A DNA stretch of 64,000 nt from Rhodopirellula halodulae (GTDB taxonomy: Bacteria; Planctomycetota; Planctomycetia; Pirellulales; Pirellulaceae): assembly GCF_020966775.1 (NCBI RefSeq), contig NZ_JAJKFV010000009.1, positions 248,001 to 312,000 on the forward strand, read 5' to 3'. The notes under the pieces were generated by a model. The model had not been told where the DNA came from and did not search any database. It saw only the letters and a list, made by a program, of their open reading frames with translations. Both the position numbers and the translations under genes were made by a program. The stretch's first letter is position 1; every line of letters starts with the position of its first letter. This document shows positions 1-64,000 of this stretch, piece by piece.

Positions 1-24
1 CTATCAAACCGGTTCTTGCTCACC

Positions 25-1626
25 ATGCGAAACGATTCGACTTCGTTCACTCGTGCGTTCTCTGTTCCGCGGCCCCACCGCGAACAGTTTTTGGATTGCT
101 TTGCCTGGGCCATCATGGCGTTGGGTTTCATAGCGGTTTCAGTCCTTGGTCAGGCGTCGAGCCAAGCAACGGAACGGAATGTTTTGTTCATTATCACGGA
201 TGACGAGAGTCCGACGCTGGGATGCTACGGCGACCAGGCGGCCGTGACGCCAGCCATCGATGCGATCGCAGCCGACGGGATGGTGTTCCGAAACGCTTTC
301 GCCACCACCGCTTCATGCAGTGCCAGCCGCAGCGTGGTGATGAGCGGGTTGCACAACCATCGTAACGGACAGTTTGGACACCAGCACCACTACCACAAAT
401 TTGGATCGTTCAACGATGTCGCCGCTTTGTCACTGCCTCGCGTGATGGCCAACGAAGGCTATCGCACCGGCCACATTGGCAAGTATCACGTGGCACCGGA
501 AAGTGTTTATCACTACGAGACTTACTTGAAAGCCAACTCACGCAGCGCGGTCGAAATGGCCAACGCCGCGAAAGATTTTCTGACGAACACCGAGGACGAT
601 CGTCCATTTCTATTGTACTTCGGGACTTCTGATCCGCACCGTGGTGGCGGAGTGGACAAGACATCCGATTTGGAGCTCAAGCCAGACTTGTTCGGCAACA
701 AGCCTCGAAAAGGGGCTTACCCCGGCGTGGACGAAGTGTTTTTCAAACCGGAGGACGTGGTCGTTCCTGATTTCCTGCCGGACACCCCAGAAACGCGAGC
801 CGAGCTAGCTCAGTACTACCAATCGTGTGCCCGGGTGGATCAGGGCGTCGCTCGATTGGTCGAGATACTGAAAGAAGCGGATCTTTACGACAAAACCATG
901 ATCATCTTCACCAGCGATCATGGGATGGCATTTGCTGGCGGTAAAACGACGGTCTACGAAGGCGGATTGCGGGTCCCGATGGTCGTGCGTGATCCCTATC
1001 AATCGAAACGAGGCGTCGAAAGCGACTCGATGATCAGTCACATCGATCTGACGCCGACGATGTTGGACTTTGCCGGTGGTTTGAACAAGGAAACGAACGC
1101 GCCCAAGAAACTGGTGCCGGCTCGCAAACTACGCAATGAAATGGGCGTGTCACCACAAGACAACCACAATGGGAACGAGCCTTTTGACCACTACCATGGT
1201 CGTAGCTGGATGGATGTTCTCGCGGATCCGGACAAGCCTCATCACGACGAGATCTTCGCCTCGCACACCTTCCACGAGATCCAGATGTACTATCCGATGC
1301 GAGTCATTCGTGATGGGAAGTACAAGCTGATCTGGAACATCGCTCACGCGTTGGACTATCCGTTTGCGAGCGATTTGTGGGCCGCGAGTTCCTGGCAGGC
1401 TCAACTGGCAAAGGGTTTGGACGCGCCGTACGGTCAGCGAACGGTTGGCAAGTACATTCATCGCCCCGAGTTTGAGCTTTATGACATCGAGGCCGATCCC
1501 AACGAGTCCACCAATCTGGCGATCAGCAGCAGTCACACGGAAGTCTTGAAGGCTTACCAAGCCAAGCTGAAGGCCATGCAGAAAAAGTATGATGACCCGT
1601 GGATCATGAAGTGGGACTACGAGTGA
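25..1626 (+). CDS. Secreted sulfatase (alkaline-phosphatase superfamily)
   Basis: Predicted sulfate-ester or N-sulfo hydrolase acting outside the cytoplasm. The N-terminus has a hydrophobic stretch (about residues 30-45, AIMALGFIAVSVLG) that reads as a signal or anchor. A metal-binding segment FIITDDESPTLGCYGD follows, then the formylglycine motif CSASR, in which the usual Pro is Ala (C-S-A-S-R instead of C-S-P-S-R). A second metal motif TSDHG lies further on. Length of about 533 residues is normal for the family and resembles the heparan N-sulfatase-like group. The ATG at 25 is preferred over a TTG at 16; the upstream region is cut by the window edge, so the start is not certain. Substrate cannot be read from sequence. 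Confidence 0.93.
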   Translation: MRNDSTSFTRAFSVPRPHREQFLDCFAWAIMALGFIAVSVLGQASSQATERNVLFIITDDESPTLGCYGDQAAVTPAIDAIAADGMVFRNAFATTASCSASRSVVMSGLHNHRNGQFGHQHHYHKFGSFNDVAALSLPRVMANEGYRTGHIGKYHVAPESVYHYETYLKANSRSAVEMANAAKDFLTNTEDDRPFLLYFGTSDPHRGGGVDKTSDLELKPDLFGNKPRKGAYPGVDEVFFKPEDVVVPDFLPDTPETRAELAQYYQSCARVDQGVARLVEILKEADLYDKTMIIFTSDHGMAFAGGKTTVYEGGLRVPMVVRDPYQSKRGVESDSMISHIDLTPTMLDFAGGLNKETNAPKKLVPARKLRNEMGVSPQDNHNGNEPFDHYHGRSWMDVLADPDKPHHDEIFASHTFHEIQMYYPMRVIRDGKYKLIWNIAHALDYPFASDLWAASSWQAQLAKGLDAPYGQRTVGKYIHRPEFELYDIEADPNESTNLAISSSHTEVLKAYQAKLKAMQKKYDDPWIMKWDYE

Positions 1627-1693
1627 GTCTCTGACAGCATCTCGACCACACTTTACGGGGTGACTTGAAATGCTTGCCCCGAATAGCAATTTC

Positions 1694-1713
1694 GTAGCGC
1701 TGCGAAGCGCTAC
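1694..1713. repeat. Perfect 20-bp hairpin between convergent genes
   Basis: GTAGCGCT and AGCGCTAC flank a GCGA loop. The hairpin overlaps the stop codon of the minus-strand gene ending at 1710 and lies about 70 bp after the sulfatase stop. It has no T-run, so it is either a weak bidirectional terminator or a REP-like element. It begins with GTAG like the other short repeats in this window. Confidence 0.6.
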
Positions 1714-1988
1714 AGATGTAGTGGCAGAAACCGTTTGGTTTCGTCATCGGCTTTTGCCTTGGGAGGATCAATCCAAGGCACGCGCTGGTCTTCATCGAGG
1801 TAGCTGGAAATCTTGGCTCGCGTTGCTTTGACGAGCGCGGCCAGGATGTCTCGTTCGCTGGCACCTTCCGTTTCCAACCCGTCCAAATTCGCGACGCGTC
1901 CGCAAAGACGGCCGGCTTCGTTTCGGCGGATGTAGACGACACAACCAAACGCGGGTTGGTCACCACTGGTAGTCGGCAGCGAAGTCAT
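1710..1988 (-). CDS. Hypothetical protein, 92 aa, coupled to upstream oxidoreductase-like gene
   Basis: No family recognised. The product is soluble and charged, with no signal peptide or membrane segment. Its ATG overlaps the TGA of the preceding oxidoreductase-like gene by 4 bp (ATGA), which suggests translational coupling and makes it the second gene of a two-gene operon. A competing longer ORF in another frame (1604-1966) has an unlikely composition and lacks the coupling, so I take this frame. Confidence 0.6.
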   Translation of the reverse strand: MTSLPTTSGDQPAFGCVVYIRRNEAGRLCGRVANLDGLETEGASERDILAALVKATRAKISSYLDEDQRVPWIDPPKAKADDETKRFLPLHL

Positions 1989-3142
1989 GCGGATCCTTCT
2001 TGTAAGTTCACGCGACGGCCCTCGAGCAAGCTGACTCGGGCGGCTTTCAAAACGGCGGCTGCGTGAAAGGCGTCTTCCAAACCGCTGAGGTTTCGCACCA
2101 AGCTGGTAACCGCGCGGTGGAATTGGCCCAACATCTTTTCACCGACGGGTGATTCGCCTTCGAGGAACTCTTGGTGCCGACCCGCGTCGTCAAACCAAAC
2201 CAGCGTGCCCGGCAGATCGATGAACGCCACACCATTTTGGCAACAAACCTGCATCGCCGCGGGCGGTCGAAAGCCGATGGCCTCCTGCCACTGGGCGGGA
2301 ATGTAGCTGCCGCAACTGACTTGTGCGGTCACTGGTTGAACAGCCTGTTCCTTCCCGTCACCGTTGGTGGTGTTGGAGGATCCCGAAGGCCCACCGGCTG
2401 TGAAGGGATGTATGCTGCCGCGACCGGGGGTGGAGTCTTCGAACCGCATGCTGAGTGCCTGATAGTCGGCGGCTTCCTCCGCGGAGTGGTTGGCCGACAT
2501 GACGCTGACTGGACGCCCGCCGACCACATAGCAACACCAATCGATCAGTTGCATCAGTTCGGTGCGAGTCATCCGAGCCCGGATCTCTTCCGGATCGACA
2601 CGGGAGTCGTCGCCGAGTTTGCCTTCCACACCACGACGAGTGATTTGGTCACGACGTCGAACCGGTGCATCTTCCAAACACAATCGTTTGTGGCAAAAGA
2701 TCAAACGCGGAGGCCCCAGGTGAGTGGCGATCAGCTCTTTCAACCGCAAGGTCGCCGGAGCGAAACGTCGCGGCAAGCCGGCCATGAAAGCCACGCCGGA
2801 ATCTTCGACGCACTGCATGAAATCACGATCGCGGACCGGGTCGAAATCCAGATCACTGGCCCAGTACACCGCTTTTCCGGCTCGACAGGCGGCCGTGGCG
2901 GGCAGGAACCGAAGCCATGAATTTTCAAGCACCAAGACGGCGTCGATGTCATCGCGAGTCACCAAGGCTTGGTAGCCATCGACCGGGTCAGCTTGGAACT
3001 CCGATACCGCAGACTCGGCCAATTTCGACACGTTGCAGTAGATGGCCCGAACGTCGAATCGATCGCCCAACATTCTCAATGCCGGTCGATGCATCGTCTG
3101 CCATTGATCGCCTAGACCGATCAATCCGATTCGTAGTTTCAC
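1985..3142 (-). CDS. Gfo/Idh/MocA-family oxidoreductase-like protein
   Basis: The N-terminus IGLIGLGDQW is a Rossmann dinucleotide-binding motif, and the 385-aa length fits NAD(P)-dependent sugar or inositol dehydrogenases of this family. The position where the family carries its EKP (catalytic Lys) motif reads GKAVYWASDLDF, so the Lys is missing. The protein may therefore have a non-standard or lost dehydrogenase function. Start is a GTG with AAAGGAA about 7 nt upstream. It is followed by a 92-aa gene overlapping by 4 bp. Family assignment rests on the N-terminal fold motif and general layout; substrate unknown. Confidence 0.75.
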   Translation of the reverse strand: MKLRIGLIGLGDQWQTMHRPALRMLGDRFDVRAIYCNVSKLAESAVSEFQADPVDGYQALVTRDDIDAVLVLENSWLRFLPATAACRAGKAVYWASDLDFDPVRDRDFMQCVEDSGVAFMAGLPRRFAPATLRLKELIATHLGPPRLIFCHKRLCLEDAPVRRRDQITRRGVEGKLGDDSRVDPEEIRARMTRTELMQLIDWCCYVVGGRPVSVMSANHSAEEAADYQALSMRFEDSTPGRGSIHPFTAGGPSGSSNTTNGDGKEQAVQPVTAQVSCGSYIPAQWQEAIGFRPPAAMQVCCQNGVAFIDLPGTLVWFDDAGRHQEFLEGESPVGEKMLGQFHRAVTSLVRNLSGLEDAFHAAAVLKAARVSLLEGRRVNLQEGSA

Positions 3143-3522
3143 TCGAGTTCCTTTCGCAGCCAGACCTGAATCGTCGAATCATCTTGAATTCGACGCGTCG
3201 CCTAATCTAGCAGATTCGCGTCTGCAAATCATGCCACCGTCGGCACTTCCGATGCAGATGCGTCTTTCGAGATTGACTCCAATGCCCAGACGACATCAGC
3301 CGAAGTTGTGTGATGGGTCGGCTTTGCGGGTTAGGTGGACCATCCCGTCCGTAGGTGTCACCGAATGGCATCAACACTTGGCGAGCTGATCTTGGATGAG
3401 ATCGATCGCGTTCCGATTTGCAAGTTTCTGGGCGACCGAAGCTCGCAACGCATCGAGGAAAGCTGCTCAGTACTCATGGAACCAAGAGCAAGCAACCAAA
3501 CGGCAAACAAGCAATCAAGCAC
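3143..3522. other. Intergenic stretch, no gene seen
   Basis: This stretch lies upstream of the oxidoreductase-like gene (minus strand) and downstream of the barrel-protein gene (minus strand). Short open frames here have no family features or ribosome site and look random. It presumably holds the promoter of the oxidoreductase pair. Confidence 0.5.
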
Positions 3523-3558
3523 AAAAAACGGACGGTGGTTCAAAGGAGCCACCGTCCG
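3523..3558 (-). terminator. Rho-independent terminator of the barrel-protein gene
   Basis: Read on the minus strand, CGGACGGTGG and its complement CCACCGTCCG form a 10-bp stem with a 10-nt loop. A run of six T follows. It lies 28 bp after the stop of the gene ending at 3586. Confidence 0.88.
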
Positions 3559-3585
3559 CTCTGGAGATCCGTTTTACAACGGCAA

Positions 3586-4704
3586 TCAATATCGCAGGAT
3601 CAGGTCCAAAGTGACGCGATCTTCGATCACGTCTTTGAATTCCGTCAGCGGGAATTCGTAGGCCACACCGGCTTCCACGTTTCGGTTCGGCTTGTACTTC
3701 ATCCCAACGTTGTGCGTGACCAAGTCATTGCCTTCGACGTTGGTTGAACCCAAGTTGATCAGGTCTTGTCCCGAGACACCCAGGGCGGCACCGACTTCAG
3801 CTTCGTCGACCCAGTGCCACCACGAGTTTTCGGTGAACAGATAGACGCGGTCGGTCAGTTTGACATCGAAGTGGTTGTTCCAGTGAACCGTGGTGCTTTG
3901 GACCGACTGATCCACGGGCAGTTGCCAACCGAACGAAGTCAGCAGGTGAGCGTTACCGCCCCACAAACGTTGTCCACCGGATGCGAAGAAGTGAAATTCG
4001 CCATCCCCGACGGCTTGAGCGGCTTGCTCGCTGCCCAGAGGAATTTCGTAGGTCAGACCACCGGACACCAGCGTGCCTGTTTGCGTGTTGCGGATGAAGT
4101 TGTATTTCAAACCGGCCGAGACATCCGCCCAGCCGGAGTCCAGGACCAAGGTATCCAGCGCGCCTTCACTGTTGTCCAGGATGTACCCGTCTTTCACCGC
4201 GATCAGGCTCAACCGTTCGGTCAACGCAATGCGGAACTGCAAGGCAAACAATTGAACCGAGCCACCGGCCGGAATGTTTCCAGGTCCCAGCGTGTTGGGG
4301 AACTGGTGCGTGACAAAGATCGGACGCAGTTCCGTCAGGTTGCGTGGGTCCTCGAAGTGGACGAAGTCGATCATCGGGCTGATGAAGTCATCGAAGCAAT
4401 GGTCGCTTTGACGCAAGCAGTCTTTTAACGAAAGCAAACAACTGCAGGCCTTGCACCCGCTGCAGCCGAGGCCGTCGCAACCGCGATCGCATCCCGAGTC
4501 GCAAACACCCTCGCAACCAGAGGTGTCGCAGCACCAATCATCACAGGTGTTTTCATCGCAAGAGAAAACGCCCATCGGATCGCAGCATGCTCCGTGTCCG
4601 GCGGACGCGGCGGGCGAGGCCACGATGCCTCCCATCAACATCGCCAACGATGCCAATCCACAAGTCTTTACAAAACGCCAATTGAAACGGCCTGAATTCA
4701 CCAT
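3586..4704 (-). CDS. Cys-rich outer-membrane barrel-like protein
   Basis: The 372-aa product has a classic signal peptide (RFVKTCGLASLAMLMGG ... ASPAASA). A strongly Cys-rich segment follows (about residues 35-85; repeated CD/CDG/CSGC pairs). Then comes a roughly 280-residue region of alternating hydrophobic and polar residues ending in LDLILRY, a C-terminal aromatic typical of outer-membrane beta barrels. The frame is open further upstream to 4977, but the ATG at 4704 follows an AGGAGG at 4708-4713; a GTG at 4701 has even better spacing. It is monocistronic with its own terminator. Function unknown; the Cys segment may cross-link it in the protein-rich planctomycete envelope (inference). Confidence 0.7.
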   Translation of the reverse strand: MVNSGRFNWRFVKTCGLASLAMLMGGIVASPAASAGHGACCDPMGVFSCDENTCDDWCCDTSGCEGVCDSGCDRGCDGLGCSGCKACSCLLSLKDCLRQSDHCFDDFISPMIDFVHFEDPRNLTELRPIFVTHQFPNTLGPGNIPAGGSVQLFALQFRIALTERLSLIAVKDGYILDNSEGALDTLVLDSGWADVSAGLKYNFIRNTQTGTLVSGGLTYEIPLGSEQAAQAVGDGEFHFFASGGQRLWGGNAHLLTSFGWQLPVDQSVQSTTVHWNNHFDVKLTDRVYLFTENSWWHWVDEAEVGAALGVSGQDLINLGSTNVEGNDLVTHNVGMKYKPNRNVEAGVAYEFPLTEFKDVIEDRVTLDLILRY

Positions 4705-5213
4705 GCACCTCCTGTGTTGATGGCAAGCCAACTTGATCCGCTCCATTGCTGACCCATCACGGTTCTTGCCTGTCACGTGATGCCATTTCGTCACCAAGTT
4801 CGCGGCCAACGCAGGGAACGCGAACAACTCAATCAATCCGTGCGAGTCCATAAACTTTCGCGGACCGAAACAGTTTCCGGTTAAAAGTGTGCAAGGATGG
4901 CACAGGTTCAAGTCGATTGGCCCGTCAACGTGCGTTGACGGACCAGCCGGTAGCGGGTCACGTGTTACAATGACCATGTTGAGAATTGAACGGTTTCAAT
5001 AATCACCGCCAAGACAAGTCGCGATGATCAGCACGACCGGCAGGCCTTACCGTCGGGCAGTCTGCTGATGCGTTCGTTGACGTGACAACCTGGCCGCCGC
5101 TTTCCACCTCCAACGATGGATGGCGTCATCGCAGTCGCCAACGGCCGCAGCGCGGCCTTCCTTGCCAACTGTTCAGGACAACCAAGTTCGATTCACCCGA
5201 GAGCGAGATAGGA
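4705..5213. promoter_or_regulatory. Divergent intergenic region with a perfect 20-bp palindrome
   Basis: This is a 509-bp non-coding region between the divergent barrel-protein and transporter genes. At 4922-4941 CCGTCAAC and GTTGACGG flank GTGC, a perfect 8-bp dyad typical of a dimeric repressor operator. TACAAT at 4966-4971 is a possible -10 for the rightward transporter genes, but no -35 at normal spacing is obvious. Regulator unknown. Confidence 0.45.
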
Positions 5214-6941
5214 ATGGTAGACGCGGCGGACAATCTTTCGATTGCGGCAATGGATCCGGAACAATTGCCGATCCCTCAGCACCAACTTCACGATTGGCCA
5301 CACTTCGTTGGGCTCTACGCGGGAGAACACGTTGCCGCCACCGAGTTCGTCATCGGTGCCACCTTCGTGGCCATGGGAGCTTCCACGAAGGACATTTTGA
5401 TCGGTTTGCTGATTGGGAACTTTCTCGCGATTCTCAGTTGGACATTGATCACCACGCCGATCGCCGTTCAGACTCGACTCAGTCTTTATACCTATCTCGA
5501 GAAGATTGCCGGTGATTCGATGACTCGCCTGTACAACTGGGCGAATGTGTTGATCTTCACTGTGATCTCGGCGGCGATGATCACGGTCTCGTGCACCGCC
5601 GTGCGATTGCTCTTCAATATCCCGGCCCAGTTGCAGTGGTACCCAACGGACCTGCCTTTCGTTGCCGTCGTGTTGGCCGTCGGAATGATTGTGGTGCTGA
5701 TTGCGATGTATGGCTTCAATGCCGTCGCCGAATTTTCAGGCCTCTGCGGCCCATGGTTGGTGGTGATGTTTGTTAGCGGAGCGTTCGTGCTCTACCCCGC
5801 GCTCGCCGAATCGGTGCTCGGGCGAACGACACTTGAAGGTTGGGCAGACTTCCTGGCGATCGGTGACCACTCGATTTGGACTGGCCTCAACAGCGAGGGC
5901 AAACCTGGGATTGGATTGTGGGAAGTTGCCGGATTTGCCTGGGCCGCCAACACCATCACACACTTCGGACTGATCGACATGGCTTTGTTGCGATACGCCA
6001 AACGAACGGTCTACGGATTGTGCACCAGCGCGGGCATGTTGTTCGGCCACTACATCGCTTGGATCGCGTCAGGGATCATGGGGGCGGGGGCGGCCGTATT
6101 GCTGAAGACGAGCATCGTTGAATTGGATCCCGGTGACGTAGCTTTTCGAGCTTTGGGAATGTCTGGCTACGTGATCGTCATCGTCGCGGGATGGACGACG
6201 GCCAACGCGAATTTGTATCGCGCTGGTTTGGCCGCTCAAGCAATCTTTCATGATCGTTCGCGAAAGAAGGTCACCTTTGTCGTTGGGTGTGTGACCGTCG
6301 CGGTCGCGTGTTTCCCCTTCGTTTTTCGTCAGATTTTGCCTTTGCTGACCTACGCAGGTTTGATCGTCGTGCCTGTGGGGGCGATCGTGTTCGCCGAGCA
6401 CGTTGTTTTTCCACGCATTGGATTCACACGCTATTGGGCGCGGTATCGGAATCTGCCACACAGCGTTCCTGCGATTGCGTCGTGGATCGTCGGTTTGGCG
6501 TTTGGATTTGGGCTGAATGCGATGAATCTGCTTTCGTTTTACTACCTGTTCCTGCCGACTTGGTTGGTGACCATCGTCGTTTATACGCTCTTGGCCAAGA
6601 GTTACGGCGCTGCGGAGTCCTATCCTGAGCAGGAGGCCAAAGAGGCACGCCTGCAGTCGGCCATCAAACAATTTCAGCACGAACAAGCGATATCAGAAGG
6701 CGAACCGATGAAGGATGTTCGCACAAAAACCAAGGTGTTTCGCTGGATATCGCGGGTCAGTCTGATTCTAATCCTGGTACTCGCTTCGCGTGTTTTGTTA
6801 CAGAGTCCCGATGTGCCGACGTATGAGGCAAACCGAGACATCTTCTACACTTGGGCATTCGTGCTGACCCTGACGTACTTCGGGTTTGCCTATTGGGTTT
6901 TGAATCGTCTCAAGTCGCTCAACTTGCAAACTGCTCATTGA
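5214..6941 (+). CDS. NCS1-type purine/cytosine permease-like transporter
   Basis: This is an inner-membrane transporter of about 575 aa with at least 12 hydrophobic segments. The start of the core (HDWPHFVGLYAGEHVAATEF, then ATFVAMGAS and GNFLAILSW) resembles nucleobase:cation symporter-1 and related families. After the core there is a charged linker (about residues 480-510) and two further membrane segments at the C-terminus, longer than usual. The frame is open from 5082, but the ATG at 5214 begins the conserved part; upstream residues are Arg/Gln-rich and unlike protein. A mannitol-dehydrogenase-family gene starts 20 bp downstream, so the substrate may be a polyol or related compound instead of a nucleobase (inference). 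Confidence 0.75.
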   Translation: MVDAADNLSIAAMDPEQLPIPQHQLHDWPHFVGLYAGEHVAATEFVIGATFVAMGASTKDILIGLLIGNFLAILSWTLITTPIAVQTRLSLYTYLEKIAGDSMTRLYNWANVLIFTVISAAMITVSCTAVRLLFNIPAQLQWYPTDLPFVAVVLAVGMIVVLIAMYGFNAVAEFSGLCGPWLVVMFVSGAFVLYPALAESVLGRTTLEGWADFLAIGDHSIWTGLNSEGKPGIGLWEVAGFAWAANTITHFGLIDMALLRYAKRTVYGLCTSAGMLFGHYIAWIASGIMGAGAAVLLKTSIVELDPGDVAFRALGMSGYVIVIVAGWTTANANLYRAGLAAQAIFHDRSRKKVTFVVGCVTVAVACFPFVFRQILPLLTYAGLIVVPVGAIVFAEHVVFPRIGFTRYWARYRNLPHSVPAIASWIVGLAFGFGLNAMNLLSFYYLFLPTWLVTIVVYTLLAKSYGAAESYPEQEAKEARLQSAIKQFQHEQAISEGEPMKDVRTKTKVFRWISRVSLILILVLASRVLLQSPDVPTYEANRDIFYTWAFVLTLTYFGFAYWVLNRLKSLNLQTAH

Positions 6942-6960
6942 CTCTTTGGCTGGAGCTTTC

Positions 6961-8490
6961 ATGCCGAATCATTCTGAATCCCCGAAGGCCGCCTCGTCGT
7001 CGATCTCGTTGAATCAAGCCAATCTGTCGCGTTTGAGTCCGGATTTGAATCCACCGACCTATGACCGAAAAGCATTGAAGCCGCGAATTGTGCATGTGGG
7101 GGTGGGCGGTTTTCATCGCTCGCACGAAGCGTTCTATACCGACGAGCTTCTTCGACAAAATCCCTCGTGCGATTGGGGGATTTGTGGAGTGGGACTGCGC
7201 GAGGCGGATACTCGAATCGCTGAGGTGCTGAAACGCCAGGACCACTTGTACACTTTGATTGTGCGTCATCCCGATGGCAAGGTCGAAAGTCAGGTCATTG
7301 GTTCCATCATGGGATTCTTGCAAGGATGGACGGATCCCGAGGCGGTGATCAATCAGATGGCCGATCCAGTGACGGAGATTGTTTCGTTGACGATCACCGA
7401 AGGCGGCTACAACGTGGACACTGCGACAGGAGAATTCAATTGGAACAACCCGGATGCGGTACACGATCTCGAACATCCGCAAACACCCAAGTTGGTGTTC
7501 GGGTTCCTGACGGCGGCGTTACAGCAACGGCGAGCGAAAAATTTGCCAGCGTTCACGATCCAGTCTTGCGACAATATTCAGCACAACGGCAATCTGACAC
7601 GGAAGATGCTGCTGGCCTTCGCAGAACGCCAAGACCCGGAGTTGGCGAATTGGATTGATGCGCAGGTGGCCTTTCCCAATGCGATGGTCGATCGAATCAC
7701 GCCTGTGACAACGGCAGCGGACAGCGACCACTTACTCGAACGGTACGGGGTGGTGGATGAGTGGCCAGTGACCTGCGAGCCGTTTTGCCAGTGGGTGATT
7801 GAAGATCAATTTTCGTCCGGACGACCGGCTTGGGAAGCAGCAGGAACGCAGTTTGTCCCCGACGTCACACCGTATGAAAAAATGAAACTGCGTCTGCTGA
7901 ACGCGGGACATTCGGTGCTCGGACTGCTCGGCTCGCTGCGTGGTTTTGGCACCATCGACGAGGCGGTCAACGACTCGTTGTTTGCAGAGTATCTGCGAGG
8001 CTTCATGGATATCGAAGCCACACCGACACTCGACCGCGTCGAAGGTATTGATCTTTCAGGGTACAAGAGCACGTTGATCGAGCGATTTGGGAACCCTAAC
8101 ATCAAAGATCGTTTGTCGCGAATCTGTTTGGAAAGCTCTGCCAAATTACCCGTCTTCTTGATTCCCACGCTCCGTGACAACCTGGATAGCGGCGGATCAA
8201 TAAAGTTTGCAACGTTGGTTCTCGTGGCTTGGTGCTATTACAGCGACCACCAAACCGACTTGGAGGGAAATGGCCTCGAAATCATTGATGGTTTGAAAGA
8301 GCCGCTGCACCGTGCGGCTGCGGGAACCAGGCAAGAGCCGTTGTCGTTCCTGGACGTCAAGCCAGTGTTCGGTGATCTGGCATGCAATGATCGCTTCACT
8401 GCTCAGTACATCACCATGGTTGAAGCGTTGTACGAAACGAATGACATTGCTTCGTTGATGAAGACGGTGATTGCGGACGCCGGTTTGTAG
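6961..8490 (+). CDS. Mannitol dehydrogenase-family polyol oxidoreductase
   Basis: NAD-dependent oxidation of a hexitol or hexuronate to the ketose is the family activity (mannitol 2-dehydrogenase, fructuronate and altronate reductases). Visible features are the Rossmann start IVHVGVGGFHRSHEAFY, the TITEGGYN segment, the catalytic-domain motif KLRLLNAGHSVLGLLG, and a length of 509 aa. The ATG at 6961 follows a GGAG and is preferred over a TTG at 6946. It is in the same operon as the transporter, which suggests uptake and oxidation of one sugar alcohol. Confidence 0.9.
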   Translation: MPNHSESPKAASSSISLNQANLSRLSPDLNPPTYDRKALKPRIVHVGVGGFHRSHEAFYTDELLRQNPSCDWGICGVGLREADTRIAEVLKRQDHLYTLIVRHPDGKVESQVIGSIMGFLQGWTDPEAVINQMADPVTEIVSLTITEGGYNVDTATGEFNWNNPDAVHDLEHPQTPKLVFGFLTAALQQRRAKNLPAFTIQSCDNIQHNGNLTRKMLLAFAERQDPELANWIDAQVAFPNAMVDRITPVTTAADSDHLLERYGVVDEWPVTCEPFCQWVIEDQFSSGRPAWEAAGTQFVPDVTPYEKMKLRLLNAGHSVLGLLGSLRGFGTIDEAVNDSLFAEYLRGFMDIEATPTLDRVEGIDLSGYKSTLIERFGNPNIKDRLSRICLESSAKLPVFLIPTLRDNLDSGGSIKFATLVLVAWCYYSDHQTDLEGNGLEIIDGLKEPLHRAAAGTRQEPLSFLDVKPVFGDLACNDRFTAQYITMVEALYETNDIASLMKTVIADAGL

Positions 8491-8724
8491 ACGCAGACGT
8501 CATGACCTGACTCCGTTAGAGGACAGGCTGGTGCGGGTGAAGTTTGCGGCGTTTGCGTCTGTGGCTCTGTCGATCAAACTATGTCCGATCTTTCGATTGA
8601 ACTCGTTCGCCTATGGGTTGCAATCGCCAGATACGACCAGAAGTGACGTCCGCAAGACCGTGATCTATCTGGCGTGGCGCGAACGACCTCTTTTCTGAAA
8701 TCTTTGACAGCTTAGGAATGACCC

Positions 8725-9390
8725 ATGCAGAAACTTGTCGACGGCATCCATAAATTTCAACGCGAATCGTTCAGCCGTGATCAGAAGCTGTTTGAAACGT
8801 TGGCGGAAGGTCAAAACCCGTTGGCTCTGTTCATCACATGTTCGGATTCGCGGATCGACCCGAGTCGGTTGACCCAGACGAATCCGGGGGAGTTGTTCAT
8901 TCTGCGGACGGCGGGAAACATCGTTCCTCCCTACGGCAGCGTCTTTGCCGGGGAAGCGGCCACGATTGAGTACGCCGTCAGTGCGTTGCAAATCAAAGAC
9001 ATCATCATCTGCGGGCATTCCCACTGCGGTGCGATGGGCGGACTGCTGAACTTGGCCGCGGTCGAGAAGATGCCAGCGGTGAAGCAGTATCTGCAGCACG
9101 CGGAAGCGACTCGCCGAATCGTGGAGGAGAACTACGAGCACCTGACGGACCCGATCAAGCGTCTGACGCTGACGGTCGAGGAGAACGTGCTGGTCCAGTT
9201 GGAAAGCCTAAAAACTCATCCGTCGGTGGCCGCCGCGATCGGACGCGGCGACTTGAAGTTGCATGGATGGGTTTACAAGTTCGAAACGGGAGAAGTCTTC
9301 GGTTTCAACCCAGACAAAAATGCGTTCTTGCCGCTCGAAGACGTGTCCCCCCAAGCCAGCACACCCGACCGAACGCTACCTCAAATCTGA
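8725..9390 (+). CDS. Beta-class carbonic anhydrase
   Basis: Catalyses reversible CO2 hydration. The zinc ligands of the beta class are present: Cys in [11 protein letters not shown] with the Asp-Arg dyad, and His-x-x-Cys in [11 protein letters not shown]. Length is 221 aa, soluble, with no signal peptide. The ATG follows AGGA at normal distance. There is a 234-bp non-coding gap upstream with nothing recognised, and a REP pair lies directly after the stop. Confidence 0.95.
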
Positions 9391-9391
9391 A

Positions 9392-9454
9392 GTAGCCATC
9401 ACACTCCGTGTGATGCAGCGTTATTAAATCCATCACACGGAGTGTGATGACTAC
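9392..9454. repeat. REP pair (BIME-like) left of the RAYT gene
   Basis: GTAG at 9392 precedes the hairpin CATCACACTCCGTGTGATG (9397-9415). A mirror copy CATCACACGGAGTGTGATG lies at 9431-9449, followed by CTAC, the complement of GTAG. A GTAG tetranucleotide at the foot of the hairpin is the known recognition feature of REP sequences handled by RAYT enzymes. Confidence 0.9.
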
Positions 9455-9486
9455 TTTGCATGGTGTGATCCACTCGGAGGTGTACC

Positions 9487-10143
9487 GTGAACGAGCTTCA
9501 CTACTTCGATCGTGAGCAAGACTACGAAGTGGTGAATCGGAAGCTCCCACATTGGTCGCAACCGGGGACCGTTTGTTTAATCACTTTTCGAACCGCGGAC
9601 TCGATGCCGCGACACGTGATCGAGCGATGGCAAACCGAACGTCTCGCGTGGTTGGAAGACCACGGGATCGATTCGTTGATCGTGGACTGGCGGCAGCGTT
9701 TGCGTGACCTGCCGACCTCAGAGCAACAAGACTTCTACCGAACGTTTTCAACGCGTTGGCATTCCGAGTTAGATCAGTCGCATGGCCGGTGCGAGTTGCG
9801 TAATCCCGCCCACGCGAAAATCGTTGGCGACAGTTTGCTGCATCGTAATGGTGATGACTATTACCTGAGCGACTTTGTGGTGATGCCGAACCACGTGCAT
9901 CTCCTGGCCGCGTTTGCGACCGGCACCGGAATGCTGAAACAGTGCGAATCGTGGAAGCGTTGGACCGCCAGAAAGATCAACGAGTCGTTGGGACGTCGGG
10001 GACGGTTCTGGCAGCAAGATGGTTTTGATCATCTGGTACGAAGTGAGGAGCAGTTCCAGCACTTCCGACGCTACATCGCGATGAATCCCACAAACGCTGG
10101 CCTGAAGGAAGGTGAGTTCCTTCATTGGTCGAGCCAGGCATAA
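9487..10143 (+). CDS. REP-associated tyrosine transposase (RAYT, Y1/IS200-like)
   Basis: This is an HUH-type single-strand DNA nuclease. Motifs are PNHVHLL (the HUH pair) and, near the C-terminus, FWQQDGFDHLVRSEEQF followed by YIAMNPTNAGL, the signature of the RAYT subgroup. The 218 aa is slightly longer than IS200 transposases, as expected. The GTG start at 9487 has a GGAGGTG six bases upstream. The gene sits between two copies of the same REP pair (9392-9454 and 10146-10208), the second beginning 3 bp after the stop. The whole unit of about 0.8 kb looks like a domesticated or REPtron-type unit. A single REP of the same family at 37498 suggests past activity in trans. Confidence 0.93.
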   Translation: MNELHYFDREQDYEVVNRKLPHWSQPGTVCLITFRTADSMPRHVIERWQTERLAWLEDHGIDSLIVDWRQRLRDLPTSEQQDFYRTFSTRWHSELDQSHGRCELRNPAHAKIVGDSLLHRNGDDYYLSDFVVMPNHVHLLAAFATGTGMLKQCESWKRWTARKINESLGRRGRFWQQDGFDHLVRSEEQFQHFRRYIAMNPTNAGLKEGEFLHWSSQA

Positions 10144-10145
10144 AA

Positions 10146-10208
10146 GTAGCCATCACACTCCGTGTGATGCCGCAGTCTTGAATCCATCACACGGAGTGTG
10201 ATGACTGC
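10146..10208. repeat. REP pair (BIME-like) right of the RAYT gene
   Basis: This is the same design as the left pair: GTAG at 10146, hairpin 10151-10169, mirror hairpin 10185-10203. The closing tetranucleotide reads CTGC in place of CTAC. The spacer between the hairpins differs from the left copy, so the pair is conserved in its hairpins, not as a simple duplication. Confidence 0.9.
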
Positions 10209-10230
10209 ATATTCACTTCTGCAGCGCACG

Positions 10231-10270
10231 AAAAAAGCCGAGTCGGAAACGCGTCATTCCTCTCGGCTTT
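10231..10270 (-). terminator. Rho-independent terminator, probably the displaced tRNA-Gln terminator
   Basis: Read on the minus strand, AAAGCCGAG pairs with CTCGGCTTT, with an inner GGAA/TTCC pairing and a T-run of six. No minus-strand gene ends within the preceding 100 bp except at 10410, inside the element. Removing the element between the 15-bp repeats would place this terminator 16 bp after the 3' end of the tRNA-Gln gene. Confidence 0.85.
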
Positions 10271-10286
10271 CGATGACTTGTCGTCA

Positions 10287-10301
10287 AGCTACCCCGCTAG
10301 G
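10287..10301. other. Left attachment site core (attL)
   Basis: AGCTACCCCGCTAGG, identical to 27900-27914. It matches the acceptor and T-arm side of the tRNA-Gln 3' end, the usual target of tyrosine integrases. Confidence 0.88.
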
Positions 10302-10354
10302 GAAGCTGAATAACTCGGAAAATACGTGTTTTACGGGGTTTTTCGAATTTCTGA

Positions 10355-10413
10355 TTGGACTGAATTGGACTCTTTTGGACTCGTTTAGACAAATTGTAGA
10401 TAAGGTTATCTAC
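10355..10413. promoter_or_regulatory. Phased repeats and palindrome inside attL, likely integrase or excisionase arm sites
   Basis: TTGGACT occurs at 10355, 10365 and 10375, exactly one helical turn apart, with a degenerate TTTAGAC at 10384. A palindrome GTAGATAAGGTTATCTAC follows at 10396-10413. The 8-mer GTAGATAA recurs at the other end of the element (27835-27842). Position and phasing suit binding sites of the recombination proteins. Confidence 0.5.
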
Positions 10414-10790
10414 ACGTCCAGGCAGTGCAGAACGATGAACAAATCGCCGCCAATCTGATCGCAACCAATCGGTTTCCAGTCCCCTCCTCTGAACCGGTAT
10501 TTCTGTGTCTCCAGCTCAGGCGGAATGTCGTAGATATTGAAGGAATAGACGTTGTCCTGGTTGACTACTCCGAGGGCACAGTAGCGGTTGCCGTCTTGGT
10601 CAAAACACTCCGTTCGAACCCACGGTCCAAAAGCTGAAACGCGACCTGGGCGGACCCAGCGGTCCAGTATCTCACTCATTTCGTCGGACACTTCTTCCGC
10701 AAACTCGCGAACGATTGGCACGTTTTCAACTGCTTCGCATTTTCGCTTTTCGTAAGCAATATCTTCTTTCGACTTGAAGAAATTCAGCAT
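10410..10790 (-). CDS. Hypothetical protein, 126 aa
   Basis: No family recognised. The first 25 residues are charged (NFFKSKEDIAYEKRKCEAVE), then there is a mixed region with FGPWVRTECFDQDGNRYCALG and the C-terminal stretch GGDLFIVLHCLDV. No signal peptide. I chose the ATG at 10790 because GGGAG lies six bases upstream; the frame is open to 10832. It is the only minus-strand gene at the left end of the element, and its stop codon lies inside the 10396-10413 palindrome. Confidence 0.6.
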   Translation of the reverse strand: MLNFFKSKEDIAYEKRKCEAVENVPIVREFAEEVSDEMSEILDRWVRPGRVSAFGPWVRTECFDQDGNRYCALGVVNQDNVYSFNIYDIPPELETQKYRFRGGDWKPIGCDQIGGDLFIVLHCLDV

Positions 10791-10912
10791 CCACATCTCC
10801 CAAAGGGTTTCCAAAAAGCCAGCCCGCAACATAGCGCGTTTTGGAAATCGGTCAACGAAATCCTGACCCGGAATTTAGTTGAACCCCTCTTCTCCAAAGG
10901 TATCCCTTACCC

Positions 10913-11113
10913 ATGTCTCCCAGACAACGCATCAAACACCTCGCGTGGTCCCACAAATTGACCGTGCCCGAGTGTGCCGTCCCTGAAGAAACCGCATCTG
11001 GCGGTGTCGCCCTACGTGGCCGCAAATCCAACGCTGTCTATCTCGTCCGTCCGACGAGAAGTGGCCTACGCGTCGCCATCGAGCATGTCTCGCGATGTGA
11101 GGCACGTTCGTAA
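10913..11113 (+). CDS. Small basic protein, 66 aa, preceding the tape-measure gene
   Basis: ATG to TAA frame whose stop lies one base before the ATG of the tape-measure gene, a spacing that suggests coupled translation. Third codon positions are rich in C. The product is Arg-rich, with a plausible strand-like stretch (GVALRGRKSNAVYLVRP). A longer reading of the tape-measure frame (from 10974) overlaps it, so only one of the two can be right. No family recognised. Confidence 0.4.
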   Translation: MSPRQRIKHLAWSHKLTVPECAVPEETASGGVALRGRKSNAVYLVRPTRSGLRVAIEHVSRCEARS

Positions 11114-11114
11114 A

Positions 11115-14100
11115 ATGTCCGATATCACGCAGAAACTAGGCTTCGATGTCGCGGATGGCGTGGCAGCGTTGGGGAAACTCGACCAAGCGATCAAGCAACA
11201 CACCGGAACGCTGAATAGTCTTCAGGGTGCGTACAAGAACCTGAACACCGGCACCCAGATCAATCAGCAACTCCAGAGTGTCGGCAAGCAAAGCCAAGTT
11301 GCCGCGACCCAAGTCGAAAAAGCAACGAAGCGAATCAACAGTTCATTCCAAGGAGTCAGTCTCGACAACAAGTCAATCGGGACACTCGTCAATCGAGTAC
11401 TTGTCACGCAAGCGGTCGTCTCGCAGTTTGCGAACGTCCGGAACTCTCTTTCGGAGTCGACCGCTGAAGCCGTCAACTTTCAGCAGTCGCTTGCTGAGAT
11501 CCAAACCATCTCGAAGCCGCTCAGGGGCAACACAGACGAGCTTGCAAGCCGTGTGCGGGCCTTGAGTGACGAGTTCAACACTCCTCTCGAAGATGTGAAC
11601 GCGGGCCTCTACGAGACAATCTCGAACCAAGTTGAAGGGACTGCGAACCAGTTCAACTTGCTGACGGAAGCCCAACGTTTGGGTCGCGTCGGCAATGCAT
11701 CAACTGAAGACTCGATCAACATCCTGACTGCCACGCTGAACGGTTTCGGTCGGAAAATGTCGGAAGTGGACGAGTTGTCCGCAAACTGGTTCCGGACAGT
11801 CGACCTTGGCCGTTTGCAAGTCTCTGACGTTGCCAACTCGATCGGTCGTCTTGGCGGTCTGGCGACTCAATCGGGTGTGAGTCTCGAAGAAGTCCAGGCT
11901 GCGTTGGCAACGATCACCATCTCCGGTGTGAAACCAGCGGAAGCCATCACGCAAGTACGCTCAGCGATGACCTCGTTCATTAAACCGAGCGACGCAATGA
12001 AGGACGGAATCCGCGACATCGGGTTCACGAGTTCAGAGCAAGCTATCGGCGTCCTTGGCCTGAGTGGAACGATTGAGAAATTGATCGACAACACCGATGG
12101 CTCGACACAGGCTCTCGCGAAATACTTCCCCAACGTTCGTGCGTTGGCAGGCGTTCTGAACATCGCAGGCGAGAACGCAGAACAGTTTGGCAAGGCTCTG
12201 AAAGTTCTCGAAAATCCGGACGTCTCGAATCTTGAGAAGGCGTTCGATATCGTCACTGGAACGGATGCCGAGAAGGTCACGAAGGAGCTGAACAAACTGA
12301 AGAACTTCCTGACGGAAGAGTTCGGTCAGTCGGTTCTGTCTGCCGGTGCCGGTCTCGTCGACTTGACGGGCGGCATGGACAATCTCCGGGCTGCCGGTGC
12401 GGGAACGATTGGTTCACTTCCGGGGCTTGTCCTGGGAATCGCCGGGTACGCTGCCGAGTTGAAAGGGGCCTCACTACAAACTGAAGCGTTGGAGAACAAC
12501 ACCAAAAGCCTGCGAGGCTCACTGCTGAATGGTGTAGGCAAGGCTGCCGGTGTCGCTGGACTGGCGATTGCTGGGGTTCAAGCCTACAACTCGTTCCAAG
12601 CTGAACAACTTCAGCAGGCTCACGAATTCCGGCGGAAGCAAGACGAACGTGCTCTCGACCAACTGCGTCAGTCAGCCAACGAAGAAGTCAAGATCACGCA
12701 GGATAAGTGGTCTCGTATTCGCGAACTTACAAACGCGAATCTCGCTTCCACCCTGACCGGATTCAATCAGACATCGTTTGGCATCGGCGGCGAAACCGAC
12801 GCTCTTGCGGATTCCGTCGGGACCGGCATTGAGAAGGTTTTCAACGCTCGTGAGAGCATCCTCAACGCTCTGATCCAAACGAGCCAATCACGGCTCCAAG
12901 AATCCCGTGACGCGGCGAAGACAGCCGAAGCAACGATCGTCAACGCTGACGACGAGTTGTTCACCCGAAGGACTTCGCGTCTGGATCAGCAAAAGCAACT
13001 CAATGCCAACCTGGATCTGACTCGAAAACTCGGTCGTGAAGCCGCTGAAGCCTTGGCCGACGCAACGACACCTGAACAGGCTGCCGATGCAAACGAGATT
13101 TTCGCTCGTGCGAAATCGTTTGAGCGTGCTGCACAGAGTGTGGCTCAACAGATCGGTACAAACAAAGCACTTGAGAAGAGTGACCAAGCCTTGCTTGAGT
13201 TGTCCCGCCAACGAGCAAACGCTCAACGCGAGTATAGCACGACACAGCGGAACCAATCAGCAATCGCTTCTGAAGTCGCACGCGAGGAATCTGCAAAGGT
13301 TCGCAGTCTGAAGGAAGAGTTCGCTGGACTTACCGAGGCAATCAAGTTGTTTGACGAGAGCGGCAACCCGTTGTCGCAAGAACAGCGTGTCGCGAACGTC
13401 GCAAAGTTCAATGAAGAGTTGAACGCGTTCCGCAACAATGCAGCCAATCTGGACCAACTCGACTTCGGCGGACTGGTTGACCTGACCAAGATTCAACTGG
13501 ACCTCCAGAACGCGTTGTCGTCCGTCGAGGTTCAAAGTATCCAGTTTGGTGAAGGTGCCCTCAAAGGTCTCAATGACCAATTGCAAAACGCAATCTCGGA
13601 GGCGATGTCGAAGCCCGCGATGAAAGCCGTTACGGACTTGATTCGTGCTGAGACCGGCGAAGAAGTTACCGACCCGTCACGGGTTCAAGGCGGAACCAAC
13701 CGAGCAGAAGACCAAGATGTCCGTCGATCTGAGATCGGTGCGGAACTGCGGGTTCAAGAGGACGCCGCGTCGAGAGCGTTTGGGCGTGTTTCTGACGGGA
13801 CGAATCGGTTGGTGGACAACCTCAACTCCGCCTTCGGAGGTGCTCGAATTGGTTCGAGTTACTTGATTGACGGGTTGTTGTCGACGATCGGGGCGACAGA
13901 CGGAAAAGTCGGTGAAGGGTTTCTCGACTACTCCGCTTTCCTAACTCAGTTGAAAGAGACTGCCAACACTCAAAACACTGATCCTGAGAACCTGCAAGAC
14001 CTTCAGTCGCGATTCGACGAGGTTCAATCAAAGGACTTCTTCGGGGGTGCAACCAACGGTTCGGCAGAACAAGTGCAGCGTTTGTTGAAAACGCTAGAAG

Positions 14101-14654
14101 AAGGGATTCAGGCGACGACCAATGCCGAACAACTTCGTCAAGAGTTGCAAACGGTTCAACCGCAAGTGCCGCAAGTCGACCCGTCGCAAGCAATCCAACG
14201 ACTCGAACTGCAACAGCAGCCACCTCAAACCAATCAGGCAGCGGCTCAAGCCGCTTCGCAAGCAGCGGGTGCCCTTGGTGGAGTGACGGGTGCGGCACGT
14301 TCGGCAGCGGCGGCTCTTGCGAGTATTCAGGCTCCCACCGGTGGTGTTGAAGCCGCCTACTTCGGCAAGACCATTTACCGTGCTGCCGGTGGCGTTGCTC
14401 GTGGAGTCGACCAAGTGAACGCGATCCTCTCGAAAGGTGAACACGTCACCAACGCTCGAAGTGCCCGACGGTTCTCGACTCAACTTCAAGCAATGAATGC
14501 AGGATCGACTCCAGTGTTCACACGTTCGTCGGAGAGTTCAACGACGAACGTCGGAGACGTTCACCTGAACTTCAGCGGTTCGGACCCGGTCAGTGCTCGT
14601 TCGCTTGCACATGACTTCCGCCGGGAACTCCGACGAAAGACCGCAAGGTTGTAG
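11115..14654 (+). CDS. Phage tail tape-measure protein, TP901-like
   Basis: This is an approximately 1179-aa protein. Residues of about 110-310 resemble the TP901 tape-measure core (AEAVNFQQSLAEIQTISKP, EALA-type helices, a region around GVSLEEVQAALATITISG). A short hydrophobic Gly/Ala stretch follows (about 415-470), then long Gln/Glu/Arg-rich coiled-coil stretches. The C-terminus, RAAGGVARGVDQVNAILSKGE then HVTNARSARRF, matches the 'sealed end' seen in tape-measure proteins. In a phage this sets tail length and enters the host during injection. No other tail, capsid or portal gene lies near it, which is very unusual. Start ATG at 11115 is chosen; an in-frame ATG at 10974 is possible. Confidence 0.82.
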   Translation: MSDITQKLGFDVADGVAALGKLDQAIKQHTGTLNSLQGAYKNLNTGTQINQQLQSVGKQSQVAATQVEKATKRINSSFQGVSLDNKSIGTLVNRVLVTQAVVSQFANVRNSLSESTAEAVNFQQSLAEIQTISKPLRGNTDELASRVRALSDEFNTPLEDVNAGLYETISNQVEGTANQFNLLTEAQRLGRVGNASTEDSINILTATLNGFGRKMSEVDELSANWFRTVDLGRLQVSDVANSIGRLGGLATQSGVSLEEVQAALATITISGVKPAEAITQVRSAMTSFIKPSDAMKDGIRDIGFTSSEQAIGVLGLSGTIEKLIDNTDGSTQALAKYFPNVRALAGVLNIAGENAEQFGKALKVLENPDVSNLEKAFDIVTGTDAEKVTKELNKLKNFLTEEFGQSVLSAGAGLVDLTGGMDNLRAAGAGTIGSLPGLVLGIAGYAAELKGASLQTEALENNTKSLRGSLLNGVGKAAGVAGLAIAGVQAYNSFQAEQLQQAHEFRRKQDERALDQLRQSANEEVKITQDKWSRIRELTNANLASTLTGFNQTSFGIGGETDALADSVGTGIEKVFNARESILNALIQTSQSRLQESRDAAKTAEATIVNADDELFTRRTSRLDQQKQLNANLDLTRKLGREAAEALADATTPEQAADANEIFARAKSFERAAQSVAQQIGTNKALEKSDQALLELSRQRANAQREYSTTQRNQSAIASEVAREESAKVRSLKEEFAGLTEAIKLFDESGNPLSQEQRVANVAKFNEELNAFRNNAANLDQLDFGGLVDLTKIQLDLQNALSSVEVQSIQFGEGALKGLNDQLQNAISEAMSKPAMKAVTDLIRAETGEEVTDPSRVQGGTNRAEDQDVRRSEIGAELRVQEDAASRAFGRVSDGTNRLVDNLNSAFGGARIGSSYLIDGLLSTIGATDGKVGEGFLDYSAFLTQLKETANTQNTDPENLQDLQSRFDEVQSKDFFGGATNGSAEQVQRLLKTLEEGIQATTNAEQLRQELQTVQPQVPQVDPSQAIQRLELQQQPPQTNQAAAQAASQAAGALGGVTGAARSAAAALASIQAPTGGVEAAYFGKTIYRAAGGVARGVDQVNAILSKGEHVTNARSARRFSTQLQAMNAGSTPVFTRSSESSTTNVGDVHLNFSGSDPVSARSLAHDFRRELRRKTARL

Positions 14655-14728
14655 AAACCGCCGTTGTTTCGGTCTGGTAGACAGGCTGAATCGTGCGGAT
14701 AGCGATATCGACGAGAAGGGGCCTAGGA

Positions 14729-14844
14729 GCCTCGCTGACGCGATTTAGACTCGGGTGGCTGTGGTGACCCTCACCTGGCAGCTTGAGCAGCGTCAGCGAG
14801 GCTGGAGAACGCAGCGAAAACAGCGAGAATTCAGGGGTCACCAC
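14729..14844. repeat. Two interleaved inverted repeats after the tape-measure gene
   Basis: GCCTCGCTGACGC (14729-14741) pairs with its complement at 14790-14802. GTGGTGACCC (14761-14770) pairs with its complement at 14835-14844. The order is A-B-A'-B', the layout of a pseudoknot, or of two alternative hairpins. No T-run follows. Confidence 0.6.
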
Positions 14845-15218
14845 CCGTGAGGATGTCCGGGGAGTAAAACGCAGATTCGGCTCTACACCCTTATTTTTTA
14901 TATGATTTGTTTTCGTTGTTGAAATTGTGTATTAGCTGATAATGCAAGATGTTGATTTTACCCTTGTTTTGACGTAAGTAGTATATTCCAAAGGACTTAC
15001 GGCGATATTTATGGTGGAGTCGTACTGACTGTGCGGGTTATTCATGCGACTAAAACCGTAATCGTTACAATCATCACCACCCCGGAGAGGGTGTGTCACA
15101 TTGATAGTGTACGTGCGTAACCTTATGGGTTTGGTCTGAGAACGGGTTTGGCGGAGTAATCGCACCGATTGCGGATCTCGATCAGTTACGGTGCCATCTT
15201 TCACATAGCGGGGCGGGC
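14845..15218. other. AT-rich intergenic region of the element
   Basis: No convincing gene. The first 140 bp are clearly AT-rich relative to the surroundings (TTATTTTTTATATG at about 14891-14904). A minus-strand open frame (14932-15204) has no ribosome site or family feature and is not called. The region probably carries the promoter of the DUF2513 operon. Confidence 0.45.
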
Positions 15219-15581
15219 ATGAAGCGAGACATGGAACTCATTCGCAGGATTCTCTTTGCGATCGAAGACTGCGACGACGGAGCGGTGCCGAGAGAGTTCG
15301 AGATTGAGGGCTACTCGCAAGACCAAATTCGATATCACTGCTACCAAATCTATCTAGGTGGCTTGGTTGACGCTGTACCTCAGGCCAGACTGCAACACAA
15401 AGTACCAAACTTGCAGATTACCCATCTGACGCCGGCAGGACATGATTTCATCGACCACGCTCGTGACGACACCCTATGGAGACGAGTTCGTGCGAAGCTG
15501 GGGGATGCATCGATCGACGTGACCCTCGCGGGTTTGAAGGCAGCAGCGATTCAAGCCGTAAAAAGTCAATTTGGCGGATGA
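15219..15581 (+). CDS. DUF2513 family protein
   Basis: The N-terminus MKRDMELIRRILFAIED is the hallmark of the DUF2513 family of small phage and island proteins, which read as winged-helix-like. The middle ITHLTPAGHDFIDHARDD also fits this family. 120 aa, no signal peptide. The next small gene overlaps its stop by 4 bp (ATGA). Role unknown; family members are often found in prophages. Confidence 0.85.
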   Translation: MKRDMELIRRILFAIEDCDDGAVPREFEIEGYSQDQIRYHCYQIYLGGLVDAVPQARLQHKVPNLQITHLTPAGHDFIDHARDDTLWRRVRAKLGDASIDVTLAGLKAAAIQAVKSQFGG

Positions 15582-15766
15582 AATTCAAAGCCGAAACCAC
15601 GGAAGCCGGAAAGCTTGGCATCGCTGAGTTGCTTACCCGCTACGCCAACGAGCAATGGCTCGGCGAGCATTACACTCCAGAGCAAGCCGCTAGCCTGATC
15701 GTGGATCGGTTCCGCCGTCAGGTCGAAACAGAACTCGCGATGATCGAGCTGAAGGCTGAGAAGTAG
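15578..15766 (+). CDS. Hypothetical protein, 62 aa
   Basis: Begins with an ATG overlapping the DUF2513 stop by 4 bp, so it is probably translated by coupling. The product is helical and acidic-basic mixed (TRYANEQWLGEHYTPEQAAS), with no family recognised. The frame is open upstream to 15476, but that part overlaps DUF2513 and lacks coding character. Confidence 0.6.
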   Translation: MKFKAETTEAGKLGIAELLTRYANEQWLGEHYTPEQAASLIVDRFRRQVETELAMIELKAEK

Positions 15767-15873
15767 CCGTCGTCATCGCTCCTGCAAGAGTTTCACGCGG
15801 TTTGATAAACTAACTGCGAACCACGATGGACCAAACGTGTCCGTGATCCCCGTACATTCGAGAGTGGCCCCGA

Positions 15874-16782
15874 GTGGGAAAGGCTAGAGAACGACTGCAA
15901 CGCATCGGTGATGTGATCGACGATTATGGGCTTGCCTATGCTGCTCTCATTTCGGGTTTGATGTTTGGAGCTTTTGGCGTATTCACCAGTGATGAATTTC
16001 GCTCGCTATTCCCCGAGAAATATCAAGGTCCAGTCAAAGCCGTCGCGTTTGCTGGTGCGGGAATTTCACTTGTCTGTGCAGTTGTTTTTGGGTGGAAACA
16101 GATTGGACAGCAAGATCGCTTCTCGGAATTTGAAAGATCAGTTGAAAAGGAGCGGGAAGAGAGCGAGGCTACAGTCAGAGAGTTGAAGGAACAGATCGCG
16201 GAGCTAGCCGACGAAAACAGACTTATTGCTGAGAATGTGCAAAACCTAGTTGAAGGCTATCTCTTTCGTTTCGCCACGGGGTTACTTGGTTTTGGAACGC
16301 GAGACGTGAACTCTGAGCGTGTAACGCTTTATTTCCATGACCCCGCTGGGAACTTCATCCCTATTGGCCGCTACTCTGAAAACCAGGCTTATCGCCAACT
16401 AGGCAAATCAAAACATTCAAATTGTAAGGGGTGCATCGGACGAGCATGGAATGATGACTGGTGTTTTGACGATAACTTTGCTGACCCTGAGCGAGCTTGG
16501 AAGGGATACGTAAGACAGCATGAAAGGTATGGTTTTGATGAAACGGCTGTCGAAGGATTTTCGATGCGTTCACGTTTGTATTGCGGGTGCCGCATCAAAG
16601 ACACTGACGAAAATGAACCAATCGCGGTGATCGTGATTGAGTCAACCGAACCGGACAGGTTCACGGAAGATGAACTCAAAGCAGCGTTGCTTAGAGGCGA
16701 GATGAGATTCCTGTCTGACTTGGTCGAAGGGCTACGGGATTCAGTAATGAATCCTAGTCGAGTTGCAGAGTTGGGTTACTGA
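15874..16782 (+). CDS. Membrane protein with coiled coil and GAF-like domain, partner of Panacea gene
   Basis: 302 aa with a GTG start. Two membrane segments near the N-terminus (about residues 20-40 and 62-80), then a charged coiled coil (about 88-125; KEREESEATVRELKEQIAEL). The C-terminal region of about 160 residues reads as a GAF-like sensor fold (RVTLYFHDPAGNFIPIGRYS, CKGCIGRAWND, SMRSRLYCGCRIKD, PIAVIVIEST). The next gene begins one base after the stop, so the two form an operon. Panacea proteins are antitoxins for many unrelated toxins, so this may be a membrane-acting toxin or sensor-effector (inference). The GAF assignment is by pattern and not proven. Confidence 0.6.
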   Translation: MGKARERLQRIGDVIDDYGLAYAALISGLMFGAFGVFTSDEFRSLFPEKYQGPVKAVAFAGAGISLVCAVVFGWKQIGQQDRFSEFERSVEKEREESEATVRELKEQIAELADENRLIAENVQNLVEGYLFRFATGLLGFGTRDVNSERVTLYFHDPAGNFIPIGRYSENQAYRQLGKSKHSNCKGCIGRAWNDDWCFDDNFADPERAWKGYVRQHERYGFDETAVEGFSMRSRLYCGCRIKDTDENEPIAVIVIESTEPDRFTEDELKAALLRGEMRFLSDLVEGLRDSVMNPSRVAELGY

Positions 16783-16783
16783 T

Positions 16784-17254
16784 ATGGACACGCTTCAGGA
16801 CATTATCGCGTATCTGCTAAAGCATTATCCGCATAAAAACGAGCTGTCAAATGCACGGCTGACCAAGATGGTGTATTTAGCCGATTGGCGAAATGCTGTC
16901 CTTGCAAGGCGGCAGCTAACGGACATCGACTGGTACTTCGACAACTACGGTCCATTCGTGTCCGACGTGAAGCAAGCTGTTCAACAAGAGCCAGACATTT
17001 TTACTGTCCGTAAGACCGAGAATCTGTACGGAAACTCTAAAACCTTGATTGAATTGAACGACGACTCTTATCAACCGTCCCTCTCGAAAGCGACGAAGGA
17101 GGTGCTCGATCATGTTATCGAAACGACCAAGCAGCTGGGGTGGAACGGGTTCATTAGTCTGGTCTACGGAACTTACCCCATAGCTTCATCTCCACGCTAT
17201 TCGATGCTTGATTTAGTTGCCCTTGCCTCAAAGTACGTGGACCGTCAGAAGTAG
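16784..17254 (+). CDS. Panacea domain (DUF4065/SocA-like) protein, likely antitoxin
   Basis: The 156-aa product from the ATG at 16784 contains the family core LSNARLTKMVYLADW and WYFDNYGPFVSDVKQAV, with the C-terminal SLVYGTYPIASSPRYSMLDL. These are typical of Panacea/DUF4065 proteins such as SocA. The family is known as a promiscuous antitoxin domain in PanTA modules and as a proteolytic adaptor in SocAB. The gene starts one base after the membrane/GAF-like gene (toxin-candidate-first order). It ends 1 bp before a convergent thermonuclease gene. Confidence 0.85.
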   Translation: MDTLQDIIAYLLKHYPHKNELSNARLTKMVYLADWRNAVLARRQLTDIDWYFDNYGPFVSDVKQAVQQEPDIFTVRKTENLYGNSKTLIELNDDSYQPSLSKATKEVLDHVIETTKQLGWNGFISLVYGTYPIASSPRYSMLDLVALASKYVDRQK

Positions 17255-17255
17255 G

Positions 17256-17897
17256 TTAAGGTTTGCAGGTTCCACACGGCTCGTAAGCCGACACGGCACG
17301 CGACAGCGGAATTTCTCTCGCTGAGTCGGTGAGGTGTCGGCACCCTGCCGAATGGTACTTCGTGCCTGATCTAGTGATGAAAACGACTGCGTCGGAATCG
17401 CGAATCGAATCAAGCTCTTTGGGAAGAGATGACGGAATACGCTGACCGTTCCGATAATCCCAGGGTGCAATCCTGCGGGCGTCGGCCCAAAGTCCGCGTG
17501 AAGCCTCTCTCGCTTCGTTTTGCAGTGACTGGAGATTCGCGTCGTCTGAGTACTTCACGTAGTGCCACGCGAGTCCCTGCTCAACGAGATGAGCATTCAC
17601 GTCGATGCCGTCTGCGATGACTGTCGCGAGCTTTCGACCGTAGCGGTCGTCGGAGTCGATGAGCAGTTCCAGCTCGGCATCGTTGAGAAGTCGGGTGAGC
17701 AAAGCGGTCGCTTCCGGGCCGAATCGCTGGGGCTTTTCCGGGGCGTCGATTCCGAGCAACCGTACGTGGAACGCGTCACCCGACGGAGGCCGGTACACGA
17801 ACGTATCGCCGTCGAGTACACGCTCACACGTTCCGGTTTCTGTTGCGGGTGGATTACATCCGACGAACAGCAGCAGGACAACGAGAAGCCTATTCAT
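17256..17897 (-). CDS. Lipoprotein thermonuclease (SNase-like)
   Basis: 213 aa. The N-terminus is a signal with lipobox-like LLLFVGC. The nuclease core shows CERVLDGDTFVYRP, RLLGIDAPEKPQ (metal and catalytic Arg region), DRYGRKLATVIADGIDVN and LVEQGLAWHY, all classic for staphylococcal-nuclease-like enzymes. A C-terminal segment KYHSAGCRHL ... CGTCKP has Cys/His pairs like those often attached to such nucleases. It would act outside the cytoplasmic membrane on DNA or RNA. Its start overlaps the upstream 72-aa gene by 8 bp. Confidence 0.88.
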   Translation of the reverse strand: MNRLLVVLLLFVGCNPPATETGTCERVLDGDTFVYRPPSGDAFHVRLLGIDAPEKPQRFGPEATALLTRLLNDAELELLIDSDDRYGRKLATVIADGIDVNAHLVEQGLAWHYVKYSDDANLQSLQNEAREASRGLWADARRIAPWDYRNGQRIPSSLPKELDSIRDSDAVVFITRSGTKYHSAGCRHLTDSAREIPLSRAVSAYEPCGTCKP

Positions 17898-18108
17898 TGG
17901 CTTGATGTGGAACGATCTCGCAGTCGGACGGGTTGGTCAGCCAGCATTCGACTAAGTCGCCGGTCGGACCTTCGGCAACGAAGCCGAACAGGTCGTCGTA
18001 ACCGTCACTGTCCGCGAGGGTTCCCTTGATTTTGTAGCCGACCAATTGGTCGAGTTGGTTCTTGATCTGTTCGGCGATTGCAGCGTCAACATCGGTGTTT
18101 TCCGGCAC
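17890..18108 (-). CDS. Hypothetical protein, 72 aa
   Basis: Acidic small protein (NTDVDAAIAEQIKNQLDQLV then GYDDLFGFVAEG). Its 3' end overlaps the thermonuclease start by 8 bp, so the two are one operon. No family recognised, no signal peptide. It could be unrelated to the nuclease despite the coupling. Confidence 0.6.
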   Translation of the reverse strand: MPENTDVDAAIAEQIKNQLDQLVGYKIKGTLADSDGYDDLFGFVAEGPTGDLVECWLTNPSDCEIVPHQANE

Positions 18109-18239
18109 TATGTCGTCCTCAAAACGTCGTGAATGACCAAACGTGTCACGTTCAGTTGCGATTTTAGCTGTTCGCGTCGGTAGGCAACTTTTGACCGACC
18201 CGCAATAATGCTAGCAAACGATTCCCATCAAGGAAGAAC

Positions 18240-19409
18240 ATGAAGTCGATTGAACTATTTGCAGGTGCGGGCGGACTCGCTCTCGGCGTTGAAGCAGCGG
18301 GATTCGAGAATGTGGCTCTGTACGAGTGGAACCACAATGCCTGTGACACGTTGCGTCGCAATCGGACGCAGCATGGTTGGGAAGTAGTTGAGGGCGATGT
18401 CGCAGATCAGGATTTTCGTCCATTCAGAGATGAGATTGATTTGGTAACAGGCGGACCACCCTGTCAGCCTTTTTCGATGGGTGGCAAACATAAAGCTCAG
18501 AATGACAAGCGGGACATGTTCCCACAGGCGGTGCGAGTTGTTCGAGATATTCGGCCCAAGGCGTTCATCTTCGAGAATGTTAAAGGGCTGACACGACGTA
18601 GCTTTGCAAACTACTTCAGCTACATTCGCCTGCAATTCAGTTACCCCACGATCACCGCGAAACGTGGCGAAGAGTGGATGTCGCATCTCGCCCGTCTTGA
18701 AGCACTCGATTCAAAGTGCAGCTTTCGCGGCTTGACATACAAAGTCATTCCAAGACTATTCAATTCAGCACTTTACGGTGCGGGCCCCGGCGTCCCACAA
18801 CGTCGAGAACGGGTGTTCTTTGTCGGCGTCCGAAGCGACCTGGGATTGGAGGTGAACCTTCCAACAGAGGAAACGCATTCGGTAGATGCTTTGCTACACG
18901 ATCAATGGGTGAGCAACGTTTATTGGCATCGACACAAGTTGAAGGTCCCCACGGTGCCGGAGAAACTCGCTCGCAAGGTGGAAAGGTTACAGGACTACAA
19001 CCGCGATATGTTGGGTACTGCTTGCCGTACCGTTCGAGACGCAATTTCAGATCTGCCGAATGTTGGTCCTGGACGTCGAAGCCGATCGATTCCAAATCAT
19101 TTCTTCAATCCCGGAGCACGCTCATACGCTGGTCATACGGGGAGTCCCTACGACCAACCTGCGAAGACCCTGAAGGCTGGCGATCACGGCGTTCCAGGTG
19201 GTGAGAATACCTTGCAGTTCGCAGACGGCTCGGTGAGGTATTTCTCGATACGAGAATGTGCTCGGCTTCAGACCTTCCCAGACGATTGGATTATCGAAGG
19301 TTCCTGGACCGAAGGAATGCGACAGCTCGGCAACGCAGTCCCGGTGAAGTTGGCTCAGCTTGTCGCCGAAAGCGTTGCTGGAACGCTCAAGAAGGCGGGA
19401 AATGTATGA
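18240..19409 (+). CDS. DNA (cytosine-5-)-methyltransferase
   Basis: 389-aa C5 methyltransferase with all main motifs in order: ELFAGAGGLALG (I, AdoMet), GGPPCQPFS (IV, catalytic Cys), FENVKG (VI), PQRRERVFFVG (VIII), and LGNAVPVKLA (X). The target-recognition region lies between VIII and IX. The ATG follows AAGGAAG. It runs convergently into a GIY-YIG restriction enzyme gene and overlaps it by 23 bp, making the methylating half of a type II restriction-modification system. Confidence 0.95.
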   Translation: MKSIELFAGAGGLALGVEAAGFENVALYEWNHNACDTLRRNRTQHGWEVVEGDVADQDFRPFRDEIDLVTGGPPCQPFSMGGKHKAQNDKRDMFPQAVRVVRDIRPKAFIFENVKGLTRRSFANYFSYIRLQFSYPTITAKRGEEWMSHLARLEALDSKCSFRGLTYKVIPRLFNSALYGAGPGVPQRRERVFFVGVRSDLGLEVNLPTEETHSVDALLHDQWVSNVYWHRHKLKVPTVPEKLARKVERLQDYNRDMLGTACRTVRDAISDLPNVGPGRRSRSIPNHFFNPGARSYAGHTGSPYDQPAKTLKAGDHGVPGGENTLQFADGSVRYFSIRECARLQTFPDDWIIEGSWTEGMRQLGNAVPVKLAQLVAESVAGTLKKAGNV

Positions 19410-20265
19410 CTTGGTTGGGATAGTTTTTGGTCGGTTTGTATTCCAGCAGGATATGACTTGGTAGCACGGCTACCCTCCAATCATCACCCAATGCGGTCGC
19501 AATTCGAACAATCGTATCGATTGCGGTCGGCTGGGATGAAGGAAGTGTGACTTCACCGGCTAGGTTCCCGCTGTTCGGGTGCGTTTTGAACCAAAAGGGT
19601 AAGTCTCGGCGAAGGTCAGAGCAGAGTTGGCTAACCTCGTACTCGCCCGCTTCAAGCCAATGACAGACAAATTGTTCGTTTACTGGAAAGCGAGTGAAAA
19701 AGTGGTCTGTTCCGTAGGCCGTTTCATATCTCCTGATCCCAGGTTCGTTCCCTCCGAAACCCTTTGAATTCCATTGCTTCTTGGTGCCATAGTGTTCGAT
19801 GAGATGGCTCTCAGGAAGGAATGGATTCCAGGTGCTCGCAAACACGGACGTTTTGAATCCAACTTCTGTCAGTTCAATGTTTTTCCGACCAGAGATTGTG
19901 CGACGATGTTTTTTTAGCCGGGTCACTACGGAAGAATCGGCTTTCCCGATGTAAACGGGTTCGCGATTGTGAAACAGGATGTAAACGCCAGGACCATCCA
20001 GTCCGGCATCGAGTTTTTCGATTGTCAGAGGAGCTAGTGGCGTCGCATCCAGACAAGCTCTGATTTGCTCGAATAGCGGCGTTGCTAAATCAAACTCAAA
20101 CTCGCTGAATCCATCCACTCTCAGTTCCGTCGTTGCCGGGTTCAAACAGAAATTGACCACAATTGACTTGGTCTCATCCAAGCTGATACATGGGGGGTGC
20201 CGTCGTGACAACCCCGATCCGTTCAGCCAGTGAAAGTGGAGTGAGACGCAATTCCCGTTTATCAA
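19387..20265 (-). CDS. GIY-YIG restriction endonuclease, Eco29kI-like
   Basis: The 292-aa product has the nuclease core GVYILFHNREPVYIGKADSS (GIY- and YIG-like elements), a basic KKHRRTISGRKN, and LPESHLIEHYGTKKQWNSKG with the catalytic Glu and Asn region, then GFGGNEPG. The order and the last motif match the Eco29kI family of type II restriction enzymes, whose known members cut CCGCGG. There is an N-terminal extension of about 80 residues over Eco29kI. The paired C5 methyltransferase is convergent and overlapping. Specificity here is only a guess from the family. Confidence 0.82.
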   Translation of the reverse strand: MINGNCVSLHFHWLNGSGLSRRHPPCISLDETKSIVVNFCLNPATTELRVDGFSEFEFDLATPLFEQIRACLDATPLAPLTIEKLDAGLDGPGVYILFHNREPVYIGKADSSVVTRLKKHRRTISGRKNIELTEVGFKTSVFASTWNPFLPESHLIEHYGTKKQWNSKGFGGNEPGIRRYETAYGTDHFFTRFPVNEQFVCHWLEAGEYEVSQLCSDLRRDLPFWFKTHPNSGNLAGEVTLPSSQPTAIDTIVRIATALGDDWRVAVLPSHILLEYKPTKNYPNQVIHFPPS

Positions 20266-20290
20266 CAGCCACTCGAAAATGGATTTTCAA

Positions 20291-20638
20291 ATGAACATTA
20301 AAACAATCGCAGCCGCTTTCGCTATCGCACTCGCAGCCTTTTGGCTCGGAGACAGCTTCTCAAACGCTCAGCCGGTGTTCGAACAGAGCGGTGATTCGCA
20401 GCTCGGAAGCGTGCCCGCAAAGCTCAAGGGCACATACGTAGTTTCGACGGCTTTGGAAAACATGACGATGATTGCCTTAGTCGATCCAGAGTTTGCGTCT
20501 ATCGATGGGACTCAAATTCTGAAGGGCGTGGTGAGTGAAAAGAACGGTTTCATCCGAGACACTCCATTTACCGGCGGAATGACGTATATCCCGGTGAAAA
20601 AAATACACTCGATTCAGCAACTGATGACGGAAGGCTAG
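20291..20638 (+). CDS. Secreted hypothetical protein, 115 aa
   Basis: A signal peptide is clear (NIKTIAAAFAIALAAFWLG, cleavage near SNAQ). The rest is short and beta-rich with no known family. The ATG at 20291 directly precedes the signal; an in-frame ATG at 20279 is possible. It is divergent from the restriction enzyme gene and may form an operon with the next 53-aa gene. Confidence 0.6.
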   Translation: MNIKTIAAAFAIALAAFWLGDSFSNAQPVFEQSGDSQLGSVPAKLKGTYVVSTALENMTMIALVDPEFASIDGTQILKGVVSEKNGFIRDTPFTGGMTYIPVKKIHSIQQLMTEG

Positions 20639-20641
20639 CGG

Positions 20642-20803
20642 ATGGCAGAAGCCAAGCGTTTTGAAGAGGCGACCGCACGAGCGAAGGAGTGGAAAATACT
20701 CGTTGATGCCGCTCCGACGACTCGGTCTGAACTAGATTTGGCGGTCGAAAGCATTCAGGGGCAACCTGTCACCGAATGGCCAGGCTTTTTTGACACTGAA
20801 TAA
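20642..20803 (+). CDS. Hypothetical protein, 53 aa
   Basis: Begins 3 bp after the stop of the secreted protein gene, ATG to TAA. The product reads as a coherent helical, charged protein (AEAKRFEEATARAKEWKILV) ending in EWPGFFDTE. No family recognised. Close spacing and codon-like third positions support it as a real gene. Confidence 0.5.
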   Translation: MAEAKRFEEATARAKEWKILVDAAPTTRSELDLAVESIQGQPVTEWPGFFDTE

Positions 20804-20872
20804 TAGAGACATGAGGGCCCCGGCAGCCAACGCTCTGAGCCGTGGTTGCAAGATTCGAATTTGACCCTCCCC

Positions 20873-21448
20873 CTACCCCATCGCTAGGTAGCGGGTGACT
20901 GTACGAGTTGACGTATTCATTGACGCGGCGATCTCAGCACGAGTCAGCCCCTTGGCCTTGAGTTCCTTCGCCCTTTCCGGCTTCCCTTTGGTTGTCCCCG
21001 GCTTCCGGCCACCGTATACGCCTCGCTCGCGAGCCGCTGCAATTCCGGCTGCCTGTCGTTCGCGACGGGTCTCCTGCTCCATCTCAGCAACGGCAAACAA
21101 TACGGACGCGATCAGCTTTCCGGTTGCCCCTGCGAAGTCCAGTTGTTGAGTGATGCTGACAACACGGACGCCGGATTCCAACCATTCCGTCAGCGTATTG
21201 ATTCCGTCTCGGAGGCTCCGAGACAACCGATCAAGTTTGTAGACGACTATCGTCTTCACCTCACCGGCGAACACTGCCGTTTGAAGTTTTTCGAACTCTG
21301 GGCGTTTCAGATTGTCGCCCGTCAATTTATCGACAAACCACACCACATCGGTGATCCCGTGGCCTGTGAGCCACTTTCCAATCTCACGCTTCTGCGAAGC
21401 TGCGTTTTGACCAGTAGTTGAAACGCGAATGTAAACAGCAGTTGTCAT
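20873..21448 (-). CDS. Serine recombinase (resolvase/invertase family)
   Basis: 191 aa. The N-terminal catalytic domain starts MTTAVYIRVSTTGQNAASQ, with the nucleophile Ser in YIRVST. It continues with VYKLDRLSRSLRDG (active-site Arg residues), a long helix E region AVAEMEQETRRERQAAG, and a C-terminal HTH (GLTRAEIAASMNTSTRTVTR). It would act as a resolvase or invertase within the element; a palindrome 82 bp upstream could be its site. I chose the ATG at 21448 over one at 21487. Confidence 0.93.
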   Translation of the reverse strand: MTTAVYIRVSTTGQNAASQKREIGKWLTGHGITDVVWFVDKLTGDNLKRPEFEKLQTAVFAGEVKTIVVYKLDRLSRSLRDGINTLTEWLESGVRVVSITQQLDFAGATGKLIASVLFAVAEMEQETRRERQAAGIAAARERGVYGGRKPGTTKGKPERAKELKAKGLTRAEIAASMNTSTRTVTRYLAMG

Positions 21449-21529
21449 TTGTTCGTTCCTGTGGGTAGCCAAAAAAGTATACCCCAAAAGGCCATTCGCG
21501 CAAGCGATTTCTATTCTACTTTTCCTCGT

Positions 21530-21548
21530 GTTTCGACCGTGTCGAAAC
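21530..21548. promoter_or_regulatory. Perfect palindrome upstream of the serine recombinase gene
   Basis: GTTTCGAC and GTCGAAAC flank CGT. It lies between the divergent recombinase gene and the gene at 21571. It could be a recombinase crossover or accessory site, or an operator. Confidence 0.45.
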
Positions 21549-21570
21549 CAAAGACCCTAATTGTCCACCC

Positions 21571-21828
21571 ATGACCATCTCTAACCTGAAGTCCGTGCTC
21601 ACCCACCCGTTCTTCCACGGCAAGGAGCTTCCGACGCTGGAACAGATACAGCACTGTCTCGACACGCCTGTCCGATGTGGAGACGACAGTTACGCTCTCA
21701 AACATCGGGCAGAGAAGAGCTGCAAGATGTATCTGCCGGAACTCGCGATGGCCGCAGCCATAATGCTGCGTGGCATTCCGTTTCGCATTGAAGGGGCCAG
21801 CGTCGTCGCTACGGGTGGCGGAAAATAA
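21571..21828 (+). CDS. Hypothetical protein, 85 aa
   Basis: Starts MTISNLKSVLTHPFFHGKEL. No family recognised, no signal peptide. It has two Cys (VRCGDD, KSCKMY) and a hydrophobic helix (LAMAAAIMLRGIPFR). It is likely transcribed with the following small gene 79 bp downstream. Confidence 0.5.
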   Translation: MTISNLKSVLTHPFFHGKELPTLEQIQHCLDTPVRCGDDSYALKHRAEKSCKMYLPELAMAAAIMLRGIPFRIEGASVVATGGGK

Positions 21829-21906
21829 TTCACGAATTCGATTTGCGCGTTTCGGCATCCGGTGCAATGGTTGGTCATCACCCAGCTCACACCGGAGACC
21901 GAAACC

Positions 21907-22116
21907 ATGACACTCATTGACCAGCTCGAATCCGCCCTCTGTACCGCACTCTCGGACGGCGTCACCGGCGACATCACTCTTGAGCCGACGCTCAGCACAC
22001 TCGACATCGCAATGATGGAATTGAGGGCGGACGATGACGGTACGTTCCGGCTTCCGTCGTCGAGCGTCCAGCGTCTGCTGGACGCGATTCCCGACCCGAT
22101 GGACGAATACTTATAG
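21907..22116 (+). CDS. Hypothetical acidic protein, 69 aa
   Basis: MTLIDQLESALCTALSDG and a C-terminal RLLDAIPDPMDEYL. Strongly acidic, no family recognised. The frame is open upstream to 21862, but the ATG at 21907 begins the natural protein. A strong terminator lies 12 bp after its stop. Confidence 0.5.
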   Translation: MTLIDQLESALCTALSDGVTGDITLEPTLSTLDIAMMELRADDDGTFRLPSSSVQRLLDAIPDPMDEYL

Positions 22117-22127
22117 CTGCCGAGCGG

Positions 22128-22165
22128 ACGGGGGTCGGAGCGAGTTGTTCCGGCCCCCGTTTTTT
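22128..22165 (+). terminator. Rho-independent terminator
   Basis: ACGGGGG-CGGA pairs with TCCG-CCCCCGT (one G-T pair between), followed by a run of five T. It ends the small-gene operon at 21571-22116. Confidence 0.88.
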
Positions 22166-22180
22166 AATTGGAGAACACAT

Positions 22181-22597
22181 ATGAAAAGTTGGGAATGGGT
22201 CCGCGAAGATGGACTGCCCATCTTCGTTGGGATCGGAGATCCAGCCAACCATTGGAATTGCCGACACCAATTTCGAAACCGGCTCACCGCGTGGCTATGC
22301 CAGCATGACACGATGCCAGAACCCTGCACCCGTTGGCATCTGAAAAAGGCTGATTGGCAGGAGAAGGACACCATGACGTTTGCACGCGCTCGAATGCGTC
22401 AAATCAGGGCCTGGAGCGGCGAAGATTGCTTATTGAATCGTGCTGGCGGTCCTCTCGCACACGTGTCACCAGATGGTTCTGTGAGGCTCCACGGCAGCTC
22501 CAGAGACGTTGCGAAATCGCTCGGCATTTCTCACGTTGAGGTCGTTTTCCGCTGCTGGCGAGGCGGACAGGGGCTCTATTGGGACGACCTTCGTTAA
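22181..22597 (+). CDS. Small protein with NUMOD-like HTH, possible homing-type nuclease relic
   Basis: 138 aa from an ATG with GGAGAA seven bases upstream. The C-terminal part DGSVRLHGSSRDVAKSLGIS ... RCWRGGQGLYW follows the pattern of NUMOD-type DNA-binding modules found after homing nuclease domains. The N-terminal LPIFVGIGDPANHWNCR and FRNRLTAWL could be a reduced GIY-YIG-like fold, but key residues are not clear. It lies just after a terminator and before the putative replication origin. Function is not certain. Confidence 0.5.
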   Translation: MKSWEWVREDGLPIFVGIGDPANHWNCRHQFRNRLTAWLCQHDTMPEPCTRWHLKKADWQEKDTMTFARARMRQIRAWSGEDCLLNRAGGPLAHVSPDGSVRLHGSSRDVAKSLGISHVEVVFRCWRGGQGLYWDDLR

Positions 22598-22980
22598 GTG
22601 CGGCTGTGCAAAATCTAACAAAGGGAGATTGGCTGCAGTTATCTATAGATTCAGTCGGCTATTTTGGAGATTCCGGTGGATTTTCAAATTTTGTGGTATG
22701 CAACTTTCAGAATTTTACGTCTTCCTTTATAGGGGATTGTTGACCGCATTATGACTGCGATTTTCGGATACTGAAGCGTCCTCCGGCGTTGAACGCCTTT
22801 TTGGTGGTTTTTCCGGTTTCTTGGTAGCAAATCGATTTGGCACGCGTCTATGACCTACGTAGACCGGCGTTGATCAGCTTTTTCGATGTTTTTTCGGTTT
22901 TGTGGTAGCGAACCGGATGAAATCCTTGTCTTTCTTAGTAGAGCATCGTGGATCTGCTTTGAGCGGTCTTCGCATGCAGC
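22598..22980. other. Non-coding region with imperfect direct repeats
   Basis: Two copies of a roughly 50-bp unit start at 22783 and 22864 (CCGGCGTTGA ... GGTAGC, with shared T-rich blocks). A weaker third copy lies near 22670-22710. No gene is seen. The region leads into the iteron cluster and may belong to the origin or its control. Confidence 0.5.
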
Positions 22981-22986
22981 GTCGGC

Positions 22987-23268
22987 AGTCACGCGAAAAC
23001 GTGACTGAACCGTGTCTGACACCCCAAAAAACTGTGACTGCTCTTGTCAGCCTCATCTGACATCGAAAATCGAGCAGTCAGTCACGTGACTGCGAGGCCA
23101 GTCACGGCAGCAGTCACGCAAGAAAACACCGTAAATTACGGGGCAGTCACACAGTCACACGTTTTTTAAGTTTACTTTTCAAAATAGAAAATAGACCTAA
23201 AAGACCCTCTGAAAGCACACATATTACGAGTTGAGTTTCAACCTGCAAAAAAGCGTGACTGTGTGACT
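22987..23268. other. Iteron cluster, putative replication origin of the element
   Basis: Eleven copies of AGTCAC or its complement GTGACT lie within 282 bp (starts 22987, 23001, 23034, 23080, 23086, 23100, 23112, 23145, 23153, 23255, 23263), some back to back (palindrome AGTCACGTGACT at 23080-23091). An AT-rich stretch (about 23160-23210) lies between the last two groups. The region is directly upstream of the primase-helicase gene, the usual layout of a replication origin. Confidence 0.7.
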
Positions 23269-23378
23269 GCCCGCCAAAACAACGCAATTGCAGTAGCGAT
23301 TGCTGCGACCCTGCCGTTCTCTCACTCTCCGGCAGGGTCGCCTCTTCTATCTATCGTCGAGAGTGAGCAGAGAGTGAT

Positions 23379-25790
23379 ATGTCATTTGATACACCGACGG
23401 CTGAAAGTCCGTCCTACCTACGAGGCATAAAGCCCAACCCAAGAAAGCCTGGGAAGAATCTCACCCAGACCAAACGGGTGACCACACCCGAACAACTGAG
23501 GGCAGCCGCTCTAGATTGGCAGGAAGATGGATACAGCATTTATGCCTGCCTCAATGAAACCAGAGCTGACTATCAGGGCGAGAGCCCCAAAGCCCCTGAT
23601 ATCGTACGGCGAACGAGAGTTGTCCTCGACTCAGACCCTGAGCGTCCAAAAGACGTGGCCGCGACTGAAGAGCAGCGTGGTCTCGCACACAAGCAAATCA
23701 CGCTAGCAATCGAAAAACTTACTGCGGCTGGCTTTCCGGAACCGCGGGTTGTCGATTCCGGCAACGGCTACCACTTGATGTGGAATGTTGATTGGCCCGT
23801 GGAACTGTCCACAAAACCATTCATTGAGCTGATGAACCGTCTCTGTCCCGTAGATGGAGTCAAGTTTGACACGAAAGTGAGTGATCTACCGAGGATTTTG
23901 CGTCTGCCGGGCTTCCTGAACCAGAAGGCTGAGCCATATCGACAATGTGAAATCATTACGACGGGTAGTGACGAACTGCTGCCAATCGAAACGATGGAGG
24001 CTTTTCTGGATGAACACGGTAGTGAACTTGAAACCGTTAGTCCTGACTCTGCTGACAGCGGCGAGCCGAACTATCCTTTGGCCCGCAACGTTAAAGCATG
24101 GACAGCCTCACACGGCTACCCCGGCACGATCGACACGTTTCGCGATGGCTTGGTTGTAAACTTGCCCCGCTGCCCTCTCAACCACGCGAATCACTCATCC
24201 GACTCAACTGTGCCGGGGATTACGGTCCGCGAAAACAAGTTGGGTTTTAACTGTTTCGGTGATCAGTGTGCGAACAAGCATTTTCGCGACTTGGAGACGG
24301 CCTGGGGACAATCATTCGCTGAATTCATGGGCGATACGCCACCGCAAGTGCGTGGCATCGCCCAAGCGGTCGACGACCCCAACCGCATCGCAACAGAATG
24401 GAAGCAGTCACTGACAGTCGACTACGTCCCCGGCATCGTCATCGTTGATGATGAGCTTTGGTTCCGCGAGGGAGAGAAATGGACTCAACCAACGCCAGCC
24501 AAGCTCTCTTCGATGGCAACCGCACGTTGCCAGAAGGAATTCAATGATGACTTCCTCCGGAGGCAATCCGAGGCGGCGACGGTAGCCAGCATCGGCGACG
24601 GCAAGTCGGTCGACTCGATCAGAGCAACACCGGCCGCCGTGAAGCCAGCCAAGAAAACAAGCAAGTCACTGTCAGCGAATGTCATCGACTCGCTTCGATC
24701 AATTGTCCCTGAACTGCCCCGCAACGGTCAGCAGATGATTGGGCACAGTACCAACTCAGCCGACGACATTCGTCGACTCGCCAACGTTGATCTCAACGTG
24801 CGGAAGTACATCGACGGTGACAGAGACGCGGTGACGCCTCACTCCCCGCAACTATTCACGCGATCCATCATCGATTGTGAATGGGACCCGGAAGCGACAG
24901 CCCCAGTATGGGAAGCCTTTCTCGCGAGTCTGAAGCTGACGGATGACGAGATGCGATTCCTGCGACAGGCGATTGCGTACGTGGCGTTCCCGATCGAGTC
25001 GCTAGAGAAGTATTTCATGCATGTTGGCCCAACCAGATGCGGAAAGAAGGTCGTTTTCGAAATCTTGATGATGCTCTGCGGGGGCACTGACGCCGTGGTG
25101 TCAATCGACTTCCGAGACTTCGCTTCTGACTTCGGCTTGCAAGAGACGCCGGGTAAGAGACTCGTGCTCGTTCCCGAAGCGACGATGAGCGACAAAAATC
25201 TTGCCAAGGCTGTTCAACGAATCAAGGCATGGACCGGAGGCGACGCAATTCCAATCAACCGAAAGAACAAGGCACCACTGAGTGAGAAACTCGACGCGGT
25301 CATCTGGATGTCGAGCAACGAGCGTCTCGCCCTACGTGATGACTCGTCGGCCCTCCAAGCCAGACAACTGCTGATTCAATTCCGCGAATCGTTTTTCGGT
25401 CGGGAGGATATTCAGCTCAGCAAGAAACTCAGGAATGAATTGCCCGGCATCTTGCTTTGGGCCCTCGAAGGGCTCAAGGACCTGAAAGAAAACGATTGGC
25501 GATTCGCCATTCCCGATTCCTGGAAAGAGGCAGCCGAAGACTTGGCTCGCGACTCCATGCCAGTCCGCTCGTTCATCGCGGATTGTTTTGATCCTGCCCC
25601 CGGCGAACGAACTCCAATCAACCAAGTGAAAAACCTGTACACCGATTGGTCGGATCAAGAAATAAGCGATGCGAAATTGATTCGCGAATTGAAAGCCGCC
25701 CCGTTCAAAGTCACTCGTCCTTGGGAAAAGGACGAGCATGGACGACGCCCCACTTACCTCAACGACTATTTACCCTCAACCGGAGCCTAA
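23379..25790 (+). CDS. Primase-helicase (archaeo-eukaryotic primase fused to SF3 helicase)
   Basis: 803 aa. The N-terminal primase shows VVLDSDPERP (acidic metal site), DSGNGYHLMWNV (sGxGxH) and DLPRILRLPGFLNQK. A Cys/His segment follows (CPLNHANH ... CFGDQCANKH). The C-terminal helicase has Walker A GPTRCGKK, VLVPEATM (Walker B region) and IWMSSNERL (motif C), then the DEGL-like WALEGL. This is the replication protein type of satellite phages and plasmids. It would start replication at the iteron cluster. Three small genes follow with 0-2 bp spacing or overlap, forming one operon. Confidence 0.9.
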   Translation: MSFDTPTAESPSYLRGIKPNPRKPGKNLTQTKRVTTPEQLRAAALDWQEDGYSIYACLNETRADYQGESPKAPDIVRRTRVVLDSDPERPKDVAATEEQRGLAHKQITLAIEKLTAAGFPEPRVVDSGNGYHLMWNVDWPVELSTKPFIELMNRLCPVDGVKFDTKVSDLPRILRLPGFLNQKAEPYRQCEIITTGSDELLPIETMEAFLDEHGSELETVSPDSADSGEPNYPLARNVKAWTASHGYPGTIDTFRDGLVVNLPRCPLNHANHSSDSTVPGITVRENKLGFNCFGDQCANKHFRDLETAWGQSFAEFMGDTPPQVRGIAQAVDDPNRIATEWKQSLTVDYVPGIVIVDDELWFREGEKWTQPTPAKLSSMATARCQKEFNDDFLRRQSEAATVASIGDGKSVDSIRATPAAVKPAKKTSKSLSANVIDSLRSIVPELPRNGQQMIGHSTNSADDIRRLANVDLNVRKYIDGDRDAVTPHSPQLFTRSIIDCEWDPEATAPVWEAFLASLKLTDDEMRFLRQAIAYVAFPIESLEKYFMHVGPTRCGKKVVFEILMMLCGGTDAVVSIDFRDFASDFGLQETPGKRLVLVPEATMSDKNLAKAVQRIKAWTGGDAIPINRKNKAPLSEKLDAVIWMSSNERLALRDDSSALQARQLLIQFRESFFGREDIQLSKKLRNELPGILLWALEGLKDLKENDWRFAIPDSWKEAAEDLARDSMPVRSFIADCFDPAPGERTPINQVKNLYTDWSDQEISDAKLIRELKAAPFKVTRPWEKDEHGRRPTYLNDYLPSTGA

Positions 25791-25792
25791 TC

Positions 25793-26104
25793 ATGGACCC
25801 CAAAACCAAAGACGAAATCATCTCTGAGATGAGAAACCAACTCCGCTCATTGACCCACGAAGTTCGGAAGCGGGACATCCACCTGGAAGCGATCAGGCAG
25901 GGAGCCGTGAGCCCTCATCATATTGCAGAACTCGCCCCGTCAGACGGCAGCCCCGCCGAAGCCATTCAACAGATGCGAGATAGTGGCGACCACGACAACC
26001 TTTTCGAGGATTTGAATTCGGTCGACGTGACGACCATGTCACCCAAACGCTACCGTGAGATCCGTCAGAGTGAAGGCGGACGAGAAATTTTGGGACTCGC
26101 GTAA
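25793..26104 (+). CDS. Hypothetical protein, 103 aa
   Basis: ATG two bases after the primase-helicase stop; its own stop overlaps the next ATG by one base (TAATG). The first half is a coiled helix (EIISEMRNQLRSLTHEVRKR), the second is acidic and ends SPKRYREIRQSEGGREILG. No family recognised. Tight packing suggests coregulation with replication. Confidence 0.65.
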   Translation: MDPKTKDEIISEMRNQLRSLTHEVRKRDIHLEAIRQGAVSPHHIAELAPSDGSPAEAIQQMRDSGDHDNLFEDLNSVDVTTMSPKRYREIRQSEGGREILGLA

Positions 26105-26472
26105 TGAGTACAGCATCAACCTACAAGCTGGCAGAAGCCGACGCCCAGCGTCGGCTTGCCGAGATGCCAGCGGGACCAGTGAGCGACGATGACGTGTCAT
26201 TGACACGCTTCCTGATTGAGCAAGCCGTTGCAGAGAACAACACTTCGCTCGCCGCGAAGTTGATCGACGCCCTCAGTAAGATCAGCAAGTCAGCCGATGC
26301 AGCCGCCGAAAAACGCGGTCAGCTGATGGACAAGAACCAACTGCTTCAAATGGCTCAAGCCATCACTTCGGTAGTGATCGATATTTTCCACGATGGGTCG
26401 CCGGAAAGCGACGACCGCGTGGACGAACTGGTAACCCGAATCCAATCCCTATTCACAGAGGAAGAACAATGA
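26104..26472 (+). CDS. Hypothetical helical protein, 122 aa, weakly small-terminase-like
   Basis: Helical, acidic. The middle part KSADAAAEKRGQLMDKNQLL and LLQMAQAITSVVIDIF resembles the segment after the HTH in some phage small terminase or Nu1-type proteins, but this is a weak likeness. Overlaps neighbours at both ends (1 bp upstream, 4 bp downstream). If it were a packaging adaptor it would fit a satellite, but this is inference. Confidence 0.55.
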   Translation: MSTASTYKLAEADAQRRLAEMPAGPVSDDDVSLTRFLIEQAVAENNTSLAAKLIDALSKISKSADAAAEKRGQLMDKNQLLQMAQAITSVVIDIFHDGSPESDDRVDELVTRIQSLFTEEEQ

Positions 26473-26642
26473 ACGACGAATTTTTGACGACCGACGAGGT
26501 TGCGACCAAGTTGCGAATGAAGCCCTCCACGATCGAACGAATGGCCCGACGCGGGGACCTACCGGCACTGAGAATCTCACGCCAATACCGATATCCAGTT
26601 TCAGCGTTGAACAAACACCTGGAGTCGCTATGTGTTGCGTAG
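26469..26642 (+). CDS. Small HTH protein, excisionase-like
   Basis: 57 aa: FLTTDEVATKLRMKPSTIER then MARRGDLPALRISRQYRYPV, the MerR/HTH-17 pattern of excisionases and small DNA-binding regulators. ATG overlaps the previous stop by 4 bp. It is the last recognised gene before the convergent integrase, the usual place of an excisionase. Confidence 0.8.
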   Translation: MNDEFLTTDEVATKLRMKPSTIERMARRGDLPALRISRQYRYPVSALNKHLESLCVA

Positions 26643-26788
26643 TCTCAGCCCAAGGAGATGTCTGGTTCATCGATGAAAACGGCAAGCGTGTCAAAGCCGA
26701 AACTTTCGTAGATCCGAATCCGCCATCGCCGCCTATTCGTACATCGAATCGAGATCAGCCGCCGCCCTCTGTGCCTGAGCCTGCATAG
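26630..26788 (+). CDS. Possible small protein, 52 aa
   Basis: ATG to TAG frame overlapping the HTH gene by 13 bp and the integrase 3' end on the other strand. Product reads CCVVSAQGDVWFIDENGKRV then a Pro-rich tail. No family; retained because the first half looks like real protein. Confidence 0.35.
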   Translation: MCCVVSAQGDVWFIDENGKRVKAETFVDPNPPSPPIRTSNRDQPPPSVPEPA

Positions 26789-27833
26789 CCTGCCGTGTGG
26801 CATGGAAGTACGTCTTGGTTATCATCGCGACCGATGTCCCGCAATGCTCTGCGACCATCGGTAACGGGTCACCCGCCAAAATACGATTGGTGATGTACGT
26901 GTGTCGGAACCCGTAAAGAGTAAGATTCTCGTCGTGGCGAATGTCACGAAGTAGACCCGCGAAGTACGGGACCGACTCACAACCAAACAACAGGCCATCC
27001 GGCTTGCTCTCGACGATCTCTTTTGCTCTGCCGGACAGTGTGATGACCCTTGGAGCAGCCTTGCAGTACGCTGTCTTGTGTTTGGCGAGCACGATAGCCG
27101 TCCCGTCGTAATCCTCTTTCTTCGCTGCGGCTGCCTCTCCTGGACGACACCCTGTCAAAGCGAGGAACCGAAGATAGCCCTGCATGTCTGCTGACCGTGT
27201 CAGTTTCCCCGCTGCTGCGTCAAGCAATTGGATATCTTCCTGCGAGAGCAACTCTTTTTGAACATCCAGAACCTCCGGAGGTCGCATCCTCTTGAGGTTC
27301 GCGAGTGGCCTGTGCTCGACCGGGAAGATACCTCCCCCTGCATCACCGCGAGGTGAGATGTGGTACGGGTTCGCTGCCCAATTCCAACATGCTTTCAAAG
27401 CCTTGATGTTCTCATCGAGACCGCTTTGCGTCGTCTCTTTGGAACGTGCCTCGATGAACTGACGAGCGTGTGCATCCGTCAGTAACTCAGCAAAGAGATT
27501 CGCGAGCGGTTCTCCGGCACCGTCCAACGGCGGACGAGTGATGTGTCGGATGACGAACCCAAGGTGCCGTTTCCGGCCTGTGTAGTTCCGAGGGTCGCGG
27601 TGCTGCTTGAAGAATTCGAGGTACTTCTCTATGACCTCGCCAACGACCAATGACTTGTTCGGATCGACTGGTGTCTCACCGTCTAACCAGGCGTTGAACC
27701 GTTCGCGTGCGAGGCCCTTGCTCGTCGTCTTGACGTTGCCGAAGTACTTCCGTTTCGGCTTACCGTTCTCGCGATATTGGCAGGCCCAATAGGTCCTTGG
27801 ACCTTGCTTGTACTGCGTCAGTTTGAGCTGCAC
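26733..27833 (-). CDS. int: Tyrosine-type integrase of the element
   Basis: 366 aa. The C-terminal catalytic region has the first Arg in LALTGCRPGEAAAAK, HxxR-like GFRHTYITNRI, AEHCGT and the Tyr nucleophile in MITKTYFHAT. The N-terminal part (KRKYFGNVKTTSKGLARERF) is an arm-binding-like domain, and the middle is the core-binding domain. It lies 68 bp from the tRNA-Gln 3' end and attR, which is standard for elements that insert into tRNA genes. Possible arm sites GTAGATAA (27835-27842) lie just upstream of its start. Confidence 0.95.
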   Translation of the reverse strand: MQLKLTQYKQGPRTYWACQYRENGKPKRKYFGNVKTTSKGLARERFNAWLDGETPVDPNKSLVVGEVIEKYLEFFKQHRDPRNYTGRKRHLGFVIRHITRPPLDGAGEPLANLFAELLTDAHARQFIEARSKETTQSGLDENIKALKACWNWAANPYHISPRGDAGGGIFPVEHRPLANLKRMRPPEVLDVQKELLSQEDIQLLDAAAGKLTRSADMQGYLRFLALTGCRPGEAAAAKKEDYDGTAIVLAKHKTAYCKAAPRVITLSGRAKEIVESKPDGLLFGCESVPYFAGLLRDIRHDENLTLYGFRHTYITNRILAGDPLPMVAEHCGTSVAMITKTYFHATRQAMQAQAQRAAADLDSMYE

Positions 27834-27899
27834 CGTAGATAACTCCGTAGTTATGGGGTTTTAGAAACCCTATAAAACACGGCGTTTTTTGAAGTCAAG

Positions 27900-27914
27900 A
27901 GCTACCCCGCTAGG
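27900..27914. other. Right attachment site core (attR)
   Basis: AGCTACCCCGCTAGG, identical to 10287-10301. It contains the tRNA-Gln 3' acceptor strand, so integration keeps the tRNA intact. Confidence 0.88.
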
Positions 27915-27973
27915 ACTCGAACCTAGAATGACTGAACCAAAATCAGTAGTGTTGCCAATTACACCACGGGGTA
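27902..27973 (-). tRNA. tRNA-Gln (anticodon UUG)
   Basis: Acceptor strands TACCCCG and CGGGGTA pair perfectly, with discriminator G and no encoded CCA. The anticodon arm is ACTGA-TTTTGGT-TCAGT, giving anticodon TTG (Gln, CAA codon). The T-arm contains GGTTCGAGTCC. 72 nt. It is the integration site of the element. Confidence 0.96.
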
Positions 27974-28129
27974 GTGGGTGCGACTGAGCGGGAAGTTTAG
28001 CACGCAGTGCGTTGTTGCTAAAGAGGAGTCAGGCGGTTTCATCCAGGTTCGCGGAGGAATTTTTTCGCCCGGTCCACGTGCATCCATTTTGCCGAATTTG
28101 GCCCCGTCCCAGACGCGGATTCAAGGGAC

Positions 28130-30061
28130 TCAGAATGGGTGGTAAACGCCAAACGTGATCCCGTGAGCCAGCAAATCGTTGTACACGGCGGTGGGGTCGG
28201 GGCGACGGCTGCCGGTGAAACCGCCGATCGTTAAATCGCTTTGATTCAACAAGGGATCGATCTGTTCCGCGGCTCGCAACACCCGGCTGAGATAGAGGAA
28301 CTGGTAACCGATGCTGAGGTCCCAGTTGTTCCACAGGTGCCGGGTCAGAGACAGATGAATCTCGGGAGCCACCGCCAATTCGTTGTAGTCACGAGAGCCG
28401 GAATTGGTGGACCGGACCAGCAACCCCGTGTCGGATTGACTGGTCACGACCCCGCCGCCCGCCTGTGGCTCGCTCCGTAACGAAAACCCAGATGCCGTCA
28501 CGTTGCTACGTGTCACTCCCAGGCCTAGTTGGACTTGCGTGTTAAGCGACCAAATGCCGTTGGACGTCGATGATCGGATGCCCATGGTGGCTCCATGAAA
28601 GCGGTTGTCCACGGCGAACCGATCGGTCTGCTCCAGCAAGGTCCCGGCTTGGAAACCACCGCCATCCAGCAGCGCTCGTCGCTCGTCGTGAATGGTCAAT
28701 TGGTCATCCAGTTGTAGATAACGGTAGCCCACAAACGATTCCATCTGACGGTCGCCGTGATTGATCAACAGAGCACGGATCAAAGCGTCGGCACCGCCAA
28801 ATTCAGTCAAAGAATCAACCGAAACGTTGCCTCGCATTTCGTTTTCAAATTGGATCACGTCGGCGGCTTCGCCGTTGTTGGCACCACCGGGAGTCACATC
28901 GACAAATGGACGTGCCAGGATGGAGTACTGCGTGCCGTCGGCGTAGAAACGATTGGACACATCCTCAGCAAACAGGATCGAACCGGAAACAGACAATCCG
29001 GTATCGCCGAGATAACGTCCAATTTCAAAACGCCCCGCCGCTCGGCTCTCGTCATCAATCAAACCGCCATAGAGAGTTTGTGTACCAAGCTGGCCGATTT
29101 GACCAGCGACGTCGCGGGCTGTGCCGGCGCGTCCGGTGGTCACCAATGAAGGAGCCGTTTGACCATCGATCCAAAGCTGCATGAAATCAGCTCGAATCCA
29201 CAGGTCGTGAAGTGGATCGGAAAGGGCATGAGCCAGCACCCGGACGCGCGCGTCAATGCGTCGGTCACAAACGCCGACACATCCACCACCGCATTCGTCA
29301 CAGCCGGATGAACCTTGATGCATCCCATCGACCAAAACGCTTGCACCGGGATGCCCTTGTTCGGCGGTGTTCGCATCGGGCCAAATCACTTCGCCCGATT
29401 CGTCGATCCATGGTTCGCTTATCATCTCGCCGGTCGCGATGGTCGCTTGCGGTGCATCGCTCTGAAAGGGAACGCCCGAGGATTGGCCGGGCATGGTCAG
29501 TGTCTTGGGCAGCGGTTGTCCGACGTGGACCGGGGCAGGTTGGGCGCCATAGTAGTATTCGCCTTCGGCCAATTCGCCACTGATCGGGTTCCCGTTGGCG
29601 TCAAACACTTCCACGCTGGTGACTTCGCCGGGCGTTTCAAACTGAGGCAGTCCGTTGGTTCCGGGGACCACGACGCGACCGTCGTCGGGCAGCTTGGTTC
29701 GCGCAGATGCAGATCGGATATGTTGCACCTGCTGGATTTTGCTGGAACCACTGTCTCGCTTGACCGCGATTTTTCGGGGGTCGGAGTCCTTCGGAGTCTC
29801 GGTGGATTTCGATGATGCGGCCTCGGTTTGCTTGTTGGAATTCGCGGATGGCTTGGGCTGAGTCGGCTTCATTCCGAACCGAATTGGAAACGGAAAGAAC
29901 TTCGACTTCGACGCTTCGTCGTCCGCCAGCGTGGTGGGAGTGTTTGACAAGAAGGCGACATCGCAGACGCCGGTGCCGAGCAAAATCGTTGTGGCAAGAC
30001 AAACCGCCAGCCACGGATGTTTGCGACGAATGTTGGGGTTTGCAATCGTGTTGCCGTTCAT
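28130..30061 (-). CDS. BBP7-like outer-membrane beta-barrel protein
   Basis: About 643 aa. The signal peptide is visible (HPWLAVCLATTILLGTGVC). A Ser/Thr/Pro-rich linker follows (residues about 50-230), a Cys-rich patch (SSGCDECGGGCVGVCDRR), and from about residue 280 a barrel-like domain beginning LWIRADFMQLWIDGQ and ending in HGITFGVYHPF with a terminal Phe. This layout is shared with planctomycete BBP7-family barrel proteins. Start M at 30061 is preferred; an ATG at 30067 is also possible. The repeats upstream at 30248-30334 may affect its expression. Confidence 0.78.
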   Translation of the reverse strand: MNGNTIANPNIRRKHPWLAVCLATTILLGTGVCDVAFLSNTPTTLADDEASKSKFFPFPIRFGMKPTQPKPSANSNKQTEAASSKSTETPKDSDPRKIAVKRDSGSSKIQQVQHIRSASARTKLPDDGRVVVPGTNGLPQFETPGEVTSVEVFDANGNPISGELAEGEYYYGAQPAPVHVGQPLPKTLTMPGQSSGVPFQSDAPQATIATGEMISEPWIDESGEVIWPDANTAEQGHPGASVLVDGMHQGSSGCDECGGGCVGVCDRRIDARVRVLAHALSDPLHDLWIRADFMQLWIDGQTAPSLVTTGRAGTARDVAGQIGQLGTQTLYGGLIDDESRAAGRFEIGRYLGDTGLSVSGSILFAEDVSNRFYADGTQYSILARPFVDVTPGGANNGEAADVIQFENEMRGNVSVDSLTEFGGADALIRALLINHGDRQMESFVGYRYLQLDDQLTIHDERRALLDGGGFQAGTLLEQTDRFAVDNRFHGATMGIRSSTSNGIWSLNTQVQLGLGVTRSNVTASGFSLRSEPQAGGGVVTSQSDTGLLVRSTNSGSRDYNELAVAPEIHLSLTRHLWNNWDLSIGYQFLYLSRVLRAAEQIDPLLNQSDLTIGGFTGSRRPDPTAVYNDLLAHGITFGVYHPF

Positions 30062-30247
30062 GCACATACCAGCGTTCCGGGACCTCGGGGGGAGGTCGAG
30101 ATTTGCGGAGCCGGATGCGAAGATTGGGCAGCCGGCCAGATGTCGGCTTTCGGGTTAACAAACTTGAGTGAAAAGAATCAAGCCGGAAAGAAATTCCCGG
30201 TGTCGTGTTTCACGGCGGAGGTGGGGTGGTTGCGGGTGTTGGCGGGC

Positions 30248-30334
30248 GTCCGGTGGAACCGGACCTACTGGAGAGCGGGTGTTCGGTGGAACCGGACCTA
30301 CGGTAGGGCGGGTGTTCGGTGGAACCGGACGTAC
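30248..30334. repeat. Three tandem REP-like hairpins, 33-bp period
   Basis: Copies at 30248-30268, 30281-30301 and 30314-30334. On the minus strand the first two read GTAG followed by a hairpin GTCCGGTTCCACCGGAC; the second has one change in the hairpin, and the third has one change in the hairpin and a changed foot (GTAC). This is a different sequence from the 9.4 kb REP, but with the same GTAG-plus-hairpin design. It lies between the anti-sigma gene and the barrel-protein gene. Confidence 0.8.
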
Positions 30335-30364
30335 TGGGGAAGGCTGGGGACGCCGCTAAACTTT

Positions 30365-31900
30365 TTAGGGTCGGAGTAGCTGGTCGCGAGTTTCTTCCGG
30401 GGGAAGCAAGTCCAGCAATTCGCGTTCGTCGGCTGAAGTTTCCTGGTAGGCCTCCTGCAGCGTTTTCATTTCGGAATCCGGGCGACCGCGACGTCGCAAC
30501 GATTCTTCGACCCAGTCACGAAGCACCATCGAGCGGAACCAGGTGTCCGTCGAAACCGTTCGCAGCAGTTCCAAGTCGCCTTCGGGCAACATCGTTTCGA
30601 TTTGATGCAGTTCCGATAGGGTCAGCGGCGGTGATTCGGGACCACGCTTTTTGCCGCGACTCGATCGTCTCCATCGTGATGCATCCGAAATGATGGTGTG
30701 TGCGATGAAGTGGTAGGCCCATTTGCGGTCCTCGTCTTTGCCGCCGTGTTCTTTGAAGCCTTCCATCATTCGCAATGCGGCGGGTTCTTTGTCCGCGATA
30801 CGTTGTTGCACGATTTGCTGCATCGTGAAGGCGATTCGCTCGACCGATTCATCGCTGAGTCCTTTCGCGGTCAGACGACCGATCACGTTCATCGTTTCAT
30901 GAACGCCGTCTTGAATTGCAATTTCACGAGCCACGCCGGTTTCATTTTCGATGGCTGCCAACGTGTCGCGGCTGAGTTGTTCTTTCCATCGCGAATAGGC
31001 TCGCATCGTCTGCAACAATTCGTCAGCGTCGGGTGATGTCGCAACGCGTTTGGCTCGTTCGCGGGTGATGTCTTTGGCGCGATCGGTCATGTTTTGGAAC
31101 GTGTCCCAACGTCGATACGCCGTGGAACGTTGGTCGTCGTCGAGTTCCGCGATGGCTTGGACCAGTTCTTCTGTGCCGCCCAGTTCATCAACCAAGTGTT
31201 CCAGTTCCTTGTTCGCGGAATGGTTGGCCAAGGCATACCAACGCGGCGATTTGGCAAGGTCGCGAATCAGTTCCAAATCGTCCGTGCTGGAATAGGCTTG
31301 GTGATCGATCGCGATTGGCAGATCCGCGATTTCTTGACGATACGAAATGTTTTGCCAGGTGAAGGCGGCGATCAGCGACGCAACCAATGCGAAACCGGCG
31401 ACGGCAATCCACCGCTTCGTCCATTTGCTCATTGGTGATTTGGCAGAATCGTCGTCCACCGCGGCTGATCTTTCGCCAACCGGTTCGATTCCCTGGGAAG
31501 CTCGGGTCAGGTCCGCGACCACCATTTCCAGCGTGGTTTGAACGGATCGTTCATCGACAACGGGCGTCGGCAATTCGTCCAGCATGTCCCATCCACGTTG
31601 CAACGCCTGCAGTCGTAGCCGCAGAGGTTCTTCCGCGACCAAGCGATCTTCCAGCAATTCGCGTTCGCGGCCGGACACCTCGCCATCGAGATAAGCCACC
31701 AGCAATTCGTCGTCGGGATCGATCGCATCATCAGGCGATGACGATCGCCCGACGGTGCTGTTTGGGGGCACGCCGTTTGGAGTCTTGTTCGGAATGGTCA
31801 TGGAGACGGTCTTGTCGTCATTACCATGTTGAGTCCCGTTTTCCGACGGGGTGATGGAATCGTTGCGTAGTGACTCGGGGGACGATTTGGATTCACTCAT
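30365..31900 (-). CDS. Membrane anti-sigma factor-like protein
   Basis: 511 aa from the ATG at 31900, which follows GGGGAGG. The N-terminal cytoplasmic segment has DDELLVAYLDGEVSGREREL then LEDRLVAEEPLRLRLQALQR, the pattern of anti-sigma N-termini, without the zinc-binding His/Cys. A membrane segment WIAVAGFALVASLIAAFTW follows (about residue 160-180), then a large helical C-terminal part outside the cytoplasm. It overlaps the sigma gene by 8 bp, a strong sign that it controls that sigma. No direct proof. Confidence 0.72.
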   Translation of the reverse strand: MSESKSSPESLRNDSITPSENGTQHGNDDKTVSMTIPNKTPNGVPPNSTVGRSSSPDDAIDPDDELLVAYLDGEVSGRERELLEDRLVAEEPLRLRLQALQRGWDMLDELPTPVVDERSVQTTLEMVVADLTRASQGIEPVGERSAAVDDDSAKSPMSKWTKRWIAVAGFALVASLIAAFTWQNISYRQEIADLPIAIDHQAYSSTDDLELIRDLAKSPRWYALANHSANKELEHLVDELGGTEELVQAIAELDDDQRSTAYRRWDTFQNMTDRAKDITRERAKRVATSPDADELLQTMRAYSRWKEQLSRDTLAAIENETGVAREIAIQDGVHETMNVIGRLTAKGLSDESVERIAFTMQQIVQQRIADKEPAALRMMEGFKEHGGKDEDRKWAYHFIAHTIISDASRWRRSSRGKKRGPESPPLTLSELHQIETMLPEGDLELLRTVSTDTWFRSMVLRDWVEESLRRRGRPDSEMKTLQEAYQETSADERELLDLLPPEETRDQLLRP

Positions 31901-32594
31901 GGTGTTCCTCCCCTGAGTCGGCGGAAGTGTTCGATTCGGCGGCAATGGATGGCAGGGACGTGGCGGGGTCGATGCTGCCGCCGAGTTGTCCGGATTCGAT
32001 GTAAGGTGTCAAAGCGTCTTTCAGGCTGACGCGCGCTCGGCTCAGCAAGGACTTGACCGCTTTCGTTGTCAGATCCATCGTTTCGGCGATTTCCACGTAG
32101 CTCATATTTTCGAACCGAGACAGGATCAATGCCATGCGTTGACGCTCATTCAAGGAGGCGACCGCGGATCGGACGATGGCCGCACGTTCGTCGCCTTCGA
32201 CTTGTCGCGTCGGCATCAAACCGCTGTTGTCGACCGCGCTGACCGACAGAAAGGGTGCGTCGCTGGACTCGTCCGGGTTTCGCGGTGCGTCGACTTCGCT
32301 GGTTTCATGACGACGCGAAACGGTGCGTTTGGAATTGCGAGCCACATTGCCAGCAATCGTGAACAACCAAGTCGAAAACTTGGCACCCGGTGTGTAGCTA
32401 TGACGAGCGCGATAAACACGCATGAACGTTTCTTGGGCCAAGTCCTCCGCCAGATCGCTTTTGGGTGCCAGGTGTTGCATCAGCCGAACCAGTCGGGCTT
32501 GGTAGCGTCGCACCAGTTCTTCGAACGCACCCGCATCATCGTCCTTGACGCGCAGCATCAACCGCACGTCGGGGTCGGACTGCGTGTATCGCAA
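31893..32594 (-). CDS. ECF-type sigma-70 family RNA polymerase sigma factor
   Basis: Region 2 is clear: DPDVRLMLRVKDDDAGAFEE, LAEDLAQETFMRVYRARHSY, STWLFTIAGNVARN. Region 4 is SLNERQRMALILSRFENMSY and EIAETMDLTTKAVKSLLSRA (HTH). 233 aa with a TTG start at 32594; an ATG at 32558 is possible but cuts the start of region 2. The anti-sigma-like gene overlaps its 3' end by 8 bp. A kinase gene lies 85 bp upstream on the same strand. Confidence 0.92.
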   Translation of the reverse strand: MRYTQSDPDVRLMLRVKDDDAGAFEELVRRYQARLVRLMQHLAPKSDLAEDLAQETFMRVYRARHSYTPGAKFSTWLFTIAGNVARNSKRTVSRRHETSEVDAPRNPDESSDAPFLSVSAVDNSGLMPTRQVEGDERAAIVRSAVASLNERQRMALILSRFENMSYVEIAETMDLTTKAVKSLLSRARVSLKDALTPYIESGQLGGSIDPATSLPSIAAESNTSADSGEEHHE

Positions 32595-32679
32595 AACGGT
32601 GGAAGCGGTCGGTGAGGTCAGGGCACTGATGGAGTCGAGGGATGAATGAATTGACGGCGGCTAACGTGAAACGACGCGA

Positions 32680-35064
32680 TCATCCACCGCCGGCGGCGAT
32701 GGGATGAAGGATGCCGTAAATCTCGACCACGTTGTCACCGGCGTCGAACACGGGATTACCGCGAGTGAATAACTTGCGGTACCTGCCTTGGTCGTCACGA
32801 TAGCGAAACCGAAGCTGGAAAGACGTTCCTTGAGTCACACTACGTTCGATGGCCACCTGCAGTTTTTCGCGGTCTTCAGGATGGATCGACCCAACAAATT
32901 CGTTGTAGTCAGGCGCCCCGCGTTTGGAGTCGCGTCCCGTCACACGAAAGGCTTCTTCGGACCAATGGATCGCTTGTGATTGCAAGGTGAACGACCAACT
33001 ACCTAACCCCGCCAAACGCTGAAGGTCTCGCAAGCGTCGGCGAGAATATTCCAGCTCCCGTTCGGCCGCTTTTCGGGCCGAGATGTCTCGCACGGTCGAA
33101 AGCAGCATTTCTTCGCCGCTGAGCTGCACCGTTCGAGAGCTGATCAGCACGTCGATCAATCCCGGCGGTGCCTTGGTTTGGTCGCAGTTCGGCTCGTCGA
33201 GTTGAGCCTGCTTGGGCACGAACTGAGTTTCGAAGTTGTCGATCTGTCCTTCGCGAGCCAATTGGTCCACGAAGGTTTCACGACTCTTGGGGCACGCCCA
33301 AATGGACAGCGTGGACATCTTTTGCCCCACCATCTCGTTTTTCTCGTAACCCAACAGTTCCAAACACGCCGCGTTGGCTTCCATCACCTTCCCGTCCGAC
33401 CATCGGATCAACATCCCCGCGTCGGGCGAATGGGTGAACAGGGTGGAGTACTTGGCTTGACTTTCCCGCACCTTCTCACGGCGTTCAAGCTGCTTGCGGA
33501 CTCGTGCCGCGGCTTCCGAATTGGATTGCCCCGCAGATTCGTACAGGATCAACGCCAGGTCCAAATCACCGTTGGCGGTTGCCGTGCGAGCGAACTCGAG
33601 CTGGGTGCTTCGAAGCGTGTCGATGGCTCGGCGGTTTTCCGGCCAGATTTCGATCGCTTCCCTCAGCAGCGCATCGACAGCGGCAAAGCGTTCGTATCGA
33701 TCGGCTCGTTTGCCAGTCGGTTCACCGGAGCCGGCATCGGCTGACTCCGATTCAGGTGTTTCCAAGTCGTGAATTTCGGCCAGTCGCCGTTTGGCTCGTC
33801 GCACCAGCCGGTCGCTGGCTTCGTGTGAACGGTGACCCTCGATGGCTTCGATCAACTCCTCGACCGAAGCGTATCGGTCCATCGGATCCGTCGCCATGGC
33901 TTTGGACGCGATCTGGATCAGCTCGAACTCCGTGTCGCTAAGATGATCGGGGACTTGTTCGATGACGTTGTTGGCCGCCGCGCGGATGCACGCCAGCAAG
34001 CTTTTGCCGTGGTGTGGCGGGAAACCCGTCACGATTCGGAACAAGATCGCACCCAACAGATAGATGTCGGTGGCGTAGGTGATTCCCGTCAGATCGCCCG
34101 CGGCGAGTTCCGGTGCCATGTAGGCCGGCGTGCCGCCAATCGCGTGGTGAGAATCCGAATTGGATTCCATCGTGGGAGAAAGCGATGACTTGCTAAGTGC
34201 CAATCCCCAGTCAGCAACCAAGACTTCGCCGAAGCGACCGAGCATGACGTTCTCGGGCTTTAAATCGCGATGAACGAGGTCTCGCGAATGCGCGTAACGA
34301 ATAGCATCGGCAACACGGAGAAGGATGTTGAGGTTTTTCTCCAAAGAAAGTGTGTCGATTTGCTGGTCCCAGCTCGCGCCATCGACTCGCTTCATGGAGT
34401 AGAAAAGTTGGCCTTCATCGTCCATGCACAGATCGTGCAGGGCGATGACGTTCGGATGGTCGAGCGCACCAATGACACGTGCCTCGGTCAAGAAGCGGCC
34501 TCGCGATGACGCATCGGTGGCGAGCTCTCGTCGCAAGACTTTGATGGCGACCTCTCGGTCGATCGCCCGCTGGTGAGCTTGGTAGACGACACCCGTTCCG
34601 CCGCTGCCCAAGGTGCCGATCAAACGATACTCGACGTCTTTCTGGGATTCGCAGTCTGCCTTGGGGGCGTCGGCTTTCAGCATCGCAACGCGACGAGCCG
34701 GAAGGAATCCTTCGCAACGGGCCAACGCTTGCTTCATCACTTCTTGGCTCTCAACGGTGCTTCCGTCGAGGAGGTTGACGCCCGTCGGCGAATCGCCTGA
34801 TTCAGCCGTGCTGCCAGCCGCGATGGTTTGTGCCAGGTCCAGGTTGTCTTGGTTTGGATTCGCATCGGGTGATGATGAGCCGACGATCGGGCTGGTCACA
34901 TGCGGCGAGTCAGCCCAACTGGGATGTTGCAGCACGCCCGCGGCGGAGCCACCCGATGCGAGTGCGTCCAGTGAGAGCGTGAGTGTCTGGGAATCGGCTG
35001 GCATTTCTGCCAGTCGTTGAGCAAGTGCCGCGTCGACTTCGATCGTTTCAATCAGGCTGGACAT
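32680..35064 (-). CDS. Serine/threonine protein kinase with PAS domains
   Basis: About 794 aa from the ATG at 35064. The kinase domain (about 135-415) has GTLGSGGTGVVYQAHQ (P-loop), VAIKVL (Lys), HRDLKPENVM (catalytic loop), ADWGLALSK (DWG in place of DFG) and YMAPELAAG. A helical region with tetratricopeptide-like spacing follows. Two PAS domains occupy about residues 535-795 (YSTLFTHSPDAGMLI, LLGYEKNEMVGQKM; SWSFTLQSQAIHWSEEAF). There is no histidine-kinase domain after the PAS pair and no membrane segment. It could transmit a small-molecule or redox signal to the kinase. Upstream of the sigma/anti-sigma genes, possibly functionally linked. Confidence 0.9.
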   Translation of the reverse strand: MSSLIETIEVDAALAQRLAEMPADSQTLTLSLDALASGGSAAGVLQHPSWADSPHVTSPIVGSSSPDANPNQDNLDLAQTIAAGSTAESGDSPTGVNLLDGSTVESQEVMKQALARCEGFLPARRVAMLKADAPKADCESQKDVEYRLIGTLGSGGTGVVYQAHQRAIDREVAIKVLRRELATDASSRGRFLTEARVIGALDHPNVIALHDLCMDDEGQLFYSMKRVDGASWDQQIDTLSLEKNLNILLRVADAIRYAHSRDLVHRDLKPENVMLGRFGEVLVADWGLALSKSSLSPTMESNSDSHHAIGGTPAYMAPELAAGDLTGITYATDIYLLGAILFRIVTGFPPHHGKSLLACIRAAANNVIEQVPDHLSDTEFELIQIASKAMATDPMDRYASVEELIEAIEGHRSHEASDRLVRRAKRRLAEIHDLETPESESADAGSGEPTGKRADRYERFAAVDALLREAIEIWPENRRAIDTLRSTQLEFARTATANGDLDLALILYESAGQSNSEAAARVRKQLERREKVRESQAKYSTLFTHSPDAGMLIRWSDGKVMEANAACLELLGYEKNEMVGQKMSTLSIWACPKSRETFVDQLAREGQIDNFETQFVPKQAQLDEPNCDQTKAPPGLIDVLISSRTVQLSGEEMLLSTVRDISARKAAERELEYSRRRLRDLQRLAGLGSWSFTLQSQAIHWSEEAFRVTGRDSKRGAPDYNEFVGSIHPEDREKLQVAIERSVTQGTSFQLRFRYRDDQGRYRKLFTRGNPVFDAGDNVVEIYGILHPIAAGGG

Positions 35065-35317
35065 CAACAGGTCCGGAGAGGTCAGGAGCCTCCGGTCTCT
35101 CGGCGAAATTCGCCGATTCCGGGGCACCTCATTTTAGACGCCAGGCCAGCGGCTCCGTAGTCCCAAGACGTCTTTTCGCTCGCACGGATGAAATAACTTC
35201 CCTCTCGCGGCGGAACCGTTATCCTGGCCGGAATGAGCGGCCCCCTCCTGTGGTTCGCCATTGAGTGAAGGCGGGGTGTGTTGGTGGGGAGCTCGTAACC
35301 GGGGTGTTGGGTGGGAG
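35065..35317. other. Non-coding region upstream of the kinase gene
   Basis: No gene seen. The kinase frame extends upstream to 35127, but the added residues look non-coding. It presumably holds the promoter of the kinase/sigma cluster. Confidence 0.4.
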
Positions 35318-35376
35318 GTCGGCCAGGAGTGGCCAACCTACGGTTTGGGGCTGTAGGTTGGCCACTCTTGGCCGAC
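35318..35376. repeat. REP-like pair, second family
   Basis: Two inverted copies (35318-35341 and 35353-35376) of GTAG followed by a hairpin GTTGGCCACTCCTGGCC and a GAC tail, one mismatch between them. A single copy is at 44015-44038 with GTAA. The GTAG foot again matches REP design. Confidence 0.8.
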
Positions 35377-35423
35377 TACTTTCCGAAGCAACCTCTATTC
35401 AGATCAACCTTGCATAGCGCACC

Positions 35424-35465
35424 AAAAAAGCCAGACTCACGAGAACGGGTCTCGCAAGCCTGGCT
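35424..35465 (-). terminator. Rho-independent terminator of parAB
   Basis: On the minus strand AGCCAG pairs with CTGGCT, with an inner CGAGA/TCTCG hairpin, followed by a run of six T. It lies 33 bp after the parB stop. Confidence 0.85.
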
Positions 35466-35498
35466 GCAGGTAAATCTTTGATTACTTCGGTTCGGCGA

Positions 35499-36488
35499 TC
35501 AGCCAGCAACGCGAAGTTGCGGACGGTTGACGCTGCCGAGCAGATCGCGGATGCGTTCGAATTCATCCGCGTCGCTGAAGTGGATGGTGATCTTTCCGCG
35601 GCTGCGTGCGGATGCTTTGATCTCGACCTTGGTGCCGAAGAGCATTCGCATCTCCTGTTGCATCGCTTCGATGTGCGGAGGCACAGGCTTGCGTTTCTGA
35701 CGCGAGACGTTGGTGACTTTCAATCCGGTGTCGCTGTCTTCTTCAGCTCGCAACAATTCTGCCACGCCGGTTTCTGTTTTGCGGACGCTCCATCCTTCGC
35801 TGATGATCTTCTGAGCCGTGGTGACTTGGACTTCCACTTCACCGATTGGCAACAACGCACGAGCGTGACCCGCGGTCAATTCGCCGCTGGTCACCATCTC
35901 AACGATTGGCTGAGGCAGTTCCAGCAAACGCATCAAGTTGGCGATCGTGCTGCGATCGATGCTCAATCGACGGGCCAAGTCGTCCTGCTTGCATTTGTGC
36001 TCATCGATGTAGCGTTTGAACGACATCGCTTTTTCAATCGCGTTCAGGTCCTTGCGTTGCAAGTTCTCGATGATGGCCAGTTCAGCCACCAAGCGATCGT
36101 CGGCTTCGCGGACCTCGGCGCGGATCGTTTTCAATCCGGCGTGGATGGTCGCTCGCAAACGACGTTCGCCGCTGATCAGTTGGTAGCGACCGTCAACGAT
36201 GCGAACCAGCACGGGCTGCAGTTGTTGATGGTTCTTGATCGATTCCGCCAGCGATGCGATTTCGTCCGGGTTGAATTCGCGTCGTGGCTGGAATGGGTTG
36301 GCTTCGATGGAATCGATGGGCAGTTCGAGTGCCTGGATTCCTGATTGCGACGGTTGGTTCTCTTCGCCCGGTGGCACCACGTCATCCATGGGTTCGCCCA
36401 GCAAAGCCGCCAGTCCTTTTCCGAGACGACGATCCTTGCCAGCAGGGGCTTTTCCGGCGGCAGTTCGATTGGTTGTCGCGTTAGTCAC
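35499..36488 (-). CDS. parB: Chromosome partitioning protein ParB
   Basis: 329 aa from the GTG at 36488 that overlaps the parA stop region; GGAGG lies eight bases upstream. The N-terminal region (DSIEANPFQPRREF, then SGERRLRATIHAG) is the CTP-binding ParB box, including the GERR motif. The central HTH is DDLARRLSIDRSTIANLM. The C-terminal dimer domain ends the protein. It binds parS sites and loads as a CTP-dependent clamp. The longer frame to 36653 runs inside parA and is not used. Overlapping parA shows an operon. Confidence 0.95.
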   Translation of the reverse strand: MTNATTNRTAAGKAPAGKDRRLGKGLAALLGEPMDDVVPPGEENQPSQSGIQALELPIDSIEANPFQPRREFNPDEIASLAESIKNHQQLQPVLVRIVDGRYQLISGERRLRATIHAGLKTIRAEVREADDRLVAELAIIENLQRKDLNAIEKAMSFKRYIDEHKCKQDDLARRLSIDRSTIANLMRLLELPQPIVEMVTSGELTAGHARALLPIGEVEVQVTTAQKIISEGWSVRKTETGVAELLRAEEDSDTGLKVTNVSRQKRKPVPPHIEAMQQEMRMLFGTKVEIKASARSRGKITIHFSDADEFERIRDLLGSVNRPQLRVAG

Positions 36489-37242
36489 GTTGCAGTACCT
36501 CCATGCACAGTTGGGTATAAGCGAACGCGCCGCGACTTCGCGGGGCGTACTGGAAAACGGTTTGGCCGTGGCTGGGGGCTTCGCACAGTGCGACATCCCG
36601 AGGCACGACACTTTCAAAAACAATGTCGCCAAAGAAGTCACGGACCTCTTCATCGACTTCGCGAGTCAGTTCCAAAGATTCGTCGTACATGGTCAACAGG
36701 ATGCCGCCGAAGGTCAGACGTCCATCGGTGGCGGTGATGACTTTCTTGATCGTGCCAATCAACTGAGTAACGCCGACCATTGCGAAGTACTCGCACTGGA
36801 TCGGAATCAACACTTCGGTGCTGGCGGTCAACGCCGTTTCCGTCATGGCACCCGCACTGGGCGGGCAGTCGATCAAGATGTACTCGTATTGCTCCATCAC
36901 GCCGTCGAGGTGTTGGCGGACGCGGGCGGTCGAGCGATCGCCGGTTTCTGCCAATGCGTCGGCATCGTGAAAGGAACGACTTCCGGGAAGCAGACCCAAG
37001 TGCTGCACGTCGGTTTGAACGATGGAATCCGAAAGGGTTTCGGTTCCAAGTAAACCATGATGAGCCGCGGGGGACTGTCCCAGAGCGGAGGTGGCATTGC
37101 ATTGCGGGTCGATGTCGACCAACAAAGTCTTCTTGCCAGCCATGGCCAAAGCAGCCGAGAGGTTGACCGATGTGGTGGTCTTCCCAACGCCTCCTTTTTG
37201 GTTCACGACAGACAAGATCTTCGCCACGTTCCGAGTGTCCAA
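36481..37242 (-). CDS. parA: Chromosome partitioning ATPase ParA
   Basis: 253-aa P-loop ATPase: NQKGGVGKTTTSVNLSAALA (deviant Walker A), LLVDIDPQCNAT (A'), YILIDCPPSAG (Walker B) and PIQCEYFAMVGV. The start is a TTG at 37242, with AAGGAG upstream. Works with ParB to move the replicated origin regions. parS-like sites lie 75-190 bp upstream of its start. Confidence 0.95.
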   Translation of the reverse strand: MDTRNVAKILSVVNQKGGVGKTTTSVNLSAALAMAGKKTLLVDIDPQCNATSALGQSPAAHHGLLGTETLSDSIVQTDVQHLGLLPGSRSFHDADALAETGDRSTARVRQHLDGVMEQYEYILIDCPPSAGAMTETALTASTEVLIPIQCEYFAMVGVTQLIGTIKKVITATDGRLTFGGILLTMYDESLELTREVDEEVRDFFGDIVFESVVPRDVALCEAPSHGQTVFQYAPRSRGAFAYTQLCMEVLQRD

Positions 37243-37316
37243 TACGGATGAATCTCCTTGCCAACAATTCCATTTGTTGGCCGTCCGAGGTGTGTCTCGG
37301 ACAGTCGGGAAACTAG

Positions 37317-37433
37317 GTGAAACAAAGCTCGCGAAACAAGACTGGTTTCATAAGAAACCGGCCTTGACTTCGAGCGGGCGTTTCTGCACGGGGTGTTTCC
37401 TGTGAAATTGGGAAAGCAGTTTCGCGTGAAATC
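37317..37433. promoter_or_regulatory. Cluster of parS-like sites upstream of parA
   Basis: AGTTTCGCGTGAAATC at 37418-37433 and TGTTTCCTGTGAAATT at 37394-37409 each match 12 of 16 positions of the bacterial parS consensus (TGTTTCACGTGAAACA). A perfect half-site GTGAAACA is at 37317-37324. The two longer sites are 24 bp apart. parS sites typically lie near parAB. Confidence 0.5.
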
Positions 37434-37497
37434 GGGAAAGGGAGTTGTCTCGCGCGGTGTGGCGAGACTTGGTTTTGGGTGGCGGCGGGGTGGGGAT

Positions 37498-37521
37498 CAT
37501 CACACGGAGTGTGATGACTAC
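37498..37521. repeat. Single REP of the RAYT-associated family
   Basis: CATCACACGGAGTGTGATG at 37498-37516, then A and CTAC (complement of GTAG) at 37518-37521. Identical to the right-hand hairpin of the RAYT-flanking pairs 28 kb away. Only one half of the pair is here. Confidence 0.88.
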
Positions 37522-37590
37522 GTTTTGATGGCGTCGTTGTGGACGCGTGATCGCCCGCGGTGTGACAGCTGCTAGCTACCGGTTGCTTGA

Positions 37591-38445
37591 TTAGTCCGGT
37601 TGCCGGATCCAGTGGCGTTGTCGTTCCATGACACTGGGCGCGGGAGGCATCTCGGGCATGGCGACCTCCGGGAATCGGAAGCTGCGAGGAGCGGTTGCTT
37701 GTTCCGCTTGCCGATGCAGGTCCACCGTGGGAGGTCGCAAGACTTGCTGTCGAGGCTGACTGCTCGTGCTTGGTCCCGAATGCGTCGAGCTGGTCAGTTT
37801 CGCCGGCGTGACGTCTTCGCGAGCGATCTGGTTTTCGACGCGACGGGCGAACTCGTTGGCCGAGAGTTCACGCTCGGTCATGCCGAGTTGCGAGGTGCCG
37901 GGTGCTGGCCGATTGGCTGGGCTGGTTCCCGGGCCGTTCACGCGAGCTTCCGCCATGCCGATCTGGGGTGAGGCGGACGGCTGCATTGGATTGCTGGTCG
38001 ATCCAGCGAGTGCATTGAAACGCTGGTCAGGGAAATGCGGGTTACTCAGTGGGACGGCCAAATCGTCGTACGTCAGGGGCAAGCGAGTGTCGCGACGTGG
38101 CCGGGCGGCTTGGTGGCTGGGGATCGTCGATGCCGATGGTTGTGCAAATGCTTGCGAGCGTGATGGCGCGGCGGTCCCTTCCGCCATCGGGTCGGGCTGC
38201 ATGTGTTCGGGCCATCCGCCGGACGCGGTTTGGGCCGTCGTGGGTGCGTGTGGTGACTGCGAAGCGGCTTGTTGCCAGGGGAGATCGGTTTGATCGGCCG
38301 TTGCAAACCCAAAGGATGCCGACGTTGGGCCGGTGGCCAACGCGTTGGGATCAGAAGCCTCAGGGTGAACGGCGTCGCGGCGGAAAGGAATGGCGGCTAG
38401 CAAGCCACCGACCACGATGATCGTGCCGAGCGTGAGATTTCGCAT
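37591..38445 (-). CDS. Hypothetical membrane-anchored Pro/Ser-rich protein
   Basis: 284 aa. One hydrophobic N-terminal segment (LTLGTIIVVGGLLAAIPF) acts as a signal or anchor. The rest is low-complexity, rich in Pro, Ala, Ser, Gln, with weak periodicity (ANEFARRVENQIAREDV is the only helix-like piece). No family recognised; likely disordered outside the membrane. Confidence 0.6.
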   Translation of the reverse strand: MRNLTLGTIIVVGGLLAAIPFRRDAVHPEASDPNALATGPTSASFGFATADQTDLPWQQAASQSPHAPTTAQTASGGWPEHMQPDPMAEGTAAPSRSQAFAQPSASTIPSHQAARPRRDTRLPLTYDDLAVPLSNPHFPDQRFNALAGSTSNPMQPSASPQIGMAEARVNGPGTSPANRPAPGTSQLGMTERELSANEFARRVENQIAREDVTPAKLTSSTHSGPSTSSQPRQQVLRPPTVDLHRQAEQATAPRSFRFPEVAMPEMPPAPSVMERQRHWIRQPD

Positions 38446-38674
38446 GGAGAGGACTCGAAGGCTGGGGAAAAGGAAAAGGTCCAGCTTCGTCCATGAAAGG
38501 GCACCGTCGATCGCTTCATGCGGATGCCTATCGAGTCATTCGGCATTGCACTCGTGCGTGCTAGCAAATTTTTTTGTGCATACGAACGACCGATGCAATT
38601 GAAAAGGTCGCGGCGGCACAGCTTCGCTGATCGAATCAACATGCCCTCGATTGCGGAGGGACGCAGCGTTGACG

Positions 38675-39442
38675 TCAGGCGGCCTGCGGTGTTGCTTCCG
38701 GGGTGACTTCGCGAATGGCGTTGCCGATCGTCCGCAAGACTTCGCGTCGCTTGCGAACCGGACGAGCCACCCAGGCTCGGTTCAGCACGACTTCGATGCC
38801 CAGGTAATGAACGTCAGAAAAGTGCTTTCGCATGGCTTTGGTCAGCGAGTCGTTGGTCCCGCGACCGGGATGATTGCGACGGACCTTCAAATCTGGCATC
38901 GCGAAATAGAGTTCGTCCGAGAGGTCCAGGCACCAATCCAGCTCGTCACCGCGGCTGGGGTCGTAAAGCAGCCCCACGTCACCTCGTTGCCAGCCACCGG
39001 ATTTAGTGCGAGCGGCGAACGTTCGGATCGACAGATGCACGACGTAGGGGAATCGCAGTAACAATTCGCTGAGGCGACGGCGAATCGCGTCTCGATAAGG
39101 TGTTCGCACGGCGGCCAGGATCGCTTTGCGAGTCGCGGTGGTCAGGCAGCGAACCTCCGGCCGAAAAAGATTGCGGTGATGAATGGATCGGCCAACGTCC
39201 ACCAAGTCCGCTCGGTAAGGGTTTGCAATCAAGTCGCAGTCGACGGCCTCGGCGATCGCACGTGCGGCGAAGCCCGCTTCGCGATCCAGTCGCGGGATTT
39301 CCAGACGGTCGCGGCGGGGTGGTTTGGCGGGAGGTTGCGGCGGATGCAAGACGTCGGAAAAGAACGGCGTTTGAGCGAGTGGCTCGCGCAGTGTCTCTGG
39401 GATACGGTCGCCACCAGTATCGCAGGTCACCAAGAGAGCCAT
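38675..39442 (-). CDS. N-formylglutamate amidohydrolase-family protein
   Basis: 255 aa. The N-terminal LLVTCDTGGDRIPETLRE is the characteristic opening of this zinc-dependent family. DLVDVGRSIHHRNLF, VVHLSIRTFAAR and the C-terminal YLGIEVVLNRAWV also fit. Family enzymes remove formate from N-formylglutamate or related compounds. It lies 16 bp after aroA on the same strand, so is in its operon. True substrate unknown. Confidence 0.82.
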   Translation of the reverse strand: MALLVTCDTGGDRIPETLREPLAQTPFFSDVLHPPQPPAKPPRRDRLEIPRLDREAGFAARAIAEAVDCDLIANPYRADLVDVGRSIHHRNLFRPEVRCLTTATRKAILAAVRTPYRDAIRRRLSELLLRFPYVVHLSIRTFAARTKSGGWQRGDVGLLYDPSRGDELDWCLDLSDELYFAMPDLKVRRNHPGRGTNDSLTKAMRKHFSDVHYLGIEVVLNRAWVARPVRKRREVLRTIGNAIREVTPEATPQAA

Positions 39443-39458
39443 CCCTGTTCTCCCACCG

Positions 39459-40859
39459 CTATTCCGCGGTCCAGTGATGCGAGCGGCCGATGAGCTGTTC
39501 GAGGTCAGCCCAGTAATTCGGGTAAGTCTTACCGGTGCAGCTGGGGTTTTCGATTTGCACCCCGTCCAGGCGCAGTCCCGCCAGCGAGAAGCTCATCGCC
39601 ATGCGGTGATCGTGGTAGGTATCCAGTCGCACCGGCGAGTCCGCGCTGACGCCGGGATCGACCAACGGATGAATGGTCATGCCGTCCTCGTGCTCTTGGA
39701 TAGTCGCACCGAGCTTTCTCAATTCGCGAGCCAGATCACCAATGCGATCGGTCTCTTTGAATCGATTGTGAGCCACGCCGCGAACTCGTGTGGGCGAGGT
39801 CGCAAACAGCGCAACGACTGACAGGGTTTGCACTGTGTCGCTGATTGCATTCATGTCCACGTCGATCCCGCGAAGCTTGCCGCCCGGCAATTCGCTGGCG
39901 TCGACTCGGATGGAATCGTCGGTCTCTTCGATCCGGCAGCCCATTTGCTGGAGCACGTCGACGAACGCGACATCACCTTGCGTCGCGGCTCGGCTGAGTC
40001 CGCGAACGGTGACGTCGCCGCCCGAGATCGCTGCCGCGGCCCAGAAGTAGCTGGCGGCAGAAGCGTCCGGTTCAATGCTCCATCCGATCGCGTCGTAGTC
40101 ACCATCGATCTGCACAATCAAATCGCCGGTGGAGGACTCTGGCCAAATCAGGTTCACGGATGCTCCGAAGACCTGCATCGCGTCGGCAGTCATCTCAGCG
40201 TATGGACGCGAGACCAATTCGCCGACGACTCGAATGGAGACGGGAGCCCCGGAGCGGCGGCTGGCAAGCGGAGCCGCCATCATCAAACCGCTGAGGTATT
40301 GGCTGCTGACATTGCCCGCGACGGAAAGCTCTTGCTTGGCCCAGCCATTGGTATGAATGTGAACCGGAGGGCATCCGCCGTCGGAGACTGCCTCGATGTT
40401 GCCGTCGACCACGGGGGAGAGAGCTTGGACTAGATCGCCGATCGGTCGCTCGTGCATCCGCGGGACGCCACGCAGCGTGTAGTGCCCGCCGAGTGCCGAC
40501 AGCGCGGCGGTCAGAAATCGAACCGTCGTTCCGCTGTTGGCGATGTAGAGATCATGCCCGGTGGCTTGGTCGCTGGGCGAGATCGCTTGTTGCAGACCAG
40601 TCACGACCAGGGTGCGGCCCGCATCTTCGGTTTCGATTTGCACGCCAATCTTACGGAGCGAATCCGTCATGACGTGGGTGTCTTCGCTAACCAGAGCCCC
40701 ATCGAGCTGGCTGGTGCCCCGGCCGAAGGCGGCCATCAACAGGGCTCGGTTGGTCAGGCTCTTGCTGCCGGGAGGCCGAATGGAACCGCGGACGGGGCCA
40801 CCGGGAATGACTCGGACGGTGGCGATGGCGTCGGACGGCAATTCGGTGGTGGAGTTCAT
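39459..40859 (-). CDS. aroA: 3-phosphoshikimate 1-carboxyvinyltransferase (EPSP synthase)
   Basis: Sixth step of the shikimate pathway: joins PEP to shikimate 3-phosphate. 466 aa. Motifs are PPGSKSLTNRALLMAA (substrate Lys, Ser), LYIANSGTTVRFLTAA, GVPRMHERPIGDLVQAL, the SSQYLSGLMMAAP loop and VRLDTYHDHRMAMSFSLAGL. The upstream 103-aa membrane protein overlaps it by 4 bp and an N-formylglutamate amidohydrolase-like gene follows it. Confidence 0.97.
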   Translation of the reverse strand: MNSTTELPSDAIATVRVIPGGPVRGSIRPPGSKSLTNRALLMAAFGRGTSQLDGALVSEDTHVMTDSLRKIGVQIETEDAGRTLVVTGLQQAISPSDQATGHDLYIANSGTTVRFLTAALSALGGHYTLRGVPRMHERPIGDLVQALSPVVDGNIEAVSDGGCPPVHIHTNGWAKQELSVAGNVSSQYLSGLMMAAPLASRRSGAPVSIRVVGELVSRPYAEMTADAMQVFGASVNLIWPESSTGDLIVQIDGDYDAIGWSIEPDASAASYFWAAAAISGGDVTVRGLSRAATQGDVAFVDVLQQMGCRIEETDDSIRVDASELPGGKLRGIDVDMNAISDTVQTLSVVALFATSPTRVRGVAHNRFKETDRIGDLARELRKLGATIQEHEDGMTIHPLVDPGVSADSPVRLDTYHDHRMAMSFSLAGLRLDGVQIENPSCTGKTYPNYWADLEQLIGRSHHWTAE

Positions 40860-41158
40860 GAACCGGCGAGGGAGGTTTGCTTATTCGTGGACGGTTGTGG
40901 CGGGTTTTGCCCGGGGATCCAAAGGGATCCGATGATCATCACGGCCAGGGTCACCGTGTGGATCAACCAGGTGGGTTCGATCGTGGTCACGGTGCGAGCC
41001 GTGACGACGCTCATGATAACCAATAATGCCAAAAATCGTCGCTCCGCACGACGGGCCGCGTCCCCAACGGACAATTTGCTGACCATCAGCATGATCAGGG
41101 CGATCAAAGGCAATCCAATGGCGCTGGTGGCGGTCGCCACAAAAGTAAGTTGAGTCAT
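40856..41158 (-). CDS. Small membrane protein, about 100 aa
   Basis: Three hydrophobic segments (FVATATSAIGLPLIALIMLM; LALLVIMSVVTA; WLIHTVTLAVMIIGSLW). No family recognised. Ends in ATGA overlap with aroA, which suggests translational coupling. Start may be the ATG at 41158 or one at 41167. Confidence 0.6.
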   Translation of the reverse strand: MTQLTFVATATSAIGLPLIALIMLMVSKLSVGDAARRAERRFLALLVIMSVVTARTVTTIEPTWLIHTVTLAVMIIGSLWIPGQNPPQPSTNKQTSLAGS

Positions 41159-41167
41159 CGCTGGCAT

Positions 41168-41542
41168 CCTGCGTGAGCGGAGAAGAGAAGAGACCCGAGA
41201 GCTTCGGTGCTTGGCGTCCTGCTGGTCACCACGCTCCCCGGTAGAGCCCTTGTCACTTATTTGCCCCGGCTCGCGGAAGAGCGAACTTGAGCGAATTCTT
41301 CAAATTTCCGCCAGAAAAATCGGCACGATCGAAATAATCGGCAAAAACTCCCCAGATTGCCTCACCCGAATCCCAGCGGATTCCGATAGGGATGGTGGAG
41401 GGTTTTGTGCCCACGCGGTTCTCACATGTTCAATGAGAAACGTCGAGACGCAAAACCATGGAAAGTCGACCGACGGAGTCAATTGCACTGCGTGGCGACG
41501 TTCCATCCATCACAACCTCCCCCCTTTTACCTCCCAATCCTC
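41168..41542. other. Intergenic stretch, no gene seen
   Basis: Between the divergent small membrane protein and the lipoprotein gene. No RNA gene or dyad stands out. It likely holds both promoters. Confidence 0.45.
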
Positions 41543-42013
41543 ATGTCCGCTCGAAGAACCGCCTCCGCCGTTTTTTCGCTGATTGTGCTGGCTGCGATCG
41601 TGATGCCGTCGACCGGTTGCCGTTTGTGCGCCGATTGCGAATCGGATGCTTACCCAGCGTACGGTGGCGCATGGGAACGCACCCTTCGCGAAACGGGACG
41701 GGTGGGCAGCGTGTTTGATCCTGGCGGAGTCCGAGCGGCTGATTTGGAATCGCGAACGGATCCTGAGACCGCCGATCGCCGGATCCGAGGTCGTTCGCAA
41801 TACGACGATGCATCCTCCGCCGATTCCAGCGAAGATCGTCAAAAGAATTCTGCGGACGAACAACGTAAGCTTGACGAAGAGGCCCGCGACAACGACAAAA
41901 CGCCTCAGCAACAGGAAGCAGAACTCGAGGAGTTGGAAAAACGTCTCGAGGGTCTGAATCTACAAGACATCCGCCACGTCGCGCCTCCCAAGGTTCACAC
42001 GGGATGGAATTGA
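41543..42013 (+). CDS. Lipoprotein, hypothetical
   Basis: 156 aa from the ATG at 41543. Signal peptide AVFSLIVLAAIVMPSTGC ends in a lipobox-like STGC, giving a lipid-anchored protein. The rest is acidic and coiled-coil-like near the end (QQQEAELEELEKRLEGLNLQ). No family recognised. The frame is open from 41405, but the signal begins at the ATG used here. Confidence 0.65.
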   Translation: MSARRTASAVFSLIVLAAIVMPSTGCRLCADCESDAYPAYGGAWERTLRETGRVGSVFDPGGVRAADLESRTDPETADRRIRGRSQYDDASSADSSEDRQKNSADEQRKLDEEARDNDKTPQQQEAELEELEKRLEGLNLQDIRHVAPPKVHTGWN

Positions 42014-42032
42014 TCGTCGCTCTGGCACGCTC

Positions 42033-42057
42033 GTGATTCACCGTCCGTGTGAATCAC
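42033..42057. repeat. Hairpin after the lipoprotein gene
   Basis: GTGATTCAC and GTGAATCAC form a 9-bp stem with a 7-nt loop, 19 bp after the stop. No T-run follows. It may act as a transcript stabiliser or an unusual terminator. Confidence 0.55.
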
Positions 42058-42124
42058 ACTGCCAACTAGAGCCGCGGCATTTCCCGTCAATATCGGCGGG
42101 CTGCAACCAGGAAAGCCTCCCCGA

Positions 42125-43084
42125 GTGAAATTCGATCCACGCAAACTTGTCGGGCCGTTGATGGCATTGCTGCTGTTCGGCTTGGCCGTGCGGCTGTTGA
42201 TTGGTGAGGCTCAAAAGGTTTCTTGGGACGACTTTGTTGCCGGATTGACCGGTGTTCCGCCCGCCTATTTGGTGATCGCAACGTTTTTGGTTGCGTTGAA
42301 TTACGCCCTGCTAATTTGCTACGACATTTTGGCATTGCGATATGTGTGCCGGGCACTGCCTTTGAAACGAGTGTCGTTGGTTGCGTTTCTGGGCTACGCA
42401 CTCGGGAATAATCTTGGCACGCTGCTTGCCGCCGCACCGATCCGGTACCGTTTCTACCATCGTTGGGGTCTGACCCACCGGCAAATCGTTGCGTTGATGA
42501 GCGTCCTGGCACTGACGTTTTGGTCAGGCGTCTGCGTTCTGGGCGGGGTGGTGTTGGTGCTTCATCCGATCGAGTTGCCCGCCAAGTTCGATCTGCCCTT
42601 CGGTGTCCGGACGCTCGGAGCCATCCTGCTATCAATTGTCGTGTTTTACGCGGTGGTGTGCCTGGTTTGGCAGAAGCCTTGGCCGATCGGCAAACTGCAT
42701 TTGCGACCACCAAGCCTCGGTTTGGCGACGGCGCAAGCCTCGGTGGCGATCGTGGATTTGACAATCAGCGCGACGGCGCTCTACCTCGTCATGCCAGGCA
42801 ACGCGGTGGTTCCGTTTCCGACGGTGCTGGCGGCTTACTTGGTCGGCATCACGATATCGCTGATCACGCAGGTCCCCGGCGGTTTGGGGGTGTTGGAGCT
42901 GATTTTGTGGACGTTGCTCAAGGACACCGTGGGGAAACCTGTGTTGGCATCTGTCCTGATTTTCCGCGTGATCTATTATATTTTGCCGCTTTTGGTCGGC
43001 ATGGTGGTTTTGGTCGCTCACGAGATCTACAGCGGGGCGATGGAAGCTCGCCACGACGCGGAAACCTTTGACGCCGCGAACTGA
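42125..43084 (+). CDS. YbhN/UPF0104-like integral membrane protein
   Basis: 319 aa with about eight hydrophobic segments. The patterns LGYALGNNLGTLLAAAPIRYR, LVGITISLITQVPGGLGVLE and IFRVIYYILPLLVGM are typical of the lysylphosphatidylglycerol-synthase transmembrane (YbhN/MprF N-terminal) family. No C-terminal catalytic domain, so it is the membrane-only type, with unknown role. GTG start at 42125. Confidence 0.85.
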   Translation: MKFDPRKLVGPLMALLLFGLAVRLLIGEAQKVSWDDFVAGLTGVPPAYLVIATFLVALNYALLICYDILALRYVCRALPLKRVSLVAFLGYALGNNLGTLLAAAPIRYRFYHRWGLTHRQIVALMSVLALTFWSGVCVLGGVVLVLHPIELPAKFDLPFGVRTLGAILLSIVVFYAVVCLVWQKPWPIGKLHLRPPSLGLATAQASVAIVDLTISATALYLVMPGNAVVPFPTVLAAYLVGITISLITQVPGGLGVLELILWTLLKDTVGKPVLASVLIFRVIYYILPLLVGMVVLVAHEIYSGAMEARHDAETFDAAN

Positions 43085-43294
43085 ATCCACCGTCGATCCA
43101 AAATCCGGTTTGCGACGTACTACCATCCGGTAAAATAGGCGGAAATCGGCGGCGGTTGGCGATTCCTTCGCAGATCCCGTTGCCAATCGCTTCGCTGCTT
43201 TGCTTGAAGTGAGTCCTCGTGCTCACGAGCGAGTTTTTAGCTTCGTAAGCGTTGATGCCCGTCATTCATTCCGTTCACCTGCAAGGTCTTCACG

Positions 43295-43987
43295 ATGCGC
43301 GACTTCAGTCACTTTGGTGGCAAACAGCTCCTCCGAATCACGTTCGCCTTAGGAATGGCATTCGTCTTCTGCGGTTGCGGTGCACCCACCGGCACGGTGA
43401 ATGCGGATGACTCGACCGCCTCGGAAAGTACCGCCGACAAGACTCCGTCGGTCAATAAGACGACTTCTTCCACCCGCAAGCCCCGTCGCTACGAGCTGAA
43501 CATGGATTCGAGCCCTTTCAACAAGCTAAACGAAGCTGAGCAATACGTGATTTTGCACAAGGGCACGGAGCCACCCGGGGATGGCGGCTACACGTTGACG
43601 AAGGATCCCGGCACTTACATCTGCAAACGGTGCAACACGCCGCTGTATCGCGCGGAAGACAAGTTCATCAGCCATTGCGGATGGCCAAGCTTCGATGACG
43701 AGATCAAGGACGCGGTGAAGCGTCAGCGTGATGCGGATGGCTACCGAATCGAAATCGTTTGTGCGAATTGCGGCGGACACCTGGGGCACGTTTTTCACGG
43801 TGAACGGTTGACGCCCAAGAACACTCGCCACTGTGTGAACTCCATCTCGATGAAGTTCATCCCGGAAGGCAAAGAGCTCCCCAAGCCAATCAAGAACCCG
43901 GCTCTGAAAGAGAAGGAAAAGGCCACCAGCCGAAAACCGGAAGCCGCCAAGGTGGAAAAGGAAGGAGCCAAGCCCGCAGGTAAATGA
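43295..43987 (+). CDS. msrB: Peptide-methionine (R)-S-oxide reductase, exported
   Basis: Repairs methionine-R-sulfoxide in proteins. 230 aa: an N-terminal signal with lipobox-like VFCGC, a Thr/Ser linker, then the MsrB domain (about residues 75-195) with zinc Cys pairs (CKRC, CANC), WPSFDD, GGHLGHVFHGE and the catalytic Cys in RHCVNS. The tail is Lys/Glu-rich. The signal suggests action in the periplasm. Confidence 0.92.
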   Translation: MRDFSHFGGKQLLRITFALGMAFVFCGCGAPTGTVNADDSTASESTADKTPSVNKTTSSTRKPRRYELNMDSSPFNKLNEAEQYVILHKGTEPPGDGGYTLTKDPGTYICKRCNTPLYRAEDKFISHCGWPSFDDEIKDAVKRQRDADGYRIEIVCANCGGHLGHVFHGERLTPKNTRHCVNSISMKFIPEGKELPKPIKNPALKEKEKATSRKPEAAKVEKEGAKPAGK

Positions 43988-44014
43988 GTTGGTGAGCCAG
44001 TTGGGTTCGATGCC

Positions 44015-44038
44015 GTAAGTTGGCCACTCCTGGCCGAC
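44015..44038. repeat. Single REP-like copy, second family
   Basis: Hairpin GGCCACTCCTGGCC in the same frame as the pair at 35318-35376, here with a GTAA foot in place of GTAG. It lies 28 bp after the msrB stop. Confidence 0.75.
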
Positions 44039-44233
44039 AACAAGTCACCGGATTCTCACTCGGCTCACAAGCACGTAGCCCGAGGAGTGATCCGAGCGGC
44101 ATCGGACGGCTCGCGTCGTGCCGCTAGAAAGCGAAGTCACGCGTGCAAACGCTGGGCGGCGTGCGAGGTGGCCTGGATTGGTTGACCAATCCGTCTGGAC
44201 TCTCGCGGCCTGCGAAATGTGACTCCGCCCCAG

Positions 44234-45148
44234 TCACTCAATCCAGCCCCGTGATTCCAAGAACGCGAACGTCTTTTCCATCGTGTCGCGATAGATCTTT
44301 CCGCCGCCGGCTTCTTTCTTCGCGTTGAAGAAACCGTGAGGCTGGCCTTCGTACAAATGCAGCTCGCTGGCCAGTCCAGCCTCTTTGCATTCGTCACGAA
44401 ACGCTTCGCCGGTGGAAACTGGAATCAAACGATCCTTCGTTCCAAGAAATACAATCGATGGCGGATCGTCGGCGGTGATGTTGTGAGCCGGTGAATATTT
44501 CTGAAATTGATCGCCGACGCGTGCCGTCCCCCAGCCACCGGGGCCGTTGTTGTAAACCGGGTTGAACAGCAACAACGCGTTGGGTTTGCGAGAAACACCA
44601 TTTACGGTTTCGTCATCCATCATCCCCAGGAATGCGGCGAGGTGACCGCCGGCTGAACCGCCGCCGGCTGCGATTCGGTTGGGATCAATCCCGAATTCCT
44701 TCGCGCGGCCGCGAACCGTACGAAACGCATCGGAAGCGTCCTCGACACAGGTGTCAGGTGGCAGCTTGTTCTTTTTGTCGAGCAAGCGGTATTTGACGCG
44801 AAAGCAAACCATGCCTCGCGCGGCCAGCTCTTCGCTGTGTTTTTCGAACTGGCCCGGTTTACCGCCTACCCATCCGCCACCGTGGAAGAACACGGCGGCG
44901 GGGCGAGAGTCCGATGCTTTCCAATCCGCCGGACGAGTCCAATCGATGAACAGCTCCGTTTGCTTCCCGCTTATCTCATCGACGATCGTTTTGTAAACGA
45001 ACTGTTCCACGACATGATCTGGCATCGCCTCGGCAGTCGCTGCGGTTGTTGTACCGGAAGTTTCCTGGGCAAATGCATTCGTAGCCAGTCCGGCGGCCGT
45101 CCCAATGGTGAGGGCCAACACGCAAGCCAACGATCGTCGATGTGTCAT
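44234..45148 (-). CDS. Secreted alpha/beta hydrolase (esterase/lipase-like)
   Basis: 304 aa. Signal peptide (SLACVLALTIGTAAGLATNAFA). Oxyanion motif FFHGGGWVGG, nucleophile GGGSAGGHLA, and a late His in GQPHGFFN. This fits HSL/BD-FAE-type esterases. Follows mscL by 9 bp on the same strand, so likely one transcript. Substrate unknown. Confidence 0.87.
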   Translation of the reverse strand: MTHRRSLACVLALTIGTAAGLATNAFAQETSGTTTAATAEAMPDHVVEQFVYKTIVDEISGKQTELFIDWTRPADWKASDSRPAAVFFHGGGWVGGKPGQFEKHSEELAARGMVCFRVKYRLLDKKNKLPPDTCVEDASDAFRTVRGRAKEFGIDPNRIAAGGGSAGGHLAAFLGMMDDETVNGVSRKPNALLLFNPVYNNGPGGWGTARVGDQFQKYSPAHNITADDPPSIVFLGTKDRLIPVSTGEAFRDECKEAGLASELHLYEGQPHGFFNAKKEAGGGKIYRDTMEKTFAFLESRGWIE

Positions 45149-45157
45149 TGAAAACTC

Positions 45158-45622
45158 TCAGTTCTTTTGCAGGGAATCGCGAATTTCTCGCAACAGGAGA
45201 ATGTCCTCGCTCGGTTTGGCGGCTTCCTCTTCTTCTGGTTCGCCTTCCATGTGTTTTCGAGCGGCGTTGATCAGCTTAATCGCTACGAACAAGGCGAGGG
45301 CGATCAGCAGGAACTCAAACACCGTTTGCACAAAGGGGCCGTAGTTCAGAATTGGATATTTCTGAACGACCATTCCCGCGCCCTCGCCTTCGATGACTTT
45401 GCCCGCGTCATCGAGCTTCGGTGATTCAGTTGTGATCTTCACCGCAGCTTCCTTGAAGTTCACACCGCTGCGAGCCGTTAGCAAATTGATGGGCGGCATG
45501 ATGATGTTGTCGACGAGTGACTTCACGATTCCGCTGAAAGCACCACCGATCACCACACCGACAGCCAAGTCAATGACGCTACCCTTCAACGCGAATTCTT
45601 TGAATTCTTTTACCAATCCCAT
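45158..45622 (-). CDS. mscL: Large-conductance mechanosensitive channel
   Basis: 154 aa. TM1 region KEFALKGSVIDLAVGVVIGG, AFSGIVKSLVDNIIMPP and TM2 FVQTVFEFLLIALALFVAIK are diagnostic. The loop between them is longer than in E. coli. Cytoplasmic helix ends in LLREIRDSLQ. Gates under membrane tension to release solutes. Confidence 0.97.
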   Translation of the reverse strand: MGLVKEFKEFALKGSVIDLAVGVVIGGAFSGIVKSLVDNIIMPPINLLTARSGVNFKEAAVKITTESPKLDDAGKVIEGEGAGMVVQKYPILNYGPFVQTVFEFLLIALALFVAIKLINAARKHMEGEPEEEEAAKPSEDILLLREIRDSLQKN

Positions 45623-45836
45623 GACTTACCCTCGCTTGCCTTGGCCAACGCCAATCCGATGAAATCGAGAGCAACATGCTCTCATAGCAGGGAGAAGCGT
45701 AAGGCAGTTTGAAGCGGCAAGGTAGCGTCTGGATTCAATTTACAGACGCGAATCGGTTTTTACATCGTTTTGATGACAGGCGATGGATGACTGGGAAGTC
45801 GCGGTTGTTGCAGCGTTGGGCGTCTCTCGGGTGGGC

Positions 45837-47081
45837 TCATGAAGAAGCCACCGTCGCCGGCCGAAGCGTTTGTTTAGGACCGAAGAACTCATGACGGATT
45901 CGATGCGGTTGAACCCCCGCCTGTGACAACAGGGTTTGCGATAATTCCATGAAGGGTCTGGGGCCGCAAAGATAGAAGTCGCAATCATTGCCGGGCAGGA
46001 ACTCATTCAACAATGGCAAAGTCGGCAAACCAACCGCATCGCATTTTCGCGATTCCAAGTCATCAGGCAATGGATCGTTGAAGAGCGTCAGGGTTCGAAC
46101 ACCCGAGTGATCGATCTGCATCTGCTTCAGTTCTCCCGCGAAGGCTTGTGCGGACGAATTGCGGCATGCGTGCATGAAATGGATCTCTGCCGTCGGTTGA
46201 TTTCGCAGCAAAGAATGAGCCATCGAGAGGAGTGGAGTGATTCCGATTCCTCCCGCCAAGAAGACGATCGGACGCTGCGGTTTCTCGTCCACGGGCAAGG
46301 TGAACTCACCGCATGGAGGTCCCAAGACGAGGGTGCTGCCGACCTCGATCTCATCATGCAAATAGCTGGAGATCAGACCGTCCGGTGCACCTTCGACGGC
46401 ACCGGATTCGCGTTGAACGCTGATTCGCAAATGGTCGGCTCCCGCGGGGCCGGACAAACTGTAGTTGCGAGGTGAGGTTGGCGTGGTGGGGTGATCGAGA
46501 TGGACCGTGATGTACTGCCCCGGAACAAACTTTGGCAGAGGTCCGTCATCCTTTGGCTTGAGGTAGAACGATGTCACCGCATCGCTTTCTGTCTCTTTGC
46601 GATCCACAACAAATTCTCGCGTCCCGTTCCAACCACCGGGAGCTGTCAATTGCTGCTGGTAGATCTCCTGTTCGCGTTGAATGAAGATGTCAGCCAGGAA
46701 CTGATAGGCCTCTCCCACCGCATCGAGAATCTCATCCGTTGCCGCTTCGCCCATCACTTCGCGGATCGCTTCCAAAAGGTTGCTGCCGACGATCGGGTAG
46801 TGTTCGGCTTTGATTCCCAACGAGCAATGCTTCTGGGCGATCAATTCCACCGCGGGCATCAGAACCGCTGGGTTGTCGATGTGAGTGAAGTAAGCGCAGA
46901 TCGCACCTGCTAATGCTCTTTGTTGTCCGCCGGTGTGCTGGTGAGCTTGGTTGAAGAACGCTTTCACCTCGGGGTTCTTCTGGAACATGCGTTGATAAAA
47001 GCATCGAGTGATGGTTTCAGCGTTCTCCGCGACCACCGGCGTGATGTCTTTGACAATTCGAATCGTGCTTTCACTCAGCAT
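45837..47081 (-). CDS. hmp: Flavohemoprotein (nitric oxide dioxygenase)
   Basis: Turns NO into nitrate using O2 and NAD(P)H. About 414 aa from the ATG at 47081. The globin domain (residues 1-140) has FYQRMF, proximal-His region [18 protein letters not shown]. The FAD part shows [13 protein letters not shown] and RNYSLSG; the NAD part has [12 protein letters not shown] and YLCGPRPFM. The ATG is nearer AGAGG than the TTG at 47090. An operator-like dyad lies 80-105 bp upstream. Confidence 0.96.
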
Positions 47082-47162
47082 TTCAATCAACCTCTTTCGT
47101 CAACCAACCTGATGCAACCACCAACCAACCGCGGCTGGAACTGCATGCGAAGGTATAGAATA

Positions 47163-47187
47163 AAACATGCGTGTCAACTGCATGTTT
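47163..47187 (-). promoter_or_regulatory. Candidate operator and -35 upstream of hmp
   Basis: AAACATGC and GCATGTTT flank 9 bases, a dyad like those bound by NO-responsive Rrf2 (NsrR) or CRP/FNR-family regulators. On the minus strand the spacer contains TTGACA, a consensus -35, so a bound regulator would block RNA polymerase. A TATACC lies 14 bp further, a short spacing for a -10. Confidence 0.5.
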
Positions 47188-47473
47188 GGGGCGGGGCGAT
47201 TTCGAAAGACGTCGGCATCGGCGAATGACGCGAAAAAGCACGTGAATCCTGGGTTTGACCCGATTTCGCGGCGATTTGTCGCGAGTGTCAACGGAGTCGA
47301 ATGCTTCGCTGATCGCGCGTACCGGAAAGCCAGTTCCCGCCAGCAAGTGGCTGCCTGAGCGATGTCGGTCCACGAGCCTTCGGGGCCATTCGTCCAAGTA
47401 GACTGAGGTGTGTTGGCCTCGCGCGGCGAGGTTTGCCGGTTGATAATCAAGACGAACCAACGAGTTGAACACG

Positions 47474-49006
47474 ATGCAATGGAACCGTTTCGCAAGCTGG
47501 ATCTTGCTGGGGCTGATCACGACGAACGTTTGGACCGCCGTCGCGATCGCGGAGGAACCATCCAAAGAGGCGAATGAAAAGTCAGAAGATGGACTGACGG
47601 ATTCATTCGTGACCACCGAGCATTCGATCACCATCGAGGGAGAAGCGATTGACTACAAAGCAACCGCCGGTCGGTTGGTCATCCAAACGGACAAGTTGGA
47701 TCCCAAGGCGGAGGTCTTTTTCGTCGCTTACACCAAGCCGGTTGATGACGTCACCAAACGTCCGCTGACCTTTTGTTTCAATGGCGGTCCTGGATCATCT
47801 TCCGTTTGGTTGCACCTGGGGATGCTGGGGCCAAAGATCATTCGCTTCCCCGACGATGCGTCGTTTTTGCAGCCGCCTTATCACCTGGACGAGAATCACC
47901 AAAGTTTGTTGGACGTGACGGACTTGGTGTTCATTGACCCGGTGAGCACGGGCTACAGTCGGCCGGCGGAAGACGTCAACAAGAGCGACTTTCATGGCTA
48001 CAACGAAGACATCCGCAGTGTTGGCCAATTCATTCATGACTACACAACCATGTTTGAACGTTGGTTGTCACCCAAGGTCATTCTGGGTGAGAGCTACGGC
48101 GGATTGCGAGTCGCCGGTTTGAGCGGCCATTTGCGAGATCATTACCGGATGGAGTTGAACGGCGCGGTGGTGATCTCCGGCGCGATCAACTTTCAAACGC
48201 TGCGGTTCTCGCCGGGGAATGATTTGCCGAATGTCTGTTTCCTGCCGACTTACACCGCGACGGCTTGGTTCCATAAACAGCTCGACGACGAATTGCAGTC
48301 GCTGCCGCTGGAAAAGGTTGTGCAGCGAGCGGAGACGTTCGCCTATCGCCAATACGCACCGGCTCTTTTGAAGGGAACCGCGATTGGGAAGAAGGAACGT
48401 CAAAAGGTGGCCAAAGAGTTGGCCAAGCTGACCGGTCTGTCAGAAGAGTATGTTTTGGCGTCGAATTTGAAAGTGTCGATGCAGCGATTCGGCAAAGAGT
48501 TACTGCGAGACGAACAACGCACGGTTGGACGATTCGATGGGCGATACGTCAGCATCGATCGTGATTCGGCGGGAGAGACACCGGAATTTGACGCCAGCGG
48601 TGCCGCCATCTTTGGCCCGTTCACGGCGTGTTTGAACGACTACATGCGTCGCGATTTGAACTACAAGGATCGTCGCGTTTACGAAATTCTGACGGGCAAC
48701 GTGCACCCATGGAGCTACCGTCCTTTCGAGGGACGCTACGTCGATGCTTCTGAGACGTTGCGAGGGGCAATGACGGCCAACCCATCGCTCAAGCTGTTTG
48801 TTGCTTGCGGATACTATGACTTAGCAACGCCCCATTTCGCGATGGAATACACGTTGGATCATTTGGGGTTGTCGCAAGACCGACGCGACAATGTCACAGT
48901 GAAGCACTACGAGGGCGGGCACATGATGTATGTGCACGGGCCGTCGCTCGAGAAGCTTCGTGAGGACTTGGTCAAGTTCTATGGCGATGCGACCGGCGTC
49001 GAGTAG
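47474..49006 (+). CDS. S10-family serine carboxypeptidase-like, secreted
   Basis: 510 aa from the ATG at 47474. Signal peptide (FASWILLGLITTNVWTAVAIA). S10 features are FCFNGGPGSSSVWLHLGMLG (oxyanion loop), the nucleophile ILGESYGGLRVAG, Asp in YYDLATPHFAMEY, and His in EGGHMMYVHG. Removes C-terminal residues from peptides in family members. It may help feed on protein outside the cell. The frame begins with a TTG at 47465. Confidence 0.92.
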   Translation: MQWNRFASWILLGLITTNVWTAVAIAEEPSKEANEKSEDGLTDSFVTTEHSITIEGEAIDYKATAGRLVIQTDKLDPKAEVFFVAYTKPVDDVTKRPLTFCFNGGPGSSSVWLHLGMLGPKIIRFPDDASFLQPPYHLDENHQSLLDVTDLVFIDPVSTGYSRPAEDVNKSDFHGYNEDIRSVGQFIHDYTTMFERWLSPKVILGESYGGLRVAGLSGHLRDHYRMELNGAVVISGAINFQTLRFSPGNDLPNVCFLPTYTATAWFHKQLDDELQSLPLEKVVQRAETFAYRQYAPALLKGTAIGKKERQKVAKELAKLTGLSEEYVLASNLKVSMQRFGKELLRDEQRTVGRFDGRYVSIDRDSAGETPEFDASGAAIFGPFTACLNDYMRRDLNYKDRRVYEILTGNVHPWSYRPFEGRYVDASETLRGAMTANPSLKLFVACGYYDLATPHFAMEYTLDHLGLSQDRRDNVTVKHYEGGHMMYVHGPSLEKLREDLVKFYGDATGVE

Positions 49007-49045
49007 TGGATGCCAGCTAATCTGTCTCGGCCGTGGCTGCTTGGA

Positions 49046-49711
49046 TCATTTGCTGATCAGAGCGGCTTCGGCCCAAAGAGACGGATCTTCCGCGACGGGG
49101 AAATCGGTGCTGAGCGTTAGTGCTTGGTTCCCCAATTCGCGATCGGCGACCAAGTAGTAGAACCCGATCTGCGATTGATCTTTCGGATCAAATCCCGTCA
49201 TGGCTTCGGCGGGAATGAAACCAGACAACTCATAGCCATCGTGTCGCGGCAAGGCGTGAATCTTCAGGATTTCCGGCCGGATGGGTTTCGGATTGGTGCG
49301 GGCTCGGTTGATTGGCACCAGCGCCGCGACGGGGCGTTCTCGTTTCGGTCCACCGCCCGCCGGCAACCATAGAAAACGATGGCAGTGCTGCGTTGCCCGG
49401 TGAATGTTGGGACTGTTGCGTGTGTCCATCCACAGGTGCAGCCCGTCGCTCTCGTCCAAACGAGTGTCGCGGCACCAGGGCAACTGCCGTTTTCCGTTGA
49501 CCAGTAGCTGAAAACCGATCCCGTCCACGTCCCACGCGATTCGCACGTCGGCAAAGATCGGGCCGCCGGACAGAGCTGCAAACGAGGGCACTCGGCAGGA
49601 CTCCGGCAACGACAGCCCTCGCGCCGTCCACTTCATTGCCTGTTGCTGCAACCGAACTTCGAATCGGAACAGCATTGTTGGGTCGAGCAGGGGGCCTTTG
49701 TGCGAACTCAA
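49046..49711 (-). CDS. CBM9/DOMON-like hypothetical protein
   Basis: 221 aa. The middle (IFADVRIAWDVDGIGFQLLV, then LHLWMDTRNSPNIHRAT) resembles the beta-sandwich of CBM9-like carbohydrate-binding or DOMON-type domains. No signal peptide visible in the called frame. The 5' end is uncertain: the first start is a TTG at 49711 and an ATG occurs at 49675. Ligand unknown. Confidence 0.6.
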   Translation of the reverse strand: MSSHKGPLLDPTMLFRFEVRLQQQAMKWTARGLSLPESCRVPSFAALSGGPIFADVRIAWDVDGIGFQLLVNGKRQLPWCRDTRLDESDGLHLWMDTRNSPNIHRATQHCHRFLWLPAGGGPKRERPVAALVPINRARTNPKPIRPEILKIHALPRHDGYELSGFIPAEAMTGFDPKDQSQIGFYYLVADRELGNQALTLSTDFPVAEDPSLWAEAALISK

Positions 49712-50140
49712 TTGAAAACCAAAACCTTGCGTCGGAAGTCGAAGTCAGCCCCACAGCCTACCGGTTTCGCCTGGGATGGGAATGCCGTCGAACGTTGGCT
49801 TGATGTTTGGAGAATTCGGGCCCGGGGACGTTTGCGAATTGTGCAGATTTCTTCAAGAAGTGGGCTGTGAAACGAAAATGAATTTACCCAAACGGAACAA
49901 CTGGAACAGACGCCGTGAAAACGCACAGCTTTCCCAAGCGAATTCAAACCCCCAGCCATCCAAGTCGCCGATAGCGTGCACTGGAGCGGGATTTCCAACT
50001 GGCGATTTGGTGGCGCCGACCGTTGCGTCCCCGTCCGCTCCAACCCACCTCACAGCCCACCATCACATTCATTCAAGTCCGGTATCGCAGTGGCCCCATT
50101 ATTCCGAGACCCCGTCTGCTGATTCCGGCCCAACATAACC

Positions 50141-51844
50141 ATGAAAATTCATTCCCCTATCCGTCATTGTTCTGCCACCGCCAAACGCCTCGCCCTTTCG
50201 GTCGCCATTGCTGGATCGATTTTGGCATCCGGTTTCGCCACCAATTTGGCCCACGCTCATCGAGTCGACCCGGCTCTCAGCGGAGGCATCTCGATCCTGG
50301 TTCACCGGTTTGACGAAGAAGCCGAACCCATTCCCGTCGCCGACCTGAACCAAACTGAAGAGAACAGCGTCGTGTTCTTGCCATCGGACGACGCTCCCGT
50401 GGTTCAACCCCCTGCCGTCGATGCGACGCCCGCCGAAATTGCCCCTGCCGACGAAGCCCCCGCCCCCACCGCATTCGTCATTGTTCCCGGAACTCACGAT
50501 TCCATCCCCACCTCAACCATCGACTTGGCTCCCGTCGATGAAGCGTCTTCCAGCGAAGATGAAGAAGCCGGCACGCTGACCTTGGCCGAAGCTGCTCCCA
50601 CCGCTCCCGCGACCCGTGTCAGTCGCACCTCTTCCGACTTCAACGAAATGCTGGCCGCCGTCGCCGCATCTACAGCAGCCAAAATCGGTATTCCGCTGGA
50701 GCATTTCCTCGAGCCCTTCGCGATGATTCGCACGCAAGCGAAGTTGCCACCCGTGGCGGGCGAATTGGATCCTTCGGTGAATGAAGAGGTCGCTGACAAC
50801 GCCGCCTTGGCTCAAGCGGTGGCTTTGAATCGATGGTGGTTGGACGACGCTCCCGTGGTTCGCGACGACCAGCCAATCTTGCAAAGCCGCGTGGTCAACC
50901 AGACGTTGCGATTGAACAAACCCGAACCGAAATTCACCATCGACGTTCGCGAAGAATTGGCCGCTTTGGCAGCCGAAGAGCCACTGGATGTGACTTCGCA
51001 CCCAGTCATCGTCCCTCTGGTCGCCAAGCACGATTTCGCAAAACCTGAGAAGGCGGTGGAAGTTGCTGAAGAAGATCCTTTGGTCGGCAGTGGCCCGGTG
51101 ATCGTCACTTTGGAAGAAGCCTATCTGCCATATGACTTGGCCGAAGAAGACTTGCCCGCCGCGGAGCAGCCGACTCAATTGGCAAAGATTTCGCCTGATT
51201 GTTTGATGGACGAAGCGGTTTGGCAAATCAGCCGCGCTGCTGACGTCGCGGAGTGTTTCTCACCGCAAGACATCGGTGGTTTGCTCGCGGACTTGGAACG
51301 TCGACGCACTGGTTTGCAAAGCATCGCCATCAACGAAATGACGCAGGACCTTGCATCCGTGTGGGCTCAGCCGGTCGCGATCATGTTGGTCGATGGGCAG
51401 CCGGTGCCTCAGCCCATTCCAGACGAGGCACCCAACGAAAGCAAGTTGATCAATACCATGTTGGTGGATGGTGTTGAGATTCCCGCACCGGTGCCCGATG
51501 CGACGCCAGACGAACTGCCGAGTTCGGAGATTGATGGGTTGATGCTGGTGGATGGTGATTTGGTGCCGACTCCCGTGCCGGACGCGGTTCCCGATGCGGA
51601 AGAATCCGCTCCCGCACCACCGATGATGATCGTCGATGGCGGGCTGATTCCAGCTCCGACCCCAGATGGCATTCCCAACGGCATTGTCAGCTTCAACACG
51701 TTGACTGGCATCGAGTCGATCGTTGCCGTGGACATTGTTCCTGAAACGGCGTACCCAGTCATGATTCCACTTTTGGGACCGGAGGCGTTTGAAAACGAAA
51801 CGCAAGTGGCAACACGACCTGAAGAAGACGCCGTGCAGCGATAG
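50141..51844 (+). CDS. Secreted acidic repeat protein, unknown function
   Basis: 567 aa. Signal peptide (KRLALSVAIAGSILASGFATNLAHA). The body is acidic, Pro/Ala-rich. Near the C-terminus a roughly 26-residue unit is repeated four times: MLVDGQPVPQPIPDEAP, MLVDGVEIPAPVPDATP, MLVDGDLVPTPVPDAVP, MIVDGGLIPAPTPDGIP. No known family. Likely exported to the periplasm or surface; the repeats may bind a partner or metal (inference). Confidence 0.7.
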   Translation: MKIHSPIRHCSATAKRLALSVAIAGSILASGFATNLAHAHRVDPALSGGISILVHRFDEEAEPIPVADLNQTEENSVVFLPSDDAPVVQPPAVDATPAEIAPADEAPAPTAFVIVPGTHDSIPTSTIDLAPVDEASSSEDEEAGTLTLAEAAPTAPATRVSRTSSDFNEMLAAVAASTAAKIGIPLEHFLEPFAMIRTQAKLPPVAGELDPSVNEEVADNAALAQAVALNRWWLDDAPVVRDDQPILQSRVVNQTLRLNKPEPKFTIDVREELAALAAEEPLDVTSHPVIVPLVAKHDFAKPEKAVEVAEEDPLVGSGPVIVTLEEAYLPYDLAEEDLPAAEQPTQLAKISPDCLMDEAVWQISRAADVAECFSPQDIGGLLADLERRRTGLQSIAINEMTQDLASVWAQPVAIMLVDGQPVPQPIPDEAPNESKLINTMLVDGVEIPAPVPDATPDELPSSEIDGLMLVDGDLVPTPVPDAVPDAEESAPAPPMMIVDGGLIPAPTPDGIPNGIVSFNTLTGIESIVAVDIVPETAYPVMIPLLGPEAFENETQVATRPEEDAVQR

Positions 51845-52014
51845 GCGATACGTCGCCGGGGCGTTGAGACTTCTCAACACTCAGCTTGCTCAGCCCCGGC
51901 TCATCGAAACACGACTCCAAGCCCGCGATGTTGAATGCCAACGTCGCGGGCTTGGCTCGTTTATACTGGCCGCCTAGTCATTCCCCACAACGACAAAACG
52001 CGGCAGGCAACACG

Positions 52015-53547
52015 ATGCGCACTTGGAGATCTCTGTGTCTCGGTCTCATTCTTGGGACCGTTTTCATCGGTACGGTGGCTTCGGCTCAAGAAGCAACTGA
52101 AAAGAAACCGTCCACTCGCAAGAACGTGCTGTTCTTGATCTCGGACGACCTGAACACCCGCATCGGTTGCTACGGCGACCCGTTGGTTCAGACGCCCAAC
52201 ATCGATCGATTGGCCGCCAGAGGCGTGTTGTTCCAAAACGCAGCTTGCCAATACCCGCTGTGTGGTCCCTCCAGAAATTCCATGTTGTGCGGCTTGTATC
52301 CGGACACCACCGGGATCCATGGCAACGCGCAGATCTTTCGGGATTCGATCCCAGAGCGTTGGTCGCTACCGCAGGCCTTTCGTTTGGACGGTTATTTTGC
52401 CGGGCGAGTTGGGAAACTGTATCACTACAACGTGCCGAAATCGGTTGGGACCAATGGTCATGACGATCCGGCGTCGTGGGAGCTGGAGCTGAACCCAGCC
52501 GGATGTGATCGTTTGATCGAAGAACCGGACATTTTCACGCTTCGTGAGAAAGCGTTTGGCGGGACGTTGTCCTGGTACGCTTCGCCCCGACCGGATGGCG
52601 AGCACACGGATGGAATGTTGGCGGAAGATGCCAGTTGGGTGCTGGAACGATGCGCGAAACGCAACGACCGCCCGTTCTTCCTGGCCGTTGGGTTTTACCG
52701 TCCGCACACACCGTACGTTGCGCCAAAAGAGTACTTCGAGCCCTACAAGTTGGAGGACATGCCGCTGTTTGACAACGTCGAGGAGGATGTTGCCGACGTG
52801 CCCAAGGCGGCTTTGTTAAGCCACAAAAAGGAACAGGAAAAGCTGACCGATCCGCTCCGTCGCCAGGCCATCCAGGCTTACTACGCCAGCACCACGTTCA
52901 TGGACGCTCAGGTTGGCAAGGTGCTGGATACTTTGGAACGCACCGGATTGGACAAGAACACCATTGTGGTTTTCACCAGCGACCACGGGTACTTCCTCGG
53001 TGAAAAAGGGCTTTGGCAAAAGCAAGCTTTGTTCGACAAGGTCGCCGGTGTGCCATTGATCATCGCGGAACCCGGCCGCGAAAAGGGGGCTGTTGCGACG
53101 ACTCCGGTTGGGTTGGTGGATTTGTATCCGACGTTGGCTGAAATGTGCGGTGTTCCAACGCAAGAGTTAATGCACGGCCAGTCGCTCGTGCCGATCTTGC
53201 GTGATCCATCGCAACTTGGGCGTGGCTATTCCATGTCGATGATTTCTCGCAACGATCGACAGAAGAAGCAACGCTACTACGGGTATTCCATCCGCACGCC
53301 GCGTTATCGCATGACGTTGTGGGACGATGGCGATCGCGGCATGGAGCTGTACGATCACGACAAGGATCCGGAGGAGTTCACCAATTTGGCGCACGGCGAT
53401 GGTCAACAAGACCCGGAGATTGCCGCGGTCATTCGTGACTTGAAGGGCAAGCTCGCGGAAGAGGTGGCCAAGGGGATGCCAGCTTCGGGCAAACGCACGG
53501 AGTACAAGGTGGGGAACTGGAACCCGATGTTGCGTGTGGACAACTGA
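52015..53547 (+). CDS. Iduronate-2-sulfatase-like secreted sulfatase
   Basis: 510 aa from the ATG at 52015. Signal peptide (LCLGLILGTVFIGTVASA). Metal site FLISDDLNTRIGCYGD, formylglycine motif LCGPSRNSMLCG, and TSDHGYFLGEKGLW all match the iduronate-2-sulfatase-like group. Such sulfatases act on sulfated polysaccharides. The frame is open from 51886 but has no signal before this ATG. Confidence 0.94.
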   Translation: MRTWRSLCLGLILGTVFIGTVASAQEATEKKPSTRKNVLFLISDDLNTRIGCYGDPLVQTPNIDRLAARGVLFQNAACQYPLCGPSRNSMLCGLYPDTTGIHGNAQIFRDSIPERWSLPQAFRLDGYFAGRVGKLYHYNVPKSVGTNGHDDPASWELELNPAGCDRLIEEPDIFTLREKAFGGTLSWYASPRPDGEHTDGMLAEDASWVLERCAKRNDRPFFLAVGFYRPHTPYVAPKEYFEPYKLEDMPLFDNVEEDVADVPKAALLSHKKEQEKLTDPLRRQAIQAYYASTTFMDAQVGKVLDTLERTGLDKNTIVVFTSDHGYFLGEKGLWQKQALFDKVAGVPLIIAEPGREKGAVATTPVGLVDLYPTLAEMCGVPTQELMHGQSLVPILRDPSQLGRGYSMSMISRNDRQKKQRYYGYSIRTPRYRMTLWDDGDRGMELYDHDKDPEEFTNLAHGDGQQDPEIAAVIRDLKGKLAEEVAKGMPASGKRTEYKVGNWNPMLRVDN

Positions 53548-53574
53548 ACGCGGCTGAATGCAGCCGACGTGCGC

Positions 53575-54255
53575 TTATATGCGAATGTTTTGAATGCGAA
53601 AGGCGAGTTGTTGCAGCTCGCTGGCCAGATCAACGTTGATGATGGCCGTTCCCGCCGGCACACGCAGTGTGGTGGGAGCGAAGTTCAAAATGCCTTGAAT
53701 GCCACCGGCCATCACGCGGGCCGCGACCTCGCTGGCTTGTTCGCTGGGGACCGCGAGAATGGCCAATTCCGGTTTGGCTTTTTCAAGCACCGCTTCCAAA
53801 TCATCTAACGGTCGGACCGTGGTTCCGCCGACTTCGCGTCCGTACTTCGCCGGGTCGGTGTCAAAGGCCGCCGCTAATGAGAAACCGAGACGCTCGAATC
53901 CTCGGTAGCGAAGCAGAGCGTTGCCCAGTGATCCGACGCCGATCAACACGGCTTTCCACTGAACGCCGGATCCCAACACAGCACCGATCCGTTCGGCCAA
54001 CAGTTGCACGTCGTAACCGACGCCGCGTCGACCAATCGAGCCTACGGAACTGAGGTCGCGGCGCACGACGGCGGGGGAAACGTTGACCATTTGCCCCAGG
54101 TCGCGACTGTTGGTGGACTTCTCTCCCGCCGCGATCAAACGGTGCAATTCGCGGTAATAGAGCGACAAACGCCCCACCGCGGGCGTGGACAATTCCGCCT
54201 TGCAAACGGCTTCATCGGAAGGATCCGAAGGGCTGGATTCGTGTTCGCTCGTCAT
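53575..54255 (-). CDS. rex: Redox-sensing transcriptional repressor Rex
   Basis: About 226 aa from the ATG at 54255. The N-terminal winged helix has TPAVGRLSLYYRELHRL, VNVSPAVVRRDLSS, GSIGRRGVGYDVQLL. The C-terminal Rossmann domain has VLIGVGSLGNALLRYRGF and FAPTTLRVP with the closing swapped helix (LASELQQLAFRIQ). It senses NADH/NAD and represses respiratory and fermentative genes when NADH is low. Its own targets cannot be read here. Confidence 0.93.
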   Translation of the reverse strand: MTSEHESSPSDPSDEAVCKAELSTPAVGRLSLYYRELHRLIAAGEKSTNSRDLGQMVNVSPAVVRRDLSSVGSIGRRGVGYDVQLLAERIGAVLGSGVQWKAVLIGVGSLGNALLRYRGFERLGFSLAAAFDTDPAKYGREVGGTTVRPLDDLEAVLEKAKPELAILAVPSEQASEVAARVMAGGIQGILNFAPTTLRVPAGTAIINVDLASELQQLAFRIQNIRI

Positions 54256-54716
54256 CGGCTTCGCTGACCCGCACAATCGTTTGAACCGGAACAACCCGCA
54301 GCGTCGGCAGGACTTGACGACGCAATCGTTCTGTTTTGCCAGGACCGCCCTGTTTGTTTGTTTAACGCTTGTTCTGCAGACGATGAAGTTTGTGCATCAA
54401 GATCAGTTTTGCTAGTCCGCAGAGTTTCCGCCTGTGCCACACACGTTCTGGCCCAGCTTATCTCTGACCGTCTGGCAAGTGAAGCCTTACCGACCCTCCC
54501 TGGCCCACGTGTGGGCCGCCCCGCTCTCACACTCGCAGCCTCGGCCTTCGTTCGGCCGACGGGCGTTCTGCTCGACCGTGACAGTGAATCAGGCAGCGGA
54601 TCGGTTTAGCCGTCTGGATTTTGATTTTGGTTTGGAGGCCAAGCCGGGGGGTATCCGGCAGGCCAAACGAAGCTGCGTTATGCAACGTCCCGTTGTTACC
54701 TGTGGAGAAACTTACG
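54256..54716. other. Divergent intergenic region between rex and the YTV gene
   Basis: 461 bp without a convincing gene. No canonical Rex operator (TTGTGA-N6-TCACAA) was found by eye. Contains the promoters of both genes and perhaps a long 5' leader for the YTV gene. Confidence 0.45.
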
Positions 54717-56453
54717 ATGAAACGCTTGTGGTTGTTGCCCGCGTTGACGATTATCTCGATCGTCTCGGGCGCGAACGCTGCTCACGCTGCATATAGCGGC
54801 GCGATCAGCTATGAAGGCTGTAGCAGCTGTGGTGGCTCAGTCGTCGCCGATGGATCGGCGGTTGCTGGCGGCTCAGTTGTTGCCGACGGTTCGGCCGTCG
54901 CTGGCGGTGGATCTTACACCGTCATGCGAACGGTTCGCGAAACCGTCATGGAGCAAGTCGAAGAGACTCGCTATCGCACTCGGAACGAAGTGTACTTTGA
55001 AGACCAAGTGGTCAATCGTACGCGAATGGTTCCCGAGACTCACCAGAAAGAAGTTCAGTACACGGTCATGGTGCCGTCGTACGAAACTCGCCAACGCACG
55101 ATCAACTACACGGTCAACAAGCCTGTGTACGAAACTCGTGAAAAGGTGATCAACTACACGGTCAAGAAACCCGTGTACGAAACTCGTACGAAGACGATCA
55201 ACTACACCGTGATGAAGCCCGTTTACGAGCAACATCAGCGAGTGATCAACTACACCGTGAAGAAACCTGTGTACGAAACTCGTACCAAGACGATCAACTA
55301 CACGGTCAACAAGCCCGTGTACGAAACTCGTCAACGGACGATCAACTACACCGTGATGGTTCCAACGTACGAAACTCGTACGCGAAACATCAACTACACG
55401 GTTTACAACACTGTGCAAGAACAAAAAGTTCGCACAGAGAACTACAGCGTCAGCGTTCCTCAAACGTACACCAAGACCATCACGGTCAAAGGTGGACACT
55501 GGGAAACCCGTACGGAAACCGTTCCTGGTCCAATGATCCGTCGCACCGTGCGTGAGCCCGGTACTTCGTACTTCGACGCAGCAACGTGCCGCACGGTTTA
55601 CTGCCCAGGCAAGTGCCGCGTGGAATGCGTGCAAGGTTGCCCCAAGACGATCTGCAAGAAAGTCTGGGTTCCAACTTGCGAAGAGAAAGAAGTGACCTGC
55701 ACCAAGTACGTCACCGAGTGCCGTACTCGTGAAATCCCTTACACCGTGTGCCGTCGCGTTCCTGAGTGCCGCACCAAGACCGTTGAGTACAAAGTGTGCA
55801 AGATGGTTCCTGAGTGCCGTACCAAGACCTGCAACTACACCGTGTGCAAGATGGTCCCAGAATGCCGCACCAAGGAAGTGTGCTACAAAGTCTGCAAGAT
55901 GGTTTGCGAAAACCGTCAAAAGACCTGCAACTACACGACCTGCAAAATGGTTCCTGAGTGCCGCACCAAGACTTGCAACTACACCGTTTGCAAGATGGTT
56001 TGCGAGCCTCGCACCAAAGTTTGCAAGTACACCGTCTGCAAGATGGTTCCTGAGTGCCGCACCAAGGTTTGCGAGTACAAAGTTTGCAAAATGGTTCCTG
56101 AGTGCCGCACCAAGACCGTGTGCTACACCACTTGCCGCAAAGAGTGCTACCAAGAAACGATCAAGGTCAAGAAGTGCCGCAAAGTTTGCGAGCCCTACAC
56201 CGTGACTCGTTGCGTGCCACGCGTTGTTTGCAAGCAAGTTCCAGTGGAAGTTTGCTGCCCAGCTCCAGCTTGCGGATGTGCAGATCCATGTGCAGACGCT
56301 TGTGCTCCAGCCTGTGCACCTGCTTCGGCCGGTCCTATCCGTAGCTTGCTCAAGGGTCTCTTGGGCGGACACGGCTGTGGCTGCAGCAACGACTGCGGTT
56401 GCGACGCTGGCTGCGATGCAGGTTGCGACGTTGCACCTGCTTGCGGCTGCTGA
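54717..56453 (+). CDS. YTV-repeat protein, Cys-rich C-terminal half
   Basis: 578 aa from the ATG at 54717, with a signal peptide (LWLLPALTIISIVSGANAAHA). Residues about 85-260 are tandem YTV units, each near 15 residues (INYTVNKPVYETR, INYTVKKPVYETR and variants). After a linker (PGKCRVECVQGCPKTICKKV) residues about 330-500 are a second array, again near 15 residues, with Cys in every unit (CKMVPECRTKTCNYTV and variants). The tail is Cys/Ala/Asp-rich. YTV proteins are a planctomycete family linked to the envelope. The regular Cys suggest disulfide or metal cross-linking. A strong terminator lies downstream. Confidence 0.93.
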   Translation: MKRLWLLPALTIISIVSGANAAHAAYSGAISYEGCSSCGGSVVADGSAVAGGSVVADGSAVAGGGSYTVMRTVRETVMEQVEETRYRTRNEVYFEDQVVNRTRMVPETHQKEVQYTVMVPSYETRQRTINYTVNKPVYETREKVINYTVKKPVYETRTKTINYTVMKPVYEQHQRVINYTVKKPVYETRTKTINYTVNKPVYETRQRTINYTVMVPTYETRTRNINYTVYNTVQEQKVRTENYSVSVPQTYTKTITVKGGHWETRTETVPGPMIRRTVREPGTSYFDAATCRTVYCPGKCRVECVQGCPKTICKKVWVPTCEEKEVTCTKYVTECRTREIPYTVCRRVPECRTKTVEYKVCKMVPECRTKTCNYTVCKMVPECRTKEVCYKVCKMVCENRQKTCNYTTCKMVPECRTKTCNYTVCKMVCEPRTKVCKYTVCKMVPECRTKVCEYKVCKMVPECRTKTVCYTTCRKECYQETIKVKKCRKVCEPYTVTRCVPRVVCKQVPVEVCCPAPACGCADPCADACAPACAPASAGPIRSLLKGLLGGHGCGCSNDCGCDAGCDAGCDVAPACGC

Positions 56454-56828
56454 TTGAAATTTGTTCTCAGGGGAGCCCCCTTCGCCGGGGCTACCCAGAG
56501 AACGTTGGACGTAACGCTCTCCACACAGCGACCCCAACCCGACTTCGATGGCCGTGTTGATCCGGACATCCGACCGAACAACGGATCACCGGCCACGAAG
56601 TCACCGGGGTGCTCGCCTGGAAACCTCAGCGATCAAACAAAAACGGGGACGAACTTGTCAGCCAAGTTCGCCCCGTTTTTTATGCGCCTCAACAGAGTGA
56701 GAACGTCGAAAGAACGAGAATCGGGCGTCGCGCCTCCGCTGAGTCTTCAACCCAAACCGAAAACCCCCGCCCTCGACTCCCCTCCCTCGACGTTCCGTCC
56801 TCCGCTCGAAAACCTCAGCTCTCGGCTC
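56454..56828. other. Intergenic region between convergent genes
   Basis: 375 bp, no gene seen apart from the terminator at 56642-56681. The remaining 150 bp upstream of the glutathione peroxidase stop are C/T-rich with no clear element. Confidence 0.5.
56642..56681. terminator. Strong bidirectional terminator
   Basis: AACGGGG-CGAACTTG pairs with CAAGTTCG-CCCCGTT, with one bulged A, a 5-nt loop and a T-run of six on the plus strand. On the minus strand T-rich sequence also follows, so it could end both the YTV and glutathione peroxidase transcripts. Confidence 0.9.
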
Positions 56829-57410
56829 TCAGCCCTCCTTCAGGGCCGACTTGATCGCGCTGACCAGTTCGTCATCCGAAGGCTTCACCTTCGACTTGTA
56901 GCGGCCGATCACTTGTCCATCGCGGCCGACCAGGAACTTTTCAAAGTTCCAACTGACGGGACCCTTGCCGGCAGGCTCAGCCTTGATGCTGGTCAACTGC
57001 TTGTACAGCGGCGTGGCGTCGTCACCGTTGACGTCGACCTTGCTCATCATGGGGAAGGTGACTTCGTAACGCGAACTGCAGAATTCGAGAATCTCGGAAT
57101 CGGAACCAGGCTCCTGGCTCCCGAACTGATTGCATGGGAAACCGAGGATCACCAACCCGTCATCCTTGTGGGCTTCGTACAACGCTTGCAAACCGGCGTA
57201 CTGCTTGGTGTAGCCGCACTTGCTGGCCACGTTGACGATCAGCACGACTTTGCCTTCGTAGTCGTGCAAATCAACTTCTTTGCCTTCGATCGTCTTGGTC
57301 TCGTGAGCCAACACGCATTCGTGTTCGGTGGTGGCGTCAGCAGCCGAGGCGGATGGAAGTGCACTCATCAAACAACCCAGGGCGAGAGGAAGAAGCAAAT
57401 AGCGAGACAT
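56829..57410 (-). CDS. Glutathione peroxidase-like thiol peroxidase, exported
   Basis: 193 aa from the ATG at 57410 (AGGAA six bases upstream). Signal peptide (YLLLPLALGCLMSALPSASA). Family motifs are VNVASKCGYTKQYAGLQ (active Cys, not Sec), LGFPCNQFGSQEPGSDSEI (Gln) and PVSWNFEKFLVGRDG (Trp, Asn). Reduces peroxides, probably with a thioredoxin-like donor. The open frame continues to 58319 through the SDR genes on the other strand, but that part is an artefact. Confidence 0.94.
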   Translation of the reverse strand: MSRYLLLPLALGCLMSALPSASAADATTEHECVLAHETKTIEGKEVDLHDYEGKVVLIVNVASKCGYTKQYAGLQALYEAHKDDGLVILGFPCNQFGSQEPGSDSEILEFCSSRYEVTFPMMSKVDVNGDDATPLYKQLTSIKAEPAGKGPVSWNFEKFLVGRDGQVIGRYKSKVKPSDDELVSAIKSALKEG

Positions 57411-57560
57411 CGATGTTCCTGTGGGGAAACGAGAGTTCGAAACGAATGTGAAACACACGCCATCACTATAACCGTCTCGCCAAGGGGGATTGCGAAATGA
57501 GTCATGCAAATCGAAAATCCGGTTTGCCTCCCGCATCCCTCCCCCCACGAGCCTCTCACC

Positions 57561-58292
57561 ATGAATTTGAAAGACAAAGTCGTCGCCATCACCGGCGGTG
57601 GAACCGGCATCGGAGCCGGAATTGCACGTGAATTGGCGATGGCCGGTGCGAAGGTCACCATCGGTGGACGACGAGAAGCTCCGCTGAAGGAAGTCGCTGG
57701 TTCGATCCGTTCGTCCAACCCCGTTCGCACGCACACGATCGACGTGGCGGACAACGACAGCATCGAAGCTTTCTTCGCCGATGTTCGCGAAAACGTTGGT
57801 GAAGTGGACATTTTGGTGAACAGTGCCGGGATCAACATTGCCAAGCGAACGATGGCCGAGATGGATCCCGACGAATGGGATCGCGTGCTTCGCATCAACG
57901 CGACCGGAGCCTACCGCTGCATGCATCAAGTGCTGGCGGGGATGCGAGACCGCCGCGACGGATTGATCATCAACATCTCGTCGGTCGCGGGAAAACGCGC
58001 GATCACGTTGGGCGGCGTTGTTTACTGTGCCAGCAAATTCGCGATGACCGCGTTGGGAACGGCAACCGCCAATGAAGTCCGGCACGAAGGCGTTCGGATC
58101 ACCAACGTGTACCCTGGCGAAGTGAACACGCCGATCTTGGAAAATCGACCTGTCCCGGTCACCGAAGAACACAAACAATCGATCCTGCAACCAGAAGACA
58201 TCGCGTCGGTGATCCTTTCGATTTGTCAGTTGCCCCCGCGAGCCTGCGTGCCTGAGATCGTTATCAAACCCACCACTCAGGAATGGGTGTGA
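57561..58292 (+). CDS. SDR-family oxidoreductase
   Basis: 243 aa from the ATG at 57561. TGGGTGIGAG nucleotide motif, NSAG, catalytic Ser in NISSVAG, YCASK (Tyr, Lys) and a proline loop VYPGEVNTPI. NAD(P)-dependent reductase or dehydrogenase, substrate unknown. The next SDR gene overlaps by 10 bp, or by 4 bp if that gene starts at GTG 58289. Confidence 0.93.
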   Translation: MNLKDKVVAITGGGTGIGAGIARELAMAGAKVTIGGRREAPLKEVAGSIRSSNPVRTHTIDVADNDSIEAFFADVRENVGEVDILVNSAGINIAKRTMAEMDPDEWDRVLRINATGAYRCMHQVLAGMRDRRDGLIINISSVAGKRAITLGGVVYCASKFAMTALGTATANEVRHEGVRITNVYPGEVNTPILENRPVPVTEEHKQSILQPEDIASVILSICQLPPRACVPEIVIKPTTQEWV

Positions 58293-59113
58293 GCCGCGAC
58301 AACACATCGCCGTCCGCAATCGTAACCGGTGCCTCCGCCGGATTGGGGCTGCATGTCTGCAGGCGACTGCTTCGCGAGAATTACCGGCTCACCATGTTGG
58401 GCCGAAACGCGGACCGGTTGCGAGACGCGGAGAGGTCGCTGCGAGAGGAATTTCCGCGATCGGAAGTGAAGGCGTTCGCGGGCGACGCGTGTGATGCAGA
58501 TTCAATGAATCGGATGGTGGCGGAACACGTTCAGCGTTTCGAATCGCTCGATGCGCTGGTGAACGTGGTTGGACGCAGCGACCGAGGCTTGTTGATTCAC
58601 AGTTCCGCGGAAGAGCTGGAATCGCTATTCCGTGACAACGTCATTTCCGCTTGGACCTGTTCCCGCGCGGTTCACGAATCGCTCCAGCAGACTCGTGGTG
58701 CAATCGTCAATCTTGGTTCGCTTGCCTCTCGCGTGGCGCCGCGTTATCTGGGTGGCTACGTGATCGCCAAGCATGCGCTGGTCGGTTTCTCGCGACAGCT
58801 TCGAATGGAATTGGAATCGGACGGCATTCACGTGGGCGTCGTCTGTCCAGGTCCGATCCGCCGTGATGATGATCTGCCGATCGATCGCTACCAGACGGAT
58901 ACGAAGACCGGCGTTCCGGCGACCGCGGCCCAGCCTGGCGGAGGTGCGAAACTGAAAGGGTTGCCACCCGAACAAGTCGCGGACGCGGTTCTGAAATGCA
59001 TCATGCAGCGAAAGATCGAAATCGTGATGCCGGGCAAGGTGCGAGCCCTCATGGCCGTCAACGCGATCTCACCCAAACTCGCGGATTGGTTATTGGCCAA
59101 GAGCACTGCTTGA
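58283..59113 (+). CDS. SDR-family oxidoreductase, second copy
   Basis: 276 aa. VTGASAGLGLHV nucleotide motif, NVVGRSD, catalytic Ser in VNLGSLASR, and YVIAKHALVG for the Tyr-Lys pair. A C-terminal extension of about 60 residues follows the core, likely a membrane or substrate-side part. Start at ATG 58283 or GTG 58289; the latter gives a GTGA overlap with the first SDR gene. The pair may act in one pathway. Confidence 0.9.
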   Translation: MGVSRDNTSPSAIVTGASAGLGLHVCRRLLRENYRLTMLGRNADRLRDAERSLREEFPRSEVKAFAGDACDADSMNRMVAEHVQRFESLDALVNVVGRSDRGLLIHSSAEELESLFRDNVISAWTCSRAVHESLQQTRGAIVNLGSLASRVAPRYLGGYVIAKHALVGFSRQLRMELESDGIHVGVVCPGPIRRDDDLPIDRYQTDTKTGVPATAAQPGGGAKLKGLPPEQVADAVLKCIMQRKIEIVMPGKVRALMAVNAISPKLADWLLAKSTA

Positions 59114-59253
59114 AACGCACGTCGGGCCGGAATTTTGGGTCGAGACTGCTTTGAATGGTTGACCATTCCAAATGGGGTAGCCAGGCTGGCTGTCCTGCCG
59201 TGTGATTGCGGTGCAGAAGAAGGCGGGCGGGAAACCCATGTTGGATCGCTGGG

Positions 59254-60654
59254 TTAGGCGTCCAGCACCACGTCGGTCTTCGGCTTGGCCACGCACATCA
59301 CGACCTCGTCGTCTTCGCGGTCGCATTCGGGCGGCTCGTCGTAGCCCACTTCGCCACCCAACAAACGCTTGACGCAAGAACCACAATCTCCCGAACGGCA
59401 ACTGGAATCGACCGCGATGTCCAACGCTTCCGCGACGTCCAGCAACCCGTCCATTCCGGACACGAACATTCCCGTTTGATTGGATGTTTCAAAACGAACC
59501 GCATGGGTGACTGAAAGTTCATCGGTGCCGTCTGCCGCATCGTCGATGACTGGAACAGCCAACGCTCCGACTGATTTTGATTTGCCACCAAACGATTCAA
59601 ACTTCACGTTTTTGCTGGCAACGCCCCGTTCGACCAAGCCTTCCGCGAATGCGTTCATGAATACATCGGGGCCACAGATCAAGAATTCGCCGCGTTCATG
59701 GCCGATTTGTTCCAGGATCGAGCGAGCTGACAGTCGCCCGGTCGAATCGCCGTCTCGGCAATCGCCGGGGTGTGGTTTGCTGAACCAAAGATGAACGCGA
59801 ACGCCGGTGGTGCTCTGCAAAGCAGCAGCGAGTTCACGAATGGGGGTGAGGAACGGAGCTTCTGTTGCGTTGCGAATCTGATAGAAGAGGTTCACCTCTC
59901 GGGTGCTCGATTCGTTCAGGCTTTGAAACAACATCGACATCATCGGTGTGATCCCAATGCCCGCTGCGACCAGGTTCAGTGGTAACGGTGAATCCGTCGC
60001 TTCCGTTGGGTCGTAGTGGAATTTGCCCTTGGGGGCTTGGATCTGCAGCGTGTCACCCGGCGCCACGGTGTCATGCAGCAGGTTGCTCATCTTTCCGCCC
60101 GGCACACGCTTGACCGTGATCCGGTAGTGCCGTTCTTCAGGACCGCTGGAAAGGCTGTAACAACGAGTGACGTTCTTGCCGTTTTCAGGGTTTGACAGAC
60201 GCACGGTGAGGTACTGGCCACCTCGAAATGACGGGAAGGGGTCACCGTCCACGGGAGCGAGCACAAACGACCGGCAATCGGGCGTTTCGTCTTTGACCGA
60301 TCGCACGATCACATCTCGCCATCCTTTCCATCGCCGCGGATCTTGCGACCCTTCGATGGGATTGGCAACCGGCGCGTCCGTCATCGCGGCCCTCGCAGCC
60401 CGGGCCCGGTAGGTTTTTCCGCTGCGTTGTTTGGGAAGTTGTTTGCGAATCAGTCGCTTCCATTCCCATTCCTCGATCGCGTCGGCGCTACCAACGAACA
60501 AGAGGAAACATCCGCCACCAAGCAGCAGCGCGAACAGGAATGAATAGGACACGTTTTCGAAGCTCAAACCCGAGTGAACAAACTCAACCAAGAATTTGTT
60601 GCCTGTCCTGAGAGGAAAGCGAATGACCGAGATTCGGTTTGAGTCGACCAACAA
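59254..60654 (-). CDS. Flavin/NAD(P) reductase with C-terminal 2Fe-2S ferredoxin
   Basis: 466 aa. An N-terminal membrane helix (YSFLFALLLGGGCFLLFVG), then FAD-binding (FRGGQYLTVRLSNPENG, RCYSLSSGP), NAD(P)-binding (VAAGIGITPMMSML, FLICGPDVFM), and a C-terminal ferredoxin with SSCRSGDCGSCVKRLLGGEV and VVMCVAKP (four Cys). Layout resembles Hcr and phthalate-dioxygenase-type reductases. The start is uncertain: a TTG at 60654 or a GTG at 60552. Electron acceptor unknown. Confidence 0.88.
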   Translation of the reverse strand: MLVDSNRISVIRFPLRTGNKFLVEFVHSGLSFENVSYSFLFALLLGGGCFLLFVGSADAIEEWEWKRLIRKQLPKQRSGKTYRARAARAAMTDAPVANPIEGSQDPRRWKGWRDVIVRSVKDETPDCRSFVLAPVDGDPFPSFRGGQYLTVRLSNPENGKNVTRCYSLSSGPEERHYRITVKRVPGGKMSNLLHDTVAPGDTLQIQAPKGKFHYDPTEATDSPLPLNLVAAGIGITPMMSMLFQSLNESSTREVNLFYQIRNATEAPFLTPIRELAAALQSTTGVRVHLWFSKPHPGDCRDGDSTGRLSARSILEQIGHERGEFLICGPDVFMNAFAEGLVERGVASKNVKFESFGGKSKSVGALAVPVIDDAADGTDELSVTHAVRFETSNQTGMFVSGMDGLLDVAEALDIAVDSSCRSGDCGSCVKRLLGGEVGYDEPPECDREDDEVVMCVAKPKTDVVLDA

Positions 60655-60761
60655 GAATATTCACGAAGATGTACCGGTCGCACCGATCGTGCCGGCCGAT
60701 TCGCAATCGAGCGACACGCAAGGCTGCGTTCGGTGCCAATCCCAAACAATCGAGTCACCAA

Positions 60762-62126
60762 TAGCCGAACGGCGTTAGCCGCGGTTGGCCGGATCGATCC
60801 GAGCACTCGCCGCAAAATCGGGAAACCCAAACGCTCCGGGACGCAACCAACAACCTGCCGTAGCTCGCTTCGCTCGGTACGGCCTACGGTGGCTCGACCG
60901 GTTTGGGTCTCTCGATTGGCGCGGGGGTGGACAGGAACGCGATGGGGCAACCGGTGCTAACGCACGCCGGCTATGCAGTGCTCCCGATCGCAACACACGA
61001 AACAAGATCCCGAACACCAATCAATCAACCATTATTCAAAAAACTTAACCCGCCAAACCACCTCGTAGCCGAACGGCGTTAGCCGCGGTTGGCCGGATCG
61101 ATCCGAGCCCTCATCGCAAAATTGATCTGCCCAAACGCTCTGGGACGCAACCGACGACCTGCCGTAGCTCGCTTCGCTCGGTACGGCCTACGGTGGCTCG
61201 ACCGGTTTGGGTCTCTCGATTGGAGCGGGGGGGCGAGGAACGCGGTGGGGCAACCGGTGCTAACGCACGCCGGCTGTGAAGGGCGTTCGTTCTCATTGAA
61301 CGCACCGAGGTTCCGGCTTAAGACATTTCCAGTCGTGAGCACGCGTCGATCAACGAAAAGACTTCTTAGCCGAACGGCGTTAGCCGCGGTTGGCCGGATC
61401 TATACGAGCCCTCACCGCAAAATCGATCCGCCCAAACGCTCCGGGACGCAAACAACAACCTGCCGTAGCTCGCTTTGCTCGGTACGGCCTACGGGGATAC
61501 TCGACCAAGCGGCGTCTCTCGATTGGTTCAACGCGGCGAAACGCTCAACCTGGCAACCGGTGCTAACGCACGTCGGCTATGCGGTGCGTTCGCTCTCATT
61601 GAACGCACCGAGGTTCCGGCTAAGACAATTTCAGTCGTGAGCACGCGTCGATCAACCAAGAGACTTCTTAGCCGAACGGCGTTAGCCGCGGTTGGCCGGA
61701 TCTATCTGAGCCCTCGCCGCATAACCGGAAAACCCAAACGCACCAGGACGCAACTAACAATTCGCCGTAGCTCGCTTCGCTCGGTACGGCCTACGGTGGC
61801 TCGACCGGTTTGGGTCTCTCGATTGGAGCGGGGTGGCGGAGAATTTGACGTGGCAACCGGTGCTAACGCACGCCGGCTATGCGGTGCGTTCGCTCTCATT
61901 GAACGCACCGCGGTTCCGGCTTAAGACATTTCCAGTCTTGAGCACGCGTCGATCAACCAAAAGACTTCTTAGCCGAACGGCGTTAGCCGCGGTTGGCCGG
62001 GGCGATATGAGCCCTCATCGCAAAATCGATCCGCCCAAACGCTCTGGGACGCAATCGACAACCTGCCGTAGCTCGCTTTGCTCGGTACGGCCTACGGGTG
62101 GCTCGACCGGTTTGCATCTTTTGGTT
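60762..62126. repeat. Tandem array of about 302-bp units (4.5 copies)
   Basis: Units begin TAGCCGAACGGCGTTAGCCG at 60762, 61066, 61367, 61669 and 61970, with periods 304, 301, 302, 301 bp. The last is partial and ends at the stop codon of the TPR gene (62131). Each unit has CCGTAGCTCG ... CCTACGG, an inverted repeat, and a CCGCGG site. Unit 1 is the most diverged towards its 3' end. Several open frames inside are repeated artefacts and have no coding support. Confidence 0.93.
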
Positions 62127-62130
62127 GGTG

Positions 62131-62472
62131 CTACATCGCGTTGAGTTGTTGCGCTCGGGCCATCGCGTCTTCGGCGGCGGCGATGTAGGCCTGGTTCTGG
62201 GTTCCGGCCCAAGCTCGTTGGTAGGTCACGCTCATGGCCGTGAAATTGAACGCGTCTTCGGGTTCCAACTCGCAAGCCCTTTGGCCGTGCGCGATCGCTT
62301 CGTCGTGTTGGCCGGTTTTCGTGTAAACACGAGCCAATGCCAAGTGAGCCAACACGAACGTTTCGTCTTCCTCGACCAACGGCTTCAAACCGGCGATGGC
62401 CTCTTCGTATTTCTCTTCGTCGATCAGTTTTTCGACTTCGTTGTATCGTTCGTAAAGTTCGTCGCTGGCCAT
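62131..62472 (-). CDS. TPR-repeat protein
   Basis: 113 aa. Two to three tetratricopeptide motifs (EEKYEEAIAGLKPLVEED, AHLALARVYTKTGQHDEAIA, HGQRACELEP). No signal peptide, so cytoplasmic; likely a small scaffolding protein. The preceding gene on this strand is ispG, which begins about 1.2 kb upstream, with about 88 bp between genes. The tandem array abuts its 3' end. Confidence 0.87.
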   Translation of the reverse strand: MASDELYERYNEVEKLIDEEKYEEAIAGLKPLVEEDETFVLAHLALARVYTKTGQHDEAIAHGQRACELEPEDAFNFTAMSVTYQRAWAGTQNQAYIAAAEDAMARAQQLNAM

Positions 62473-62560
62473 GGATGAATCGGATGGTTGAAAGGCTGAA
62501 TGGAAAGCAATCGCCGTGTTCGGGTTGAAACGCGGGATCGATGATGAACGTGAGTCGAAG

Positions 62561-63697
62561 TCACTGCTTGGCGGCGATCAGATCGTCGAGTTCCTGCTTC
62601 AACTTCGGCAGGATCTCGTCATATCCAAACGCGCCCAGTGCTTCGGTGCCGCGCTTTAGATTGACTTTTGCGGGGCCGCACCACAACCCGAGGTCCGCGT
62701 CGTCGGTTTCGCCTGGCCCGTTCACACGGCAACCCATCACCGCGATGGTAATCGAATACTCTTGGGCGAACGTCGTCATCTCCTTGACCTTGGCAGCCAA
62801 ATCGATGAAGGCTTCGTTCTCCACCCGCGAGCAACTCGGGCAGCTGATGATGTTCAGTTTGGAATCGTCAAACTTGACCACGCTGCGAACGCGACCGGCG
62901 TAGATGTCGTCGACGATCTGTTTGCCAGCGTCGATCTCTTCGGGTTTTCGCGGATTGGGCAGGGTCAGCGAAACGCGGACCGTATCGCCGATACCTTTGC
63001 CGAGCAGTTGCTCAAACGCGATGCGGGTTTTGATGATGCCGTCCGGTGGCATGCCGGCCTCGGTGACTCCCAAGTGCAATGGCACGTCGGGGCGTTTTTC
63101 CGCGAACAACGTGTTGACCTGCACCACCTTGGATGGATCGCTGTCTTTCAGCGAAACCACAAAGTTGTGAAAGCCGAGTGAGTCAACCAGTTCGCAATGT
63201 TCCAAAGCGGATTCCAGCATGGGCGTGATGGAATCATCGTCGGCGTATTTTTCTTTCTTGGCCGGATCAACACTGCCGCAGTTCACCCCGATGCGAACCG
63301 CACATTGATTGCTGCCCGCGATGTCGATCAAGTAGCGAACCTTTTCTTGCCAAGACAACTCCCGCGCGTGGTGATACAGGTGCCCGGGGTTGTAGCGGAT
63401 CTTGTCCACATGGGGAGCCACGTGTTCCGCCAAGCGAAAATTCTCTTGCAAGTCGACGGCCAAGTTGGCGTTCGTCTGCTTTCGAATTTCGGCAAGTGCT
63501 TCGGCGTCCTTTGTGCTGTCGACCGCAATCCGAACGACACCAGCGCCGCGGGCGTGCAGCGCTTCGGCCTGCTGCACCGTTGCGTCGATGTCCTGCGTTT
63601 TGGTGGCTGTCATGCTTTGGACAGCGATCGGGTTTCCGTCACCGATGAGGATCGATCCGATGGTGACCGGACGAGTCGGATTGCGGCTGATTTTCAT
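62561..63697 (-). CDS. ispG: 4-hydroxy-3-methylbut-2-enyl diphosphate synthase
   Basis: Next-to-last step of the MEP isoprenoid pathway. About 378 aa from the ATG at 63697. Features are [38 protein letters not shown], the 4Fe-4S Cys pair in [12 protein letters not shown] and [15 protein letters not shown]. The frame is open from 63769 but the ATG at 63697 begins the conserved start ([13 protein letters not shown]). Confidence 0.95.
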
Positions 63698-63808
63698 AGA
63701 GAAGAGATACGGTCGAAATGGTTCCAAACGGCAGAAAGCAGCGGGTTCAGACGAACGGCCTGCTGACAACTTACCCTGACAAGTCGAACCGCAATACCGG
63801 CCAAGAAA

Positions 63809-64000
63809 TCACTCGTTCATTTCGGACAATTCACGTTCATAGAGCCCACGAATTTCGTCCAAATCGGCGTCCAGCGGCGGCAATTGAGGATCCATGTCAC
63901 GCAGCGTTTCGCGGACGATCGCGGCGACCGAGGCGTCTCGGTACCACTTTTTGTCGGCCGGAATCACGTGCCACGGAGCGATTTTAGAATGGCATTTCTC
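63809..64000 (-). CDS. Polyphosphate kinase 2 (PPK2) family, 3' end only
   Basis: The last 63 codons of a minus-strand gene cut by the window edge. SKIAPWHVIPADKKWYRDAS matches the C-terminal part of PPK2 proteins (APW-x-VIPADxKWYR), then AAIVRETLRDMDPQLP. PPK2 enzymes move phosphate between polyphosphate and nucleotides. Nothing can be said of the N-terminus. Confidence 0.85.
   Translation of the reverse strand, partial: EKCHSKIAPWHVIPADKKWYRDASVAAIVRETLRDMDPQLPPLDADLDEIRGLYERELSEMNE

What the first reader, a model, noticed from the sequence alone, without database searches (positions are those of the whole stretch)
11115..14654. Full-length tape-measure gene without any other structural gene
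The element has a roughly 1180-aa TP901-like tape-measure protein with the conserved C-terminal end, but no capsid, portal, large terminase or tail tube. A satellite could use it to alter a helper phage's tail length or to control injection; no such strategy is known to me. A weakly small-terminase-like gene (26104-26472) would fit this.
Basis: inference. Interest (0 to 1): 0.75.

Follow-up and report, generated by a model that had tools for sequence, protein, structure and literature searches.

The report
Phage satellite carrying lone tail ruler
A 17.6-kb mobile island in a planctomycete carries the gene for the protein that sets a virus's tail length but almost nothing else of a virus particle, and the same odd arrangement recurs in related bacteria, which suggests small genetic parasites that put their own ruler into the tails of the viruses they exploit.

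Summary
The window contains an island, 10287-27914, ending in a 15-nt direct repeat at tRNA-Gln. It has an intact tape-measure protein (TMP; 11115-14654, 1179 aa) and no detectable capsid, portal, large terminase or other TMP-neighbouring tail gene.

It is not a one-off: I found 12 such islands in 9 genomes of the host's class; nine have direct-repeat ends and measure 13.2-17.6 kb. All 74 IMG/VR contigs fetched with homologous TMPs carry adjoining tail genes (a collection selected for virus-like contigs). Lone TMPs do not form one clade (AU p 0.00016), so capture was probably repeated. Two sister lone TMPs (58% identical) have dN far below dS. In 396 order genomes the TMP is found in 13, the same phages' capsid protein in 3, which speaks against plain prophage decay.

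The island also encodes a 103-aa protein resembling the capsid-binding end of the phage scaffold (like SaPI CpmB) and a small-terminase-like protein; both matches are weak but beat all shuffles.

Best explanation: a phage satellite that builds its own TMP into helper tails, as shown in 2026 for Vibrio PLE satellites. This would be an independent variant. Function is inferred; shorter tails are not a consistent rule.

The parts
10287..10301 (+). left attachment site: 15-nt direct repeat of the tRNA-Gln 3' end
   Evidence: exact match to 27900-27914; in 4 of 11 same-genus loci shown, 10263-10301 aligns next to tRNA-Gln (82-90% over 39 nt), so this flank is the chromosome's own
10410..10832 (-). 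140-aa ORF of unknown function
   Evidence: no Pfam or PHROG match
10913..11113 (+). 66-aa ORF ending just before the TMP start; possible coupled leader gene
   Evidence: ORF list; no family match
11115..14654 (+). tape-measure protein, 1179 aa (longer frame starts at GTG 10974)
   Evidence: PF10145 74.6 bits; PHROG TMP families; full-length model match
15219..15581 (+). DUF2513 protein
   Evidence: Pfam PF10711 E 1e-25
15874..16782 (+). 302-aa protein, weak GAF and coiled-coil matches; function unknown
   Evidence: Pfam GAF_2 E 0.034; phrog_1383 E 0.0012
16763..17254 (+). Panacea (SocA-like antitoxin) domain protein
   Evidence: PF13274 E 1.5e-13
17256..17897 (-). staphylococcal-nuclease-like protein
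   Evidence: PF00565 E 1.6e-23
18240..19409 (+). type II cytosine DNA methyltransferase
   Evidence: PF00145 E 4e-62; PADLOC MTase_II E 3.5e-120
19387..20265 (-). probable partner restriction endonuclease (Eco29kI-like)
   Evidence: PF09517 30.6 bits, just under its cut-off of 30.8; PADLOC REase_II E 3.6e-4
20873..21487 (-). serine recombinase (resolvase/invertase type)
   Evidence: PF00239 E 2.9e-34
23379..25790 (+). D5-type primase-helicase
   Evidence: PF19263 E 1.2e-11; PHROG DNA primase E 2.6e-48
25793..26104 (+). 103-aa mini-scaffold: resembles the C-terminal end of the phage scaffolding protein
   Evidence: scaffold HMM 19.9 bits, E 3.2e-5 of 1293 ORFs, three weak collinear segments; best of 5000 shuffles 10.4 bits; alignment A5; no Pfam or PHROG scaffold hit
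26104..26472 (+). small-terminase-like protein (tentative)
   Evidence: 22.7 bits to a family that lies 2-4.5 kb upstream of TerL in 6 of 6 phage stretches holding both; best of 5000 shuffles 11.4 bits; PHROGs does not name that family
26469..26642 (+). excisionase-like HTH_17 protein
   Evidence: PF12728 E 2.9e-14; PHROG excisionase families
26733..27833 (-). tyrosine integrase
   Evidence: phrog_1 integrase E 7e-35
27900..27914 (+). right attachment site inside the 3' end of tRNA-Gln
27901..27973 (-). tRNA-Gln (TTG), integration target
   Evidence: ARAGORN

Best explanation
The island 10287-27914 is a phage satellite. During infection or induction of a helper siphophage of the lineage represented by L036/L037 and L053/L161, it excises and replicates with its own primase-helicase, and uses helper capsid, portal, terminase, tail tube, chaperones and baseplate. 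It supplies its own tape-measure protein, which replaces the helper's TMP in the tails of satellite particles (a chimeric tail). This sets tail length and, because the TMP also travels with DNA entry, may fit the particle to its host or protect it from defences aimed at the helper's TMP. The 103-aa mini-scaffold would compete with helper scaffold for capsid protein and make smaller heads (as CpmB does), and the small-terminase-like protein would direct packaging. Shown by sequence: island limits, intact TMP, absence of other recognisable major structural genes, recurrence in 12 islands, repeated origin, constraint on one lone pair. Inferred: helper dependence, tail incorporation, capsid resizing, packaging.
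For: Island with att repeats at tRNA-Gln, integrase, excisionase, primase and defence genes. 12 lone-TMP islands in 9 genomes; 9 bounded at 13.2-17.6 kb. 74 of 74 IMG/VR TMP contigs carry at least one of the three tail clusters beside the TMP and 72 carry three or more of nine core genes; 11 of 12 islands carry none of the nine, L147 carries one. Repeated capture: 6 label changes, at least 4 forced by strongly supported branches; one clade rejected, p 0.00016. Lone sisters L145/L146: dN 0.41, dS 2.30. Capsid protein of the same phages in 3 of 396 order genomes, TMP in 13 of 396. Mini-scaffold and small-terminase-like matches beat 5000 shuffles each. One genome (G044) holds both lone-TMP islands and a full prophage with TMP, capsid, portal, TerL. 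Precedent: PLE TMP in chimeric tails, tmp deletions cut transduction by 96-99.9% (PMC12987554, section 8).
Against: No experiment. The window's own genome has no TerL or capsid protein of this phage type, so no helper is known for this strain; only 1 of 8 lone-bearing genomes tested has a full prophage of the type. Unlike PLE, no neighbour-gene chaperone or baseplate-hub homologue was found. Lone TMPs are shorter overall (median 981 against 1282.5 aa) but against their nearest phages only in 3 of 6 lone groups. The mini-scaffold occurs in 3 and the small-terminase-like protein in 2 of 12 islands, so they are not general; the window's matches are weak. No relative of the window's primase or integrase was found in viral contigs. 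IMG/VR is picked for virus-like contigs, so 74 of 74 overstates the contrast. The window's TMP is a long branch in the tree.
Confidence: 0.6

Rival explanations
1. Interference: the island expresses the TMP to poison helper tail assembly (a decoy that sequesters tail-tube, chaperone or baseplate proteins), protecting the host population; it need not be in satellite particles.
For: The island carries a restriction-modification pair and other defence-like genes. Tail assembly is a known target of satellite and prophage defences (PMC11364771, passages; Rta in PMC12987554).
Against: A decoy would not need a full-length ruler with conserved N- and C-terminal ends (windowed identity to phage TMPs highest there), kept intact in 11 of 12 islands. 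The known inhibitors in those papers are not TMPs.
Confidence: 0.15
2. Decayed prophage: the TMP is the last survivor of a deleted tail operon, kept by chance because it is long.
For: One island (L042) has a broken TMP. Some islands hold one or two other phage genes: fibre-like, connector, c18. A search that starts from the TMP favours such cases.
Against: The window's frame is intact and the islands have crisp, similar sizes and paired att repeats; lone TMPs arose repeatedly and lack the same neighbours; lone sisters show dN well under dS; in the capsid-protein control only 1 of 4 loci lay alone.
Confidence: 0.12
3. The TMP has been given another job outside tails, for example membrane passage or conjugation-like delivery.
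For: No other major virion gene is present in most islands.
Against: The tail-specific N- and C-terminal ends are conserved; three islands also keep scaffold ends and three keep fibre-like genes, which points to virion assembly.
Confidence: 0.08

Closest known systems
PLE satellites of Vibrio cholerae (TMP, TAC and BhuB; PMC12987554, section 8 read)
   Same: Satellite without its own full tail operon encodes a TMP; PLE11 TMP differs by 95 aa and gives tails about 10 nm shorter; it replaces helper TMP in chimeric tails.
   Different: PLE also encodes a chaperone (TAC) and, in PLE11, a baseplate hub protein, and its helper ICP1 has contractile tails. Here only the TMP is found, in tRNA-integrated islands of Planctomycetota, related to TMPs of uncultured phages, with several separate captures.
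SaPI1 and other PICIs (CpmB, TerS; PMC5644958, passages)
   Same: Size, tRNA-type integration, primase, small protein sharing the scaffold's C-terminal capsid-binding end, small-terminase-like gene.
   Different: No TMP in SaPI1 that I know of (recalled); different host phylum; CpmA, Stl-type regulator and cos/pac sites not identified here.
cf-PICIs with putative tmp genes (Extended Data Fig. 10 legend of PMC12987554)
   Same: Satellites unrelated to PLEs in which a putative TMP was noted.
   Different: cf-PICIs by definition carry capsid genes; the window's island does not.
Antarctic Pseudomonas AH14b satellite (PMC4936722, passages)
   Same: 16.8-kb satellite with primase and one tail-related gene (tail assembly protein I).
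   Different: The TMP there is in the helper AH14a, not in the satellite.

Membership tests
PLE-type tail-modifying satellite | satellite-encoded TMP | tested here: met
   11115-14654
PLE-type tail-modifying satellite | tmp accompanied by tac (all PLEs), plus BhuB in PLE11 | tested here: not met
   no homologue of the two gene clusters upstream of phage TMPs, or of the gene downstream, in the window island; a chaperone of unrelated sequence is not excluded
PLE-type tail-modifying satellite | TMP present in satellite virions | not testable with these tools
   needs particles and mass spectrometry
PLE (the family itself) | homology of the element to PLE genomes | not tested
   PLE sequences were not compared; host and TMP type differ
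PICI / SaPI-like island | about 15-kb island with integrase at a specific att site | tested here: met
   17.6 kb, 15-nt repeat, tRNA-Gln
PICI / SaPI-like island | own primase / replication gene | tested here: met
   23379-25790
PICI / SaPI-like island | capsid-size and packaging module (cpm, terS) | tested here: inconclusive
   weak scaffold-end and TerS-like matches that beat shuffles; AlphaFold of the TerS-like protein had pLDDT 57.8 and was not searched
PICI / SaPI-like island | helper-induced excision and transfer | not testable with these tools
   no experiment
cf-PICI | own capsid gene set | tested here: not met
   no capsid, portal or TerL in the island
complete prophage | TerL, portal, capsid, tail operon | tested here: not met
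   also none of TerL or capsid of this type elsewhere in G000
PhageMin_Tail (PF10145) TMP | score above curated cut-off | tested here: met
   74.6 against 33.2 bits

The most novel reading that the evidence does not exclude
Planctomycetota host a broad class of 'ruler satellites' that take single size-setting genes from siphophages: a tape measure for tail length, and in some a trimmed scaffold or a lone capsid protein for head size. The window's island would control both head and tail dimensions of hijacked particles with two proteins while supplying no shell or tube of its own.
Probability: 0.35. Interest if true: 0.85.

Novelty: new variant of a known kind. Interest (0 to 1): 0.72.

Why it matters
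Satellite control of tails was reported in one family in 2026 and its benefit is unknown. These islands show that taking a TMP happened several times in another bacterial phylum, without a recognisable chaperone gene. That gives natural replicates for asking what a satellite gains from its own ruler (length, host entry or escape from defences), and suggests that genome surveys which count TMP genes as prophage debris miss satellites.

Tried and rejected
Direct-repeat search with the repeat finder did not list the att repeat; a short-word BLAST of the tRNA region did. No att repeat was found for L039, L040 and L042, so their limits are unknown. AlphaFold of the small-terminase-like protein gave pLDDT 57.8, pTM 0.32, so no fold search was made; the second structure job was not used. 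Primase and integrase of the window found no relative in viral contigs. Named phage records match the TMP over at most 29% of its length at about 31% identity among the 12 rows shown, so no isolated phage is a near relative. The idea that lone TMPs are always shorter was rejected: shorter than nearest phages for the window (6 of 7 rows in its clade, L050 being shorter), L039/L040 and L042/L147/L148, but not for L183/L185, L145/L146 and L038/L144. TMP hits not classed as lone or full and left out of the counts: short contigs or distant TMP types in G017, G032 (two), G379, G390, G427, G457, G467, G483, G530, G541, G576, G682, G761 (two); G178 is a phage fragment by two neighbour genes. PHROG scan of the other islands covered 132 of 155 called ORFs (23 dropped: ten integrases, otherwise duplicates or edge pieces), TMPs left out, and for the second batch only 25 of 59 matched families were shown. 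Searches for genomes scored only a few candidates per genome (2), so counts are lower bounds.
Full report
What is there. The window lies in a Planctomycetota genome: a genome of the same family, G044, has contigs whose lengths equal those of named records titled 'Planctomycetota bacterium'. Between 10287 and 27914 sits an island of 17,628 bases. Its ends are a 15-nt direct repeat, the right copy inside the 3' end of tRNA-Gln (27901-27973), beside a tyrosine integrase and an excisionase-like gene. All 13 genomes of the genus sample hold the tRNA. In 4 of 11 relatives' loci that I compared, the stretch just outside and including the left repeat (10263-10301) aligns beside their tRNA-Gln, so the left limit is the old chromosome junction.

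The TMP. The gene at 11115-14654 encodes 1179 aa and is open throughout. It scores 74.6 bits for PF10145 against a cut-off of 33.2 and hits PHROG tape-measure families. The model of six TMPs matches it from end to end. Identity to phage TMPs is highest in the first 400 and last 80 residues (about 31-50% and 50-54%) and low in the middle, as expected for a ruler with fixed ends. It is the only TMP match in its genome.

Other genes. The island has a D5-type primase-helicase, a resolvase-type recombinase, a Panacea-domain protein, DUF2513, a nuclease-like protein, and a type II methyltransferase with a probable restriction endonuclease that scores just below its Pfam cut-off. Of 25 island ORFs scanned with PHROGs, only the TMP hit a capsid, portal, terminase or tail family; one other has a weak 'virion structural protein' match (E 0.0012).

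It recurs. TMP searches hit 7 of 98 relatives, 13 of 396 order genomes and 12 of 392 phylum genomes; the samples overlap. Reading the neighbourhoods gave 12 loci, in 9 genomes of the same class, where the TMP has no tail operon: the window; G055; G044 contigs C91 and C92; G079 (TMP broken); G260; G198 (two); G111; G118; G521 (two). Nine have direct repeats at their ends: 13.2 kb (G260, 46 nt), 14.3 (G055, 60 nt), 14.6 (G521, 44 nt), 15.0 (G111, 42 nt), 15.4 (G198, 46 nt), 15.7 (G198, 31+13 nt), 16.2 (G521, 45 nt), 16.3 (G118, 22 nt), 17.6 (window, 15 nt). Full prophages with homologous TMPs lie in G080 (L036/L037) and G044 contig C76 (L041/L211).

Contrast with phages. HMMs were built from 21 gene clusters of the phage contigs, plus a TMP and a small-terminase-like model. 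Of 74 IMG/VR contigs with a TMP, 74 carry at least one of the three clusters that flank the TMP upstream and 72 carry three or more of nine core genes. Of 12 lone islands (1782 ORFs), 11 carry none of the nine; L147 carries one connector-like gene. Caveats: IMG/VR selects virus-like contigs, the HMMs come from these contigs, and my names for the TMP's neighbours rest on position (one has a weak PHROG name, distal tail protein). Capsid, scaffold, adaptor, portal and TerL clusters are named by PHROGs.

Not simple decay. As a control for having searched with the TMP, I searched 396 order genomes, drawn the same way, with the capsid protein of the same phages: 3 genomes matched. Two loci are the full prophages, one is a 4-kb phage fragment, and one is a lone capsid gene beside an integrase and tRNA-Asn. 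So the TMP is found alone far more often than the capsid protein is found at all. The lone TMPs do not group together: 6 label changes, at least 4 forced by strongly supported branches, and the AU test rejects one clade, p 0.00016. This used a quick tree in which the window and L148 are long branches. The sister lone TMPs L145/L146 (58% identical) have dN 0.41 and dS 2.30, the latter near saturation.

Length. Lone TMPs are shorter overall (median 981 against 1282.5 aa, 10 against 52 rows, p 9e-6, with kinship ignored and the broken L042 piece included). Within lineages the picture is mixed: shorter in the window's clade (1179 against 1225-1299 in 6 of 7 phage rows; L050 is 1092), in L039/L040 and in L042/L147/L148; not in L183/L185, L145/L146 or L038/L144. 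A shorter tail is therefore possible here, not a rule.

Two further assembly genes. The 103-aa product of 25793-26104 matches the end of the phage scaffolding protein (19.9 bits, E 3.2e-5 among 1293 ORFs, three weak collinear pieces). The best of 5000 shuffles gave 10.4 bits and the best of 959 background ORFs 6.4. L039 and L040 carry longer scaffold pieces that also lack the N-terminal third (97.5 and 84.8 bits). In SaPI1, CpmB is a small protein that shares the scaffold's C-terminal capsid-binding motif and so redirects capsid size (PMC5644958, passages). The product of 26104-26472 matches a family (22.7 bits) that lies upstream of TerL in 6 of 6 phage stretches where both are held; shuffles reach 11.4. 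PHROGs does not name that family and the fold prediction was poor, so small terminase is a tentative name. L145 has a similar match just upstream of its TMP.

How it likely works. The best reading is a satellite that borrows a helper siphophage's particle and puts its own TMP in the tail. TMP and small-terminase-like protein are both nearest to the L036/L053 phage lineage, which is my guess for the helper type. The host genome itself has no TerL or capsid protein of that type, so a helper would have to come from outside or belong to another lineage.

Compared with what is known. PLE satellites of Vibrio cholerae encode TMP and TAC, and PLE11 also BhuB; the TMP is built into chimeric tails about 10 nm shorter, and tmp deletions cut transduction by 96-99.9% (PMC12987554, section 8 read). 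[quoted passage not shown] 10 legend shows PLE-like elements and cf-PICIs with putative tmp genes. My paper searches for Planctomycet* with satellite terms returned none; that covers only the open-licence library. The islands here work like PLEs on this reading but fail the chaperone feature, so they are not filed as PLEs; they are a new variant of TMP-carrying satellites.

Noticed in passing
L210 (G044:C4:1-16000), 2687-5904: A capsid protein gene (448 aa, about 60% identical to phage capsid proteins) stands alone beside an integrase (57% identical to that of lone-TMP island L040) and tRNA-Asn, near the contig end. It recalls SaPIbov5 Ccm, a capsid-protein homologue (abstract of PMC8569155 in a search listing).
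   Followed up: partly
L192, G521:C1:4276409-4284344: Next to a lone-TMP island lies another stretch with a D5-type primase and a scaffold-like gene (34.3 bits) but no TMP: perhaps a second satellite in tandem.
   Followed up: no
L145 13096-15558 and L146 12670-15250: In G198 both lone islands carry, right after the TMP, two secreted-looking proteins, the second with a subtilase match (E 1e-8 in PADLOC).
   Followed up: partly
L195, L197, L198, L200, L203 beside tRNA-Gln: In several same-genus genomes an ORF that by eye looks like another integrase starts beside the same tRNA-Gln, so the site may be an integration hotspot. Not tested by a family search.
   Followed up: no
G521:C1:2005491-2007008 (L187 1-1008): A bSEFIR-type defence protein (PADLOC E 2e-63 on the held part) sits in a lone-TMP island.
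   Followed up: partly
window 9390-10206: A Y1-transposase-like gene (PF01797, 25.3 bits) lies between two near-copies of a 63-nt palindromic repeat (92% alike), just left of the island: looks like a REP-associated transposase unit.
   Followed up: no
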